This document shows positions 1 to 52,723 of a stretch of DNA of 52,723 nt, in pieces; the stretch's first letter is position 1; the number at the start of each line of letters is the position of its first letter. The notes under the pieces are model-generated. The model was given only the letters and a program-made list of their open reading frames with translations, ran no database searches and was not told the DNA's origin. The translations under genes and the position numbers were made by a program. The DNA is from a virus, in IMG/VR virus record IMGVR_UViG_3300027759_000119, positions 1-52,723 of that record; one strand, 5' to 3'.

Positions 1-328
1 GGAGGTGCTTTGCCCACTCCACGCTTTGAATGTCACGTTTATCGCGATAATATAAATCGTGGTTACCAGGAATAAAATACACATGTTCAAAGTTGTCATT
101 CATATGCTCCAATGCTCGTAGACTGTAACTCAGTGTGACAATGTTCAGGCTGGCTCGGTTGTTGTGCCAGTCGCCCAGGAACAAACAGGTTTCGCAACCT
201 TCGGCTCGGGCCTTGGCAGTGGCCCATTTGACAAAATCCAAACAGTCATCGTTGTGTGTTTGACTGTTGGATTTTAAACCAAAGTGAATGTCTGTGAAGA
301 CCGCGGCTTTTTTAAATAGATTTGTCAT
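1..328 (-). CDS. 47: gp47-like recombination nuclease subunit (Mre11/SbcD type), 3' part outside window
   Basis: Partial gene; the start codon is at 328 and the reading frame runs off the left edge, so only about 109 N-terminal residues are visible. Three metallophosphoesterase metal-binding motifs are present in order: FTDIHFG near residue 13, GDWHNN near residue 56 and PGNHD near residue 90. This is the Mre11/SbcD/T4 gp47 pattern. In T4, gp47 (339 aa) pairs with gp46 as an ATP-dependent exo/endonuclease that resects DNA ends for recombination-dependent replication. The gene begins 12 bases after the stop of the gp55-like gene, the same 55-then-47 order found in T4-like phages, so the two are probably co-transcribed. 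A general calcineurin-like phosphoesterase is the alternative, but the neighbour argues for gp47. Confidence 0.82.
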   Translation of the reverse strand, partial: MTNLFKKAAVFTDIHFGLKSNSQTHNDDCLDFVKWATAKARAEGCETCLFLGDWHNNRASLNIVTLSYSLRALEHMNDNFEHVYFIPGNHDLYYRDKRDIQSVEWAKHL

Positions 329-340
329 CTACCCAGTATA

Positions 341-1237
341 CTACTCTTCGTAGGTAATTACGACCGGACCGGACATGGCAGCCATACCTGCTTTGCCAGA
401 GTTTTGTCGCGTCCATGAAGGATTCAGCCCGTTCATTTCCAAAATGTCATCACGGATGTTTTGATTTTTCTTTTCGATGTTCAGGATGCGAGTAAAACTA
501 TTAGTGATAGCGGCAGTATAATACGCAAAAGGGTTCTGCGATTTGGACTCGTCAAATTGCAGTCCGATTTGACTGAGTTGTAGCAGGGCTTGTCCGCGCA
601 TTTCTTCATTGTAAGTGTATCCTCTCCAGTTTGATCTTGTGGCATAACGCTCGCACAGTTTCATAAACATGGTGGCCAATTTGCGTGTCATGTTGCCATG
701 ATCCTTGGAAAACTCGCCGGAGTCCAGGTCGCCACGCCAGTGGCTTTTGCCCACTAGCACAGGGTTTTTGTCTTCGTCCAGTCTGTAGTGCCAAAACGGG
801 GGAAAGTTCACACGCATGTGTGTGGGGTTAAGTACAACGTCCTCAACCAAGTCCGCTAGTGGATCTTCTATGACATCATCCAGGTCCAGGATGTCTTCAA
901 TCTTTTTCTTTTTGGTGGCGGTTTTGGGCACTTTCTTGGGCGCCATGGGTATGTGTTCCCAAGTCATAACACGAAAAACCACTTCCGTATTGGGTATTTT
1001 TTTAGGGTCAATCACTTCACCTGTTTCACGTTTGTGACGATCAGCACGATTGCGGCGTGCTTCTGCAATGGTCTTTTGATTGATTTTGCTTACTGAGGGC
1101 AGTATCATGTCAAACTGATGATCAGTTGTTCTGTCCCGAAAACTACAGTAGGTATTTTTGCTTAGATGTATTTCTTTTAAGATGTCACGGTTGTTAAGGT
1201 AGTTGACCTTGGCCGCGGGTTTTGCAATTAGTGTCAT
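341..1237 (-). CDS. 55: gp55-like late-transcription sigma factor
   Basis: 298 residues. The N-terminus has the gp55 signature NYLNNRDILKEI (from about residue 12), and the second half has KLCERYATRSNWRGYT followed by FDESKSQNPFAYYTAAITNSF, which matches the sigma-region-2-like core of T4 gp55. In T4, gp55 redirects host RNA polymerase to TATAAATA late promoters and contacts the gp45 sliding clamp through its extreme C-terminus. The C-terminus here is a short hydrophobic then acidic tail (VVITYEE) that could play that role; this is inference. T4 gp55 is 185 aa; the extra length here is a lysine-rich and acidic insertion (roughly residues 60-150). Start supported by GGAG upstream and by a strong promoter at 1263-1290. 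Matching late-promoter motifs lie ahead of five structural genes in this window. Confidence 0.85.
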   Translation of the reverse strand: MTLIAKPAAKVNYLNNRDILKEIHLSKNTYCSFRDRTTDHQFDMILPSVSKINQKTIAEARRNRADRHKRETGEVIDPKKIPNTEVVFRVMTWEHIPMAPKKVPKTATKKKKIEDILDLDDVIEDPLADLVEDVVLNPTHMRVNFPPFWHYRLDEDKNPVLVGKSHWRGDLDSGEFSKDHGNMTRKLATMFMKLCERYATRSNWRGYTYNEEMRGQALLQLSQIGLQFDESKSQNPFAYYTAAITNSFTRILNIEKKNQNIRDDILEMNGLNPSWTRQNSGKAGMAAMSGPVVITYEE

Positions 1238-1262
1238 GCAATGGGTCTCCAGATATGTACTT

Positions 1263-1290
1263 ATTGTAGCATATCTACAACATTTGTCAA
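1263..1290 (-). promoter_or_regulatory. sigma70-type promoter for the gp55-gp47 operon
   Basis: On the minus strand the -35 is TTGACA (1285-1290), the spacer is 16 bases and the -10 is TACAAT (1263-1268). The predicted start is near 1256, giving a leader of about 18 bases that includes a GGAG ribosome site. A host-type promoter fits a late sigma factor that must be made before late transcription begins. Confidence 0.75.
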
Positions 1291-1321
1291 CCTCTTGTTA
1301 AACTGCGTGGTTAAAAAATTG

Positions 1322-1329
1322 GGTAAATA
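1322..1329 (+). promoter_or_regulatory. possible T4-type late promoter (GGTAAATA)
   Basis: GGTAAATA matches TATAAATA at 6 of 8 positions and lies 20 bases before the ATG at 1350, in the only sizeable non-coding gap of the window. With T4 geometry the transcript would start near 1335 and keep an AGGAA ribosome site. It is the weakest of the five candidates here. Confidence 0.4.
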
Positions 1330-1349
1330 ACGCATACAGGAATAAAAAC

Positions 1350-3125
1350 ATGGCACTCAGATCCGTCAACGACCCAGAATACACCAACCCCTATGGCATT
1401 GGTGCCCAGGAAGCGGACATTGCAAGAAGCAAAAAACTCATAGACCAACGCAAGGCCAATGAAGCACAATTAATTGCAGAACAGGCCAAGTATTCACGAC
1501 AAGAACAAAAACGTTTGGAGGCTGATGCGGCAGCCGCAGCTGCCGCAGGTTCCCCCGATGCGGCTGCCAAGGCAGCCGCGGCCAAACAATACGCAGATGA
1601 AAAAGCCAGTGTTGCTGCCGATCTTGAACAGAATGGTCGGTTGCTGACAGAAACTGAAAAAGGCCTGCAAGAACACGAAGCAACTCTTGCTCGAATGCAA
1701 GCCAAGGAAGCCTCTATACCTCCCAACGTTAAGATTGTGAATGCTGGATCTGACCCAGCGGCACAATCTCCACCTACAGTGCCCGCGCTGAATGAGACCA
1801 CGCCAAGTTCGTCAAGCCCCACACAAGTACCTGCAGATCAAGTTGCTGGATTTAGAATAGATCAAGTAAACAATGCGCCGCTGTCTGCACCTGTGCCTAC
1901 TGATGTGAATCCATTGGGGCCAGTAACCAATGTTGACCTTACCCGACAACCTGAACTTGTGCCACTTGAACCTGGCAACAGCAACCCATTGCCTCCTGTA
2001 ACCAATGTAGTGGTACAACCTGAACTTGTGCCACTTGAACCTGGCAACAACAACCCATTGCCTCCGGTGGCCAATGTGGTTGTTGAACCTCCACCTGTGC
2101 CAGTAGATCTAGAAACAGTGCCAGACAGTGCAAATCGGACCAGCAGTTATACTGGGACACCACCACCTGTAGATCCTGCAGTTGACCCAGGAGCCAGAAG
2201 CCCGTTTGGCGGTGGTGCCTTCAACGATGCAGCCGCAAGAAATCCCGAAGCAGCAGTAGATGCAGTGGCTGCCGCAGAGGCCGCTCAGCAACGAGCAACA
2301 GAACAGCGACTACAGGAACAACAGGCCATACAGGCACAGTTTCAGTCTCCTGCCAATGGTGACTGGCGAGTGAAATTAAAACTATCGCCCAATGCCACAT
2401 ACTTGTACAAAGACAATAGTGCAAACTCAATTTTGGCTCCATTGGCAGCCAGTGATGGCGTAGTGTTTCCTTATATGCCTGACATACAGACCACATACAA
2501 TGCCAATTATGACACTACAGATTTAACACACTCAAACTACCGCGGATATTTTTACAAGAGTTCATATGTAGGCGACATCAACATCACCGGAACTTTTACT
2601 GCACAAAACACAGCCGAAGCCAACTATTTGTTAGCAGTGATACATTTCTTTCGGTCGGCTACAAAAATGTTTTATGGAGAAAAAGATTCATTTCGTGGTG
2701 CACCACCGCCCTTGGTGTATTTGTTTGGACTGGGGCAATATCAATTCAATGCACATCCTTGTGTGATTCGCAGTTTCAATTATAGTTTGCCCAATGATGT
2801 GGATTATATTAGAACCAAACCCAACAACTACAATGTGAATTTGAATAATACTTTGCCCAAAACAGAAAGCGGCGGCAATCCCATATCTGCAGTTATCGGC
2901 AGATTGAGAAATGCCCTGTTGCCCAAAGGTGCGCTGCCCAACGTGCCACAAGAATTAATCACAGTGAGTCAGAGTGTCAGCAACATAGACAATTCAACTT
3001 ACGTGCCTACCAAAATCACAGTGACCATCAGTTTGTTGCCTATACAAACAAGAAATCAACAAAGCCAGCAATTCAGTGTCAAAGGATTTGCCAATGGCGA
3101 CCTACTCAAAGGAGGGTTCTGGTAA
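1350..3125 (+). CDS. baseplate tail-tube cap/initiator-like protein (gp48/gp54-like C-terminus) with coiled-coil and Pro-rich N-terminal half
   Basis: 591 residues in three parts. Residues 1-125 are Ala/Glu/Gln/Lys-rich and likely a coiled coil. Residues 125-320 are a low-complexity, Pro/Val/Asn-rich linker holding two near-identical 23-residue repeats. Residues 330-590 form a folded domain: a strand-rich stretch, then a helix (NYLLAVIHFFRSATKMFYGE), a LVYLFGLG strand, HPCVIRSFNYSLP and a final KITVTISLLPI strand. That order resembles the C-terminal halves of T4 gp48/gp54, which cap the baseplate and start the tail tube. Assignment rests on this resemblance and on the position directly before a gp53-like gene. 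It overlaps the next gene by TAATG. A generic baseplate protein is the fallback call. Confidence 0.55.
   Translation: MALRSVNDPEYTNPYGIGAQEADIARSKKLIDQRKANEAQLIAEQAKYSRQEQKRLEADAAAAAAAGSPDAAAKAAAAKQYADEKASVAADLEQNGRLLTETEKGLQEHEATLARMQAKEASIPPNVKIVNAGSDPAAQSPPTVPALNETTPSSSSPTQVPADQVAGFRIDQVNNAPLSAPVPTDVNPLGPVTNVDLTRQPELVPLEPGNSNPLPPVTNVVVQPELVPLEPGNNNPLPPVANVVVEPPPVPVDLETVPDSANRTSSYTGTPPPVDPAVDPGARSPFGGGAFNDAAARNPEAAVDAVAAAEAAQQRATEQRLQEQQAIQAQFQSPANGDWRVKLKLSPNATYLYKDNSANSILAPLAASDGVVFPYMPDIQTTYNANYDTTDLTHSNYRGYFYKSSYVGDINITGTFTAQNTAEANYLLAVIHFFRSATKMFYGEKDSFRGAPPPLVYLFGLGQYQFNAHPCVIRSFNYSLPNDVDYIRTKPNNYNVNLNNTLPKTESGGNPISAVIGRLRNALLPKGALPNVPQELITVSQSVSNIDNSTYVPTKITVTISLLPIQTRNQQSQQFSVKGFANGDLLKGGFW
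1947..2084 (+). repeat. two tandem 69-bp repeats (23 codons each)
   Basis: Repeat 1 is 1947-2015 and repeat 2 is 2016-2084, encoding residues 200-222 and 223-245 of the tube-cap-like protein. They differ at only a few bases. The flanks (VNPLGPVTNV before, PPPVPVDL after) look like decayed copies, so the array probably expands and contracts in frame. Confidence 0.85.
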
Positions 3126-3424
3126 TGGCCAATTATGATTCAACCAGTCCTTATTTTCTCACAGGGTACAATCAGTTTTATCTTGATGTCATGGTGGACA
3201 GACCTTTGCCCAAAGAAAGCGATGATTTAAATTTTACCATCAATCTCACTTATCAATATCGCCCTGATCTGTTGGCCCATGACCTGTACAGTGACGCCAG
3301 ACTGTGGTGGGTGTTTTATCAACGCAACCCCAACACACTCACAAAGCCCCCAGTGGATTTTACAGTAGGTACCACGATCTATCTGCCCAAGATTACCACA
3401 CTCAAATCTGTGTTAGGATTCTAA
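3125..3424 (+). CDS. 53: gp53-like baseplate wedge protein (LysM-like)
   Basis: 99 residues, about half the length of T4 gp53 (196 aa). The core YQYRPDLLAHDLYSDARLWWVFYQRN is the gp53/LysM-like pattern, in which a short helix pair leads to a (L/W)WV motif and an asparagine. The C-terminal part (FTVGTTIYLP) is a LysM-type ending. In T4, gp53 clamps neighbouring baseplate wedges together. The start codon overlaps the previous stop (TAATG), and the next gene follows after one base, so this is a tightly coupled baseplate operon. Confidence 0.65.
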   Translation: MANYDSTSPYFLTGYNQFYLDVMVDRPLPKESDDLNFTINLTYQYRPDLLAHDLYSDARLWWVFYQRNPNTLTKPPVDFTVGTTIYLPKITTLKSVLGF

Positions 3425-3425
3425 A

Positions 3426-6254
3426 ATGCCCTTGTATGGACCAGCAGTACCGCCAGTTCTTCCCAGCACACTGGAAGAACAACGTCGTCAAATATCTAAC
3501 TATCAAGTTCCCACCCCACAAAACAGTCAAACAGGCCAAGATTTTGTAAATCAAACCAATACCAACATACGAGATGCTATTACTGCTACTCGAACGGCTC
3601 CTGCTACCAATAACAACAACAACAATCTACCATTGAATGGAACTGATGTTGGCACACCAACAAAAAATCCTTCAACAGTACAAGACGATGGAAAATTGCC
3701 TGAGGTAATAGTCACAGCAACTCGCGCTGATGTTGTTGGCGATCTTTCAGCCAGAGATGACATAACTCCTCAGCCCAACGTACTGGATAGATTTGCCAGT
3801 TATACCTACAGCGCCAGTGTGTACCTGATGAGTGCCCGGCAATACGAACGTTTGTTACTCAGTAATAAAAAGAACATCAACGGATACTTTTTGTTGTTTC
3901 AAAGCGGCGGCGCCCCTACCAACAAAGGTGGGTTCCTGGGCAAAGGTTCTGGCACTGTGAATGGCCAAGACCCAGGCACTGAAGGTCTTAATGCTGAGGG
4001 CGTTGACGACTTTGGGCGTAATCCTGCTTTTCCCCAAGATTTTTATATTGATTCAATTACCATAGACAATGCATTGCCAGGTCAACAAACACAGGCGGCA
4101 CACATGGTCACTGATTTGAAATTCACTGTGGTAGAACCAGGCAATATCACACTGTTGGACAGATTGTATCGTGCAGTCCAAGATGCTGGACAAGTGAATG
4201 ATTCCAATCAACCAGTCAACTACACAGCAGCAGTGTATCTCATGGTCATACGCTGGTACGGGTATGACATTAATGGCAATCTTGTACAAGTGGGCGCCGC
4301 CGATCCCACCACTGGGCTGACCGACCCCAACGCTGTGGTTGAAAAATTCATACCATTTCTTATTAAAAAAATCAACTGGAGTGTGAGTTCAAAACTAGTC
4401 ACCTATGATTTTGAATGTGCGCCAGTGGCACAAATGGTTGCTGGTTACACACGCCGCGGCACAATACCTTATGATGCACAATTCACTGCGTCATCGGTGC
4501 GTGAGTTGCTGGGCGGAGAATTGCAATTTGTAACACCTGCCAGCACCACCAACTTAGCCACCAACAGACAAGCGTCAGTGCGAGCAGTTGACAATGCCAT
4601 TGCCGCCACAGGATCACCGCCCAAAGCATCAGGTGCTCCTACTTCCAGTCAAGTGGTCAAACAAGGACTCATGGCATCTCTAAATAAGTATCAACAAGAG
4701 TTGGTCAAAAAAGGCAAATACGAAGTGGCCGATACTTATTCAATAGAGTTTGATCAAAATCCTGACTTCCCTGATCTCAACATTGCTGATGCCACATTGA
4801 GATTGCCCGGCAGCACAGTTACTCAAAATAGAACTTCAATGGGCGTGGCTGCTGAGACAGATCCCAATAAAACATTAAATCCTGACACCGATTCAATGAA
4901 GATCAACAATCGCAATTACAGCATCACAGCCGGTATGCAAATAATACAAGTGATTGACCTGGTGATTCGCAACAGCAGTTACATCGCCAAACAACAGTTG
5001 ACCACTATAGATGCCAGCGGTGTTGAACGACCTGATGCACAAGCACAGAAAAAACCCATGTCTTGGTTTAAAATCAGCATGGAAGCAAAACAAGGCAAAT
5101 ATGACAAACTGCGCAGAGACTATGCTTACGATATTGTATTTGTTGTGACTCCTTACACTCTGCAAGATTTTGACTCAACATATTTTCCGTTGACCAAATT
5201 TCGTGGAGTTCATAAATCATATCCCTACTGGTTTACAGGACAAAACACAGCGGTGTTGGATTTCACTGCCAACTTCAACAATCTCTATAACCTAACTGTG
5301 ACTGGCACCAGCAAAGAAGATTCAGGTACTGCGGCCATACGTAGAAATTTCACTTCCAGCATGCGAGACATAGCCAAGTATACCTATGCAGCCAGCAGTA
5401 CAGAAAACAGAACAGGCGAAGACGGACGAGCATTGGAAGCACAAGCCAATGCTGCTGAGTATCTTTACAGTCCTGGCAACATGGGCGACGGGCATTTGCG
5501 TATCATTGGCGACCCTGCTTGGATACAACAAGGCAGCATGGCCGGCAGAGTCAGTGCTGCAGAATTCAGTTATTCTCCATTTTTACCTGATGGCACCATA
5601 AATTTTGATGCACAACAAGTGATGTATGAAGTTGCTTGGCAAAGACCAAATGATTATGATTTAAACACTGGCCTAGCAGATCCGTATGCAGGTGGCGATA
5701 CAAAAAATCGACTGCCAATACAAAGTTCAGTGTACCTGGCCAACCGAGTGATCAGTGAATTCAAACAAGGCAAGTTCGAGCAAACTATCAAAGGTTCATA
5801 TTTCCGCTTCCCCAAACCTGACGGATCAAACACTGTGGGCAAGTCGGCCTCAACTGTGGCAACCAATGGTGCATCTTTGAGAGATGCACAAAATAGAGCC
5901 GCAGGTAACGACAGTGTAACAGACAATCCCATATTGGCCAGACGAAACGCACAGTCACCAACGGCTGCATTGACTAATGGCAACTCCGCCTTGGACAACG
6001 GTGTAAAAACTGCGGCAGCAGCCGTTGAAAGCGGTGCTATTCCAGCAGCCGTACAACCAGCAACAAACATTGGCAGTTCTTCATCAGTGTCACCGGTGAA
6101 CAGCAACAATACAATTGCACCGTCAGCATATCCACGAGCACCCACTGGGTCAGGAGTTAACCCTATTACATTTGCAGAAAACTCTCCACCGCCGTTAAAT
6201 ACCAACCCATACGCTCTGGCCGGGCGTACACAAACCATAGTTAAAGAAGCATAA
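3426..6254 (+). CDS. large baseplate/hub structural protein, function not recognised
   Basis: 942 residues. Residues 1-110 are low complexity, including a run of six Asn. Residues 120-350 form a conserved-looking folded block (SASVYLMSARQYERLLLS, then FYIDSITIDNALPG and DLKFTVVEPGNITLLDRLYRAV). A second block follows at about 470-640 with YSIEFDQNP and PYWFTGQNTAVLDFTANFNN. The last 120 residues are again Ala/Asn/Pro-rich. The gene sits between gp53-like and gp5-like genes. Recurrent strand patterns and a position next to the spike suggest a hub protein in the role of T4 gp27, but I see no diagnostic gp27 motif, so that is inference. No membrane segment or signal peptide is visible. Confidence 0.5.
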   Translation: MPLYGPAVPPVLPSTLEEQRRQISNYQVPTPQNSQTGQDFVNQTNTNIRDAITATRTAPATNNNNNNLPLNGTDVGTPTKNPSTVQDDGKLPEVIVTATRADVVGDLSARDDITPQPNVLDRFASYTYSASVYLMSARQYERLLLSNKKNINGYFLLFQSGGAPTNKGGFLGKGSGTVNGQDPGTEGLNAEGVDDFGRNPAFPQDFYIDSITIDNALPGQQTQAAHMVTDLKFTVVEPGNITLLDRLYRAVQDAGQVNDSNQPVNYTAAVYLMVIRWYGYDINGNLVQVGAADPTTGLTDPNAVVEKFIPFLIKKINWSVSSKLVTYDFECAPVAQMVAGYTRRGTIPYDAQFTASSVRELLGGELQFVTPASTTNLATNRQASVRAVDNAIAATGSPPKASGAPTSSQVVKQGLMASLNKYQQELVKKGKYEVADTYSIEFDQNPDFPDLNIADATLRLPGSTVTQNRTSMGVAAETDPNKTLNPDTDSMKINNRNYSITAGMQIIQVIDLVIRNSSYIAKQQLTTIDASGVERPDAQAQKKPMSWFKISMEAKQGKYDKLRRDYAYDIVFVVTPYTLQDFDSTYFPLTKFRGVHKSYPYWFTGQNTAVLDFTANFNNLYNLTVTGTSKEDSGTAAIRRNFTSSMRDIAKYTYAASSTENRTGEDGRALEAQANAAEYLYSPGNMGDGHLRIIGDPAWIQQGSMAGRVSAAEFSYSPFLPDGTINFDAQQVMYEVAWQRPNDYDLNTGLADPYAGGDTKNRLPIQSSVYLANRVISEFKQGKFEQTIKGSYFRFPKPDGSNTVGKSASTVATNGASLRDAQNRAAGNDSVTDNPILARRNAQSPTAALTNGNSALDNGVKTAAAAVESGAIPAAVQPATNIGSSSSVSPVNSNNTIAPSAYPRAPTGSGVNPITFAENSPPPLNTNPYALAGRTQTIVKEA

Positions 6255-6263
6255 GGAGCAACT

Positions 6264-7766
6264 TTGTCAGAAGATGTACAACGCAGTAGAGGTCGCCCTA
6301 CAAACTATAAATTAGACCGCGGAGGTGTGCCAGCAGAGTTTGGCCCATTCTCAGGCATAGTGATGAACAATTCAGACCCCACACGAGCAGGGCGTTTGCA
6401 AGTGTACATTGAAACATTTGCTGGTATCGATAAAAATGACAGTTCCAAATGGATCACAGTGAGTTATTTGCCAGGGTTCTTTGGATACACTCCAATGGGC
6501 AAAACAGCCGACAATGATTTTGGTTCTTATCCAGGCAATCAAAATTCTTATGGCATGTGGTTTACACCGCCAGACATTGGCATTCAGGTGCTGTGTGTTT
6601 TTGCCAATGGAGACAGAAATTTAGGATATTATATTGGTGTTGTTCCAAGCAACGGTATAGGCCACATGGTACCAGCCATTGGTGCAGCCGGAAGTTATGT
6701 GTCAGGCAACAAAAATCAAGAAGCATACTTTACAAATGCATCACTATTGCCAGTCACAGAGATCAACACCAACAACGAAAAAATTGTGAACTCCAGTGAA
6801 TTTTTCAAGCAGGCAAAACCTGTGCAAGGTGTAGTAGCGCAAGCACTGTTTCAACAAGGCATCAGCGAAGACATAGAACGTGGTCCTATACAATCTAGTA
6901 GTCAAAGAGAAAGCCCCAGTGCTGTTTTTGGGGTAAGCACACCGGGGGTGGCTGTGTATCAGGGCGGCATGAGCCCTGATGATCTTCGTAAGAAAGTAAA
7001 AGCCGGCGAACTCAAACCCGAAGATGCACAAGTGATCAGCCGCATGGGCGGTCACACTCTTGTGATGGATGACGGTGACATTGACGGCAAAAATGCCTTG
7101 TTCAGACTGCGCACAGCCAAAGGGCATCAGATCACCATGAACGACTCGGGCAACTTCTTTTACATATTGCATGCCAATGGACAAACTTGGCTGGAGTTTG
7201 GTCAAGAAGGCACAGTAGATGTGTTCAGCACCAACAGTGTAAACATCCGCACACAAGGTGACATCAACTTGCATGCTGATCGTGACATCAACATGTATGC
7301 TGGCCGTAATTTAAAAATGAAAGCCATGTCTAATATTAATTTGGAAGCCGATGCTGATCTCACTGCTACTGTGAAAAAAGATATAACAATATACAGCAAA
7401 GCCAAGATAGGTATCAAAGCAGATGGCACAATGGCCTTACAAAGTGCAGGTGGGTCCTGGAACGGTGGTGAATCATTGTTGTTTACTGCTGGCGGCATAG
7501 ATTTAAATGGGCCCACAGCACCTGCAGTGACACCACCCAAGCCCATACAAAAAACCACCATGGATGATGTGACTTTTAGCACAGGTACAGGATGGAAAGT
7601 ACAAAAAGACAAACTGGAAAGTATTGTAACCCGAGCACCCACACACGAGCCCTATCCTTATCACAACAAGGGAGTGGCAGTGGAAACTCAGTTTGAACCA
7701 GGCAAACCAACACCACCACCGGGTGCTACGCCTGTACCTGCTGGTGTGGAGATATCAGCCAAATGA
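6264..7766 (+). CDS. 5: gp5-like baseplate hub/central spike protein lacking a lysozyme domain
   Basis: 500 residues. The start is TTG at 6264, chosen because AAGGAG sits at 6253-6258 with five bases of spacing. Residues 25-130 are the gp5 OB-fold: GPFSGIVMNNSDPTRAGRLQ, then GMWFTPPDIGIQVLCVFANG (from residue 97) and YYIGVVP. Residues 265-430 are the triple beta-helix needle: GGHTLVMDDGD, HQITMNDSGN and repeated short units around DINLHADRDINMYAGRNLKMK. T4 gp5 (575 aa) has a T4-lysozyme domain between these parts; here that stretch (about 140-260) has no lysozyme-like motif. The last 60 residues are Pro/Thr-rich. The protein would form the membrane-piercing spike. Its stop overlaps the next start (ATGA). 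Confidence 0.85.
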   Translation: MSEDVQRSRGRPTNYKLDRGGVPAEFGPFSGIVMNNSDPTRAGRLQVYIETFAGIDKNDSSKWITVSYLPGFFGYTPMGKTADNDFGSYPGNQNSYGMWFTPPDIGIQVLCVFANGDRNLGYYIGVVPSNGIGHMVPAIGAAGSYVSGNKNQEAYFTNASLLPVTEINTNNEKIVNSSEFFKQAKPVQGVVAQALFQQGISEDIERGPIQSSSQRESPSAVFGVSTPGVAVYQGGMSPDDLRKKVKAGELKPEDAQVISRMGGHTLVMDDGDIDGKNALFRLRTAKGHQITMNDSGNFFYILHANGQTWLEFGQEGTVDVFSTNSVNIRTQGDINLHADRDINMYAGRNLKMKAMSNINLEADADLTATVKKDITIYSKAKIGIKADGTMALQSAGGSWNGGESLLFTAGGIDLNGPTAPAVTPPKPIQKTTMDDVTFSTGTGWKVQKDKLESIVTRAPTHEPYPYHNKGVAVETQFEPGKPTPPPGATPVPAGVEISAK

Positions 7767-9160
7767 GTATTTTTAATTTTACCAATCCAGTCAACGGGCA
7801 GCCTTTTGAAATCAAAGGTCCACCGAGTCTCAGTTTTGAACAAGCCAAGGCCATATTTGACAAGCAGGTCAGTGCTGGCAGTTTGGTAGGATTCAAAAAA
7901 GGTGATGTGCTCAGTGCCGCCACACAGGCCGCGGATGGGCTGGCTGCTGCCCAAGCGCAACTGGCACAAGCGGCCAAAGGCATTGGTGGTGACTTGTCAG
8001 GAGCCATTAAAAATATACCCGGAGTTGGTGACATAGCAGCACAAGCACAGTCTGTGGCCAGCAAAACACTGTCAGGAATATCGGCCGCTGTGAGCAATTT
8101 GCCAGTGGCCAATGGCATTAATGTAGCAGACTTTGCCAAACAAGGTGCGTCTCTTGTGCCTATACAAGGATTGGGTATCTCTGATGTCACGGCCGCCATG
8201 AGTTCGGCCAGCAAACTTGTGGGACAGGCATCGAGCGCAATATCAGACACTCTGGGTGCAGGAAAATTTGGATTTGATGCATCACAGTTGGAATCAGTTG
8301 GAGTGCTCAAACCAGGCACCGCGGCCACGTATTTAAAACAAGGTATTAATTCACTGACTGACGTGTTGAAAAGCCCAGCGGTGTTTACTGGTAAAGATGG
8401 TATCAACAGTCTAGACAGTTTGCTGGGCTCAGTGCCAACTCAAGATGGTATTCAACAACAACTCATGAGTCAAGGACTCAATGCGGTCAAACAATTAGGC
8501 ATACCCACAGACAAATTAAGTACCGCATCACTGGCCGGCCTGGCCAACAATGCCGCCAAAAGCATACCCACCACACTGGACTGGGCCAAAGGACTGCCGT
8601 TACCAGCAGACATCAAGTCTAAATTTGATACCGCAGCCAGAGACGGAGCATTTGCAGCAGATTTTGCAAACTTCAAAGTGGATGATCCAATGAAAGCAGT
8701 GATCACTCCGTTGCCGGCGGTTGACACAGTCAACAGACAAACTGTGGATGCAGCCAGCAAACGCATTGTGGGCAACGACAAAGTTCCCACGGTAAAATAC
8801 AGTGCGTCAGATCAAATTGATGCACAAAAAGAAGCGTTTGCAATACAAAAGAAATTTGGGGAAATAAAAACAATTGATTTGTACATCAAACGAGATGCAA
8901 TAGGAAGAAGTGGTAACACTAATAATCCTTCTGCTGTGATTCTGCAACTTGAAGATCTGCTGGGCGAAGTTGCATTAGTAGACAGCAAACTGTTGGATCT
9001 CAAACGGCAGGCTGAGCGGGTGGTTCGCATTGAGCCAGCAGCGTCTATAGTACTAACAAGCATTGACAAAGAAATCAAAGATCTGATTGGGTTTAGAAAA
9101 CGTATTGAAACTACCATAGAGAAACTTAAAGAATTTATTGCGCAAAGTACCACTGCCTAA
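7763..9160 (+). CDS. hub-associated virion structural protein
   Basis: 465 residues; start overlaps the gp5 stop by four bases. The N-terminus (SIFNFTNPVNGQPFEIKGPP) leads into a long Ala/Gln/Ser-rich helical stretch (50-190). A folded block follows at about 170-260, with GKFGFDASQLESVGVLKPGT and FTGKDGINSLDSLLGSVPT, which recalls small helical peptidoglycan- or substrate-binding segments in phage tail proteins. A charged helical C-terminus (390-460) follows. I recognise the pattern from proteins next to gp5 in aquatic T4-like phages but know no assigned function. A role at the spike or hub, perhaps on the cell wall, is inferred from position only. Confidence 0.6.
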   Translation: MSIFNFTNPVNGQPFEIKGPPSLSFEQAKAIFDKQVSAGSLVGFKKGDVLSAATQAADGLAAAQAQLAQAAKGIGGDLSGAIKNIPGVGDIAAQAQSVASKTLSGISAAVSNLPVANGINVADFAKQGASLVPIQGLGISDVTAAMSSASKLVGQASSAISDTLGAGKFGFDASQLESVGVLKPGTAATYLKQGINSLTDVLKSPAVFTGKDGINSLDSLLGSVPTQDGIQQQLMSQGLNAVKQLGIPTDKLSTASLAGLANNAAKSIPTTLDWAKGLPLPADIKSKFDTAARDGAFAADFANFKVDDPMKAVITPLPAVDTVNRQTVDAASKRIVGNDKVPTVKYSASDQIDAQKEAFAIQKKFGEIKTIDLYIKRDAIGRSGNTNNPSAVILQLEDLLGEVALVDSKLLDLKRQAERVVRIEPAASIVLTSIDKEIKDLIGFRKRIETTIEKLKEFIAQSTTA

Positions 9161-9164
9161 CAGC

Positions 9165-9172
9165 CATAAATA
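9165..9172 (+). promoter_or_regulatory. T4-type late promoter (CATAAATA) for gene 25
   Basis: CATAAATA matches TATAAATA at 7 of 8 positions and lies in the 17-base gap before the ATG at 9178. With T4 geometry (start six bases after the last A) transcription would begin exactly on the A of that ATG, so the message would be leaderless; there is no Shine-Dalgarno sequence. Confidence 0.6.
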
Positions 9173-9177
9173 TTGCT

Positions 9178-9552
9178 ATGACCACATTTATCGGCTTCAA
9201 CACCATCAATCAATTCAAAAAGTTCACACTCACAGACTTTGATTTAATTCAGAGAGACTTGTTGAACGCCTTTAGCATTCGTCAAGGTGAACTGCCTGGA
9301 CGTCCAGGATATGGCACTGCACTGTGGGACTTTGTGTTTGAAAATCAAGTTGAACAACTGTCACAACAACTACGTGCCGAAGTTCAACGTGTGGCAGGTG
9401 GTGATCCCAGATTCACCATCAATGATATACAGATGTTTCCCCAGGAAAATGGTATATTGATACAACTTCAAATCACTGTTATCAACACCACTAACGCTGA
9501 GATTCTCAGCATATTCTTCGACGAACAAACTCGTAATGCCAGTTACGTATAA
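9178..9552 (+). CDS. 25: gp25-like baseplate wedge subunit
   Basis: 124 residues against 132 in T4. The family core is clear: DLIQRDLLNAFSIRQGELPG followed by GTALWDFVFENQ, the gp25/GPW pattern in which a short sheath-like handshake domain carries a conserved (E/N)(P/N)-type turn. In T4, gp25 joins the gp6 ring and seeds polymerisation of the contractile sheath. The ATG at 9178 is chosen because the conserved N-terminus MTTFIGFNTINQFKKFT begins there. No ribosome site precedes it, and the promoter at 9165-9172 would give a leaderless transcript. Gene 6 follows 46 bases later behind its own late-promoter motif. Confidence 0.9.
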   Translation: MTTFIGFNTINQFKKFTLTDFDLIQRDLLNAFSIRQGELPGRPGYGTALWDFVFENQVEQLSQQLRAEVQRVAGGDPRFTINDIQMFPQENGILIQLQITVINTTNAEILSIFFDEQTRNASYV

Positions 9553-9571
9553 CTACGCCGTTTTTATTATT

Positions 9572-9579
9572 AATAAATA
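9572..9579 (+). promoter_or_regulatory. T4-type late promoter (AATAAATA) for gene 6
   Basis: AATAAATA matches TATAAATA at 7 of 8 positions and is 19 bases before the ATG at 9599, in the 46-base gap after gene 25. The predicted leader of about 14 bases contains GGACGAG as a weak ribosome site. Confidence 0.6.
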
Positions 9580-9598
9580 AAGCACGGACGAGACAAAA

Positions 9599-12500
9599 AT
9601 GGCAACAACCACAAGACAAACAGCAATATTTGGCGTAGAAGATTGGAAGCAAATCTACCAAACTTACCGCGAAGCCGACTTTCAAAGTTACGACTTTGAA
9701 ACTCTTCGTAAAAGTTTCATTGACTATTTGCGTTTGTACTATCCTGAAACATTCAATGACTACATTGAATCCAGTGAATTTATTGCCTTGCTGGATGTTA
9801 TGGCGTTCATGGGACAGGCACTGGCATTCCGTACAGACTTAAACACTCGCGAAAACTACATAGACACTGCTGAACGCAGAGATTCAGTGGTTCGTCTTGC
9901 TAACCTAGTGAGTTACACTGCCAAGCGCAACACAGCCGCAGAAGGTTTTCTCAAAGTATTCAACGTTACCACAACTGAAAATGTTGTGGATTACAACGGG
10001 GTCAATCTCAGCAATGTTACTATTAATTGGGCCGACCCAACCAATCCTGATTGGCAAGAGCAGTTTACAGCCATTATCAATGCCAGTCTTGTGGACAGTC
10101 AAAAAGTAGGCCGCCCAGGCAATCGACAGACCATTCTGGGCGTGGACACTGCTGAATATGGTATCAATTTAGTGTCAGGATTTTTACCTGTAATTCCTTA
10201 CACTGCCACAGTGGACGGCATTAGCATGCCTTTCGAAGCCACAACTTCTACTTCAGTTGGAAAAGACTATGTGTACGAACCTGCTCCTGCGCCCAACACA
10301 GTGTTCAACATGCTGTTTAGAAACGATCAACTGGGATTTCAATCAGCCAACACTGGTTACTTTTTCTATTTTAAACAAGGTATATTGCAAAATCAAGATT
10401 TTAATTTAGCTGAACGCATTGCCAACCGCACAGTGGACATCAACGTTGAAGGTGTAAACAACGACGATCGCTGGTTGTTTCAACTGGACAACATTGGCAA
10501 CATCAGCCGCGAATGGCAATTTGTTGAAAACGTGTATACCGCGGCTGAACAACGCAACAATATTTTGCAACCAATTTATTCAGTGACTTCTAGAGCCAAT
10601 GACCAAATTACCATGGTGTTTGGTGATGGGGTGTTTTCAGAGATCCCTGTGGGCATATTCCGTGCATATGTTCGTGCATCAAATGGTTTGCAATACATTA
10701 TCAATCCTGAAGAAATGCAAAATGTGGTGTTGCCCATCAGTTATACTGATCGCAACGGCAACTTGCAGACTATTACATTCACTTGTGGCATCACACGTCC
10801 TGTGAGCAACAGCCAAGCACGTGAACCCATTGGCGAAATCAAGCAACGTGCTCCTGCACGTTACTACACACAGAACCGCATGGTCAACGGCGAAGACTAC
10901 AACCTGTTCCCTTATACCCAATACAATTCAATTATTAAAAGCAAGGCGTTGAACCGTGCCAGCATTGGTACCAGTCGCTATCTTGACCTTGTGGACAACA
11001 CAGGCAAGTACTCGTCAACTAATACCTTCTCAAGTGATGGCGGTATATGGCGTCAAAATATTTTGCCAACTATTTTGTTTTCATACACCAACCGTAACGA
11101 GATTGCAGATATCATTACCAATCAGGTGCAACCTGATATTGATGGTAATACTGTGCGACAATTTTATTATTCAAATTTTCCGCGTATCACATCCACTACT
11201 CAACCTACAGGAATTACCTGGTTGAATGGTTATACCTGGAATCAAAGTACAACACTGGCCAATGAAACTACTGGCTATTTTAGAAACACAACTACCAGTG
11301 CTACCTGGCCTGATGGTACTCCTATTCCAGTGGGAGATACCACTACCACAATGTTTAAATATGTGATACCAGGCAGTTTGATCAAGTTTGTACCACCCAC
11401 TGGCTATTACTTTGACCGCAACAACAAGTTGGTCCAAGGTACCCCTATGAAAGCCGACGAACGCATGGAAATTTGGGCCAGTCCCCAACAAATCGTGGGC
11501 GATGGTTACAATGGCGGCCTGGGCAATCTAAGCACAGGTGCTGGACCGGTCACAATCAACAACTTTGTACCTTCTGGGGCAATTGTAGACACTATTATTC
11601 CGTTGTTTGTAACTGACCTCCCTAATGCTGTTGAACAAGCCATGGCCGAACAAATACTGTTGTACCGTAACTTTGGGCTAGGGTACGACAACAATGGTGA
11701 CATAACTGGTACCCCTTATACCTGGTATATCATATACAGCACTAATCTTGATGCATATTCACAAAGCAACTCTGCGCCATGGAGTCAACAGTATGCTGGC
11801 AATACATCTGGAGCCAATCTTGATGCCAGTTGGTTGGTGCAATTTGTGGTACAAAATCAAAACTACACTATCACATTCCGCGGGTTGAGTTACAACTTTG
11901 GGTCGGTACTGCAAACAAGATTTTTCTTCTACGAAGATCAACTGGTGTACGACAGTCGTACAGGTACAATTATCAAAGACTTTATTAATGTGCTGGCCGT
12001 GAATACACAGCCTGATTCAACAGCACCTCTACCTGGTGATATCTATACCACAATCATTGGGCAACCTGTAGAAAGCGATGGTTATGTTGACGATTTCCAA
12101 GTGTTGGTAAGTTATCGTGACAGTGACAATGATGGGGTGCCAGACAATCCAGATTTCTTTGATGAGATTGTTGGTAGTGCTACCACTGCTGGACCATTTG
12201 TGTTCTTGCAACAAACTGTGGACTTTGACAACTTGCAACGTTACTTGCTGGTTGAAGAAGGCATTGTGATATACAACTATGGTACATTGGACGAAATTGA
12301 ATTGGCCAAAACTGAATGGACACCAGGACAAGTGTTTTATGCCTATGAAGAAGATGCGTTTTATCAACTCAGTATCAGTGTAACTGGTGTGCGTACTATC
12401 ATTTCAGTAACTGGGTGGATTGCAAAAACTGGCAGACAAAGTTTGTATTTTCAATACCGTCATAACTCGCCACTGACCAACAGAATTGACCCAGGCTCTA

Positions 12501-13075
12501 CCAACATCATTGACTTGTATGTGGTCACACTGGGTTACTATACTTCATATCAGAATTGGTTGAGAGATACCACTGGTACTGTTACAGAGCCAGCATTACC
12601 CACCATTGATCAGTTATCAACTGACTATCAAGCACTGCAAGATTACAAAATGATTTCAGACAATATTGTGGTCAACTCGGTGATATTCAAACCACTGTTT
12701 GGTCCCAAGGCTGCACAAGAACTACGTGCCACTATCAAAGTCATACGTGCGCAGAATAGCACGGCCAGCACCAGCGAGATCAAGAGTTCAGTATTGGCAG
12801 AGATGAACACATATTTTAGCATTGACAAATGGAATTTTGGTGATACTTTCTACTTCTCAGAGTTGGCAGCGTATTTGCACCGTCAACTAGGAACCATTAT
12901 CAGTTCTGTGGTGCTGGTGCCATTAGACCAACAAAAGAGTTTTGGTGACTTGTATGAAATTCGCAGTCAGCCTAACGAAATTTTTGCAAATGGTGCAACC
13001 ATTGACAACATTGATGTTATTGAAGCATTGACCAGTACCAACTTGCGTACTGCACCTGGCAGTGGAGTAATTTAA
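9599..13075 (+). CDS. 6: gp6-like baseplate wedge subunit (baseplate J family)
   Basis: 1158 residues. The N-terminus is characteristic of gp6 of T4-like phages: FETLRKSFIDYLRLYYPETF, then IESSEFIALLDVMAFMGQAL and FRTDLNTRENYIDTAERRDS. gp6 forms the inner ring of the baseplate that holds the wedges together and changes conformation on contraction. T4 gp6 is 660 aa; the extra length lies in the middle (roughly 480-1000), which is strand-rich, with several Thr/Asn/Gly-rich stretches. The C-terminal part (about 1000-1150, with FKPLFGPKAAQELRATIKV and FYFSELAAYLHRQLGTI) returns to the family pattern. The stop TAA overlaps the next ATG (TAATG), so gene 6 and the giant gene are coupled. Confidence 0.88.
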   Translation: MATTTRQTAIFGVEDWKQIYQTYREADFQSYDFETLRKSFIDYLRLYYPETFNDYIESSEFIALLDVMAFMGQALAFRTDLNTRENYIDTAERRDSVVRLANLVSYTAKRNTAAEGFLKVFNVTTTENVVDYNGVNLSNVTINWADPTNPDWQEQFTAIINASLVDSQKVGRPGNRQTILGVDTAEYGINLVSGFLPVIPYTATVDGISMPFEATTSTSVGKDYVYEPAPAPNTVFNMLFRNDQLGFQSANTGYFFYFKQGILQNQDFNLAERIANRTVDINVEGVNNDDRWLFQLDNIGNISREWQFVENVYTAAEQRNNILQPIYSVTSRANDQITMVFGDGVFSEIPVGIFRAYVRASNGLQYIINPEEMQNVVLPISYTDRNGNLQTITFTCGITRPVSNSQAREPIGEIKQRAPARYYTQNRMVNGEDYNLFPYTQYNSIIKSKALNRASIGTSRYLDLVDNTGKYSSTNTFSSDGGIWRQNILPTILFSYTNRNEIADIITNQVQPDIDGNTVRQFYYSNFPRITSTTQPTGITWLNGYTWNQSTTLANETTGYFRNTTTSATWPDGTPIPVGDTTTTMFKYVIPGSLIKFVPPTGYYFDRNNKLVQGTPMKADERMEIWASPQQIVGDGYNGGLGNLSTGAGPVTINNFVPSGAIVDTIIPLFVTDLPNAVEQAMAEQILLYRNFGLGYDNNGDITGTPYTWYIIYSTNLDAYSQSNSAPWSQQYAGNTSGANLDASWLVQFVVQNQNYTITFRGLSYNFGSVLQTRFFFYEDQLVYDSRTGTIIKDFINVLAVNTQPDSTAPLPGDIYTTIIGQPVESDGYVDDFQVLVSYRDSDNDGVPDNPDFFDEIVGSATTAGPFVFLQQTVDFDNLQRYLLVEEGIVIYNYGTLDEIELAKTEWTPGQVFYAYEEDAFYQLSISVTGVRTIISVTGWIAKTGRQSLYFQYRHNSPLTNRIDPGSTNIIDLYVVTLGYYTSYQNWLRDTTGTVTEPALPTIDQLSTDYQALQDYKMISDNIVVNSVIFKPLFGPKAAQELRATIKVIRAQNSTASTSEIKSSVLAEMNTYFSIDKWNFGDTFYFSELAAYLHRQLGTIISSVVLVPLDQQKSFGDLYEIRSQPNEIFANGATIDNIDVIEALTSTNLRTAPGSGVI

Positions 13076-16000
13076 TGGCACGAACTAGATCAGTTGATTT
13101 TTTACCAGAAATTTTTAGAACTCCGGTTAACAAACAATTCTTAGCAGCAACTCTTGACCAAATGGTTCAAGAACCAAAATTTAAAAAGACACAAGGTTTC
13201 ATTGGACGCACGGTGGGTCCTGGCGTGAATCCCAATGACAGTTATGTAGTTGAACCAGATGTCACTAGACAAGACTATCAACTTGAACCAGGTGTTATTA
13301 GCCTCGAAGCCGATACTCAAAATGTCAAGAACGTCATAACTTATCCTGGCATGAATGATGCAATTGGATTCCAAGGCGGCGATCAGGCTCGTGCTGACCA
13401 ACTGTACAATAGTGAATATTATACCTGGGATCCATTTGTTGATTACGATGCGTTCATCAATTTCAGTCAATATTTTTGGTTGCCTAGTGGACCAGAAACA
13501 GTGGATGTACGGTCGCTTGGTGTCCCAACCAATGATAATTTTGTGGTCACAAGAGAAAATGGTGTTTACACGTTCTCAGGACTATCTGGTAACAATCCCA
13601 CAATTGATGTGGTGCGCGGCGGCAGTTATACATTCCAAGTAGCACAAAATACCAAAGAAACTGTGAACTATCGTGTCACAAACAATAGTACCACCTCATA
13701 CCTGATTGACTTCCAGGCCAACCCAACACTGACGTTGGCACGTGGTAATACCTATGTGTTCAACATTACACTCAATGGTGTATATCCTTTTTGGATCAAA
13801 ACTGCGCTGAGTCTGGGCACCGGTGATGCATACAATTCAGGCGTGTTGCGAAACGGCAGTAGTTTTGGTCTGGTGACATTTGTTGTGCCACAGGATGCTC
13901 CTGACACATTGTACTATGTCAGCGAGAATCAAACTAACTTGCGAGGCACAATCAACATTGTTGACGGCACGCCTGGTACTGGACCTGGATTTTGGATTCA
14001 AACCGCCCCGGGAGTGGATGGTGTTGTGCCTACAACTCCCAATCTCAGTAACCGCGGTGTTTATGGTGTGACCAACAACGGTGAAGACCTGGGCATAGTA
14101 ACATTTGACGTGCCACAAAAAACTGCACAAGAATTTTACTATAATCTCACCGACGTAGGCCCAATAGACTTGTTGACAGAATTAAAATTCAATCAAATTA
14201 ACAATCAGCCACTGGCACAATTTATTGAAACCTATGGCGGCATTGACGGTACCACATATCTCAATGGTCGTACACTGGTGTTTACAAATGATATTGCAGA
14301 TGCAGAAGATGGCGGCTGGATTGAAACCACATTCTATGACCCACTGCCTAGACTGGATTCATTCAACGGTGCAGTGGGCAGTTACGATTCTATCAACTTT
14401 GATCAGTCTACTCAAGTGCCACTGGCAGATCGATATCAAGTATGGCAAATTAGCACAGTAGACCGCAATGGTGTGGAATATATCAGCCTAGCAAAAATTG
14501 CTGATGTTGGGATCAATGAAAAATTTACCATCAGTTATGGCAACACATACAGCAATACCAGTTGGTACAAAAACGCTGTTGGTTATTTTCAACGCATACC
14601 TTTGTTGACAGCGTTGTTCAACGAGTTGTATTATCAGGATGGCACTGATCCAGAAATTTTTGGTAAAATTCGTCTGCTAGACCAAACAGAAACCAGTACA
14701 ATTTTTGTTGATCAGATCATTGGACAAAAAACTTATACCAGCCCCAATGGTGTGGCATTTACCAATGGTCTCAAAGTGCGTTTCACTGGTGATGTACTGC
14801 CAGTTAGTTACAGTTCAGGTACTACCACATTTACTTGTACTGCTACTCAAGCAGGCAGCAACTACATCACATGTAGTTCAACCGCAGGATTGTATGAAGG
14901 CGAAGAAATTGTATTCTCAGGCACTGCTGCTGGTGGCATTGTGGCTGGACAAAGCTATTACATCAAGTCTATAGCAGCCAATGGCATTCAATTCTCAATA
15001 GCCACTGTGACCGACGGCGCAACATTTGAATTGAGCACTGCCACTGTGGTAGGATTTACTGCGGTGGCCATTGCCAACAATGAATACTATGTAGCAGGAG
15101 TTGGCACAGCAATTGAATTGCTGCCAGTGCGAAACTTTGTTACTCCAGAAACTTATGTGGTTGATGCCAGAGACAGTACTATTGCCACAGAGCCAGGGGA
15201 AGTAGACTATCTCACAATTGATCGCGCCAGCAAAGATTTGAATGCATGGACTCGTAGCAATCGTTGGTTCCATGTAGAAGTTATCCAAGCCAGTGCCACC
15301 TACAACAATACTGTGGCCACGTTGGACAACAACTATCGCGCTAAAAGACCTATCATCAACTTCAGACCCAACATTAGATTGTACAACATGGGTACTGAAG
15401 GCAAACAGCCAGTGGACATCATTGACTTTTCAGAAACAGATGCACTTAGCAACATTGAAGGCAGCACAGGATACTCAGTTGATGGCTATACATTTGTCGA
15501 TGGTACTCGTGTAATTTTTGCCGCTGACTCAGACCCTGAAGTACGCGATAAAATTTATGTGGTGCAATTTATCACCCCCGACAGTGTGGCACCGTTGATT
15601 ACACAACCAATCATCACTCTTGTGCTGGCCAGCGACGGCGCAGTGTTGTTGGATCAAAGTGTGGTATGCCTTGAAGGAACCACACAAAAAGGTATAAGTT
15701 TTTGGTACGATGGTGTGCAATGGACCGAAGCACAACAAAAAACTAGCGTACAACAAGCACCGTTGTTCAATGTGTATGATTTGGCCGGCATCAGTTTTGG
15801 CGACCGAGCCAAATACCCATCCAGCACATTTACGGGCAGCAAATTGTTCAGTTATGCTGTGGGTGATACCGGCATACTTGATCCTATTTTGCAATTTCCG
15901 TTGCAATATTTGAACATCAACAACGTTGGTGACATTGTGTTTGAAAACAACTTGTACAAAGACACGTTTTTGTATGTAGAAGACAATGTGTCAATCACAT

Positions 16001-19000
16001 CAGACATTAGTTCGGGAGTGGCTAGAGAATACATAGACCGTACTACATTTGGCAAACTAATTGGTTGGCAAACTGCGGCAGCAAGCAGCCAACAATATCA
16101 ACAGTTTAAATTTACATACACTGGACAGACACTAAAACTTGATGTGGCAGTTGGTACTGCCACAGTGCTGCCCCCAATAAAAATTTATGTAAGTTCAGGT
16201 TACTTGATGCCTGATGAATACAGTTATCTTGTGGGCACTGACAACACAACTATTACTTTGATCAAAACTTATTTGCCCACAGATATCATTGAGGTGTTGG
16301 TGCTGAGTGAGCAGACCAGTTCAACTGCATTTTATCAGGTTCCGATCAACTTACAAAATAATCCGTTGAATACCAACAGTCCTAGTTTTACACTGGGCAC
16401 AATTCGCACACACTACGAAAGCATTTGCGAAAACTTGTTGACCCTGTCAGGCCCGGTCAACGGTGCAAACAACACCAGAGACTTGGGAAATCTTGTACCT
16501 TATGGCGCAACAATACTGCAACAAAGTTCTCCCCTGACCTTGGCTGGATATTTCTTGCGCAGTGAAAAATACAACATATTTTCAAGCCTGCAATACAACA
16601 GCAATGAATATTTGAAATTCAAAGGTCAGATGTTGAACACTGCAATTCAACAAGTGGTTCAATTTCAAACTGCCGGCGAAATACTTGATATTGCCATGGC
16701 TGACATCACTTTGGGACGTATTGAATCGCAGCCATTTTATTGGAGTGATATGATACCTGCTGGTGCAGTGTATCAAACCACAACATTTACTATATCAAAC
16801 ACCACCAACGATACATTTGATACTATTGATGTTTACAACTATACATCCGCCAACTATCAAGGCATGAATGTGTACTTGAATGGTGAGATTCTCACCAGAG
16901 ATCTTGATTATGTTGTGGCCACAGATGGTCCTCGAATTGTTGTATCAGTAACATTGACTTTGGGCGATGTGCTGACCATAAATGAATACTCTGCTACCTA
17001 TGGTAGTTTTGTGCCTAATACTCCTACCAAATTAGGTTTGTATCCTGCATTTCGTCCAGAAATTATCACACAAAAAACCAGCTCAGGCTCACAAACGGTA
17101 ATCGTAGGGCACGATGGCAGTATTACTCGAACATTTGGCGATATCAGAGATGATGTACTGTTGGAATTTGAAACAAGAATATTCAACAACTTGAAACTGG
17201 ACGGAAATCCCGTGCCAATCAGTATTACTGAAGTTCTCCCAGGGCAGTTCAGAAACACTGGATACAGTATAAGTGATATCAACAATATCTTGAGCACAGA
17301 CTTTTTGAGTTATGTGGCCTGGAACAAACTGGATTACAAAACACAAGATTACTCGGCTGCCAATGAATTTTCTTGGAACTACAGTGGAAGTACCAGTCGA
17401 TTAGACAATGCAACATTGCCCGGCGCATGGCGCGGCATCAATCGCTACTACTATGACACACAACAACCTGAAGAAACACCTTGGCAAATGTTGGGATTCT
17501 CAATTCGCCCAACCTGGTGGAATCTGGTGTACGGCGATGGCCCATACACTCAAGACAACTTGGTGTTGTGGGACGACTTGGAAGCAGGTTATGTTGCAGA
17601 CCCTGTTGCTCCGTATTATCTTCCAGAATATGCAAGACCTGGATTAACGTCAGTTATCCCCACCAGCACAGAAGGTGCATTATTAAGTCCGTTTGATTCA
17701 GTTGTGGGCACATACAATGATACCACGTTCCGCAAGAGTTGGAGTGTAGGTGACGGTGGCCCAGTGGAAGCATCATGGTGGAATAGCAGTGCATATCCAT
17801 TTGCTGTCATGCGACTGTTGGCATTGACTCGTCCCGCCAAATTCTTTGCATTGTTTGCAGATCGTGACTTGTACAAGTTTGACGCAGACCTTGATCAATA
17901 TCTCTACAACAATCGTTATAGACTCAATGCCAATGATTTGGAAATATACGGCAACGGAGTCAGCAAAGCCAGTTACATTGACTGGATTGTGGACTTTAAT
18001 CGCCAAAGCGGTATGGACAGCACTGCTGATCTCACTGCTGACCTTGGTGCACTGGATGTGAGATTGTGCTACAGAATGGCCAGTTTCTCAGACAAACAGT
18101 ACATCAAAATTTACACTGAAAAGTCTAGCCCTAACTCAACCAACACAACTTTCTTGATTCCTGACGAAAGTTATGACTTGGTATTGTACAAGAATCAACC
18201 ATTTGACCGTGCCAGTTATTCAGCAGTTGTGATACAAAAAGTTGCAGGTGGCTACGCAGTGTTTGGTTACAGCACATCACAGCCGTACTTCAACATAATT
18301 CAAAGTATCTACGCCGGACGTTTGCAAACTTACAGTGCAGGCGGTATCAGTGTACAAGTACCAACATTTTACACAAACAATGTTACGCAGATCCCATATG
18401 GATTTATTTTTGCCAGCGAAACAGCAGTATCTGACTTTTTGTTGAGTTATGGACAGTACTTAGAACGACAAGGTTTAGTATTTGACAATCGCACCAATGG
18501 GTATGAATTAAACTGGGGACAGATGGTCAATGAGTTTTTGTACTGGAGTCAGCAAGGTTGGGACGAAAATGCCTTAATTAATTTGAATCCATTGGCATTC
18601 AAACTCAGCATCTCTCGTGACAATGCTGTGGTAGATAGCATTGCTGCACAAACATCTGACAATATTCTATTAGATCAGAATCGTAGAGAGTTGCCCACAC
18701 GCAATCTTATTATCACACGACTAGATAACACGTTCACTTGTGAACCTGCCACAGATCAAACACTCAGTTATATTGATTTAAAATACACTTCTTATGAACA
18801 CATGATTGTGTTGAACAATGCCAGTGTGTTTGGCGATTTGATTTATCAACCTGTGACAGGTGCTCGTCAAAGTCGATTAAATTTAATTGCTGTGACCACC
18901 ACTGAATGGAACGGTTCAGTAGATGCACAGGGCTTTATTCTCAACCAAGACAACATTCAAGACTGGAATTCATATTCAACATATACCAAAGGCCAAATTG

Positions 19001-22000
19001 TCAAGTACAAAGGAGCCTATTGGTCAGCAGCCACGATTGTGCAACCCACAGCAGTATTCAACGCCAACGACTGGCTGGCCAGTGATTACACTCGTATTGA
19101 ACTGGGCTTGTTGCCTAACTTGGCCAACAAGGCAAACCAATTACAAAACAGTTACAATATAAACTCGGCCAATCTTGAAACAGACAATGACCTGTTGAGT
19201 TACGGCTTGATTGGATTCCGTCCGCGCCAATACATGACATCATTAAATCTTGATGATGTCAGCCAATTGAATGTGTACAGACAATTCTTAGGCTCAAAAG
19301 GTACCATACTCAGTGCCGAACTGTTTGCTCAGGCCAACCTGGGTAAAGAATCTGCGGACTACAGTATCTACGAAAACTGGGCAGTACAACGTGCAGTGTA
19401 TGGTGCCAATGCCAATCGCAGTTTCTTCCAGTTGCGATTGAATCGTGCATTGTTGGATTCCAACCCCAGTTTAATACAAATTGTCAATCCTCAGGAAACC
19501 AGTCAAGCAGATCAAACTGTTTTGGTGTCAGATATATGGCGCCAAAGTTACAATATCACTTCCCCAGACATACTGCCTACCACTACCACATTACCCACAG
19601 ACATAGCACTGCCAACAGCAGGTTATGTGAATCTCAATGATGTGGACATCACAGTGTTTAATATTGACAATACCGATAGTCTGGCTGCAAACATCAATTC
19701 AATTGGTGTTGGTACAAATGTATGGGTGGCAAAGATTAATGCATATGATTGGGCTATTTACAGAACTCAATCAGTTCCAGGCACTATCAATCACGTGTGC
19801 GACAACTTAGATGGAACCAGTTTGGTCATATTCTCTGGACAACACGGGCTCACAGCCAACGACAAACTGGTCATACGATTCTTTGACACCGAAGTTGATG
19901 GTGTATACTCTGTAATCAGTGTGGTAAGTCTTGACACAATCACTGTTGCATTTAGTTTTACAGGTGATCGTACAGTAGTCAACGGAACAGGGCTAGGTTT
20001 TACTTTACAAACTCAGCGTGTTGCCCAAGCCAGCGATGTATTGAATCTTCCTTACGCTAACACTATTGAACCAGGAGCCAAAGTTTGGGTAGACGACAAT
20101 GGCAGCGGACTGTGGACCGTGCTTGAAAAACAAGAAGTGTTTACTGAATTATTGGGATTGAGTCCTGCAGAAGTTGACCAAGGCGAACAATACGGCAGTG
20201 CAATAGCACAAGCACAAAATAGATATGCTGCCTTGGTTGGCAGTCCAAGATATCGATTCCCAGTAGGCGCCACACAATGGACCATTGCTAATGAATATGT
20301 TGAATTTTCAATTGTGTATGTGCCAGATCCTTTGCAGACAGAATTTTTCTATGCACCTGCACCTGTGCCACAAGGCATCAGCATTTATAACACTGCATAC
20401 TGGACTCCGTATCCATTGACCAACTTACCACCACGTGGCGGAGTTTATGTGTACGTCAAAAGCGACAGCAATGTGTATGCACCAGTCAGTGCCCTGGCAC
20501 CCAATGACGCTGTGTTAAGTCTTGATGTGTTAGACGTCAGTGGCGGCCCATACAATGGGCAAACTGCGGCACGTGAGTATGGTACTAGTGTGGATTTCGG
20601 CAATCAAACCTGGGCAGTGGCCGGAGCACCGGGCAGTTTAGGGTCAACTGGCACAGTGGACAATGGTTATGCTGTGGTCATTTTCAGAGATCCACAACTG
20701 GCGGCACCTGGAAATATTCCTTATGGCCAGTGGCAATTGTTGACCAGCCCAGGATCTATCACTGCCGCTGAAGAATTTGGTTACAGTGTTGCAATCAGTC
20801 AAGATGAACGCTGGATGTATATTGGCGCACCTGGTGCGAATGCTGTGTATGCATACGGCCGTGTGGACTGGGAGTTGCAGAATCTCAAAGCAGTGGGCGA
20901 TGGCGCAACCACCAATTATTTCATTGGCGATGTAATCAAGATTGATGCCAACACACAACTCACAGTCAGTGTTGACGGCGATGAACAAATTTTAGGCACA
21001 GACTATGTTGTGCTTAATTCATTGACCATGGTGGTGTTTACTACACCTCCTGCAGAAGGCAACGCCATTGAGATTATTAGAACCAGTCGTAAGATTCTTG
21101 ACTATCAAGCCACTTACAACGTAAGCCAGTCTGCAACCAGTGGTGCAGGACTAGGAGCCAAGTTTACTGTGGTGTATCAACGTAACGAAGTTGGACAGCC
21201 TGCAGCCGGCAAAGGCTTGGTATCAGTTACCACAGGTGGTGCAAATTACACAGTGTCTGACACTATAACTTTGAGTGCTGCCAGTTTTGGTGGCGCCCTA
21301 GCCAATGGTAACATCACTCTCACAGTGACCAGCATAGGTGCAGGAGGATCAGTTACTGGATTTTCCACTGCCTACACGCCGTCAGTGTTAGTAAGCACAT
21401 TCTCATTGAATGAATATTTGTTTAGTGCTGACAACATTTACAGTTTTACTTTGTTGGTAGATGGTGTAGTACAACGTCCTAACATTGACTATACATTTAA
21501 CAATGCCACATGTGATGTGACATTTGCAGCAGCATCTAATCCGCCCGCAGGTGCAAGTATTATTGTACGTGCCGAAGGCTATTTTGAATATTCAGGCACA
21601 ATCACATACGCCGGTTCACAAGCAGGTGATAGATTTGGGCACACAGTCAGCACCAGCACTGATGGTCGACAAGTATTGATTGGTGCACCATATACCACAG
21701 AATCTAGTCTCACCGAAGCAGGCACAGTGTATGTGTTTGATCGAGATGTACAGCGATTCTTCTACGGCACCGAAGGATCAACTGTGTCGTTTACAGTATT
21801 AGGATCAGTGTCAGAACCAGTTAGCGTGTTGGTCAACAACACATTCTTTGTGAACGAATTGAGTGCAGCACCTGATGAAACTGACACATTCTCAGTGAAC
21901 GGCAACACTATTACCATACTTGGCAATTTACAAGTGGGCGACATTATTGAGATTGAAACCAATAATTTCCAGTTTGTACAGGCAGTTGCACAAAACGCAG

Positions 22001-25000
22001 TAGAAGAGTTTTCTAACTTTGGATATGCAACAGACCTGTGCAGTTATAATTGCAGTTTGTATGTTGGAGCACTAAACAGCAGTCTCCAACAGTTAAAAGG
22101 TGGTGTGGTTGAACGCCATGTCAATCAAAGCCGTGCATATGGAATTACCACAGCCACAGTGGCCAATGCCAACTTAGATAGCGGCGATACTATCAGAATC
22201 AACAACCAAGATGTTGTGGTTCCCAATGCATGGAGTAATACTGCATCTTATGCAACAGATACTGTGGTGTACAACTTCAGTGCTGCCACTGCAATAACTT
22301 CAATATATTTGAGTTTGCAAAACGTACCTGCAGGCACTGCACTGTCCAACACTTCGTATTGGACAACAATCACAACAACTGCAATCACTGCCAGTGCAGA
22401 AGTACGTGCGTTGGCCGCACAAATCAATGTAGATGTGCCCAATGTACAGGCCACAGTTGACATTGACGGGTATTTAACTATTGCTGTTCAGAACTCAGCA
22501 GCAGCACCAGTGGGCAACAAACTAAATGTTGCACCAGGCAGTGTTGGCACTACATTTGCTGATCTTGAGTTTGAAACTTATGTGTTTACACAAACAATCA
22601 ACAGTCCATATCCTGCAGACTATGCAGGATTTGGCAGCAGTTTAAGTATAGAAGATAGTGCTATAAATCTAGTGGTTGGTGCACCTCGCGGCACATTGTA
22701 CTTGATCACAATTTTTGACCTCAACAACACTGTGTTTGACGAAGCGGCCACAGATTTCTTTGATCAAACTGTACAAAGTGGTGCAGTTTACACCTACGAT
22801 TTGTTGGCCAGTGCCACACCATCGGTCAGCAACCCAGACAAGTTTGTGTTTGGTCAACAAATTGACAATCCTGATGTGGTATCTTACGACCAGTATGGCA
22901 CAGCAGTAAACTACACCGATGGTGTGTTGTTCACAGGTGCGCCCGGCAACGAATTTGAAGACAGCACACTCACAGCAAACTATGGACGAGTATTTGTGAG
23001 TACCAACGAAACTCGCACACCTTCGTGGACTGTGTTGCGTGAGCAGAAACCTGTGGTAGATGTGAGATTGTTGAACTCTGTTTACTCATATGATAGACTC
23101 ACATCGGCCACCACACAGTATTACGATTTCTTTAATCCGCTGCAAGGCAAGATTCTTGGAGCCGCCAGACAAAACTTGGACTATATTGGTGCAGTAGATC
23201 CTGCCAGTTACAATGTTGGCCCTGTTGGCATACGTGGCACCACCTGGGGACAAAGTCGTGTGGGCGAGACCTGGTGGAATACCAGCACAGTGAGATTTAT
23301 TGATCCCAATCAGGATGATATTGTGTATGCAAGTCGTCGTTGGGGGCAAGTGTTTCCAGGCAGCACTGTGGACGTTTATCAATGGATTGTGAGCACAGCA
23401 CCTCCTGCAAACTATGTAGGGGAAGGAACTCCATATAGCATTGATAGTTATGTGGTAAACACTGTATTAAGTACCAATGGTATTTTTAATACTGAATATT
23501 ATTTTTGGGTGCGCGGTATAACTGCTACTGCCACACAAAAAGGCAAAACTCTGCCAGTCAGCACTGTGGCCAACTATATTGAGAACCCCAGAGCATCGGG
23601 TATAACTTATCTTGCACCCATTGATGCTAGTACCATTGCACTGTACAATGCCGGCAATTACATCAATGCACAAGACACTATCATCAGCATTGAGTTTGAC
23701 AAAGAACTCACTGAAGACAATGTTCACGTTGAATACGAGTTGGTTGCGCAGGATCGAGAAGACGCATTCATCAGCAGAAACTTATATCGCAAAATGCAAG
23801 ACAGTTTTTGTGGGGTTGATACCAACGGCAGTTTAGTACCTGACATCAATCTTGGAGTGGCAGAACGTTATGGTGTGCAGTTCCGCCCACGCCAAAGCAT
23901 GTTTGTGGATAGATTCGCAGCGTTGAGAAACTACTTAACTCGGGCCAACTCAGTGCTGGCAAGATATCCTATTTCTGAAAGCCGTCAATTTGTGTTGTTG
24001 AACAGCAGCGAACCTGAGCCATTGCCAGGATCGGGTGCATGGAACAAACGTGTGGAAAATTTAGAAATACTAGAGTTCCAAAATATCAGTACTGTAGCAT
24101 TGGGATACAAATATCTAGTAGTAAGCGATTCTAGCAACAGAGGACTGTGGACAATTTACACTGTTGAAGAAAGAGATACTGGTGCCGGTATTGTAAGAGT
24201 TTTGCAATTGACTCAGGTACAAAATTATGACACCACACAATACTGGAGTTATATCAATTGGTACTTGCCAGGATACAATAGCAGTAGCAAAATTATTGCT
24301 GAAGTTCCAAATGTAGCCAGTTTAGATACGTTGAATGTCTCTGTTGGCAGTAGTGTAAAGGTCACTGCCAATAGCCTGGGTAAATTTGAAATTTATTTAC
24401 GTGGTGCTACTGGATTTGAACGTGTGGGATTGCAAGATGGCACCATTGAATTTTCTGCACAATTATGGAATTACCAACTAGGACGGTTTGGATTTGACGT
24501 TGAAGTTTTTGACGCTCAGTATTATGACCAAGAACCTGTGATTGAAACACGCAAGATCATACAGGCCATCAATGAAGAATTATTCATTGATGATTTGCAA
24601 ATTGAACGCAATCGTCAACTGACATTGATGTTCAACTTTGTGCTCAGCGAATTCGCTGCTCCTGAATGGTTGGTTAAAACTAGTCTGATTGATGTGGAAC
24701 ACAGAATTCGTAGTTTGACCAAATTTCAAAACTACAGTCGTGACAATCAAGAGTTTGTGCTGGACTATATTCAAGAAGTCAAACCCTATCATGTGCAAGT
24801 CAGAGAATTTAACCTGCGATACAATGGCTTTGATCAATGGTTTGGAGACATAGCTGACTTTGATTTACCGGCATACTATAATACCAGTTTGCAGATACCT
24901 CAATTTACCAGTCCCATCTTGTTGCCGTATGCTCACAGTACTGCATTTAATTCTGAAACCAACACGCTAAGTGATTTACCAGCCAACTCAACAGTCTGGT

Positions 25001-28000
25001 CATCTTGGCCATATAGCCAATGGTACGGCAATTATCTATTGAGACTGGATTCTGTTGAATTGATCAACGGTGGGTCAGGTTACACTGAACCTCCTGTGAT
25101 TGAAATTACCCCTAACCCCAATGACCCTGCACCAGAAATACTAGCACAAGCCGTTGCGGTGTTAAATGGCCAAGGACAAGTTGTTGGCATAAATGTCACA
25201 GTCAACGGTGCAGGCTATCATTCCACACCAACAGTTACTTTCATTGGTGGCAATGGCTCTGGAGCCATTGCATATCCACGCATGACAAATGATGTTGTTC
25301 GTCAATTCCGTACAGTAATTAGATATGACCGATTCCAGTACCAAACTACTATACAGACTTGGAGTAGCCAAGGAACTTACGAAAACGGAACTTTGGTTCG
25401 CTATGATAATCGTGTATGGTCCGCACTCAATGCTGACGGCAGTAGTGCAGTAGTTGGCCCGACATTTGATCTAGAAAATTGGCAATTGGTCAACGCAGCC
25501 ACATACACTTATCCAGGCAGCACACAGGCCACTGGATTGACTGGTGTAGACCGAACTATGGGCCTGTACGTTCCTGGAGCCAATGAGTTTGGATTAGAGT
25601 TACCGCTGTTGGTAGATGGAGTAGACTATCCTGGCGTACAAGTATGGGGCGATTACTTCACAGGCACACAAACACTGGACGCCAACTATCAAAGTGAGTT
25701 TGCTGACATTTATCTCGGCGAACGTTTCTCAGACATCAATGTAGACGGCGGCGAGTTCATTGGACCATATGAAGGTCATGCACCAGAAGAACTGGTAAAC
25801 GGATCAGAGTACGATACCTTGGACATGCGTATCTACACTCGCCCAGGTGCAGACTGGCAAAACGACGGGCACGGGTTTCAAATTGGCACAATTCGTTACA
25901 CATTTGAACCAGGTATTACATTTGATTACAGTTGGGCTGGAATTGTAGAACATCCATTCAATATTGTTGTGTCTAATTTGACCACTGGTCGGGTGCTGAC
26001 CAGAGATATTGATTATGTTGTTAACTGGAACGACAGCACAGTTACCATCAACAACAATGTCAATTCAGGTGCTATTATCAGCATAGATGTTTATGAAATT
26101 GGTGGCGGAAGTCAGTTGTTCAAAGGCAACTACACAGGTGCAGATGTTATAGCAGACAACAAAACAATAATTATTCCAGTTGGATACAAAGAGATTGTGG
26201 ATGTTGATGTGTTTGTAAACGGCAATTTGGTAGCACTTCCTGAAATTGAACCATACACTGCCAGTCAAGTTTATAATCAAAACAACACGTATCAATCCAT
26301 TGATATTGTATTCAACAACAATCAACTGGCAGTGACCAACACAGTGAGTGTTTACAATTTGGTCACTTGTAATAACACCAGCGCATTAACAATTGGTCAG
26401 CCAATAGTGTTCACTGGCACAGTGTTTGGCGGAATTATTGCAGGACAAGAATACTACGTGCAGGGAATTCTCAACGGCACACAATTCTACATAACAAATA
26501 TTGCAGGGTCTACCGCTCCTTTGGCATTGACCACAGCGTCAGGACTAATGACTGGATCACCAAAAGGCGCATACTATCGTGCTATCCAAACAGTTCCTCC
26601 AGGAATTTTGTTGACTGACATCAACTATTGGATACCGTTTGTTCCTTCAGTTCGTAGCAAGATTAGAATTACTGCTTCTATCAGCGCCAATGATGAAATA
26701 TCAGTACTGGTATTAGGCGATGCAAACAGTATCACAGTGACTGATACTCAAGCATCGGGCAATGCTATTGTATTATTGGGATCAACTGCATCTTTAAGCG
26801 TGGGACAAACTGTCACATTCTCAGGTTATAGTTTGGGTGGTGTACTAACTGGAACTACCTACCAGATACTCAGTATCATTGACGACTCCATGAGCGCAAT
26901 TACTATCACAGAAGATGGTGTAACAGAAGTTTCTTTGATCGACGACGAAGCCGCTTGGTCTGGAGAATGTGTGGCAAAATTTGTGCCCACAACTTTTCAA
27001 AGTTGGAGCACTCCAGTAATTGAAACATTTATTGTAGATCAAAACATCATTGACAACGGATCAGTGGAAATAGATAATGCACCTACATTCAGCAACCCAG
27101 CCAACATGATTGTCATGGTCAATGGATATAGAATACTTGGCCCAAGTTGTATAGAATGGATTGGCGATGGCACCACATCTAGTTTTGGTTTGCCACAACG
27201 CATGGGCTCTAGTTTTTCTCAATCGCTTATTGATGCAGTCAATGACATACAGGTGTATGTAGATGGCGTGCTACAAAAACAATCATTTGGTGCCGAAGAC
27301 GGGGTATACAGTGTTACAACCTGGGATGGAAGCAATACTCCTGGACGACAAGTTGTGTTTGATACTGTGCCAGTTGACGGTGCAGTTATTTTAATTGCAG
27401 TCAGCACCATTGCAGACTGTGAGTTTGCATACAATCCTGTTGTGCCAGAATTTACATCTACCTTGCAAATTTCCAGCACACTTAACTTGGGCGATATTGT
27501 TCAAGTTATCACGTGGAATGATACCCGTGAACAAAATGCATTGACATTGACGTTTGCTGGCCCAGTACAAACAGGTACAACAATCTTTCAAGCATACGAT
27601 ACCACAGACTATGACAGCCCAACGCTGAATGATCCCACTCAACCACTGCCTGGCGAGTTTGCTTATGAAGTTGGCACATCAAGTCCAATCAATGACTTTG
27701 ACTTGTTGCGCACCAACATTGATGCCAGCAGATTATGGGTAACATTGGATGGCTATAGATTATTTGAAGGCAGTGATTATACAATTCAAGGACAATATTT
27801 AATATTAGCGCAAGGTGCAATTAGTGCGGCTGAAGAATTGATTGTCACTGAGTTTACTAATTCTGTTGTGCCAGAAGCAATAGCATTCCGTGTGTTCCAA
27901 GACATGCGAGGAGTACAAGCCACTTATAGAATGACCACAGCCACTACTACACAAGTGGCACAAACTGTCAGCGCCACAACCGATGTCATTTACGTGGAAA

Positions 28001-28596
28001 ATGCAGCAGCGTTGAGCGAGCCAGACTTACCTGCTGGTGTGTTTGGCATCATAACCATTGATGGCGAGCGTATTATGTACAGATATCGTAATCTAGTTAC
28101 CAACAGTGTTTCTGGATTGCAACGTGGCACAGCCGGCACAGCAACAAATAGTCATACTGTAGGCGCAGATGTGTATGACATTGGTCGTGGCAACTTGTTG
28201 AATGTTCAATACCAAGACTATGTGGTAAAAGACACAGGCATGGGCGATGGCACCACTGCGGTATTTTATGCACCTAGCATTGATATTGCTGATTTTGGTG
28301 ATTCTAGCACAATATACGTAGAAAGCATTGAAGTATATGTGGGCGGTACACGCCAATACAACTACAGTGATACTACAGCCAACAGTGAATATCGTTACAT
28401 TGTTTCTTTATTTGACCCATTGGCGATCGAGTTCATAGTTGATGATACGTACTCGGCGCCGGCTGCCGGCAGCGAAGTGACCATACTGCAACGCCGTGGC
28501 CAGACGTGGTATCAACCAGCCGACGGTAACCCCAGCAACGGTATTGCATTACAAGAAACTGATACAATAGCCGCAAGGTTTTTGTGTGACAGATAA
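13075..28596 (+). CDS. giant modular virion protein in the gp7/gp8 baseplate-wedge position, 5173 aa
   Basis: A single uninterrupted frame of 15.5 kb, 29% of the window. The N-terminus (SVDFLPEIFRTPVNKQFLAA, YTWDPFVDYDAFINFSQYFW) is the type seen in large baseplate/virion proteins of aquatic T4-like phages. Position directly after gene 6 is that of T4 genes 7 and 8, so a wedge role is inferred. Visible modules: a Gly-rich bacterial-Ig-like unit near residue 590 with relatives near 4430 and 4560; a conserved Trp-rich block at 1440-1750 (TPWQMLGFSIRPTWWNLVYG, ASWWNSSAYPFAVMRLLALT); six FG-GAP-like units at 2497-3310; a conserved block near 3860-3930 with RDNQEFVLDYIQEVKPYH; GGSGYT/GAGYHS repeats near 4000; then several copies of a small sandwich module (VYVDGVLQ ... 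DY) to the end. No signal peptide, membrane segment or catalytic motif is seen. Adhesion or baseplate scaffolding is likely. Confidence 0.7.
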   Translation: MARTRSVDFLPEIFRTPVNKQFLAATLDQMVQEPKFKKTQGFIGRTVGPGVNPNDSYVVEPDVTRQDYQLEPGVISLEADTQNVKNVITYPGMNDAIGFQGGDQARADQLYNSEYYTWDPFVDYDAFINFSQYFWLPSGPETVDVRSLGVPTNDNFVVTRENGVYTFSGLSGNNPTIDVVRGGSYTFQVAQNTKETVNYRVTNNSTTSYLIDFQANPTLTLARGNTYVFNITLNGVYPFWIKTALSLGTGDAYNSGVLRNGSSFGLVTFVVPQDAPDTLYYVSENQTNLRGTINIVDGTPGTGPGFWIQTAPGVDGVVPTTPNLSNRGVYGVTNNGEDLGIVTFDVPQKTAQEFYYNLTDVGPIDLLTELKFNQINNQPLAQFIETYGGIDGTTYLNGRTLVFTNDIADAEDGGWIETTFYDPLPRLDSFNGAVGSYDSINFDQSTQVPLADRYQVWQISTVDRNGVEYISLAKIADVGINEKFTISYGNTYSNTSWYKNAVGYFQRIPLLTALFNELYYQDGTDPEIFGKIRLLDQTETSTIFVDQIIGQKTYTSPNGVAFTNGLKVRFTGDVLPVSYSSGTTTFTCTATQAGSNYITCSSTAGLYEGEEIVFSGTAAGGIVAGQSYYIKSIAANGIQFSIATVTDGATFELSTATVVGFTAVAIANNEYYVAGVGTAIELLPVRNFVTPETYVVDARDSTIATEPGEVDYLTIDRASKDLNAWTRSNRWFHVEVIQASATYNNTVATLDNNYRAKRPIINFRPNIRLYNMGTEGKQPVDIIDFSETDALSNIEGSTGYSVDGYTFVDGTRVIFAADSDPEVRDKIYVVQFITPDSVAPLITQPIITLVLASDGAVLLDQSVVCLEGTTQKGISFWYDGVQWTEAQQKTSVQQAPLFNVYDLAGISFGDRAKYPSSTFTGSKLFSYAVGDTGILDPILQFPLQYLNINNVGDIVFENNLYKDTFLYVEDNVSITSDISSGVAREYIDRTTFGKLIGWQTAAASSQQYQQFKFTYTGQTLKLDVAVGTATVLPPIKIYVSSGYLMPDEYSYLVGTDNTTITLIKTYLPTDIIEVLVLSEQTSSTAFYQVPINLQNNPLNTNSPSFTLGTIRTHYESICENLLTLSGPVNGANNTRDLGNLVPYGATILQQSSPLTLAGYFLRSEKYNIFSSLQYNSNEYLKFKGQMLNTAIQQVVQFQTAGEILDIAMADITLGRIESQPFYWSDMIPAGAVYQTTTFTISNTTNDTFDTIDVYNYTSANYQGMNVYLNGEILTRDLDYVVATDGPRIVVSVTLTLGDVLTINEYSATYGSFVPNTPTKLGLYPAFRPEIITQKTSSGSQTVIVGHDGSITRTFGDIRDDVLLEFETRIFNNLKLDGNPVPISITEVLPGQFRNTGYSISDINNILSTDFLSYVAWNKLDYKTQDYSAANEFSWNYSGSTSRLDNATLPGAWRGINRYYYDTQQPEETPWQMLGFSIRPTWWNLVYGDGPYTQDNLVLWDDLEAGYVADPVAPYYLPEYARPGLTSVIPTSTEGALLSPFDSVVGTYNDTTFRKSWSVGDGGPVEASWWNSSAYPFAVMRLLALTRPAKFFALFADRDLYKFDADLDQYLYNNRYRLNANDLEIYGNGVSKASYIDWIVDFNRQSGMDSTADLTADLGALDVRLCYRMASFSDKQYIKIYTEKSSPNSTNTTFLIPDESYDLVLYKNQPFDRASYSAVVIQKVAGGYAVFGYSTSQPYFNIIQSIYAGRLQTYSAGGISVQVPTFYTNNVTQIPYGFIFASETAVSDFLLSYGQYLERQGLVFDNRTNGYELNWGQMVNEFLYWSQQGWDENALINLNPLAFKLSISRDNAVVDSIAAQTSDNILLDQNRRELPTRNLIITRLDNTFTCEPATDQTLSYIDLKYTSYEHMIVLNNASVFGDLIYQPVTGARQSRLNLIAVTTTEWNGSVDAQGFILNQDNIQDWNSYSTYTKGQIVKYKGAYWSAATIVQPTAVFNANDWLASDYTRIELGLLPNLANKANQLQNSYNINSANLETDNDLLSYGLIGFRPRQYMTSLNLDDVSQLNVYRQFLGSKGTILSAELFAQANLGKESADYSIYENWAVQRAVYGANANRSFFQLRLNRALLDSNPSLIQIVNPQETSQADQTVLVSDIWRQSYNITSPDILPTTTTLPTDIALPTAGYVNLNDVDITVFNIDNTDSLAANINSIGVGTNVWVAKINAYDWAIYRTQSVPGTINHVCDNLDGTSLVIFSGQHGLTANDKLVIRFFDTEVDGVYSVISVVSLDTITVAFSFTGDRTVVNGTGLGFTLQTQRVAQASDVLNLPYANTIEPGAKVWVDDNGSGLWTVLEKQEVFTELLGLSPAEVDQGEQYGSAIAQAQNRYAALVGSPRYRFPVGATQWTIANEYVEFSIVYVPDPLQTEFFYAPAPVPQGISIYNTAYWTPYPLTNLPPRGGVYVYVKSDSNVYAPVSALAPNDAVLSLDVLDVSGGPYNGQTAAREYGTSVDFGNQTWAVAGAPGSLGSTGTVDNGYAVVIFRDPQLAAPGNIPYGQWQLLTSPGSITAAEEFGYSVAISQDERWMYIGAPGANAVYAYGRVDWELQNLKAVGDGATTNYFIGDVIKIDANTQLTVSVDGDEQILGTDYVVLNSLTMVVFTTPPAEGNAIEIIRTSRKILDYQATYNVSQSATSGAGLGAKFTVVYQRNEVGQPAAGKGLVSVTTGGANYTVSDTITLSAASFGGALANGNITLTVTSIGAGGSVTGFSTAYTPSVLVSTFSLNEYLFSADNIYSFTLLVDGVVQRPNIDYTFNNATCDVTFAAASNPPAGASIIVRAEGYFEYSGTITYAGSQAGDRFGHTVSTSTDGRQVLIGAPYTTESSLTEAGTVYVFDRDVQRFFYGTEGSTVSFTVLGSVSEPVSVLVNNTFFVNELSAAPDETDTFSVNGNTITILGNLQVGDIIEIETNNFQFVQAVAQNAVEEFSNFGYATDLCSYNCSLYVGALNSSLQQLKGGVVERHVNQSRAYGITTATVANANLDSGDTIRINNQDVVVPNAWSNTASYATDTVVYNFSAATAITSIYLSLQNVPAGTALSNTSYWTTITTTAITASAEVRALAAQINVDVPNVQATVDIDGYLTIAVQNSAAAPVGNKLNVAPGSVGTTFADLEFETYVFTQTINSPYPADYAGFGSSLSIEDSAINLVVGAPRGTLYLITIFDLNNTVFDEAATDFFDQTVQSGAVYTYDLLASATPSVSNPDKFVFGQQIDNPDVVSYDQYGTAVNYTDGVLFTGAPGNEFEDSTLTANYGRVFVSTNETRTPSWTVLREQKPVVDVRLLNSVYSYDRLTSATTQYYDFFNPLQGKILGAARQNLDYIGAVDPASYNVGPVGIRGTTWGQSRVGETWWNTSTVRFIDPNQDDIVYASRRWGQVFPGSTVDVYQWIVSTAPPANYVGEGTPYSIDSYVVNTVLSTNGIFNTEYYFWVRGITATATQKGKTLPVSTVANYIENPRASGITYLAPIDASTIALYNAGNYINAQDTIISIEFDKELTEDNVHVEYELVAQDREDAFISRNLYRKMQDSFCGVDTNGSLVPDINLGVAERYGVQFRPRQSMFVDRFAALRNYLTRANSVLARYPISESRQFVLLNSSEPEPLPGSGAWNKRVENLEILEFQNISTVALGYKYLVVSDSSNRGLWTIYTVEERDTGAGIVRVLQLTQVQNYDTTQYWSYINWYLPGYNSSSKIIAEVPNVASLDTLNVSVGSSVKVTANSLGKFEIYLRGATGFERVGLQDGTIEFSAQLWNYQLGRFGFDVEVFDAQYYDQEPVIETRKIIQAINEELFIDDLQIERNRQLTLMFNFVLSEFAAPEWLVKTSLIDVEHRIRSLTKFQNYSRDNQEFVLDYIQEVKPYHVQVREFNLRYNGFDQWFGDIADFDLPAYYNTSLQIPQFTSPILLPYAHSTAFNSETNTLSDLPANSTVWSSWPYSQWYGNYLLRLDSVELINGGSGYTEPPVIEITPNPNDPAPEILAQAVAVLNGQGQVVGINVTVNGAGYHSTPTVTFIGGNGSGAIAYPRMTNDVVRQFRTVIRYDRFQYQTTIQTWSSQGTYENGTLVRYDNRVWSALNADGSSAVVGPTFDLENWQLVNAATYTYPGSTQATGLTGVDRTMGLYVPGANEFGLELPLLVDGVDYPGVQVWGDYFTGTQTLDANYQSEFADIYLGERFSDINVDGGEFIGPYEGHAPEELVNGSEYDTLDMRIYTRPGADWQNDGHGFQIGTIRYTFEPGITFDYSWAGIVEHPFNIVVSNLTTGRVLTRDIDYVVNWNDSTVTINNNVNSGAIISIDVYEIGGGSQLFKGNYTGADVIADNKTIIIPVGYKEIVDVDVFVNGNLVALPEIEPYTASQVYNQNNTYQSIDIVFNNNQLAVTNTVSVYNLVTCNNTSALTIGQPIVFTGTVFGGIIAGQEYYVQGILNGTQFYITNIAGSTAPLALTTASGLMTGSPKGAYYRAIQTVPPGILLTDINYWIPFVPSVRSKIRITASISANDEISVLVLGDANSITVTDTQASGNAIVLLGSTASLSVGQTVTFSGYSLGGVLTGTTYQILSIIDDSMSAITITEDGVTEVSLIDDEAAWSGECVAKFVPTTFQSWSTPVIETFIVDQNIIDNGSVEIDNAPTFSNPANMIVMVNGYRILGPSCIEWIGDGTTSSFGLPQRMGSSFSQSLIDAVNDIQVYVDGVLQKQSFGAEDGVYSVTTWDGSNTPGRQVVFDTVPVDGAVILIAVSTIADCEFAYNPVVPEFTSTLQISSTLNLGDIVQVITWNDTREQNALTLTFAGPVQTGTTIFQAYDTTDYDSPTLNDPTQPLPGEFAYEVGTSSPINDFDLLRTNIDASRLWVTLDGYRLFEGSDYTIQGQYLILAQGAISAAEELIVTEFTNSVVPEAIAFRVFQDMRGVQATYRMTTATTTQVAQTVSATTDVIYVENAAALSEPDLPAGVFGIITIDGERIMYRYRNLVTNSVSGLQRGTAGTATNSHTVGADVYDIGRGNLLNVQYQDYVVKDTGMGDGTTAVFYAPSIDIADFGDSSTIYVESIEVYVGGTRQYNYSDTTANSEYRYIVSLFDPLAIEFIVDDTYSAPAAGSEVTILQRRGQTWYQPADGNPSNGIALQETDTIAARFLCDR
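20563..23010 (+). repeat. six FG-GAP-like (integrin-type beta-propeller) repeat units inside the giant protein
   Basis: Units start near residues 2497, 2564, 2850, 2979, 3182 and 3271. Each has a Y/FG-x-S/T-V start, a short strand, then (V/I/F)xGAP or VGAL and a G-x-VYxF-type strand: for example EEFGYSVAISQDERWMYIGA, DRFGHTVSTSTDGRQVLIGA, YAGFGSSLSIEDSAINLVVG. Spacing is uneven because other modules are inserted between units. Integrin-type propellers have seven blades; I can identify six. Confidence 0.65.
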
Positions 28597-28600
28597 CACG

Positions 28601-28608
28601 GATAAATA
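28601..28608 (+). promoter_or_regulatory. T4-type late promoter (GATAAATA)
   Basis: GATAAATA matches TATAAATA at 7 of 8 positions in the 19-base gap after the giant gene. Predicted start is at about 28614, two bases before the ATG at 28616, which has no ribosome site. Confidence 0.55.
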
Positions 28609-28615
28609 AAAGACC

Positions 28616-28768
28616 ATGTCAAACACAGCACCAAAACAGGCAACCGAAGCACAAAAAACTGCACCACAGGCCCGCCGCCCAAACGAAACCGGTACAATTA
28701 GTGTGCAAGCGCACATGCGAATTTTTGATCCAAAAACTCAGAAAACTTACGTGGAGGGGCGAGCATGA
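28616..28768 (+). CDS. small virion-region protein, 50 aa
   Basis: A short gene filling the space between the giant gene and the next structural gene. It begins with a polar Ala/Gln/Lys/Pro-rich half and ends with a more ordered stretch, GTISVQAHMRIFDPKTQKTY. Its stop overlaps the next start (ATGA), a pattern shared by real gene pairs throughout this window, and a late-promoter motif sits just upstream. The phrase IFDPKT-QKTYVEGRA echoes KIHDPKTGEVLVDKKNA at the start of the next protein, so the two may share a small domain. Function unknown. Confidence 0.65.
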   Translation: MSNTAPKQATEAQKTAPQARRPNETGTISVQAHMRIFDPKTQKTYVEGRA

Positions 28769-29370
28769 TTCAGCCTGGACTGTGCAAAATTGAGGGATTT
28801 GTTAAAATACACGACCCCAAAACTGGCGAAGTGCTGGTGGACAAAAAGAATGCAATTCACTACGAGAATATTAGTTTGGCCATGGCTCAAACTCTGAGCG
28901 ATCGCAACACTGGTTATATCTACGAAATGGCATTTGGCAATGGTGGATCCAGCGTGGATCCCACAGGCGTTATCACTTATTTGCCCCCAAACACCACTGG
29001 TCAGAACGCTGACTTGTACAATCAAACCTACGCCAAAGTAGTAGATGACAATTCTGCTGCAGATACTGACCCTGAAAACAACAAAATGACACCGTTGCAT
29101 GTGAGTGGCAATGTTTACAGTGATATTTTGGTAACATGTTTGTTGGACTACGGCGAACCTCCAGAACAGCAAGCATTTGACAATTCAACCAATTTCAGTG
29201 GTGAATTTGTATTTGACGAACTTGGATTAAAAACATGGAATGGGGCAGTAGATAATTTACGCTTGATCACACACGTGATTTTCCATCCTGTACAAAAGAG
29301 TTTGAATCGTCAGATTCAAATTGATTACACCCTGCGTATACAGACGCTGAGTAACATAAATGCTGTATAA
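28765..29370 (+). CDS. virion structural protein, 201 aa, function unknown
   Basis: No catalytic motif or membrane segment is visible. The sequence is strand-rich: KIEGFVKIHDPKTGEVLVDK near the N-terminus, then a helix around ENISLAMAQTLSDRNTGYIY, EMAFGNGGSS and a long C-terminal beta region that includes FVFDELGLKT and RLITHVIFHPVQKSLNRQIQ. Proteins of this kind are common between the baseplate and fibre genes of aquatic T4-like phages; a fibre-attachment or neck-of-fibre role is only inferred from location. The start overlaps the preceding 50-codon gene, and its final codons overlap a consensus late promoter for the next gene. Confidence 0.6.
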   Translation: MIQPGLCKIEGFVKIHDPKTGEVLVDKKNAIHYENISLAMAQTLSDRNTGYIYEMAFGNGGSSVDPTGVITYLPPNTTGQNADLYNQTYAKVVDDNSAADTDPENNKMTPLHVSGNVYSDILVTCLLDYGEPPEQQAFDNSTNFSGEFVFDELGLKTWNGAVDNLRLITHVIFHPVQKSLNRQIQIDYTLRIQTLSNINAV

Positions 29371-29373
29371 ATA
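29366..29373 (+). promoter_or_regulatory. consensus T4 late promoter TATAAATA for the tail-fibre gene
   Basis: Exact TATAAATA, 21 bases before the ATG at 29395 and overlapping the previous stop codon. The predicted leader of about 16 bases carries an AGGAA ribosome site. It is the best of the five late-promoter candidates in this window. Confidence 0.75.
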
Positions 29374-29394
29374 TAGCAACTAGGAACCTTTGAC

Positions 29395-31182
29395 ATGGCA
29401 TATACAATCAATCTAACAGACGGCACAGTTTTTGCTACCATTGCTGATGGTACAATTAATACATCAAGTGCAATGATCTTGGTGGGCAAAAACTACGCTG
29501 GATACGGTGAATTTTTGGACGAAAACTTTATCCACTTGTTGGAAAATGGTTCAAATACCACTGCACCGGCATCTCCACTGACTGGTCAATTGTGGTGGGA
29601 TAAAACCAACAATTTGCTAAAAGTTTACAACGGTTCTATTTTCAAAACAATTAGTGCTGCTACGGCTTCCGCCAGCCAGCCAGCCAGCAATGTCACAGGT
29701 GATTTGTGGTACGACACTACCAATCAACAGTTGAAAGTATATACTGGTGCAAGCTTCTTGGTTGTGGGGCCTGGATATTCTCAAGCACAAGGTACGTCAG
29801 GTGCTATTCCTGAAACAATTTTAAACAACGTCGGTGCCACACGATACATTACTAGTTTGTATGTGAACAATGTGCGTGTGGCCATTGTTTATGATGGTGC
29901 AAGTTTTACTCCTGAAGCTGCATTGGTCACCGCTTTCCCAACTATTTTCCCTGGCATGACATTGAGTGCAAGTGTGTCCGGCGCAGTATTTGCTGGTAGT
30001 GCTACTAACGCACAGTTGTTAGACAGTCTAGACAGCAGTCAATTCATGCGCAGCGACACCAACACTTCCACAACTGGTGTGTTGCGTGTGCAAACCAATA
30101 CTGGCTTGTTTGTTGGGTCAGCCAACGTGTTCAACGTCAACACCACTACCACAGATGCCAACATCAAGAGCAATATTTCTGGTGGTAATTTAATCATACA
30201 AGCCAACGTTAGCGGCACAACATATACTGTGGCCACTGCATATGGTGCCAATGGCGTATTTGCTATTGCTAACGCTGCCACAGTGGGCACAACATTGGGC
30301 GTAACTGGCAACAGCTCAGGCGGCAATTTGACTACTGGCGGCCAGGTATCAGCAGTTGGTAATATTACCGGCGGTAATATTATCACCGGTGCATTGATGC
30401 AAGCCGCCACAATCAGTGCCACTGCCAACGTACAAGCAGGTAACTTGCGCACTGCTGGACAAGTAAGTGCAACTGGTAACATCACATCGGCTGCTAATAT
30501 TGCAGGTACTTATTTCTTGGGCAATGGTTCGCAACTGACAGGATTGAGTTTGGGGGTTAGTGTCACTAAATTTGTGAATGGAACCACAGAAGGCAATATT
30601 GGCGTGTCTGGAGGCAACGTTAATTTTGACGTAGGTGGTGTGGCCAACGTATTAGTGCTCACAACTGGTACTGCATATTTTGCCGGCAACGTCAGCACAA
30701 TTGGCATTGAGAAAACTGGCACAAACGCAATCGGTAATATTGGATCTAGTTCAAACTACTTCAACCGTGTGTTTGCCACTGCTACCACAGCATTGTACGC
30801 TGACGTTGCAGAACGCTTTGCTGCCGATGAGTTGTTGGAACCTGGCACAGTTGTGGAATTGGGCGGTGCTAAAGAAATTACCCGATCTACTGAAGATTTA
30901 AGTGAAAATGTATTTGGCGTTATAAGTACAAGACCGGCCTACACCATGAACGGCGGAGCCGGTGATGATGACACCCATCCAGCGGTTGCAATGACAGGTC
31001 GAGTTCCTGTAAAATGTGTGGGTACAATACGCAAAGGTGATCGACTTGTGAGTGCTGGTGAAGGTGTTGCAAGAGCAGCACAATCTGGTGAAGCCACAGC
31101 ATTCAACGTGATTGGCCGCTCACTGGAAAACAAACACACACCAGAACTAGGAACAATCGAAGCGATTGTAACGATCAAATAA
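29395..31182 (+). CDS. tail fibre protein with Peptidase_G2-like C-terminal domain
   Basis: 595 residues. The N-terminal 120 residues hold two copies of a short hairpin unit, GQLWWDKTNNLLKVYNGS (64-81) and GDLWYDTTNQQLKVYTGA (102-119), typical of phage fibre attachment regions. The middle (about 200-465) is a Gly/Asn/Ala/Thr-rich repetitive stretch (GNITGGNIITGA, AGQVSATGNITSAANIAG) expected to form a trimeric fibrous beta structure. From about residue 468, YADVAERFAADELLEPGTVV, followed by VFGVISTRPAY, HPAVAMTGRVPVKCVGTI and KGDRLVSAGEGVA, matches the Peptidase_G2/intramolecular-chaperone ending of phage fibres. Such domains fold the trimer and can self-cleave; whether cleavage occurs here cannot be seen. 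Likely a host-recognition fibre, expressed late. Confidence 0.75.
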   Translation: MAYTINLTDGTVFATIADGTINTSSAMILVGKNYAGYGEFLDENFIHLLENGSNTTAPASPLTGQLWWDKTNNLLKVYNGSIFKTISAATASASQPASNVTGDLWYDTTNQQLKVYTGASFLVVGPGYSQAQGTSGAIPETILNNVGATRYITSLYVNNVRVAIVYDGASFTPEAALVTAFPTIFPGMTLSASVSGAVFAGSATNAQLLDSLDSSQFMRSDTNTSTTGVLRVQTNTGLFVGSANVFNVNTTTTDANIKSNISGGNLIIQANVSGTTYTVATAYGANGVFAIANAATVGTTLGVTGNSSGGNLTTGGQVSAVGNITGGNIITGALMQAATISATANVQAGNLRTAGQVSATGNITSAANIAGTYFLGNGSQLTGLSLGVSVTKFVNGTTEGNIGVSGGNVNFDVGGVANVLVLTTGTAYFAGNVSTIGIEKTGTNAIGNIGSSSNYFNRVFATATTALYADVAERFAADELLEPGTVVELGGAKEITRSTEDLSENVFGVISTRPAYTMNGGAGDDDTHPAVAMTGRVPVKCVGTIRKGDRLVSAGEGVARAAQSGEATAFNVIGRSLENKHTPELGTIEAIVTIK

Positions 31183-31195
31183 TAGGGAACGAGAT

Positions 31196-32179
31196 ATGAC
31201 ATATTCAAGTGGCGGCTTAATTCAGGCAGCAGATTACAATGGTTTTGTAAGCACCAACGTTGGCGCCAATCTCAATGCGGTGTTGAACACAGCATACGGA
31301 CAAACTGCTGTTGCTACGGTGGCGGCGTTAGGCACGGTCAGTGCCACACAGTGGGCCAGTCTGGTCAACAGTACTGCCAGCATGGGCACACATACAAACA
31401 CTACAATCACTGCAAGATCGGCACCAGCTGCAGGACAAACCATCAACGTGTTGGCTGCTGTCAACACTGACTTGACCAACATTTACAACAATCGCTACAA
31501 TGCTTATGCAGTGGGCAGTCAATTTACAGGTTGGACCGGCACCAACTCAAAGACCTCACAAACTGGCACCGACGGTGGCGCAGTCTGGACTATTACATTT
31601 ACCAATGTGGTGACCTGGACCAGTTCTGCTGCCGCAACTTATTTTTTCAACGCCGGCGGTCTGATCAAAATTGACGTGGCAAAAAGTTCAACTGGACTTA
31701 CAGGTGATCCAGAGTGGAATGACTTGGCCACCACCTTGTGCGGTGACATTTGGATTTCTGGTCTGGCCACTAGTCATACCATTGCTGGTGTTGCATATAC
31801 TGGAACAACCAAAATTGGCGGGTCAGGTATTCCCAACACATTGAGCACAGGTACTGGTTGGGATGCATTGGTTGCTGGCGCTGCTGCTACTATTGTTTAC
31901 AAACAGTTTGCTGACACAGCGCCTTATACTTCAAACTATATTCAACACACTCTTGCAAAAAATGCTGCCAGTACTGCATTAACTATCACCACTACCTGGG
32001 TAGCAGCAGATACCAACGTACCTCCCACAGGTGGTACTGATCCAATTTCGGGCGGTACAGCCGCATCGGGTGCAACTCCTGGCACAGCACCTTGTACCAT
32101 TGTCACATACTATCCACCAGAAACAACCAATCTCTCCAATACCTGGGGCACACCCACTGTGGTTGCTTCAACAGCCTAA
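31196..32179 (+). CDS. fibre- or adhesin-like virion protein, 327 aa
   Basis: Thr/Ala/Gly/Asn-rich and low in charge, like a beta-rich virion surface protein. The N-terminal third (MTYSSGGLIQAADYNGFVST ... LNAVLNTAYGQ) contains helical turns with repeating NIYNNRYN-type segments; the remainder is strand-rich (AVWTITFTNVVTWTSSAAAT, YFFNAGGLIKIDVAKSS, IQHTLAKNAA). No enzyme motif is present. It follows the tail fibre after 13 bases with an AGGGAACGAG ribosome site, and it is the last gene of the structural block before the terminator at 32183. It could be a second fibre subunit, a fibre tip or a decoration protein; I cannot distinguish these. Confidence 0.55.
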   Translation: MTYSSGGLIQAADYNGFVSTNVGANLNAVLNTAYGQTAVATVAALGTVSATQWASLVNSTASMGTHTNTTITARSAPAAGQTINVLAAVNTDLTNIYNNRYNAYAVGSQFTGWTGTNSKTSQTGTDGGAVWTITFTNVVTWTSSAAATYFFNAGGLIKIDVAKSSTGLTGDPEWNDLATTLCGDIWISGLATSHTIAGVAYTGTTKIGGSGIPNTLSTGTGWDALVAGAAATIVYKQFADTAPYTSNYIQHTLAKNAASTALTITTTWVAADTNVPPTGGTDPISGGTAASGATPGTAPCTIVTYYPPETTNLSNTWGTPTVVASTA

Positions 32180-32182
32180 CCA

Positions 32183-32208
32183 AAAGGGGCAACAGCCCCT
32201 TTACTTTT
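32183..32208 (+). terminator. intrinsic terminator of the structural block
   Basis: An 8-bp stem (AAAGGGGC at 32183-32190 with GCCCCTTT at 32195-32202) closes an AACA tetraloop. It is followed by ACTTTTCTTT, a T-rich but interrupted tail. It begins three bases after the stop of the last structural gene. Confidence 0.8.
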
Positions 32209-32228
32209 CTTTGCTTTCCCTGTATAAT
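32200..32228 (+). promoter_or_regulatory. sigma70-type promoter opening the non-structural operon
   Basis: TTTACT (32200-32205), a 17-base spacer and consensus TATAAT (32223-32228). The -35 overlaps the descending arm of the terminator hairpin. Predicted start is at about 32235, on the ATG at 32234, so the first message would be leaderless or nearly so. Host-type rather than late-type, implying earlier expression than the virion genes. Confidence 0.7.
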
Positions 32229-32233
32229 GCATT

Positions 32234-32542
32234 ATGAATACTGATGCCTTGGTTGCTCACGCACGAGCAAGATTTGATCATGCAGCCGCACGCCGGGTGC
32301 TAAAAGAAAAATACGAAGCACGAATGGTGTTTGCCCACGGGGGTGGGATGTGGCGAGCAGGACCAGAATTACTGACTGTGCTGTTGGCCTGCGCACAAGA
32401 CAAGGATGTTGTGATACTAGACCTGTATGAGACTCCGGTGCAGATCACGGTAACAGACTTGTTTGCTAAGGCGCACGAGCGTTGGCAAGAACAAATGAAT
32501 GCATGGCAGGTGGAATGGCAAGAACTAAACAAAAAACGCTGA
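32234..32542 (+). CDS. conserved phage protein of unknown function, 102 aa
   Basis: A soluble, mostly helical protein with many charged and aromatic residues: HARARFDHAAARRVLKEKYE at the N-terminus, then FAHGGGMWRAGPELLTVLLA and a strand segment (VVILDLYETPVQITVTDLF), ending in a charged helix (RWQEQMNAWQVEWQELNKKR). I recognise similar small proteins from aquatic T4-like phages but no function is known to me. It is the first gene after the promoter at 32200-32228 and lacks a ribosome site. Its end overlaps the next gene by about 28 bases. Confidence 0.7.
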   Translation: MNTDALVAHARARFDHAAARRVLKEKYEARMVFAHGGGMWRAGPELLTVLLACAQDKDVVILDLYETPVQITVTDLFAKAHERWQEQMNAWQVEWQELNKKR

Positions 32543-33333
32543 GTCAAGGTGTGTTAATCTTTGCTTTCAACAATGAAGCAACAGATTACATTGCCATGGC
32601 TGCATGGTCGGCTAAAAACATTCGCAGGCATTTGAACTTGCCCGTGGCTGTGGTCACAGACAATCCTGCGGCTGCCGCACAGCACAAATTTGAACACATC
32701 ATTGCCACTGTAGCAGACACTGGTGGTACAAGACACTTTGCGGATTACAATGCCAACGTGACTTGGCACAATGCCGGACGTATCAATGCCTATGAACTGT
32801 CACCATTTGACCAAACCTTAGTACTGGATGCTGACTATGTGATAGCCAGTGATCGATTATTGGAAGTACTAACAATACCACAACAGTTTGCAGCCTTCAA
32901 AGATGGATTTGACCCCAGCAGTACGACCATGCTTGAAACATTTGGTGCGTACGATATGCCCATGTGGTGGGCCACCGTAATGATGTTCCGACGTGGCAAT
33001 ATCAGCCAATACATATTTGATTCAATGCAAATGATACGCAACAACTGGCAGCACTATCGAGACTTGTATGGCATACATCAAAGCAACTATCGCAATGACT
33101 ATGCCCTGAGTATTGCTCTAGGCTTGGTAGCAGGGGCTGAACAATCAGTGCATGACATATTTTTTCCCATGCTCAATGTCATGCCAGATCATGGATTGAC
33201 TTGGGTGGAACAAGATCATTATGAAATTGAATACACCAATACTGAAGGTAGACGGAAAACTTTGAGTTGGGCTGGATTAGACTTTCATGCCATGTGCAAA
33301 AAACACCTGGAGGTGATAGTTGCAGCCCATTGA
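32515..33333 (+). CDS. glycosyltransferase-like protein (GT-A type)
   Basis: About 272 residues from the ATG at 32515; an in-frame ATG at 32503 and a TTG at 32482 are alternatives, and ribosome-site evidence does not settle the choice (AGGTGG lies too close to 32515). The N-terminus reads as a Rossmann-like start (GVLIFAFNNEATDYIAMAAW, then LNLPVAVVTDN), and FDQTLVLDADYVIASDRLLE contains a DAD motif in the place of the metal-binding DxD of GT-A glycosyltransferases such as family 8. Aromatic-rich C-terminal half (MPMWWATVMMFRRGN, LTWVEQDHYEIEY). A nucleotide-sugar transferase acting in the cytoplasm is likely; donor and acceptor are unknown. It pairs with the similar protein encoded immediately downstream. 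Confidence 0.6.
   Translation: MARTKQKTLSQGVLIFAFNNEATDYIAMAAWSAKNIRRHLNLPVAVVTDNPAAAAQHKFEHIIATVADTGGTRHFADYNANVTWHNAGRINAYELSPFDQTLVLDADYVIASDRLLEVLTIPQQFAAFKDGFDPSSTTMLETFGAYDMPMWWATVMMFRRGNISQYIFDSMQMIRNNWQHYRDLYGIHQSNYRNDYALSIALGLVAGAEQSVHDIFFPMLNVMPDHGLTWVEQDHYEIEYTNTEGRRKTLSWAGLDFHAMCKKHLEVIVAAH
33309..33317 (+). promoter_or_regulatory. strong ribosome binding site for a TTG start
   Basis: GGAGGTGAT, an extended match to the anti-Shine-Dalgarno end of 16S rRNA, two bases before the TTG at 33320 (core GGAGG about six bases away). It decides the start of the next gene in favour of TTG. Confidence 0.8.
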
Positions 33334-34087
33334 CGAACAAGGTTATGTGATTGTTGCAGTCAACAGCGACACTGTGGATTATTTGGACTGTGCTAAAACT
33401 CTGGCCAAGACCATACGCTACTGGGATCCATCAGCACGAATCTGTTTGATCACAGATAGCTCTTATACAGATCCCTTTTACGATCACTACAGACAACTTG
33501 TGCCACAGGAGAATCCTTATGCCAATGATGCACAACTGTTCAAGCTCACACCATTTCGTGAAACTATCAAACTAGAAGCAGACATGTTTGTTGTATCACC
33601 TATCTCTCATTGGTGGGATCAGTTTAGACACAGAGATGTTGTAGTATCAACTGGTTGTAGAGATTGGCAAGACAACGTCAGCACAGCAAGAAACTATCGC
33701 CGTGTGTTTGATGCCAACAACTTGCCCGATGTTTACAATGCCATTACTTACTGGCGGCGCAGTGAAACTGCCCGAGAGTTTTTTGGCTGGGTAGGCAACA
33801 TATTTGCCAATTGGGCAGAGTTTCGAAAACTCATAAAGTTTCCTGATGAAACACCGTCTACTGATCTTGTGTATGCCATGGCAGCAGAGATCATGGGTCG
33901 GGATCGTGTGACCATGCCATTCAGCACATATCCAAAAATAGTGCATATGAAACGACACATAACAGGAACTGCCACTGAAGCCTGGACCAAGGAACTAGTT
34001 TGGGAATATCAAGACATGCGCCTGCGTATACAAACTGTGGCGCAGACAGGTGCGTTTCATTACAATGTCAAAGAATGGCGAGCATGA
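33320..34087 (+). CDS. glycosyltransferase-like protein, 255 aa
   Basis: Starts with TTG at 33320 behind an extended GGAGGTGAT ribosome site, overlapping the previous gene by 14 bases. The N-terminus follows the same plan as its upstream neighbour: GYVIVAVNSDTVDYLDCAKT, a strand ICLITDSSY, then LFKLTPFRETIKLEADMFVV, where EAD replaces the usual DxD. Downstream are NAITYWRRSETAREFFGWVG and FPDETPSTDLVYAMAAEIMG, patterns common in glycosyltransferase family 8-like enzymes and in phage homologues of them. Likely a cytoplasmic sugar transferase, with the two neighbours possibly acting on the same product. The altered metal motif means a non-catalytic partner cannot be excluded. Confidence 0.55.
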   Translation: MQPIDEQGYVIVAVNSDTVDYLDCAKTLAKTIRYWDPSARICLITDSSYTDPFYDHYRQLVPQENPYANDAQLFKLTPFRETIKLEADMFVVSPISHWWDQFRHRDVVVSTGCRDWQDNVSTARNYRRVFDANNLPDVYNAITYWRRSETAREFFGWVGNIFANWAEFRKLIKFPDETPSTDLVYAMAAEIMGRDRVTMPFSTYPKIVHMKRHITGTATEAWTKELVWEYQDMRLRIQTVAQTGAFHYNVKEWRA

Positions 34088-34419
34088 CACCCGAAGATTT
34101 TTGGTCAATACTGCACAATATACCAGATCCCAAACCAGTGTTTTATCGCTTGTATCATGATGGTCAAGGACACCCGCTATTCTACAGCATGGAGGATCAG
34201 CCTGGTACATACATTGAGATTGACCAAGAGACTTTTGCTCATAACGCCATGAATGTGCGTGTTCGCAATGGCAAGTTAGTAGAAGTAGTCTGGTCAATAA
34301 CTACAAAACTGGTCCCTGGCAACTCTGGATCCCCTTGTCATCCTGACAATGTCGCTGTAATCGTTGCTGAGGACCAACCTCATATTCGCTGGAGCAAGCA
34401 AACATATGAATCAAATTGA
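34084..34419 (+). CDS. conserved phage protein of unknown function, 111 aa
   Basis: Begins at the ATG that overlaps the previous stop (ATGA); longer frames starting upstream lie inside the previous gene and are unlikely. The protein begins TPEDFWSILHNIPD and continues with PVFYRLYHDGQGHPLFYSME, DQPGTYIEIDQETF and RVRNGKLVEV, a compact alpha/beta pattern without enzyme motifs. A PGNSGSPCHPDNV loop precedes a last strand (VAVIVAED). I have no function to offer. Its constant-looking place between glycosyltransferase-like genes suggests a small accessory factor. It overlaps the next gene by 14 bases. Confidence 0.65.
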   Translation: MTPEDFWSILHNIPDPKPVFYRLYHDGQGHPLFYSMEDQPGTYIEIDQETFAHNAMNVRVRNGKLVEVVWSITTKLVPGNSGSPCHPDNVAVIVAEDQPHIRWSKQTYESN

Positions 34420-35332
34420 CATTGCAGACTTGGACTGCATATACTTGAGTTACGACGAGCCCGAAAAAGAAGAATTCTGGGTTCGAATCAAAAACATGGT
34501 GCCCTGGGCCACGCGAGTAGATGGCATCAAAGGATCAGATGCCGCACACAAGGCCGCGGCCGCTGCCAGCACCACTGAACGTTTTATACTCATTGACGGT
34601 GACAACATTCCTGATGCTGCCTTTTTCAATCAAACCTTGACATTCTCTACCCCTGACTGGGAACAAGCGGTGTTTCGTTGGCGAGCAAGAAATCACATCA
34701 ATGGCTTAATGTACGGCAATGGCGGATTGAGTTCATGGACACGTGAGTTTGTGTTCAACATGCGCACACACGAAGCCACAGACGGACGTGCAGAAACTGA
34801 AGTGGAGTTTTGTTTTGATCCCTTGTATTGGGCCATGTATGACTGTTACTCAACCACATATCCCAATGGATCTGCATTTCAGGCCTGGCGTGCCGGCTTC
34901 CGGGAAGGGGTAAAAATGTGCTTGAATAAAGGCGCACGACCCACAGTGGAAGAGTTTCAACAACAGGTGCATCAACGTAACTTGGATCATTTGACCATAT
35001 GGCATAACATTGGTGCTGATGTCAACAATGGACCCTGGGCCATAGCTGGCGCCAGACAGGGCACATACATGACCATGCTCACAAACTGGGATCATCGTGA
35101 AGTGCAAGATTTTGATGCCTTGGCAGAAATATGGAACACAGTTAAAGATGCAGAACCAAGATTGTTGGGCGGGCGTGTAGCAGATGAGTTGCATGGTCAG
35201 TTGGACTTGCCCATGGCCATCTTTGAAGGTGAACAAAGCCGATTCTTCAAACAACATTACCGATCAAACTGGTCGAACCGTGGCATCATGGTGAGAGAGA
35301 TTGATGTGATCCGCCAACAAGAAGGCTGGTAA
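34406..35332 (+). CDS. glycosyltransferase-like protein with DGDN motif, 308 aa
   Basis: Start placed at the ATG at 34406 (GGAG 11 bases upstream), where the conserved part begins: IYLSYDEPEKEEFWVRIKNM, VDGIKGSDAAHKAAAAASTT, then RFILIDGDNIPDAAFF. IDGDN sits where a GT-A fold places its DxD metal motif, and the AHKAAA helix before it resembles nucleotide-sugar-binding regions of phage glycosyltransferases. A central aromatic region (WRARNHINGLMYGNGGLSSW) and LTIWHNIGADVNNGPWAIAG may form the acceptor side. The same plan occurs in degenerate copies in the 668-residue protein at 50397-52403. The stop overlaps the start of the first radical SAM gene (TAATG). Confidence 0.55.
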   Translation: MNQIDIADLDCIYLSYDEPEKEEFWVRIKNMVPWATRVDGIKGSDAAHKAAAAASTTERFILIDGDNIPDAAFFNQTLTFSTPDWEQAVFRWRARNHINGLMYGNGGLSSWTREFVFNMRTHEATDGRAETEVEFCFDPLYWAMYDCYSTTYPNGSAFQAWRAGFREGVKMCLNKGARPTVEEFQQQVHQRNLDHLTIWHNIGADVNNGPWAIAGARQGTYMTMLTNWDHREVQDFDALAEIWNTVKDAEPRLLGGRVADELHGQLDLPMAIFEGEQSRFFKQHYRSNWSNRGIMVREIDVIRQQEGW

Positions 35333-36729
35333 TGAACAAAGGTGATGAGTTAGTAGGAACCAAAAGCAAGTTCTTGAACTCTGCGGAACACATGAAAGAG
35401 CAATTGGGTCCTGCACTTTGTCTGGCCAAATGGAAGCAAGTGAGTTTGCATCTGACAACAGGTCTCAACAATAGTTGTTATCATCCGCCGTTGCATCCTA
35501 TTGATCCCGAAACAATAAAGATCGATCCTTCTGCACTACACAACACTGGGTTTAAAAAAACACAACGGAAAATCATGCTCAAGCAAGAGCAGCCCTCAGA
35601 ATGCTCTTACTGTTGGAACATGGAGAACGAAGGTAAGTTAAGTGACCGACACTATCGTTCAGGTGAGCCTTGGGCCGTAGCGGATTTTGAAAAGATAAAG
35701 AATAGCACAGGAGAAGAAAATGTCATTCCCAGTTATGTTGAAGTTAATTTTAATCACGCTTGCAATCTGCGGTGTAGTTATTGCAGCCCTCAGTTTAGTA
35801 GTTCATGGGCAGATGAAGTCGCTAGACATGGAGCATATCCTACCTTGGTGCCTCATAATGCTCCTGAGCATTTTGCTGGCAGCCGTGGTCCTATTCCCGT
35901 TCGAGAATCAAACCCCTATGTTGACGCCTTCTGGGCCTGGTGGCCAGACCTGTATCCTCACCTAGAACATTTTCGCATGACTGGTGGTGAGCCACTCATG
36001 GATAAAAATACCTATCGTGTGTTTGACTATGTACTGGAGAATCCCAGCCCCAAGTTACATTTGAATGTCACAAGCAACTTTTCAGTAGATGAAAAGTCAT
36101 GGCAAAAGTATTTGAGTTATGTCAAACAAATATGTGATGGCCGTATTGAACATTTCATGCAGTATGTGAGTCTGGATGGCTGGGGAGAACAGGCAGAATA
36201 CATGCGCAATGGACTAGACTTTGATCTGTTGTGGGATCGAGTAAACCAGTTCCTCACAGAAGTGCCCAACTACTCAAGTCTTACGTTTATTATCACAATG
36301 AACAATTTGAGTGTGACCAGTTTGGACAAACTGTTTGCTGGCATCTTGGGCTTGAGAAAAGTATACAGCAACACTTATCAACGTGTGTGGTTTGACACAC
36401 CGGTGTTGCGCGAGCCAGCGTGGCAAAGCCTACAAATCTTGCCCGAAAGTTACGCAGAGAAATTGGAATGGTTGTGGGCCTGGATGGTACGACAGATTGA
36501 AACAGAAGAAGTACCGTTTAAAGGATTTAAAGACTATGAACTGCATAGACTGGACCGTGACATCGCCTGGATGAGATCGGCACAGTTGACAGATCACAGT
36601 CGTGCAAAAGCAGACTTTTATCGTTTCTTCAGTGAACATGATCGTCGTCGCGGCACAGACTTCTTAAAGACATTTCCAGAGATGCGGTCATGGTGGGAGG
36701 AGTGTGCGTATCATGCTAGGCAATCGTAA
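35332..36729 (+). CDS. radical SAM enzyme, class A copy 1
   Basis: 465 residues. The radical SAM cluster motif is CNLRCSYC (Cys144, Cys148, Cys151), followed by MTGGEPLMDK, the SAM-contacting GGE motif. The N-terminal 100 residues carry four further cysteines, Cys30 (ALCLAKW), Cys49 (NNSCYHPP), Cys91 and Cys94 (ECSYCW), which match the ligand order of a twitch/SPASM auxiliary Fe-S cluster placed before the core. The C-terminus ends in HDRRRGTDFLKTFPEM, shared with the other class A copies. Such enzymes make a 5'-deoxyadenosyl radical to oxidise or cross-link peptides, or to modify sugars; the substrate here is unknown. The gene is the first of six related ones in the operon. A second, +1-frame reading frame lies inside it at 35720-35965. 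Confidence 0.8.
   Translation: MNKGDELVGTKSKFLNSAEHMKEQLGPALCLAKWKQVSLHLTTGLNNSCYHPPLHPIDPETIKIDPSALHNTGFKKTQRKIMLKQEQPSECSYCWNMENEGKLSDRHYRSGEPWAVADFEKIKNSTGEENVIPSYVEVNFNHACNLRCSYCSPQFSSSWADEVARHGAYPTLVPHNAPEHFAGSRGPIPVRESNPYVDAFWAWWPDLYPHLEHFRMTGGEPLMDKNTYRVFDYVLENPSPKLHLNVTSNFSVDEKSWQKYLSYVKQICDGRIEHFMQYVSLDGWGEQAEYMRNGLDFDLLWDRVNQFLTEVPNYSSLTFIITMNNLSVTSLDKLFAGILGLRKVYSNTYQRVWFDTPVLREPAWQSLQILPESYAEKLEWLWAWMVRQIETEEVPFKGFKDYELHRLDRDIAWMRSAQLTDHSRAKADFYRFFSEHDRRRGTDFLKTFPEMRSWWEECAYHARQS
35720..35965 (+). CDS. possible overprinted two-helix membrane protein, nested in class A radical SAM gene 1
   Basis: An 81-codon frame in the +1 frame of the radical SAM gene. The ATG has AGGAG at 35709-35713 with six bases of spacing, a good ribosome site that the enclosing gene does not need. 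The product has two hydrophobic stretches, MLKLILITLAICGVVIAALS and CLIMLLSILLAAVVLF, joined by a short polar loop. Inside these limits the enclosing gene changes codon choice (GTT, AAT, TTT, GCT, CCT, CAT become frequent), which puts T in the second position of the nested codons. A similar frame lies at the same place in class A copy 2. A small inner-membrane or holin-like protein is possible. The hydrophobicity could instead be a by-product of the codon shift, so this is a candidate. Confidence 0.45.
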   Translation: MSFPVMLKLILITLAICGVVIAALSLVVHGQMKSLDMEHILPWCLIMLLSILLAAVVLFPFENQTPMLTPSGPGGQTCILT

Positions 36730-37816
36730 AATCATTGTGGACGAGTGGGCCGAAGTATGGGACTTGCTCAAGCCCTATGCTGATGGCAGTTTCTGGCAGT
36801 GGTCAGATGTTGTACTTGATCCCAACAACGTGTATATTGTTGGACGTGTGATACTAAAAAACAACTGGACAGCAATAACGGAATGGGCCCAACAGTACCC
36901 GAGCCGTATAGTATTTTCCAATCCTGCCGAGGGCAGTGAAACCATACTGTTACAACTCACACGCCTGCGCATCAAAGAACAAGTTCGCCGAGGTGAAATT
37001 TTACTACTGACATCTGGGAACTTAGAACCAGGCTGGAATTATTGTAAAACCGACTGCTACTTCTCCAATATTGTAGAATACTTGGAAAACTTACGTGCGC
37101 ACGAGTCTTACCCTGACGTGTATCACAAACAAAACAAGCCATATGACTTTCTATTCCTAAACGGACGACTGCGTCCACATCGCAAGTATTTGATAGATGC
37201 CATGCGTGATCGACAGTTATTGAATCGAGCACTGTGGACCAATCTCAATGACCGTGTGGAAATGGCCTGGAGTAGTAGTCTACAAACTGACAACTCTGAA
37301 CCCATACGATTGTTGCCGCTGCAATACGAAATTGATCGTGCTTTACCCAATATGAGCACAGTGCCCACAGGATTTGTAAAACATCATTTGTTTGACAATA
37401 CCTGGGGCGATGCTGAAATCAATCCTGCTGCCTACATTGACACCTACTTCAGTGTGGTAACAGAAACCATATTTGATTACCCGTATACGTTTCGTACAGA
37501 AAAGATCTGGAAGCCCATGATCATGGGCCATCCGTTTGTGGCCGCTGCCAATCGTGGATACTATAAGGATTTACACTCAGCAGGATTCCAAACATTTGGA
37601 AATCTAATCGACGAAAGTTTTGATCAGATAGACGATCCACGAGATCGTGCCAACAGAATAGTTGACGTGGTAGCAGATATATGTTATAATGGTGCTGCCA
37701 GTTTCTTGGAGTCAGCCAGATCCGTTTGTAAATACAACTATCAACAACTTCGCGAACACAATCGTCGTGAACGTGCAGAACTACCCAAACGACTGGCCCA
37801 ATACATCAATGAATGA
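36713..37816 (+). CDS. GT-B glycosyltransferase-like protein with fucosyltransferase-type TEKxWKP motif
   Basis: About 367 residues from the ATG at 36713, which has GGGAGGAG ten bases upstream; a GTG at 36704 is too close to that site. The C-terminal third carries FSVVTETIFDYPYTFRTEKI followed by WKPMIMGHPFVAA (TEK at about residue 262), the arrangement seen in GT10 (alpha-1,3-fucosyltransferase-like) donor-binding regions, then GFQTFGNLIDESFDQIDD. The N-terminal half has YIVGRVILKNNW and FLFLNGRLRPHRKYLIDAM. Two minus-strand genes at 48094-50398 share the TEK-x-(W/F)KP and DESYD blocks. Probably transfers a sugar in the cytoplasm; donor and acceptor unknown. It is inserted between the first two class A radical SAM genes and overlaps both (17 and 8 bases). 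Confidence 0.6.
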   Translation: MLGNRKIIVDEWAEVWDLLKPYADGSFWQWSDVVLDPNNVYIVGRVILKNNWTAITEWAQQYPSRIVFSNPAEGSETILLQLTRLRIKEQVRRGEILLLTSGNLEPGWNYCKTDCYFSNIVEYLENLRAHESYPDVYHKQNKPYDFLFLNGRLRPHRKYLIDAMRDRQLLNRALWTNLNDRVEMAWSSSLQTDNSEPIRLLPLQYEIDRALPNMSTVPTGFVKHHLFDNTWGDAEINPAAYIDTYFSVVTETIFDYPYTFRTEKIWKPMIMGHPFVAAANRGYYKDLHSAGFQTFGNLIDESFDQIDDPRDRANRIVDVVADICYNGAASFLESARSVCKYNYQQLREHNRRERAELPKRLAQYINE

Positions 37817-39152
37817 TTTAGAATTTAAACAACAGGTCTTGGACCCGTTATCCACAAGTTTTTGTGCAGCGAAGTGGTACAATGCTACCATTTGGTTAGG
37901 AAGTGGGCAGACCACAAGTTGCCATCACCCGCCAGCTCATTTGATTGACGTTGATAAAGTCAATAACAACTCTAGGCTGCTGCACAATACTGATCAGAAA
38001 AAAGAAGACCGGCGTAAAATGTTAGCCGGCAAACGTCCAGCAGGCTGTGAATACTGCTGGAAGATTGAAGACATGCACACTGATGCAGTATCAGACCGTG
38101 TGTATAAAAGTAAAATTTATCCCATAGAGGCCTTACATGAAGCAGTTAAAACTCCCGTTGAACATGATGTCAATCTTAGAACTCTTGAAATCAGTTTCGA
38201 TAGGACTTGTCAATTTGCTTGTTCTTATTGCAATCCTGCTTTTAGTTCCACTTGGGTCAATGATATACGCCGGCATGGACCCTACAACGGGTTGGTTAGC
38301 GATGGTAGGAACCATTTTACTCACACTCATGATAGTAGTCAACTTTATAAATTCGGTGAGACTAATCCTTACGTGGAAGCCTTCTTTGACTGGTGGGAAC
38401 GAGATCTCCACAGAACACTGCAAGAACTCCGAATAACTGGTGGCGAACCACTAATGTCAGGATATACCTGGAAACTGATTGAATGGTTTAAGACCAACCA
38501 AGGACGTAGCAGTACCCGATTGGCAATCAATTCGAATCTTGGCATTGACATGGACAAGATCAAAGACTTTGCTGTGGCCATTGCCACATTGCCCAAGGTG
38601 GATTTGTATACCTCAATGGAAGCTACATGGGCGCAAGCAGAATACATTAGAGATGGACTAGACTATGATCAATGGTTGAACAATGTGTTGTTTTTGTTGG
38701 AAGGCAGATTTGTTAGTGCCGTGCATGTGATGTGTACCATCAATGCATTGTGCTTGGATAGTATTGTGGATCATCTCAACATGATGCTGAGTTTGAAACA
38801 ACGCTATGGACGTGACAAAATAAACTTTACATTGAATATCTTGCGTTTCCCCAGTTTTCAAAGCGCCCTAGTATTGCCTGATCACATACGCAATGGTTAT
38901 CGTTTGCAGTTGGAATCTTGGTTGTTTCACAATAGAGAAAATCCTTGTTTGCATGAACATGAAGTCAATCATGTGCAACGACTGATTGATTACTTGGATG
39001 TGGTAAAAACTCCACACAGTGAAGCATTTGACATGCCCAAGTTATTGAATGACTTTAAACAGTTCTATACGCAATATGACCAACGCAGAGACAAAGTCTT
39101 TGCCAGGGCATTTCCTAACTTAACAGAATGGTATGACTCAATACAAGTATAA
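37809..39152 (+). CDS. radical SAM enzyme, class A copy 2
   Basis: 447 residues from the ATG at 37809, which overlaps the previous stop by eight bases; a longer frame from 37689 would lie inside the glycosyltransferase gene and lacks family similarity. The core motif is CQFACSYC (Cys134, Cys138, Cys141), with ITGGEPLMSG downstream. N-terminal auxiliary cysteines are Cys19 (SFCAAKW), Cys38 (TTSCHHPP), Cys80 and Cys83 (GCEYCW), the same spacing plan as copy 1. The C-terminus has YDQRRDKVFARAFPNL. It is closest to copy 1 around RHGPYNGLV and ETNPYVEAFFDWW. Function presumably parallels copy 1 on an unknown substrate. It also contains a +1-frame hydrophobic reading frame at 38137-38436. Confidence 0.8.
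   Translation: MNDLEFKQQVLDPLSTSFCAAKWYNATIWLGSGQTTSCHHPPAHLIDVDKVNNNSRLLHNTDQKKEDRRKMLAGKRPAGCEYCWKIEDMHTDAVSDRVYKSKIYPIEALHEAVKTPVEHDVNLRTLEISFDRTCQFACSYCNPAFSSTWVNDIRRHGPYNGLVSDGRNHFTHTHDSSQLYKFGETNPYVEAFFDWWERDLHRTLQELRITGGEPLMSGYTWKLIEWFKTNQGRSSTRLAINSNLGIDMDKIKDFAVAIATLPKVDLYTSMEATWAQAEYIRDGLDYDQWLNNVLFLLEGRFVSAVHVMCTINALCLDSIVDHLNMMLSLKQRYGRDKINFTLNILRFPSFQSALVLPDHIRNGYRLQLESWLFHNRENPCLHEHEVNHVQRLIDYLDVVKTPHSEAFDMPKLLNDFKQFYTQYDQRRDKVFARAFPNLTEWYDSIQV
38137..38436 (+). CDS. possible overprinted two-helix membrane protein, nested in class A radical SAM gene 2
   Basis: A 99-codon frame, again in the +1 frame. Its ATG has AGAGG at 38126-38130, six bases away. Two long hydrophobic segments, SIGLVNLLVLIAILLLVPLG and GWLAMVGTILLTLMIVVNFI, flank a short loop (YAGMDPTT), followed by a polar tail. 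The enclosing gene uses unusual codons exactly here (AGG, CGG, GGG, CTT, many ACT), unlike its own sequence on either side. Position relative to the Cys motif and the two-helix plan parallel the nested frame in copy 1, which is hard to explain by chance if the two radical SAM genes are ancient paralogues. Holin-like or other small membrane protein; function not assigned. Confidence 0.5.
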   Translation: MKQLKLPLNMMSILELLKSVSIGLVNLLVLIAILLLVPLGSMIYAGMDPTTGWLAMVGTILLTLMIVVNFINSVRLILTWKPSLTGGNEISTEHCKNSE

Positions 39153-40395
39153 CAGCACTGATCTTGTACGCCCTACAGAGTTAACTGAACGTGAACAGTT
39201 CTTGTTGACTGAGTCAAAAACGTTTTGCATATACCCATGGATACATTTACATGCCTATCCCACAGGAGAAGCATACCCATGCTGCCATGCTGAAATGTCA
39301 GTGGGTCCAGTAGGCAACTGTCGTAAAAACACCCTGGCAGAAATATGGACTGACACTCCCATGCAACAACTGCGCGAGGACATGTTGACGGAAACCCCAA
39401 ATGCCACCTGTGGTCGTTGCTATGAACAAGAAAGCAATGGCTTTTTCAGTGGTCGTAAGAGTGCAAACAAACATCACGGACATCAAATTAAAAAACTAGA
39501 AACAAATCCTTTTGAGATGACCTACTGGGATATTCGTTTCTCAAACTTGTGCAATTTGAAATGCCGTAGTTGTGGACATATTTTTTCAAGCCAGTGGTAT
39601 CAAGATCAAGCAAAACTAGCCGGCGGCGATTGGAAAGATCGCAACACAGTTCTAAACTATGCAGGTCGCACTGAATTAGACATGTGGGAACAACTAGAGC
39701 CTCACTTGGATTATGTAGAACAAATTTATTTTGCCGGTGGCGAACCACTACTGATGGAAGAACACTATCGTATCTTAGAAGAACTTGTGCAAAGAAAATT
39801 GTTCCATGTGCGCCTAATCTACAATACAAACTTCACACATACTGAACTCAAAGGTAAAAGTGTATTTGAGTATTGGAAACAGTTTGACAGTGTGGCAGTG
39901 GGTGCAAGCCTAGACGACTCAGGCACCCGAGGCGAATATATCCGCAAAGGCACAGACTGGGCAGTGGTAGAACAGAATCGCAGAGACATGTTAAAGATAT
40001 GCCCCGAGGTAGACTTTTATATCAGCCCTACTTTGAGCATATTTAATGCACGCCATTTGCCTGAATTCCATCGTGACTGGGTAGCGAAAGGCTTGATTCA
40101 GCCACAGGATTTGAACGTAAATATATTGCAAGATCCTTCATACTACAGAATAGACATTGCGCCAGCTGAATACAAACAAGAACTAGGCACAAGATACTTG
40201 AATCACATCATGTGGTTGCAAGATCAGGATTCATTGGGCCGTGCCACACAAGGTTTTGAATCGGCTATCAAATTCATGATGAGCACGGACAATACACATT
40301 TGATAGATACATTTTGGCGCAAGACACACGAACTAGATTCAATTAGAAAAGAAAATATCTTGGAAGTAATTCCAGAACTGGCAGTATTAAAATGA
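39133..40395 (+). CDS. N-terminal-twitch radical SAM enzyme, class B copy 1
   Basis: 420 residues. The N-terminus is a textbook twitch/SPASM-type half-domain: FCIYPWIHLHAYPTGEAYPC, a helix TLAEIWTDTPMQQLREDML and TCGRCYEQE. Candidate cluster ligands are Cys32, Cys50 or Cys51, Cys93 and Cys96. The radical SAM motif CNLKCRSC follows (Cys140, Cys144, Cys147), then YFAGGEPLLMEE. This order, twitch before core, is the reverse of most SPASM/twitch enzymes and matches the phage-rich family annotated as twitch domain-containing radical SAM proteins. The C-terminus reads LDSIRKENILEVIPEL. The substrate is unknown; related enzymes modify peptides or, like BtrN, dehydrogenate aminoglycoside sugars. Start overlaps the previous gene by 20 bases. 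Confidence 0.85.
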   Translation: MTQYKYNSTDLVRPTELTEREQFLLTESKTFCIYPWIHLHAYPTGEAYPCCHAEMSVGPVGNCRKNTLAEIWTDTPMQQLREDMLTETPNATCGRCYEQESNGFFSGRKSANKHHGHQIKKLETNPFEMTYWDIRFSNLCNLKCRSCGHIFSSQWYQDQAKLAGGDWKDRNTVLNYAGRTELDMWEQLEPHLDYVEQIYFAGGEPLLMEEHYRILEELVQRKLFHVRLIYNTNFTHTELKGKSVFEYWKQFDSVAVGASLDDSGTRGEYIRKGTDWAVVEQNRRDMLKICPEVDFYISPTLSIFNARHLPEFHRDWVAKGLIQPQDLNVNILQDPSYYRIDIAPAEYKQELGTRYLNHIMWLQDQDSLGRATQGFESAIKFMMSTDNTHLIDTFWRKTHELDSIRKENILEVIPELAVLK

Positions 40396-41600
40396 ATATA
40401 CCACACGATAAGTTTTGCGTGTTGCCTTGGATCAGCATTGAAGCCTCACCCATAGGCACTGTGCGTCCTTGCTGTCTTGCCGATGATGAAATCCTAGACG
40501 ATTCAGGCCGCAAGTTTGAATTGAGCACTGCTGACTTTGCAGACATACAAAACAGTGGCCACATGCGCCGACTACGTGAACAGTTTCTTGCAGGAGAACG
40601 TCCGCAAACTTGTCGCAAGTGCTGGAATGAAGAGCGTGGCGGACGCACCAGCAAACGCATGCACACGCTAGACAGGCTCAAGCACACAATCGAGGACACT
40701 GAATGGACCATAGATGCCAAGCCGTTGATATTCTTGGATTTAAAACTGGGAAACATTTGCAATTTAAAATGCCGCATTTGTGGCTCATGGTCAAGCAGTC
40801 AGTTTGCCACAGAAGAAATTAATCAGTTACCACGAGAACAACAAAAGTCCAGTCATGCATATCAAATGCTACGTGCTGGATCGTGGCCAAGAGAAAATGC
40901 TCAGTTCTGGCAACAGATTGATTCAGTGTTAACTGACATTTGTTATATTGAATTCACTGGTGGCGAACCGTTCATGATCGACGAGCACTTTGATATGTTG
41001 CAAGGTATCATTGATCGTGGCATTGCACATCAAGTGGAAATACATTACAACACCAATGGTACACAATATCCTGCTCGCGGTGAAGCAATTTGGCGGCATT
41101 TCAAAACTGTAGAGATTGCATTCAGCATTGATGATGTTGGCAAAAGATTTGAATATCAACGCACCAATGCAGACTGGGCTGTGGTACTAGACAACATCAC
41201 AAGTTTTCAGTATCTAAAAACTCAAATGTCCAACTTGCAATTACAATGTTGTAGCACTGTGAATGTGTTCAATGTGCGCTATATTGATCAACTGGCTCAT
41301 TGGATAGCACTGCAAAAGTTTGACTTTGTGTACTGGAACATAATGCATGATGCTTGGTACTTTAGTATTGCCACACTGCCTGACACCGCCAAAGCCGGCA
41401 TTACAGAACATTTACGTTCAGCAGACGTGCCGTCGCAATACCGTGAAGAGTTTGATCGCATCTTAAACTTCATGAATACTGGTGCGTCAACAGATGGATT
41501 TATGTTGCGCATGAAGATTGCAGATTTGGATCGTAAACGAAATCAAAATTTATGCAATGTAGAATCTGAATTTGCTAGGTTAATTAACTATGAATCTTAA
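40392..41600 (+). CDS. N-terminal-twitch radical SAM enzyme, class B copy 2
   Basis: 402 residues. Twitch-type N-terminus: FCVLPWISIEASPIGTVRPC, a helix MRRLREQFLAGERP and TCRKCWNEE, with candidate ligands Cys9, Cys27 or Cys28, Cys74 and Cys77. The core motif is CNLKCRIC (Cys123, Cys127, Cys130), followed by EFTGGEPFMIDE. Closest relative in the window is class B copy 1, with matching IHYNTNGTQYPA and SIDDVGKRFEYQR segments; these match YNTNFTHTELKG and SLDDSGTRGEYIR in copy 1. The start overlaps the previous stop (ATGA), and the end overlaps the next start by 11 bases. Same enzyme chemistry as copy 1; which substrate each takes cannot be read from the sequence. Confidence 0.85.
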   Translation: MNIPHDKFCVLPWISIEASPIGTVRPCCLADDEILDDSGRKFELSTADFADIQNSGHMRRLREQFLAGERPQTCRKCWNEERGGRTSKRMHTLDRLKHTIEDTEWTIDAKPLIFLDLKLGNICNLKCRICGSWSSSQFATEEINQLPREQQKSSHAYQMLRAGSWPRENAQFWQQIDSVLTDICYIEFTGGEPFMIDEHFDMLQGIIDRGIAHQVEIHYNTNGTQYPARGEAIWRHFKTVEIAFSIDDVGKRFEYQRTNADWAVVLDNITSFQYLKTQMSNLQLQCCSTVNVFNVRYIDQLAHWIALQKFDFVYWNIMHDAWYFSIATLPDTAKAGITEHLRSADVPSQYREEFDRILNFMNTGASTDGFMLRMKIADLDRKRNQNLCNVESEFARLINYES

Positions 41601-42984
41601 ATCTTATATCACCAATGAAGACTACAACACATGGTCTGGACCAGACTGGCCTAGTTTTGATGATCTACTTTCTGGCAACTACACAGTCAATGCAGAGATA
41701 CAAAAAGAAGTAGACGAATTTGTAAATCTACATTTTAAAAAAGGCACAGTATTTCCAATTAAGACTGCTACAGCATGTCAACGCAAATGGACTGAAAGCA
41801 ATCTTTGGCTAAATGATTTAAGTTCAAGCAGTTGCCATAGAATAACTCCTATTAAATTTGAATTGAAAGACTTTGATAATTTTCATAACTTGCCAAGAAA
41901 AGTAGAAGATCGAGAATTAATGTTAAAAGGTGGATGGCCTGACAACGGATGTTCATATTGCCAAAACATCGAAGAAGCAGGCGGCATAAGTGATCGTTTA
42001 CAGTTTTTGAATCAACGAGGATATGCTCCTAGAGAACTTGAAACTGATCCCATTGCGGTCAAGGTCAGTCCTCGAATGTTACAAATATGGGCGCAAAATA
42101 CCTGCAACATGTCGTGCATTTATTGCAATGGTAATTTCAGCAGTCAGATCGAAAAAGAAAATCTCAAATATGGAGAATTCAACTCAGGCGGGGTGCATAT
42201 TCCTGTAGTGAAGATTCCCACACAAGCTGTAAAAGAGTATTTTGATCGTTTTGTGATATGGTTAGATCAAAATGTAACTACATTGACTAGATTAATTCTA
42301 TTAGGAGGAGAAACACTTCTTCAGCACGAGTTAATGACTGCGGTATTAGATATATTCGAAAGACATCCCAGCCCTAATTTAGAATTTGCCATGTTTAGTA
42401 ATTTCAATGTGCCAGACAGTGCATGGAATCGATATATTCCTACAATATTAGAACTACAGAAAAAAGGACACATAAAATACTTTGATTTAATGGCCAGTAT
42501 TGATTGCTGGGGTCCTGAACAAGAATATGTACGATCAGGGTTGGATCTTAACAAATTTGAACAACGTTTTGCTTGGGCAGCTGACCAAGATCCTGATTGT
42601 TTAAGATTGTATATTTCTCAAACAATAACCGCGATGACCATAAAAACCATGCCAGGTTTGATTGAAAAAATAAACCAATACAGTAAAAACAGACCCATTG
42701 CACATTATTTTTCTTTTTATCTAGGACCTCAACAATTTCAAAATCCCGATATTTTTGCCTATAGCATGTGGGAAAAAGATTTTGAAAAAATACTATCAAT
42801 GATGCAAACTAATACAACAGAACAAAGAGAAGCCAAAGACAGAATGATTGGCATTCAAAAATATCTGCAATCAATTACCAAGCACAACTATGCCGAAATT
42901 GAAAAGTTGCACACATATCTTGACGAGTTAGATCGTCGTCGTGGTACCAACTGGCAACAATTATTTCCATATCTAAAAGTATGA
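41590..42984 (+). CDS. radical SAM enzyme, class A copy 3
   Basis: 464 residues. Core motif CNMSCIYC (Cys172, Cys176, Cys179); the GGE motif is LLGGETLLQH, with T in place of the usual P. Auxiliary cysteines: Cys63 (TACQRKW), Cys82 (SSSCHR), Cys121 and Cys124 (GCSYCQ). It has about 40 extra N-terminal residues compared with copies 1 and 2. The C-terminal motif LDRRRGTNWQQLFPYL is well kept. By eye the gene is richer in A and T than its neighbours and uses many TTA, AAT, AGA and ATA codons, which suggests a more recent arrival. No long hydrophobic +1 frame is present at the position found in copies 1 and 2. Confidence 0.8.
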   Translation: MNLKSYITNEDYNTWSGPDWPSFDDLLSGNYTVNAEIQKEVDEFVNLHFKKGTVFPIKTATACQRKWTESNLWLNDLSSSSCHRITPIKFELKDFDNFHNLPRKVEDRELMLKGGWPDNGCSYCQNIEEAGGISDRLQFLNQRGYAPRELETDPIAVKVSPRMLQIWAQNTCNMSCIYCNGNFSSQIEKENLKYGEFNSGGVHIPVVKIPTQAVKEYFDRFVIWLDQNVTTLTRLILLGGETLLQHELMTAVLDIFERHPSPNLEFAMFSNFNVPDSAWNRYIPTILELQKKGHIKYFDLMASIDCWGPEQEYVRSGLDLNKFEQRFAWAADQDPDCLRLYISQTITAMTIKTMPGLIEKINQYSKNRPIAHYFSFYLGPQQFQNPDIFAYSMWEKDFEKILSMMQTNTTEQREAKDRMIGIQKYLQSITKHNYAEIEKLHTYLDELDRRRGTNWQQLFPYLKV

Positions 42985-44258
42985 GCTTATGCATGGCACC
43001 CTGGGTGCATACTTATCTAAGCCCGCTGACAGAACGGCGTATGTGTTGTGCGTCAAGAGAACCTGCACAAAATTTTCGTCAGTACATAGACACTGAGTCA
43101 GGCACCAACAAATATATTCCCATCACACTGGATGAACATTGGAACTCGCCACACATGATGAGTGTGCGCAGACGAATGATGGCTGGCGAAACCTTGCCTG
43201 AGTGCGAAGTGTGCAATGATCGGTTATTGAACACCGACGTTTACCGCACATATTTTTGGCAGTTGTTCAAACATAAGTATCCTGACATCTGGGAAACCAC
43301 CAATACCGCAGGCCGCACCACAATGCAGCCTGTGAGTTGGGATTATAGATTCTCCAACTTGTGCAATTTCAAATGTAGAACCTGCGGTGATATGTTGAGT
43401 TCAAGTTGGGAAAGCGAACAACGACAGCACAATATGATTGAGTGGACGGATCCCAACAACAACTGGATGCGCCCCAAAGTAAGATCGGCTATCACAGCAT
43501 TTCAAGACAGCCAGATCGAAGCAGAGTTTGCTGCGGCTGTAGAACAGCATCGTGTTGAAGAAGTATATTGGGTTGGCGGCGAGCCCTTGATGTACGAACA
43601 ACATTGGCGTTATATGAAACGCATAGTTGAATTAGGGGATGGTCCAAAAGTATATGCTAGATACAATACAAATTTATCCAGAGTGGATTATCGAGGCGTC
43701 AATCTATATCGTGATATTCTTAGTGGGCTGCGCGATTGGCAGATATGTGCAAGTCTCGACGGCACAGGCTCAATTGGTGAATACATTAGAACAGGCCTTG
43801 AGTATGATCGCTGGCTTGACCATTTCAGTCAAGCAGTTGAGATCCAACGTAACAGACGTCAAGTACGAATTGACTTTACGCTCACTCTGCCCGGAATGTT
43901 CGAAATTACACGCATTAGACAACTTGCCCAAAAATTCGGAGTCGAAGTCCTTGCTAAAGTAATGTTCTCATTCTCGCCTAACATTGTGATGAGCCCTTTG
44001 GCTTTACCTAGATCTGTGCTGGAACCATGGATAGATGAACTTGTACCTGAAGTGGATGGTGCCTTGCGTGATATGTTGTTGCAATTAAAAACACGGCCCA
44101 CATTTGAAGAACAATGGCCAGACACTTACCGTCAAGGTCTTGCAAGCGGCCGGGATCGTGTGCTACAATTAGAAAGCATACGCACACAGAAGATCACCAT
44201 GGCTGAAATACTTGCTGATCGTCCTGCGGTGCTAGAATGGTGGAACAACATTGCTTGA
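42981..44258 (+). CDS. N-terminal-twitch radical SAM enzyme, class B copy 3
   Basis: 425 residues; start overlaps the previous stop (ATGA). Twitch-type N-terminus with little lead-in: LCMAPWVHTYLSPLTERRMC, MSVRRRMMAGETLP, ECEVCND; candidate ligands Cys4, Cys22 or Cys23, Cys75 and Cys78. Core motif CNFKCRTC (Cys128, Cys132, Cys135), then YWVGGEPLMYEQ and SLDGTGSIGEYIRTGLEYDR. It is the last of the six radical SAM genes and the most divergent class B member, with a long insert between the core motif and GGE. The C-terminus (QLESIRTQKITMAEILADRP) resembles class B copy 1. Contains a +1-frame reading frame with one hydrophobic segment at 43639-43962. Confidence 0.83.
   Translation: MSLCMAPWVHTYLSPLTERRMCCASREPAQNFRQYIDTESGTNKYIPITLDEHWNSPHMMSVRRRMMAGETLPECEVCNDRLLNTDVYRTYFWQLFKHKYPDIWETTNTAGRTTMQPVSWDYRFSNLCNFKCRTCGDMLSSSWESEQRQHNMIEWTDPNNNWMRPKVRSAITAFQDSQIEAEFAAAVEQHRVEEVYWVGGEPLMYEQHWRYMKRIVELGDGPKVYARYNTNLSRVDYRGVNLYRDILSGLRDWQICASLDGTGSIGEYIRTGLEYDRWLDHFSQAVEIQRNRRQVRIDFTLTLPGMFEITRIRQLAQKFGVEVLAKVMFSFSPNIVMSPLALPRSVLEPWIDELVPEVDGALRDMLLQLKTRPTFEEQWPDTYRQGLASGRDRVLQLESIRTQKITMAEILADRPAVLEWWNNIA
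43639..43962 (+). CDS. possible overprinted single-helix membrane protein, nested in class B radical SAM gene 3
   Basis: A 107-codon frame in the +1 frame of the last radical SAM gene. One membrane-like segment, IEASIYIVIFLVGCAIGRYV, is followed by a polar helical stretch and LRSLCPECSKLH with a CxxC pair. The stop codon TAG just upstream limits the start to 43639 or the ATG at 43654; neither has an ideally spaced ribosome site (AGGGG touches the first), so this is weaker than the nested frames at 35720 and 38137. Codons of the enclosing gene here include CTT, CTC, TTC, TCG and GGG, which are uncommon elsewhere in the operon. Confidence 0.3.
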   Translation: MVQKYMLDTIQIYPEWIIEASIYIVIFLVGCAIGRYVQVSTAQAQLVNTLEQALSMIAGLTISVKQLRSNVTDVKYELTLRSLCPECSKLHALDNLPKNSESKSLLK

Positions 44259-45276
44259 TAGAATTGAAATAGACTTACGCGGTGCAGATAATTTGACACT
44301 GTATATTGATGTTGCAGACAACAGCCTCAGTCGCAAATGGCTTGCCGCATTGAATGATATCATACGCAACAATTTGCATTTGGAAAAAAACTACTGCTGG
44401 TTAGGATGGACTGAGAGCAAACGCAATGCTGAATATATTGTAGGGCAAATCAATGCCAGCATTGACGCAATTAACACAGCCAACCTGGGGTATACCATCA
44501 ACGATCAGTTCACAGTAGAAGGCACCATACAAGACAACTTGGATGTTGATCATGAACGTATGAACTGGTTGCATCGTTACTTCGAAGACCTGCAAGGACA
44601 TTCCGGGCACATGAGTGACTACTGGAACAAGGCTGACGCTGGCACACGCTGGCACATACGACAACTAAACTTGTTGTGTCATGAATACGAAAGTCTGGTG
44701 CTGAGCATGCGCAAGGTCATGCAAGCACCCGAATGGCGCAGACCCAGCCAGCTGATGTGTTGGCTCAATGCACCACGCTTCTCATTGGACTCAAACGATT
44801 ATGAACTGTTTGGCATAGACACAATCAACAGACAAATGGGCGGAGTTTATGTGGGTGTGAACAAAGCAGTAGGCAAAGCACATTGGGAAGTGTTCAATGA
44901 TGAGGGCCGCAGTATAGATGAGTTGGTTACAACCAGTTTGCGAAATCAAACAGAAGCCGCTGGCGATTTTGACATAGAGTGGGCTAGAGATCCGGGTGCA
45001 TATCATTGGCAAATTAAGAAATTAACCGACTTTCGTGAATGGTTGACTGACAATGGATTTGATCCTGAAGACAAATCGTTGACCATTGGACATCCACAAG
45101 TAGCACAAGTTAATCTAACAAAAACATTTGGTACACTAGACTACAATCAAATTTGGCAACAAATTGCCGGTCATCTTGATGTATATAAAATACGTACCAG
45201 CGATGCTGAAGCTACATATGAATATTGCTGGAGCGATCGAGATTATGCTGAACAGCAAATAAGGAGATTGACATGA
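44251..45276 (+). CDS. unknown protein linking radical SAM and carbamoyltransferase genes, 341 aa
   Basis: Start is TTG at 44251 with GGTGGA six bases upstream, overlapping the previous gene by eight bases. The N-terminus, IEIDLRGADNLTLYIDVADN, is strand-like; the middle is helical and rich in His, Trp and Asn (MNWLHRYFEDLQGHSGHMSD, RWHIRQLNLLCHEYESLVLS). Later segments include MCWLNAPRFSLDSNDYELFG and YVGVNKAVGKAHWEVFNDEG. I recognise no family and see no catalytic signature, membrane segment or Cys cluster. Translational coupling to the enzymes on both sides suggests it acts with them, perhaps as a substrate-binding partner or as another transferase. That is inference from context only. Confidence 0.65.
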   Translation: MLDRIEIDLRGADNLTLYIDVADNSLSRKWLAALNDIIRNNLHLEKNYCWLGWTESKRNAEYIVGQINASIDAINTANLGYTINDQFTVEGTIQDNLDVDHERMNWLHRYFEDLQGHSGHMSDYWNKADAGTRWHIRQLNLLCHEYESLVLSMRKVMQAPEWRRPSQLMCWLNAPRFSLDSNDYELFGIDTINRQMGGVYVGVNKAVGKAHWEVFNDEGRSIDELVTTSLRNQTEAAGDFDIEWARDPGAYHWQIKKLTDFREWLTDNGFDPEDKSLTIGHPQVAQVNLTKTFGTLDYNQIWQQIAGHLDVYKIRTSDAEATYEYCWSDRDYAEQQIRRLT

Positions 45277-45374
45277 AATGGTTACGCAGAATTTGGGATA
45301 GAATTACCCTAGAAATACGCTATAGGAAAAAACTAAAAGAACTTCGCAAACGAGATCCATTCATCTATAAATGA
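45273..45374 (+). CDS. 33-residue basic amphipathic peptide gene
   Basis: A very short gene joining its neighbours by four-base overlaps on both sides (ATGA at 45273 and again at 45371). It has a clear AGGAG ribosome site at 45262-45266. The peptide is strongly basic: WLRRIWDR, then IRYRKKLKELRKRDPFIYK, predicted to form an amphipathic helix ending in a DPFIYK tail. I recall similar RKKDPFIY-ending peptides in aquatic T4-like phages, which supports a real gene. It could bind membrane, nucleic acid or a partner enzyme. Because it sits after six radical SAM genes, a precursor-peptide role deserves testing, although it has no Cys and few residues typical of thioether substrates. Confidence 0.7.
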   Translation: MKWLRRIWDRITLEIRYRKKLKELRKRDPFIYK

Positions 45375-46855
45375 ATATCTTAGGAATCTCAGCTGGCTTT
45401 CATGATGCTGCCGCCACAGTGATCAGCTCACGAGGTGACATTGTATTTGCTGGACATGCAGAACGCTACAGCAAGAAGAAGAATGATGCTGACATCAACC
45501 TTGGCCTAATCTGGGACGCATGTGACCAAAATCTTGCCGTTGATCATGTGGCTTACTATGAGACGCCATGGAAAAAACAACTGCGCCAGTGGTACAGCGG
45601 TCAAGGCATAGAGTGGAACAAGTTGACCACAAAACAAATACTCAAGCAACAACTCAAAGGATTTTTTCCAACAGCATCACACAGTTGCCACAGTCATCAC
45701 CTTAGCCATGCAGCCGGTGGATTTCAGACCAGCCCATATGACCGTGCCACGGTGGTGGTAATTGATGCCATAGGCGAGTGGGATACAATCACAATCTGGG
45801 GAGCAGAATATGATCGACAAGGACGAGCAAGATATCAGCGATTGTGGGGACAACAATATCCGCACAGCCTGGGTCTCTTTTATAGTGCAATTACTCAGCG
45901 TGTGGGCCTACACCCACTAGACGAAGAATACATTACCATGGGCATGAGTGCTTATGGCAGTGATCATTACAATCGTGTGATGGAATCAGTGTTGATTCGT
46001 GACCCATACGAAATAGAGTTTGGACAAAACTTGCACACCGGAGTCACGGATGATTTCATGGGCGGTCTCAGCAATGAAGATATTGCTGCCAGTGCTCAAC
46101 GATTGTTAGAACGCCTGATAGGCAATGTCATGCGTAGGGCCAGAGATTTCAAATGGAGCACTAATCTTGTGTACCAAGGTGGTGTTGCACTCAACTGTTT
46201 GGCCAATAGACGATTAGGAAATTACTTTGAAAACATCTGGATCATGCCCTGTCCTGGAGATGCAGGGTCAAGTCTTGGAGCCGCTGCCTTTGCTTATGGT
46301 AAACGTCTGCATTGGCACAATGCGTACCTTGGCTATAATATCCCTGGTGCTTATCCTGTTGATCGTATTGTCTGTGGTTTACTTGACACTGGCATTGTTG
46401 GAGTGGCTAACGGTCGTGCTGAATTTGGCCCAAGGGCGCTGGGCAACCGAAGCTTACTTGCTGACCCCCGTGGCGCAAAAATTAAGGATCAAGTAAATGC
46501 AATCAAACGACGACAAAAGTTTAGACCCTTTGCACCAGTTATTTTAGAAGAACATGTCGGCGAGTATTTTGCTATGCCTCGTGGATGGAGTGACAGTAGG
46601 TATATGCAAACAGTTTCTCTTTGCAAGAATCCTGACTTATTTCCTGCTATTGTTCATGTTGATCAAACTAGTCGTGTGCAAACTGTACCAAAAGATGGCA
46701 GTGGCATAAGACAGTTATTAGAAGCATGGCATGCACAAACTGGTTGCCCTATGCTGTTAAACACCAGCCTCAACATACGTGGTGAGCCCATGGTCAACGA
46801 TCGTTCAGATGCTGATCGTTTTGAAATGCTATATGGAGTAACAGTATATTCATGA
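45371..46855 (+). CDS. carbamoyltransferase, NodU/CmcH/TobZ family
   Basis: 494 residues, somewhat shorter than the usual 550-600. The N-terminal Kae1-like domain starts ILGISAGFHDAAATVISSRG and has AGHAERYSKKK; the metal-binding motif is HHLSHA (His109, His110, His113). Also present are YQGGVALNCLANRR, GDAGSSLGAAAFAYG, the C-terminal-domain signatures FGPRALGNRSLLADPR and FRPFAPVILEE, and LLNTSLNIRGEPMV near the end. The family moves a carbamoyl group from carbamoyl phosphate, through carbamoyl-adenylate, to a hydroxyl of a sugar or antibiotic (nodulation factors, tobramycin, cephamycin). The likely acceptor here is a sugar made or transferred by neighbouring gene products. The start overlaps the 33-residue gene and the end overlaps the next start, so it is translationally coupled to both. 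Confidence 0.88.
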   Translation: MNILGISAGFHDAAATVISSRGDIVFAGHAERYSKKKNDADINLGLIWDACDQNLAVDHVAYYETPWKKQLRQWYSGQGIEWNKLTTKQILKQQLKGFFPTASHSCHSHHLSHAAGGFQTSPYDRATVVVIDAIGEWDTITIWGAEYDRQGRARYQRLWGQQYPHSLGLFYSAITQRVGLHPLDEEYITMGMSAYGSDHYNRVMESVLIRDPYEIEFGQNLHTGVTDDFMGGLSNEDIAASAQRLLERLIGNVMRRARDFKWSTNLVYQGGVALNCLANRRLGNYFENIWIMPCPGDAGSSLGAAAFAYGKRLHWHNAYLGYNIPGAYPVDRIVCGLLDTGIVGVANGRAEFGPRALGNRSLLADPRGAKIKDQVNAIKRRQKFRPFAPVILEEHVGEYFAMPRGWSDSRYMQTVSLCKNPDLFPAIVHVDQTSRVQTVPKDGSGIRQLLEAWHAQTGCPMLLNTSLNIRGEPMVNDRSDADRFEMLYGVTVYS

Positions 46856-47079
46856 AGTCAGCACAAGAACATTTAAAAGATTCACAAATGGGTTACTGGG
46901 CCCATATGGCACACAGTTTTAAACAAAGCAACAGGCTAGTAGACATTGCTGTCAAAAGTTATATACATGGCATATTCCCTTGGTTCTTCGCCAATCGTGG
47001 ACCCGTGGGTGTGTTCAAGATCTACCGAGAAATCCGCAACATGCGCCACATTAGAAAAATACTAGACCGTCAAAGGTAA
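46852..47079 (+). CDS. small DUF6356-like protein, 75 aa
   Basis: Start overlaps the carbamoyltransferase stop (ATGA). The pattern EHLKDSQMGYWAHMAHSFKQ, then IAVKSYIHGIFPWFFANRGP, resembles the small DUF6356 family, in which a central hydrophobic HG-x-FP-x-xF segment may touch the membrane. The C-terminal KIYREIRNMRHIRKILDRQR is a basic helix reminiscent of the 33-residue peptide encoded at 45273. Last gene of the plus-strand operon; its 3' end overlaps the end of the convergent amidinotransferase gene by ten bases. Family call is from memory of the motif and is moderate; no function is known. Confidence 0.6.
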   Translation: MKSAQEHLKDSQMGYWAHMAHSFKQSNRLVDIAVKSYIHGIFPWFFANRGPVGVFKIYREIRNMRHIRKILDRQR

Positions 47080-48107
47080 GTCTCTAATCCGCCGCGTCTG
47101 CGGATGTCTTGAGTGCAACAGCTGATACCGCCATCCCAGAAATAACTGTGTCGCAATTCACTGATGATGGGTTCTATCCTGTGCCGACGGCAGTAGTCAA
47201 ACACTTCTTTGTTGTATGCTGAGAATATAACATGCGACTCGTCCAACACAAGGCAGTTGACGTCAAACACAGTCTCAGCAACAAAGCCAGTCCACTTGGT
47301 CAAGTAAGTATTCACAAACTCTGTGAACTCTGGTGTGGGTGTTTGTCCTTGCACATACCATGCACCTGGTGATTGTTCATACTTGAATTTGCCCACTTCC
47401 ATGGCAGCCCAAATACTACTATCCCAAATTTTACAAACGTCCCAGCCTGGAAAGTCTGCAGCCAAATTCAAGTTAACATCATGTTTGCTTGACAATAACA
47501 CACCAGGCTTTAGTATAGCAAACACAGCATCACCGTGACCGTCTGTGATGGCTTCGTGTATGCGATACTCAGTACCTAGTACATTGTCCACAATCCAACG
47601 AGTTTGATCTGGACGCAAAAAGTCTGAGTTGTCAAAAAATACATCGCGTCCTACACGCACAATGCAACTTGCTGATGCTTGATTGAGAACGCAATTCTTG
47701 TCCCAGCCTGTGGGACCATGTGGATTGATCACTGTGCCACCGGCCTGTTCATATTCTTTACACAGTCCATCTAATTCTTGCATGGCCAATACACGCAATA
47801 GTCGATCACCCAGTGTGATCTGCCAGTCTCGTGGAGTCAATGGTGGCAATGGTGCACCATTGCCGGTTAGTTGTTCTTGTTGAAAACGGTGTTTGTTGGG
47901 CAGGTCAGGTCTTCGTACTCGCGCACCATAAGTCTCAATGGTTTTTTGCAAATTAGATAAATCTTCCTCAGTTTCATATAATATCTGTTGTAGTTGATTC
48001 CGCACTTGCGGATTTTTAATAAAGTCAAAGTAGTCTGGGGTGTATGCACGGCCCACAATGACTTCCTCTAAGGGCTGCCAACTGGTGTATGAGTTAATGG
48101 GATTCAT
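47070..48107 (-). CDS. glycine amidinotransferase-like enzyme
   Basis: 345 residues. The amidinotransferase signature is complete: SYTSWQPLEEVIVGRAYTPD at the N-terminus, TPRDWQITLGDRLLRV (Arg93, Asp94), TDGHGDAVF (His191, Asp193), and WDGGISCCTQDIRRRG at the C-terminus with Cys330 aligning to the catalytic cysteine of mitochondrial GATM (GG-x-x-C ... RRRG). Such enzymes move an amidino group from arginine to an amine, giving guanidino products in creatine, toxin and streptomycin-type aminocyclitol pathways (StrB). A guanidino-sugar or guanidino-peptide product is plausible here. Last gene of a three-gene minus-strand operon, overlapping the upstream glycosyltransferase gene by 14 bases. Which amine it uses is unknown. 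Confidence 0.85.
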   Translation of the reverse strand: MNPINSYTSWQPLEEVIVGRAYTPDYFDFIKNPQVRNQLQQILYETEEDLSNLQKTIETYGARVRRPDLPNKHRFQQEQLTGNGAPLPPLTPRDWQITLGDRLLRVLAMQELDGLCKEYEQAGGTVINPHGPTGWDKNCVLNQASASCIVRVGRDVFFDNSDFLRPDQTRWIVDNVLGTEYRIHEAITDGHGDAVFAILKPGVLLSSKHDVNLNLAADFPGWDVCKIWDSSIWAAMEVGKFKYEQSPGAWYVQGQTPTPEFTEFVNTYLTKWTGFVAETVFDVNCLVLDESHVIFSAYNKEVFDYCRRHRIEPIISELRHSYFWDGGISCCTQDIRRRGGLETYL

Positions 48108-49251
48108 TGATTTCCTTGATTAGGGTATTTAAACGGTCCTTCTTGCTGGCCAGAAATAACTGTTGGTTATGTTGTATATCTGCACGACACAATTCAAACA
48201 GTTGTGGTAAATCTGGTTGAGTAAAAAAGATTGATCGAGTCAATGCCATCCATCGCTGTGTGGCATTGGGTTCTAGATCGTAACTGTTGTCCAGTATGTT
48301 ATCAAACACACGATATCCTAAATCACGTAGCACTTGTAAACTGCCTGCAGGCCCTGCTACAAAAAACATCTGTCCATGCTTGATGGGTTTGAATGTTTTT
48401 TCAGTTAAAAATGTACCACTGTGCTGAATATCAAAATGTGTTTCCATCACAATATTACAATAACTGTTGACATGATATTTGGGTATCAAGGTGCTGTGAT
48501 TGTTGCGTTGATCAAAATCCAATTCATCACTGATGTAAGGTGCAGACTGTAAGAATTTTTCAGTTCGTGTGCGCAGTCCTGCAATGTCATCAATTTCAAT
48601 GGCACAGTCTGCGTCGACAAATTCACCTGACTCACAGTAACTCCAGTATGACTGAGTCAATATGCCATTGTGTTGCAAGTCTGCCATGGCCAACGCACGC
48701 CACGATTTATGCAATCTGTTGAGCACAGTAAAGTCACGCTCTCTTGGTTCACGGTGTATCTTTAGTGCCGGACTTGACCGATTGCGTTGATAATACCAAA
48801 GTTCAAAGTCTGCAAAGTACACAAAATTTTCCAACTGTTTGGCAGCAGTATTACCACTGACAAATTTGTAACAGTCGTTGCGCAAATTGTGCTTGGTGCA
48901 TAATTCGTCTAACCTAGATTTGATATGGAAAGGGTTGTCTCCTTCATGGTAGTAAAATAGCACACGCACGTCATCAAAGAATAATCCAGCACGTATGCGT
49001 TTAGGCAAGAGTTCAAAGTAATCAATGCTGAAATCGAAGAACCCCAATCCCACAGGGTATAATGCATTAGCCGGCCACTCTGAATCAATGTCTACGATGT
49101 TTAGTTCGACCCCATGAGCAACACAATACTCTTGCAGTCGCAAAGGCACAGTGTAAGGATAATGTTGATCAAAATCCTGGCTTGATGTCTGCGCCAAGGC
49201 AGGATATATCTTACCGTTGACTACGCGGTCCGCTATCAAATTCAATGTCAT
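48094..49251 (-). CDS. GT-B glycosyltransferase-like protein with TEKTFKP motif, copy 2
   Basis: 385 residues. The C-terminal half has YCNIVMETHFDIQHSGTFLT, then EKTFKPIKHGQMFFVAGPAG and DLGYRVFDNILDNSYDLEPN, the same blocks as the glycosyltransferase at 36713-37816 and the next gene at 49211-50398. The N-terminal half has LFFDDVRVLFYYHEGDNPF and a charged mid-region with FTVLNRLHKSWRALAMADL. Its N-terminal end overlaps the upstream gene by 41 bases and it runs into the amidinotransferase gene, so the three are co-translated. Likely a cytoplasmic sugar transferase; the shared motif suggests a GT10-like donor site. Acceptor unknown. Confidence 0.6.
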   Translation of the reverse strand: MTLNLIADRVVNGKIYPALAQTSSQDFDQHYPYTVPLRLQEYCVAHGVELNIVDIDSEWPANALYPVGLGFFDFSIDYFELLPKRIRAGLFFDDVRVLFYYHEGDNPFHIKSRLDELCTKHNLRNDCYKFVSGNTAAKQLENFVYFADFELWYYQRNRSSPALKIHREPRERDFTVLNRLHKSWRALAMADLQHNGILTQSYWSYCESGEFVDADCAIEIDDIAGLRTRTEKFLQSAPYISDELDFDQRNNHSTLIPKYHVNSYCNIVMETHFDIQHSGTFLTEKTFKPIKHGQMFFVAGPAGSLQVLRDLGYRVFDNILDNSYDLEPNATQRWMALTRSIFFTQPDLPQLFELCRADIQHNQQLFLASKKDRLNTLIKEINESH

Positions 49252-50398
49252 TTAACATGTCCTGCAGTTCTTGCCATAATATCTGTTCAAAGCCGCCACC
49301 GTAAAAATGATTCCAATTGTGTCGAACAATGTCCCATGCGCTGTCAAATATGGCCTGACGATGTTCTCCTAATTCATCCAATAGTTTCAATGTGTGTGCG
49401 ATCTTCTCTATACGTTTTGAATCATCAGGTTCGTCATCATAACTTTCGTCCCACAGGTCGCCAAATGTTTTAAACCCATAACTGCGCAAGTATTTCAAAC
49501 TGCCCTGTGTGCCCACAATCACAAACGGCATGCCCAGGGCTATAGGCTTAAACGTCTTTTCGGTCAAGTGATGCCTACGTCCTGTGGCCACAGTCTCAGT
49601 AACCAAGTATAACAGGCTTTCAGCACTTTGGTCAAACAAACTGAGCCAACATGAATGCATGGGATGATCAAATTCTCCCTCAAAGTTCAATGGCAAGGAC
49701 TGCTCGGCAAACACAGTGTCAATGTCTGGATATTTTAATTTAAGTGGCTGAACAGCATCCAGTATGGAAACATTTTCTGCAGGGCACGTTTCTGGGCACG
49801 ATACATGATTATCAGTCATGCCCAGTTTGAATATCCAATACAGCATTTCCAATCGGTGCTGTCGTTCTCCTGCCACAATGCGATTAGGTGCTAGAAAAGT
49901 CTTTGTGATAGTTCTTTGTTGCCAAGGAGTAATCAAAAAAGTACGGTCATAACCACGATACCAATCCAATGCTGCCCAGCCATGGAAGAAATAGTAATAA
50001 TGCTGCCAACCAAATTTTTCACACACTGCGCTCACAGTATCGCTGTCACGTTCGCTGGTGATGATTGCACCTATTGTTCGATTGATTTTTAGGGATTTAC
50101 TGTAACCAGAATCCATAGCCATTTGATTTAATTGATTGCGTCGATCTATTACTTGGTGTAAGTCTTGATTGTTGGCAACTACTTGTTCAAATGTGGGCAT
50201 GTGTACGTTCAAATGAATAGGCTCTTGGTCCCACAATAGTGTATAATTGTGTTCAACTAAGTCGTCTCTGCCATAATTAACTAGACTGTCAGGATCTGTT
50301 CTACCAAAAGGTTCGCACCACCATAATCTCACTCCAGGATGATGCCGTTTAATCCAAGGCCAAATGGTGTTATCATAAATCTCATCTATTCTAAGCAT
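49211..50398 (-). CDS. GT-B glycosyltransferase-like protein with TEKTFKP motif, copy 3
   Basis: 395 residues. First gene of the minus-strand operon, with a candidate promoter at 50408-50436 and no ribosome site. The N-terminal half includes LLWDQEPIHLNVHMPTFEQV, where WDQEP recalls similar segments in phage glycosyltransferases, and WQHYYYFFHGWAALDWYRGY. The C-terminal half has LLYLVTETVATGRRHHLTEK, then TFKPIALGMPFVIVGTQGSL and YGFKTFGDLWDESYDDEPDD, the block shared by all three GT-B-like proteins here. Its ATG shares the palindrome CATG with the start of the divergent gene at 50397. Probably acts with the amidinotransferase, since the genes overlap in one operon. Confidence 0.62.
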   Translation of the reverse strand: MLRIDEIYDNTIWPWIKRHHPGVRLWWCEPFGRTDPDSLVNYGRDDLVEHNYTLLWDQEPIHLNVHMPTFEQVVANNQDLHQVIDRRNQLNQMAMDSGYSKSLKINRTIGAIITSERDSDTVSAVCEKFGWQHYYYFFHGWAALDWYRGYDRTFLITPWQQRTITKTFLAPNRIVAGERQHRLEMLYWIFKLGMTDNHVSCPETCPAENVSILDAVQPLKLKYPDIDTVFAEQSLPLNFEGEFDHPMHSCWLSLFDQSAESLLYLVTETVATGRRHHLTEKTFKPIALGMPFVIVGTQGSLKYLRSYGFKTFGDLWDESYDDEPDDSKRIEKIAHTLKLLDELGEHRQAIFDSAWDIVRHNWNHFYGGGFEQILWQELQDMLNDIEFDSGPRSQR

Positions 50399-52403
50399 GT
50401 TTGACGTATTTTATTTCAGTGATGGGCGTAAGCCAAATTTGTTTCCACATGAGAGATCAGTGGATTCATTCCAGCATGCACAGAAGTTGAGTCGCACACG
50501 ATTTTTCTGGATTGTGCATTACTTAGCGGACTATGGGGACTGGGACTGGCTTTTTGAACCCCCACCATGGGAGGCTGATCAACGACATGTATGGACCAGT
50601 CAATGGCAACCTGATTCGGGCACATACCTTGTGCCACGTGCCGGCTATGAACACACAAATTATCACACAGATCGCGTCATAACAAGATTGAGCAGTAGAG
50701 ACGGTTGGCGCATACCTCCAAACATAGATGCTGACAGTTTCGACTTCTCTTGGCATCCATTGCCCAGCGATCACTATCAACATCACTTTCCCACACAATG
50801 GCAGAGTGCAGGTGGACCTGTGTACAATTCAGGTGCTGATCAAATCAAAATGGAAACGTGCCAGCATGCAGTGGCACGATCCACCAAAAAGTGTTGGACT
50901 GTGCCTGCGGGAGTTGAACCTGTGGATCAGTCGTGGCATCCAAATCCGTTTGATCCTCCGTACATTTATCAGTTTGGTACGCAACATCAACGCACAGGAG
51001 GACCTACATACACGGTGCCTGGCGCAACAGAAGTAAAATATGTGGATCAAATACGTGCCACAACAAACCGAGTGGCCACAGCCATATACGAAATAGATCA
51101 CTTGTGTGGCTCAGTAGGGCAAATACCTGGAACCACACGGACTGTGCGTTACTTTGACAACTACAGAGACACACTAATACGCATTGCCAAGGGCATAGGC
51201 ACAGAACATGAGTTTGTTTGGATATGTAGCAGCATTTGTGATTACACTGGCTTTGACTTTTCATGGCATCCCGAACAATGGCAGGCCACCATGTTGCATG
51301 TGTTCAAGTCTGACAATGATCAAAAATTTGGAGATACATTCTTCATGCATGTGCCCACATTCGCTGCCAGAGCAGAAAAAAAAGAACTGTTGGAATGGTC
51401 GGATGTGAATTTTGTTGACATTAGTGTACCACGCAGGCCCATGCCAGTGATTGTACACAATGGTGATAGTCAAGTGGATGCAGTTAAAAACACTGAGTGG
51501 GCGGGCCCACTTGCCACGTTTACCAACCATGACTATGTGCCGGGTAATCTTGTGACTGTGCCACTATGGCGGCAAGACACCAAGACCATTGTGCCTGTTG
51601 GTTCAGGTGCAGGCACAGTAGTTGTTCCCAAAGTAGCTGTGCCTTACATAAACACACAGTTGTATGACTATGCTCACATAGACCGCACACAACGTATTTT
51701 GAAAGATCCGCCCTTGGACATTGTGTTCATCAGCAACGGTGAAATAAATGCCGAAATTTACTTTGAACATTTGGCATACACAGCCCACGACGCAAATCAT
51801 AAGAATCTCATGCATCATGTGTCGGGTGTGAATGGTCGTGTGGCAGCATATCAAGCGGCTGCTAGACAAAGTACTACGCCTTGGTTCTTTGCTGTGTTTG
51901 CCAAACTAGAAGTCACTAGAGATTTTGACTGGTCCTGGCAACCGGATCGCATGCAACAACCCAAGCACTATATCTTTCATGCACACAATCCTGTGAACGG
52001 CTTGGTATATGGGCACCAGGCCATGATTGCTTACAACAAACAGCTGGTGTTGGACAACACAGGTGAAGGCCTAGACTTTACCTTGGACCAACCACATGAA
52101 GTTGTGCCCATTGTGTCGGGCACAGCCATGTATCATGATTCGGACTGGATGTGCTGGCGCACTGCATTTCGTGAAGTGCTCAAATTAAAAGCCAGTTTGC
52201 CTGATGTGGAAAGCGAGCACAGACTTAGAACTTGGCTTGGGGTAGATCGTAGTGATGGCGCATGGAGTCAGAAAGGCGCAGAGGACGCTGTGGAGTACTA
52301 CGACTCAGTCGGCGGCGACTTTGAGGCGCTGAAGAAAAGTTATGAGTGGTCTTGGTTGGCCACGTATGCGTTTGTCAAACGCAGTCTAACACCGAATCAA
52401 TAA
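50397..52403 (+). CDS. repeat protein with degenerate glycosyltransferase-like units, 668 aa
   Basis: Three related units are visible. Unit 1 (residues 1-190) starts FDVFYFSDGRKPNLFPHERS; unit 2 (about 195-400) has YVDQIRATTNRVATAIYEID; unit 3 (about 440-668) starts DIVFISNGEINAEIYFEHLA. Each has an aromatic strand followed by a motif of type FDFSWHP or FDWSWQP and a GG-x-(V/T)Y turn: SFDFSWHPLPSDHYQHHF, GFDFSWHPEQWQATMLHVF and DFDWSWQPDRMQQPKHYIF. Unit 3 also matches the intact protein at 34406 (GVNGRVAAYQAAARQSTTPW against GIKGSDAAHKAAAAASTTER), but where that protein has DGDN these units have ADYGD, CDYTG and KLEVT, so the metal-binding motif is lost. It may be a non-catalytic sugar-binding scaffold. 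The 3' end overlaps the convergent DegT gene by 29 bases. Confidence 0.6.
   Translation: MFDVFYFSDGRKPNLFPHERSVDSFQHAQKLSRTRFFWIVHYLADYGDWDWLFEPPPWEADQRHVWTSQWQPDSGTYLVPRAGYEHTNYHTDRVITRLSSRDGWRIPPNIDADSFDFSWHPLPSDHYQHHFPTQWQSAGGPVYNSGADQIKMETCQHAVARSTKKCWTVPAGVEPVDQSWHPNPFDPPYIYQFGTQHQRTGGPTYTVPGATEVKYVDQIRATTNRVATAIYEIDHLCGSVGQIPGTTRTVRYFDNYRDTLIRIAKGIGTEHEFVWICSSICDYTGFDFSWHPEQWQATMLHVFKSDNDQKFGDTFFMHVPTFAARAEKKELLEWSDVNFVDISVPRRPMPVIVHNGDSQVDAVKNTEWAGPLATFTNHDYVPGNLVTVPLWRQDTKTIVPVGSGAGTVVVPKVAVPYINTQLYDYAHIDRTQRILKDPPLDIVFISNGEINAEIYFEHLAYTAHDANHKNLMHHVSGVNGRVAAYQAAARQSTTPWFFAVFAKLEVTRDFDWSWQPDRMQQPKHYIFHAHNPVNGLVYGHQAMIAYNKQLVLDNTGEGLDFTLDQPHEVVPIVSGTAMYHDSDWMCWRTAFREVLKLKASLPDVESEHRLRTWLGVDRSDGAWSQKGAEDAVEYYDSVGGDFEALKKSYEWSWLATYAFVKRSLTPNQ
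50408..50436 (-). promoter_or_regulatory. candidate sigma70-type promoter of the minus-strand operon
   Basis: On the minus strand: TTGGCT (50431-50436), 17-base spacer, TAAAAT (50408-50413), matching consensus at 4 of 6 and 5 of 6. Predicted start lies about three bases before the ATG at 50398. It is embedded in the first codons of the divergent gene. Confidence 0.45.
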
Positions 52404-52723
52404 CATACTCAACTTCCAAGTCTGTTAGTTCAGGATAGATAGGTAGACTCAAACATCTACGTGCTAGACTACTGCCAGCACTGAGCAAGTCTGGTCCGGG
52501 ATAGTGTTGATATGCTGGCAACTCATGCATGGGTGTTGCATAATGCACTTTGGTCTCAACGCCACGCAAGGCAAGATTACGTTGTAGTATATCTCGTTTG
52601 TCTGTATGTATTACAAACTTGTGAAAGCAGTGTTGATCAAAGTTGGTGTCATCAATTAAACAAGTGATATCAGGATTTTGTTTCAACATCTCCATCCAGT
52701 GTTGAGCAATGGTGCGTCTACGT
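52375..52723 (-). CDS. DegT/DnrJ/EryC1-type sugar aminotransferase, C-terminal part
   Basis: Only the last 116 residues are in the window; the frame stays open to the right edge. The segment DDTNFDQHCFHKFVIHTDKR, RNLALRGVETKVHYATPMHE and LSLPIYPELTDLEVEYVIDS is the typical C-terminal domain of PLP-dependent sugar aminotransferases, with the VHY-x-x-P-x-H motif. The active-site lysine lies upstream, outside the window. These enzymes put an amino group on nucleotide-linked keto-sugars, as in O-antigen, aminoglycoside (StrS-type) and flagellin-glycan pathways. An amino-sugar product would supply an amine for the amidinotransferase nearby; this link is inference. The first visible codons (RRRTIAQHW) continue the same helix, so there is no start in view. 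Confidence 0.8.
   Translation of the reverse strand, partial: RRRTIAQHWMEMLKQNPDITCLIDDTNFDQHCFHKFVIHTDKRDILQRNLALRGVETKVHYATPMHELPAYQHYPGPDLLSAGSSLARRCLSLPIYPELTDLEVEYVIDSVLDCV

Follow-up and report, generated by a model that had tools for sequence, protein, structure and literature searches.

Integrin alpha subunits (alpha5, alphaV, alpha4 and alphaIIb; for instance 4wk2, 4irz and 4wjk) carry a propeller of seven FG-GAP blades, and loops of integrin alpha can hold extra domains such as the alpha-I domain. An integrin-like fold is also already known in jumbo-phage proteins. For instance, gp213 of the Sinorhizobium phage AP-J-162, a "hemagglutinin", has been reported to be structurally similar to human integrin (PMC11242549), and gp320 of Atu_ph07 has two matches to the Pfam family FG-GAP_2 and a fold match to the propeller described below (TMt 0.64). 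Both resemble our domain in this integrin-like or FG-GAP_2 character, but they are small proteins in their own right, about 375-394 aa long, without inserts of the size found here. Elsewhere in the clade, Phosso has 42 FG-GAP_2 matches, most of them within two giant ORFs that carry no annotation. Giant eukaryotic viruses (Megaviridae, Pithovirus, BFVD entries) also have proteins that give fold matches with FG-GAP repeats, but these are unrelated viruses and the protein context is a different one. A review of jumbo-phage domains describes lectin and discoidin domains in virion proteins with propellers, integrins and FG-GAP unmentioned (PMC7824862). Our literature search for FG-GAP in phage baseplates, tails or virions returned nothing phage-related, and the integrin precedent was reached via Atu_ph07.

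The other close systems are the giant proteins gp465 of RaK2, gp355 of PA5oct and gp180 of Atu_ph07 (phrog_10938), which occupy the same place after a gp6-like gene and are homologous to the protein studied here on both sides of its propeller, but have no FG-GAP propeller themselves. What sets the present case apart is a propeller within such a giant baseplate-associated protein, with further modules nested in it, an arrangement of which we found no description in the literature searched. The window, by which we mean the whole stretch of DNA analysed, is a viral record of 52,723 bases, a jumbo-phage fragment, and the genes that matter here are:

9178..9552, + strand: gp25-like baseplate wedge subunit, 124 aa, phrog_43
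9599..13075, + strand: gp6-like baseplate wedge subunit, 1158 aa, phrog_10646
13075..28596, + strand: giant virion structural protein, 5173 aa, phrog_10938 family, carrying the propeller (single ORF and profile match; ESI-MS/MS mark on the PA5oct homologue)

PHROG 10938 matches the 5173-aa ORF on either side of the propeller (E 8.1e-237 and 9.1e-67), and the ORF lies directly downstream of the gp25-like and gp6-like wedge genes; profile match and position together identify it as a RaK2-type giant virion structural protein. Near-full-length relatives of the gp6-like subunit, at about 31-39% identity, occur in RaK2, PA5oct, Atu_ph07 and similar jumbo phages, and in most of these the next gene encodes a giant structural protein homologous to the left and right of the propeller; in SCTP-2 the gp6-like gene is located at another genome site. 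The earlier note had called the carrier a phage baseplate protein, a label favoured by its position after the wedge genes and by the detection of the PA5oct homologue in virions by ESI-MS/MS, according to the annotation in its record. Homology to gp7 of T4 was not found: gene order alone agrees with the gp7 position, but the profile comparison was negative (hhalign probability 0.1%, E 0.54) and we rejected this assignment, so that "baseplate-associated" is the safer label. Searching the PDB by sequence, whether with segments of the giant protein or with its family profile, gave no significant match.

Within this protein the earlier note had placed six FG-GAP-like units at residues 2497-3310, which indeed map to 20563-23010. 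All six are genuine, but the true count is seven. A search for the seventh blade found it upstream (residues 2372-2483, 20188-20523), as an overlooked unit with the sequence GEQYGSAIAQAQNRYAALVGSP...GGVYVYV and its FG glycine at residue 2374, and the start of the domain moves from 20563 to about 20143. The seven FG glycines (residues 2374, 2503, 2569, 2855, 2983, 3187 and 3275) are each kept in 50-51 of 51 aligned homologues, and the G of the GAP part in 48-51 of 51. Pfam FG-GAP_2 (PF14312) matches the window at E 1.8e-13, with 50.9 bits against a curated cut-off of 23, and matches 50 of the 51 homologues at E <= 0.01 (best 3e-19), and the match is therefore not due to chance. The Pfam FG-GAP model (PF01839) gave no match in the window, FG-GAP_2 being the fitting model. 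Judged by segment lengths in the 51 homologues, a bare blade consists of about 53-72 residues with additional material at fixed points, and a loop of 25 residues in blade 6 is nearly fixed in length. The parts of the propeller, and the edges of the slot that it occupies, are as follows:

20080..20133, + strand: beta-hairpin KVWVDDNGSGLWTVLEKQ, immediately before the propeller, left edge of the slot
20143..23019, + strand: seven-bladed FG-GAP propeller domain (predicted fold), residues 2357-3315
20143..20160, + strand: N-terminal strand TELLGL, proposed from DSSP and strand order to be strand D of blade 7
20188..20523, + strand: blade 1, FG glycine 2374
20572..20745, + strand: blade 2, FG glycine 2503
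20770..20865, + strand: blade 3, strands A-C, FG glycine 2569
21580..21603, + strand: blade 3, strand D
21628..21762, + strand: blade 4, strands A-C, FG glycine 2855, best FG-GAP_2 match
21961..21987, + strand: blade 4, strand D
22012..22125, + strand: blade 5, strands A-C, FG glycine 2983, with an invariant CxxxC in the A-B loop (22039-22053)
22579..22599, + strand: blade 5, strand D
22624..22860, + strand: blade 6, FG glycine 3187
22888..23004, + strand: blade 7, strands A-C, FG glycine 3275
23023..23073, + strand: right edge of the slot, SWTVLREQKPVVDVRLL; flank conserved in 7/7 distant relatives (E 6.5e-19 to 5.9e-32)

The AlphaFold2 model of the propeller, built from 51 sequences, has a mean pLDDT of 86.7 and a pTM of 0.87, and that of a relative with smaller inserts (L030) has a pLDDT of 86.4 and a pTM of 0.88. 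When the window model was searched against the PDB, integrin alpha headpieces led (4irz, E 1.3e-7), with TMt values of 0.53-0.55 for alpha5 propellers and 0.54-0.55 for 4wk0 and 4wjk; the top match of the L030 model was alpha5 4wk2 (E 1.8e-8, TMt 0.58). The rmsd to the best integrin matches is large, 7-18 A over long gapped alignments, as is to be expected because of the inserts. The DSSP strand list is compatible with strands A-D in each blade, and the N-terminal strand (residues 2357-2362) is proposed to close blade 7. The predicted domain is thus one of seven four-stranded blades, a count that rests on sequence, on DSSP and on the integrin match of the modelled structures. The earlier note's proposal of an integrin-like FG-GAP propeller is borne out by the FG-GAP_2 profile, the conserved units and two predicted structures, for each of which integrin alpha led the PDB search; since integrin alpha propellers are the solved structures closest to both confident models, the prediction came out as a propeller and not as some other fold such as independent beta sandwiches.

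The likeness to integrin alpha has its limits. The earlier note had suggested a check for calcium sites, but no DxDxDG-type motif, as found in integrin alpha proper, occurs in the A-B loops of any of the seven blades across 51 sequences, and in blade 5 this loop has an invariant CxxxC (residues 2989-2993) instead. Compared with integrin alpha, moreover, the phage propeller shows only about 10% identity, has no known beta subunit, bears large C-D-side inserts in blades 3-5 and is part of a phage protein.

Inserted modules do exist, as the earlier note had said, but the large ones sit within blades 3, 4 and 5, in the C-D loops, and not between blades. By propeller convention the C-D loops and both chain ends belong to the lower face, and the B-C and D-A loops to the upper face. 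The inserted elements are:

20275..20412, + strand: CBM5/12-like mini-module in the B-C loop of blade 1, residues 2401-2446, missing in most other clades (weak Pfam support)
20866..21579, + strand: insert 1, C-D loop of blade 3, residues 2598-2835, two T7-tail-fibre-like modules flanking a glycine-rich module
21763..21960, + strand: insert 2, C-D loop of blade 4, residues 2897-2962, weakly like the T7-type modules
22126..22578, + strand: insert 3, C-D loop of blade 5, residues 3018-3168, Flagellin_IN-like
22228..22368, + strand: CBM5/12-like mini-module inside insert 3, residues 3052-3098, in 24/51 relatives

Two modules of insert 1 resemble the N-terminal domain of the T7 tail fibre and are related to one another (hhalign probability 96); this attachment domain matches insert 1 in 12/51 members, and the glycine-rich module is present in 39/51. 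T7-type modules recur weakly at other sites of the same giant protein. The flagellin hook IN motif is matched in 10/51 members, and its placement in insert 3 is our reading of the sequence. The two mini-modules, of about 46 residues each, match one another (probability 95), and their presence or absence in blade 1 and insert 3 varies among relatives. Their likeness to CBM5/12 was seen by eye; PF02839 matched 1/21 members at E 0.087 and 0/51 at 0.01.

In more distant phages the slot itself can be followed. A model of the right flank finds 7/7 distant relatives at the E-values given above, the match beginning at or shortly after SWTVLREQKPVVD, and similarity in the left flank declines by degrees (E 1.8e-6 to 0.03). 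The gap between the two anchors is about 1090 residues in the phage of the window, about 85-130 in CBB, PA5oct, RaK2 and Vibrio 2.275.O, about 400 in SCTP-2, and about 1055-1067 in the rhizobial phages Phosso and Atu_ph07, whose giant proteins gave no FG-GAP matches. A lectin-like appearance near the SCTP-2 slot found no Pfam support. These comparisons are as compatible with a slot that was filled as with one that was emptied. We tentatively suggest, as something rather doubtful, that the giant protein offers a socket that takes up whole recognition domains by lineage: a propeller with glycan-binding modules here, in the rhizobial phages an array unrelated to it, about 1060 aa long, and possibly something lectin-like in SCTP-2.

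In IMG/VR, relatives are encoded by at least 335 candidate stretches, their loci lying on contigs as long as 364 kb. Neither the collection of named phages (at 1e-5) nor cellular genomes yielded a relative of the propeller. Because so many IMG/VR stretches stand against no named-phage match, the propeller marks a common, apparently uncultured phage group.

Compared with most relatives, the propeller is the least conserved region of the giant protein, its blade strands being conserved and its top loops and inserts divergent. For instance, conservation relative to L043 is 73% in the propeller (84% in strands, 70% in top loops) versus 79-90% elsewhere, and that relative to L071 is 62% versus 62-81%; the closest relative, L009, shows no contrast between the propeller and the rest. 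The C-terminal part of the giant protein has diverged to a similar degree. The dN/dS ratio is low throughout the protein (0.03-0.14), with values of 0.066-0.144 in the propeller, about 2-2.5 fold those of the adjoining conserved flanks in the more distant pairs, and is similarly raised in the C-terminal part. The dN/dS values, far below 1, do not indicate positive selection on the propeller, and its greater divergence can reflect relaxed constraint.

The propeller also probably has a history that differs, in part, from that of its surroundings. Supported splits conflict with the propeller tree in 13/30 and 8/22 cases for the two flanks, versus 5/30 and 2/22 for flank against flank. In AU tests, for which the clades were picked after the trees had been seen, the flank data reject the propeller groupings L043+L044 (p 5.9e-48) and L031+L053+L055 (p 1.3e-15); the propeller data do not reject the tested flank clades (p 0.06-0.14). 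Synonymous divergence between L043 and L044 is 0.76 in the propeller versus 1.0-2.1 elsewhere. Tree conflict, rejection by the flanks and this lower synonymous divergence make it likely, on sequence comparison, that the propeller cassette was exchanged between viruses in some lineages.

Based on these observations we favour, with some caution, a role of the propeller as a putative host-surface recognition domain, part of the virus's grip on its host. In this account a calcium-free, seven-bladed FG-GAP propeller of predicted integrin-alpha fold sits as a single domain within the giant baseplate-associated protein of a jumbo phage of RaK2/Atu_ph07 type. Both chain ends would leave from the lower face, which would join the body of the protein, and the upper face, with its B-C and D-A loops and, in the clade of the window, the carbohydrate-binding-like module of blade 1, would point outward and bind a host-surface ligand during adsorption, most likely a glycan. 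The blades may then form a conserved scaffold, while the loops and nested modules, and sometimes the cassette as a whole, would change with the host surface. The receptor-binding role raised in the earlier note is plausible, with indirect support from the low conservation of the propeller, from its conflicting tree, from its variable inserts and from the fact that the slot is almost empty in other phages. Against it weigh the low dN/dS, the one-sided outcome of the AU tests, the lack of contrast in L009, the similarly divergent C-terminal part and the weak Pfam support for the CBM5/12 likeness. The inserts, moreover, are no less like fibre-attachment modules than like lectins, and other jumbo phages manage without a propeller domain.

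Alternatively, the propeller and its inserts might be a docking platform that holds other virion proteins, such as tail fibres or spikes, which would themselves do the recognition. We regard this as rather unlikely, though as a rival to be taken seriously because the inserts look like fibre-attachment modules, insert 1 matching the T7 attachment domain in the 12 members noted above; the PDB matches of the minimal L030 model, furthermore, include tailspike TSP4 of phage CBA120, through its N-terminal part, and the giant-protein gene lies in a tail-gene region, a fibre-like gene following downstream. On the other hand, the weak presence of T7-type modules elsewhere in the giant protein suggests that they may be generic building blocks, and recognition is the better fit for mini-modules present in some relatives only, for upper loops that diverge and for exchange of the cassette, even if docked proteins could co-vary.

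An improbable explanation is that the domain serves as a passive spacer in an oversized baseplate, or stabilises it, with relaxed constraint and without a specific partner. The absence of the domain from RaK2, CBB, PA5oct and Vibrio 2.275.O, all with a short slot, agrees with it, as do the low dN/dS without positive selection and a C-terminal part that diverges nearly as fast; but all sampled homologues retain seven units, the blade strands are clearly constrained, the 25-residue loop of blade 6 hardly varies in length, and the cassette seems to have moved between lineages. Propellers and CBM-like modules often bind glycans, and this general knowledge, together with the Flagellin_IN-like insert, would also fit adhesion to targets other than the host receptor (extracellular matrix, mucilage, particles or other virions) that raises the encounter rate; we consider this very improbable, as the data hold no specific pointer to it. 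Finally, that there is no propeller but a series of independent beta-sandwiches with FG-GAP-like strings by chance is scarcely credible despite the large rmsd to integrins, given the FG-GAP_2 profile in 50/51 homologues, seven regular units and two confident models, each of which matched integrin alpha best.

Returning to host recognition, if the propeller does bind the host, jumbo phages would use the adhesive fold of animal integrins inside a baseplate-associated protein itself, and change would come by inserts into loops and by exchange of the whole cassette. If the more tentative socket reading is true, host recognition would be altered by cassette swaps in a core baseplate protein and not in separate fibre genes only. 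In either case the propeller represents a defined domain for tests of adsorption.

Among the 51 aligned propeller homologues, additional modules lie in other loops of blade 4 in L104 (a segment of 216 residues) and of blade 2 in L059 (148 residues), each in that single relative, and insert positions therefore shift. In the window propeller, the A-B loop of blade 5, a loop type that binds calcium in integrin blades, holds an invariant CxxxC (22039-22053), which may form a disulphide or coordinate a metal.

FG-GAP_2 matches also occur elsewhere in the jumbo phages with related giant proteins. Atu_ph07 gp320 (7019-8200 of locus L107), annotated as a 'hemagglutinin', carries such matches and is a fold match of the AlphaFold2 model of the window propeller; its gene adjoins genes annotated as tail sheath. 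The whole of Phosso yields 42 FG-GAP_2 matches, and two unannotated giant ORFs of ~3160 and ~3690 aa, lying side by side at 48338-68978 of Phosso (locus L105), are rich in these units. Directly ahead of the propeller's place in the SCTP-2 giant ORF, residues ~2130-2340 look LamG/ConA-lectin-like when the sequence is read by eye; Pfam gave no match to this stretch.

Beyond the tail genes of the window runs a series of about five radical SAM ORFs (35332-44258), two of them with SPASM domains, and a carbamoyltransferase gene is also present:

39133-40395, radical SAM ORF with SPASM domain (E 8.6e-11)
40392-41600, radical SAM ORF with SPASM domain (E 1.8e-5)
45371-46855, Nol-like carbamoyltransferase (phrog_1601, E 2.2e-92)

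A radical SAM gene also lies downstream of the giant-protein gene in Phosso.
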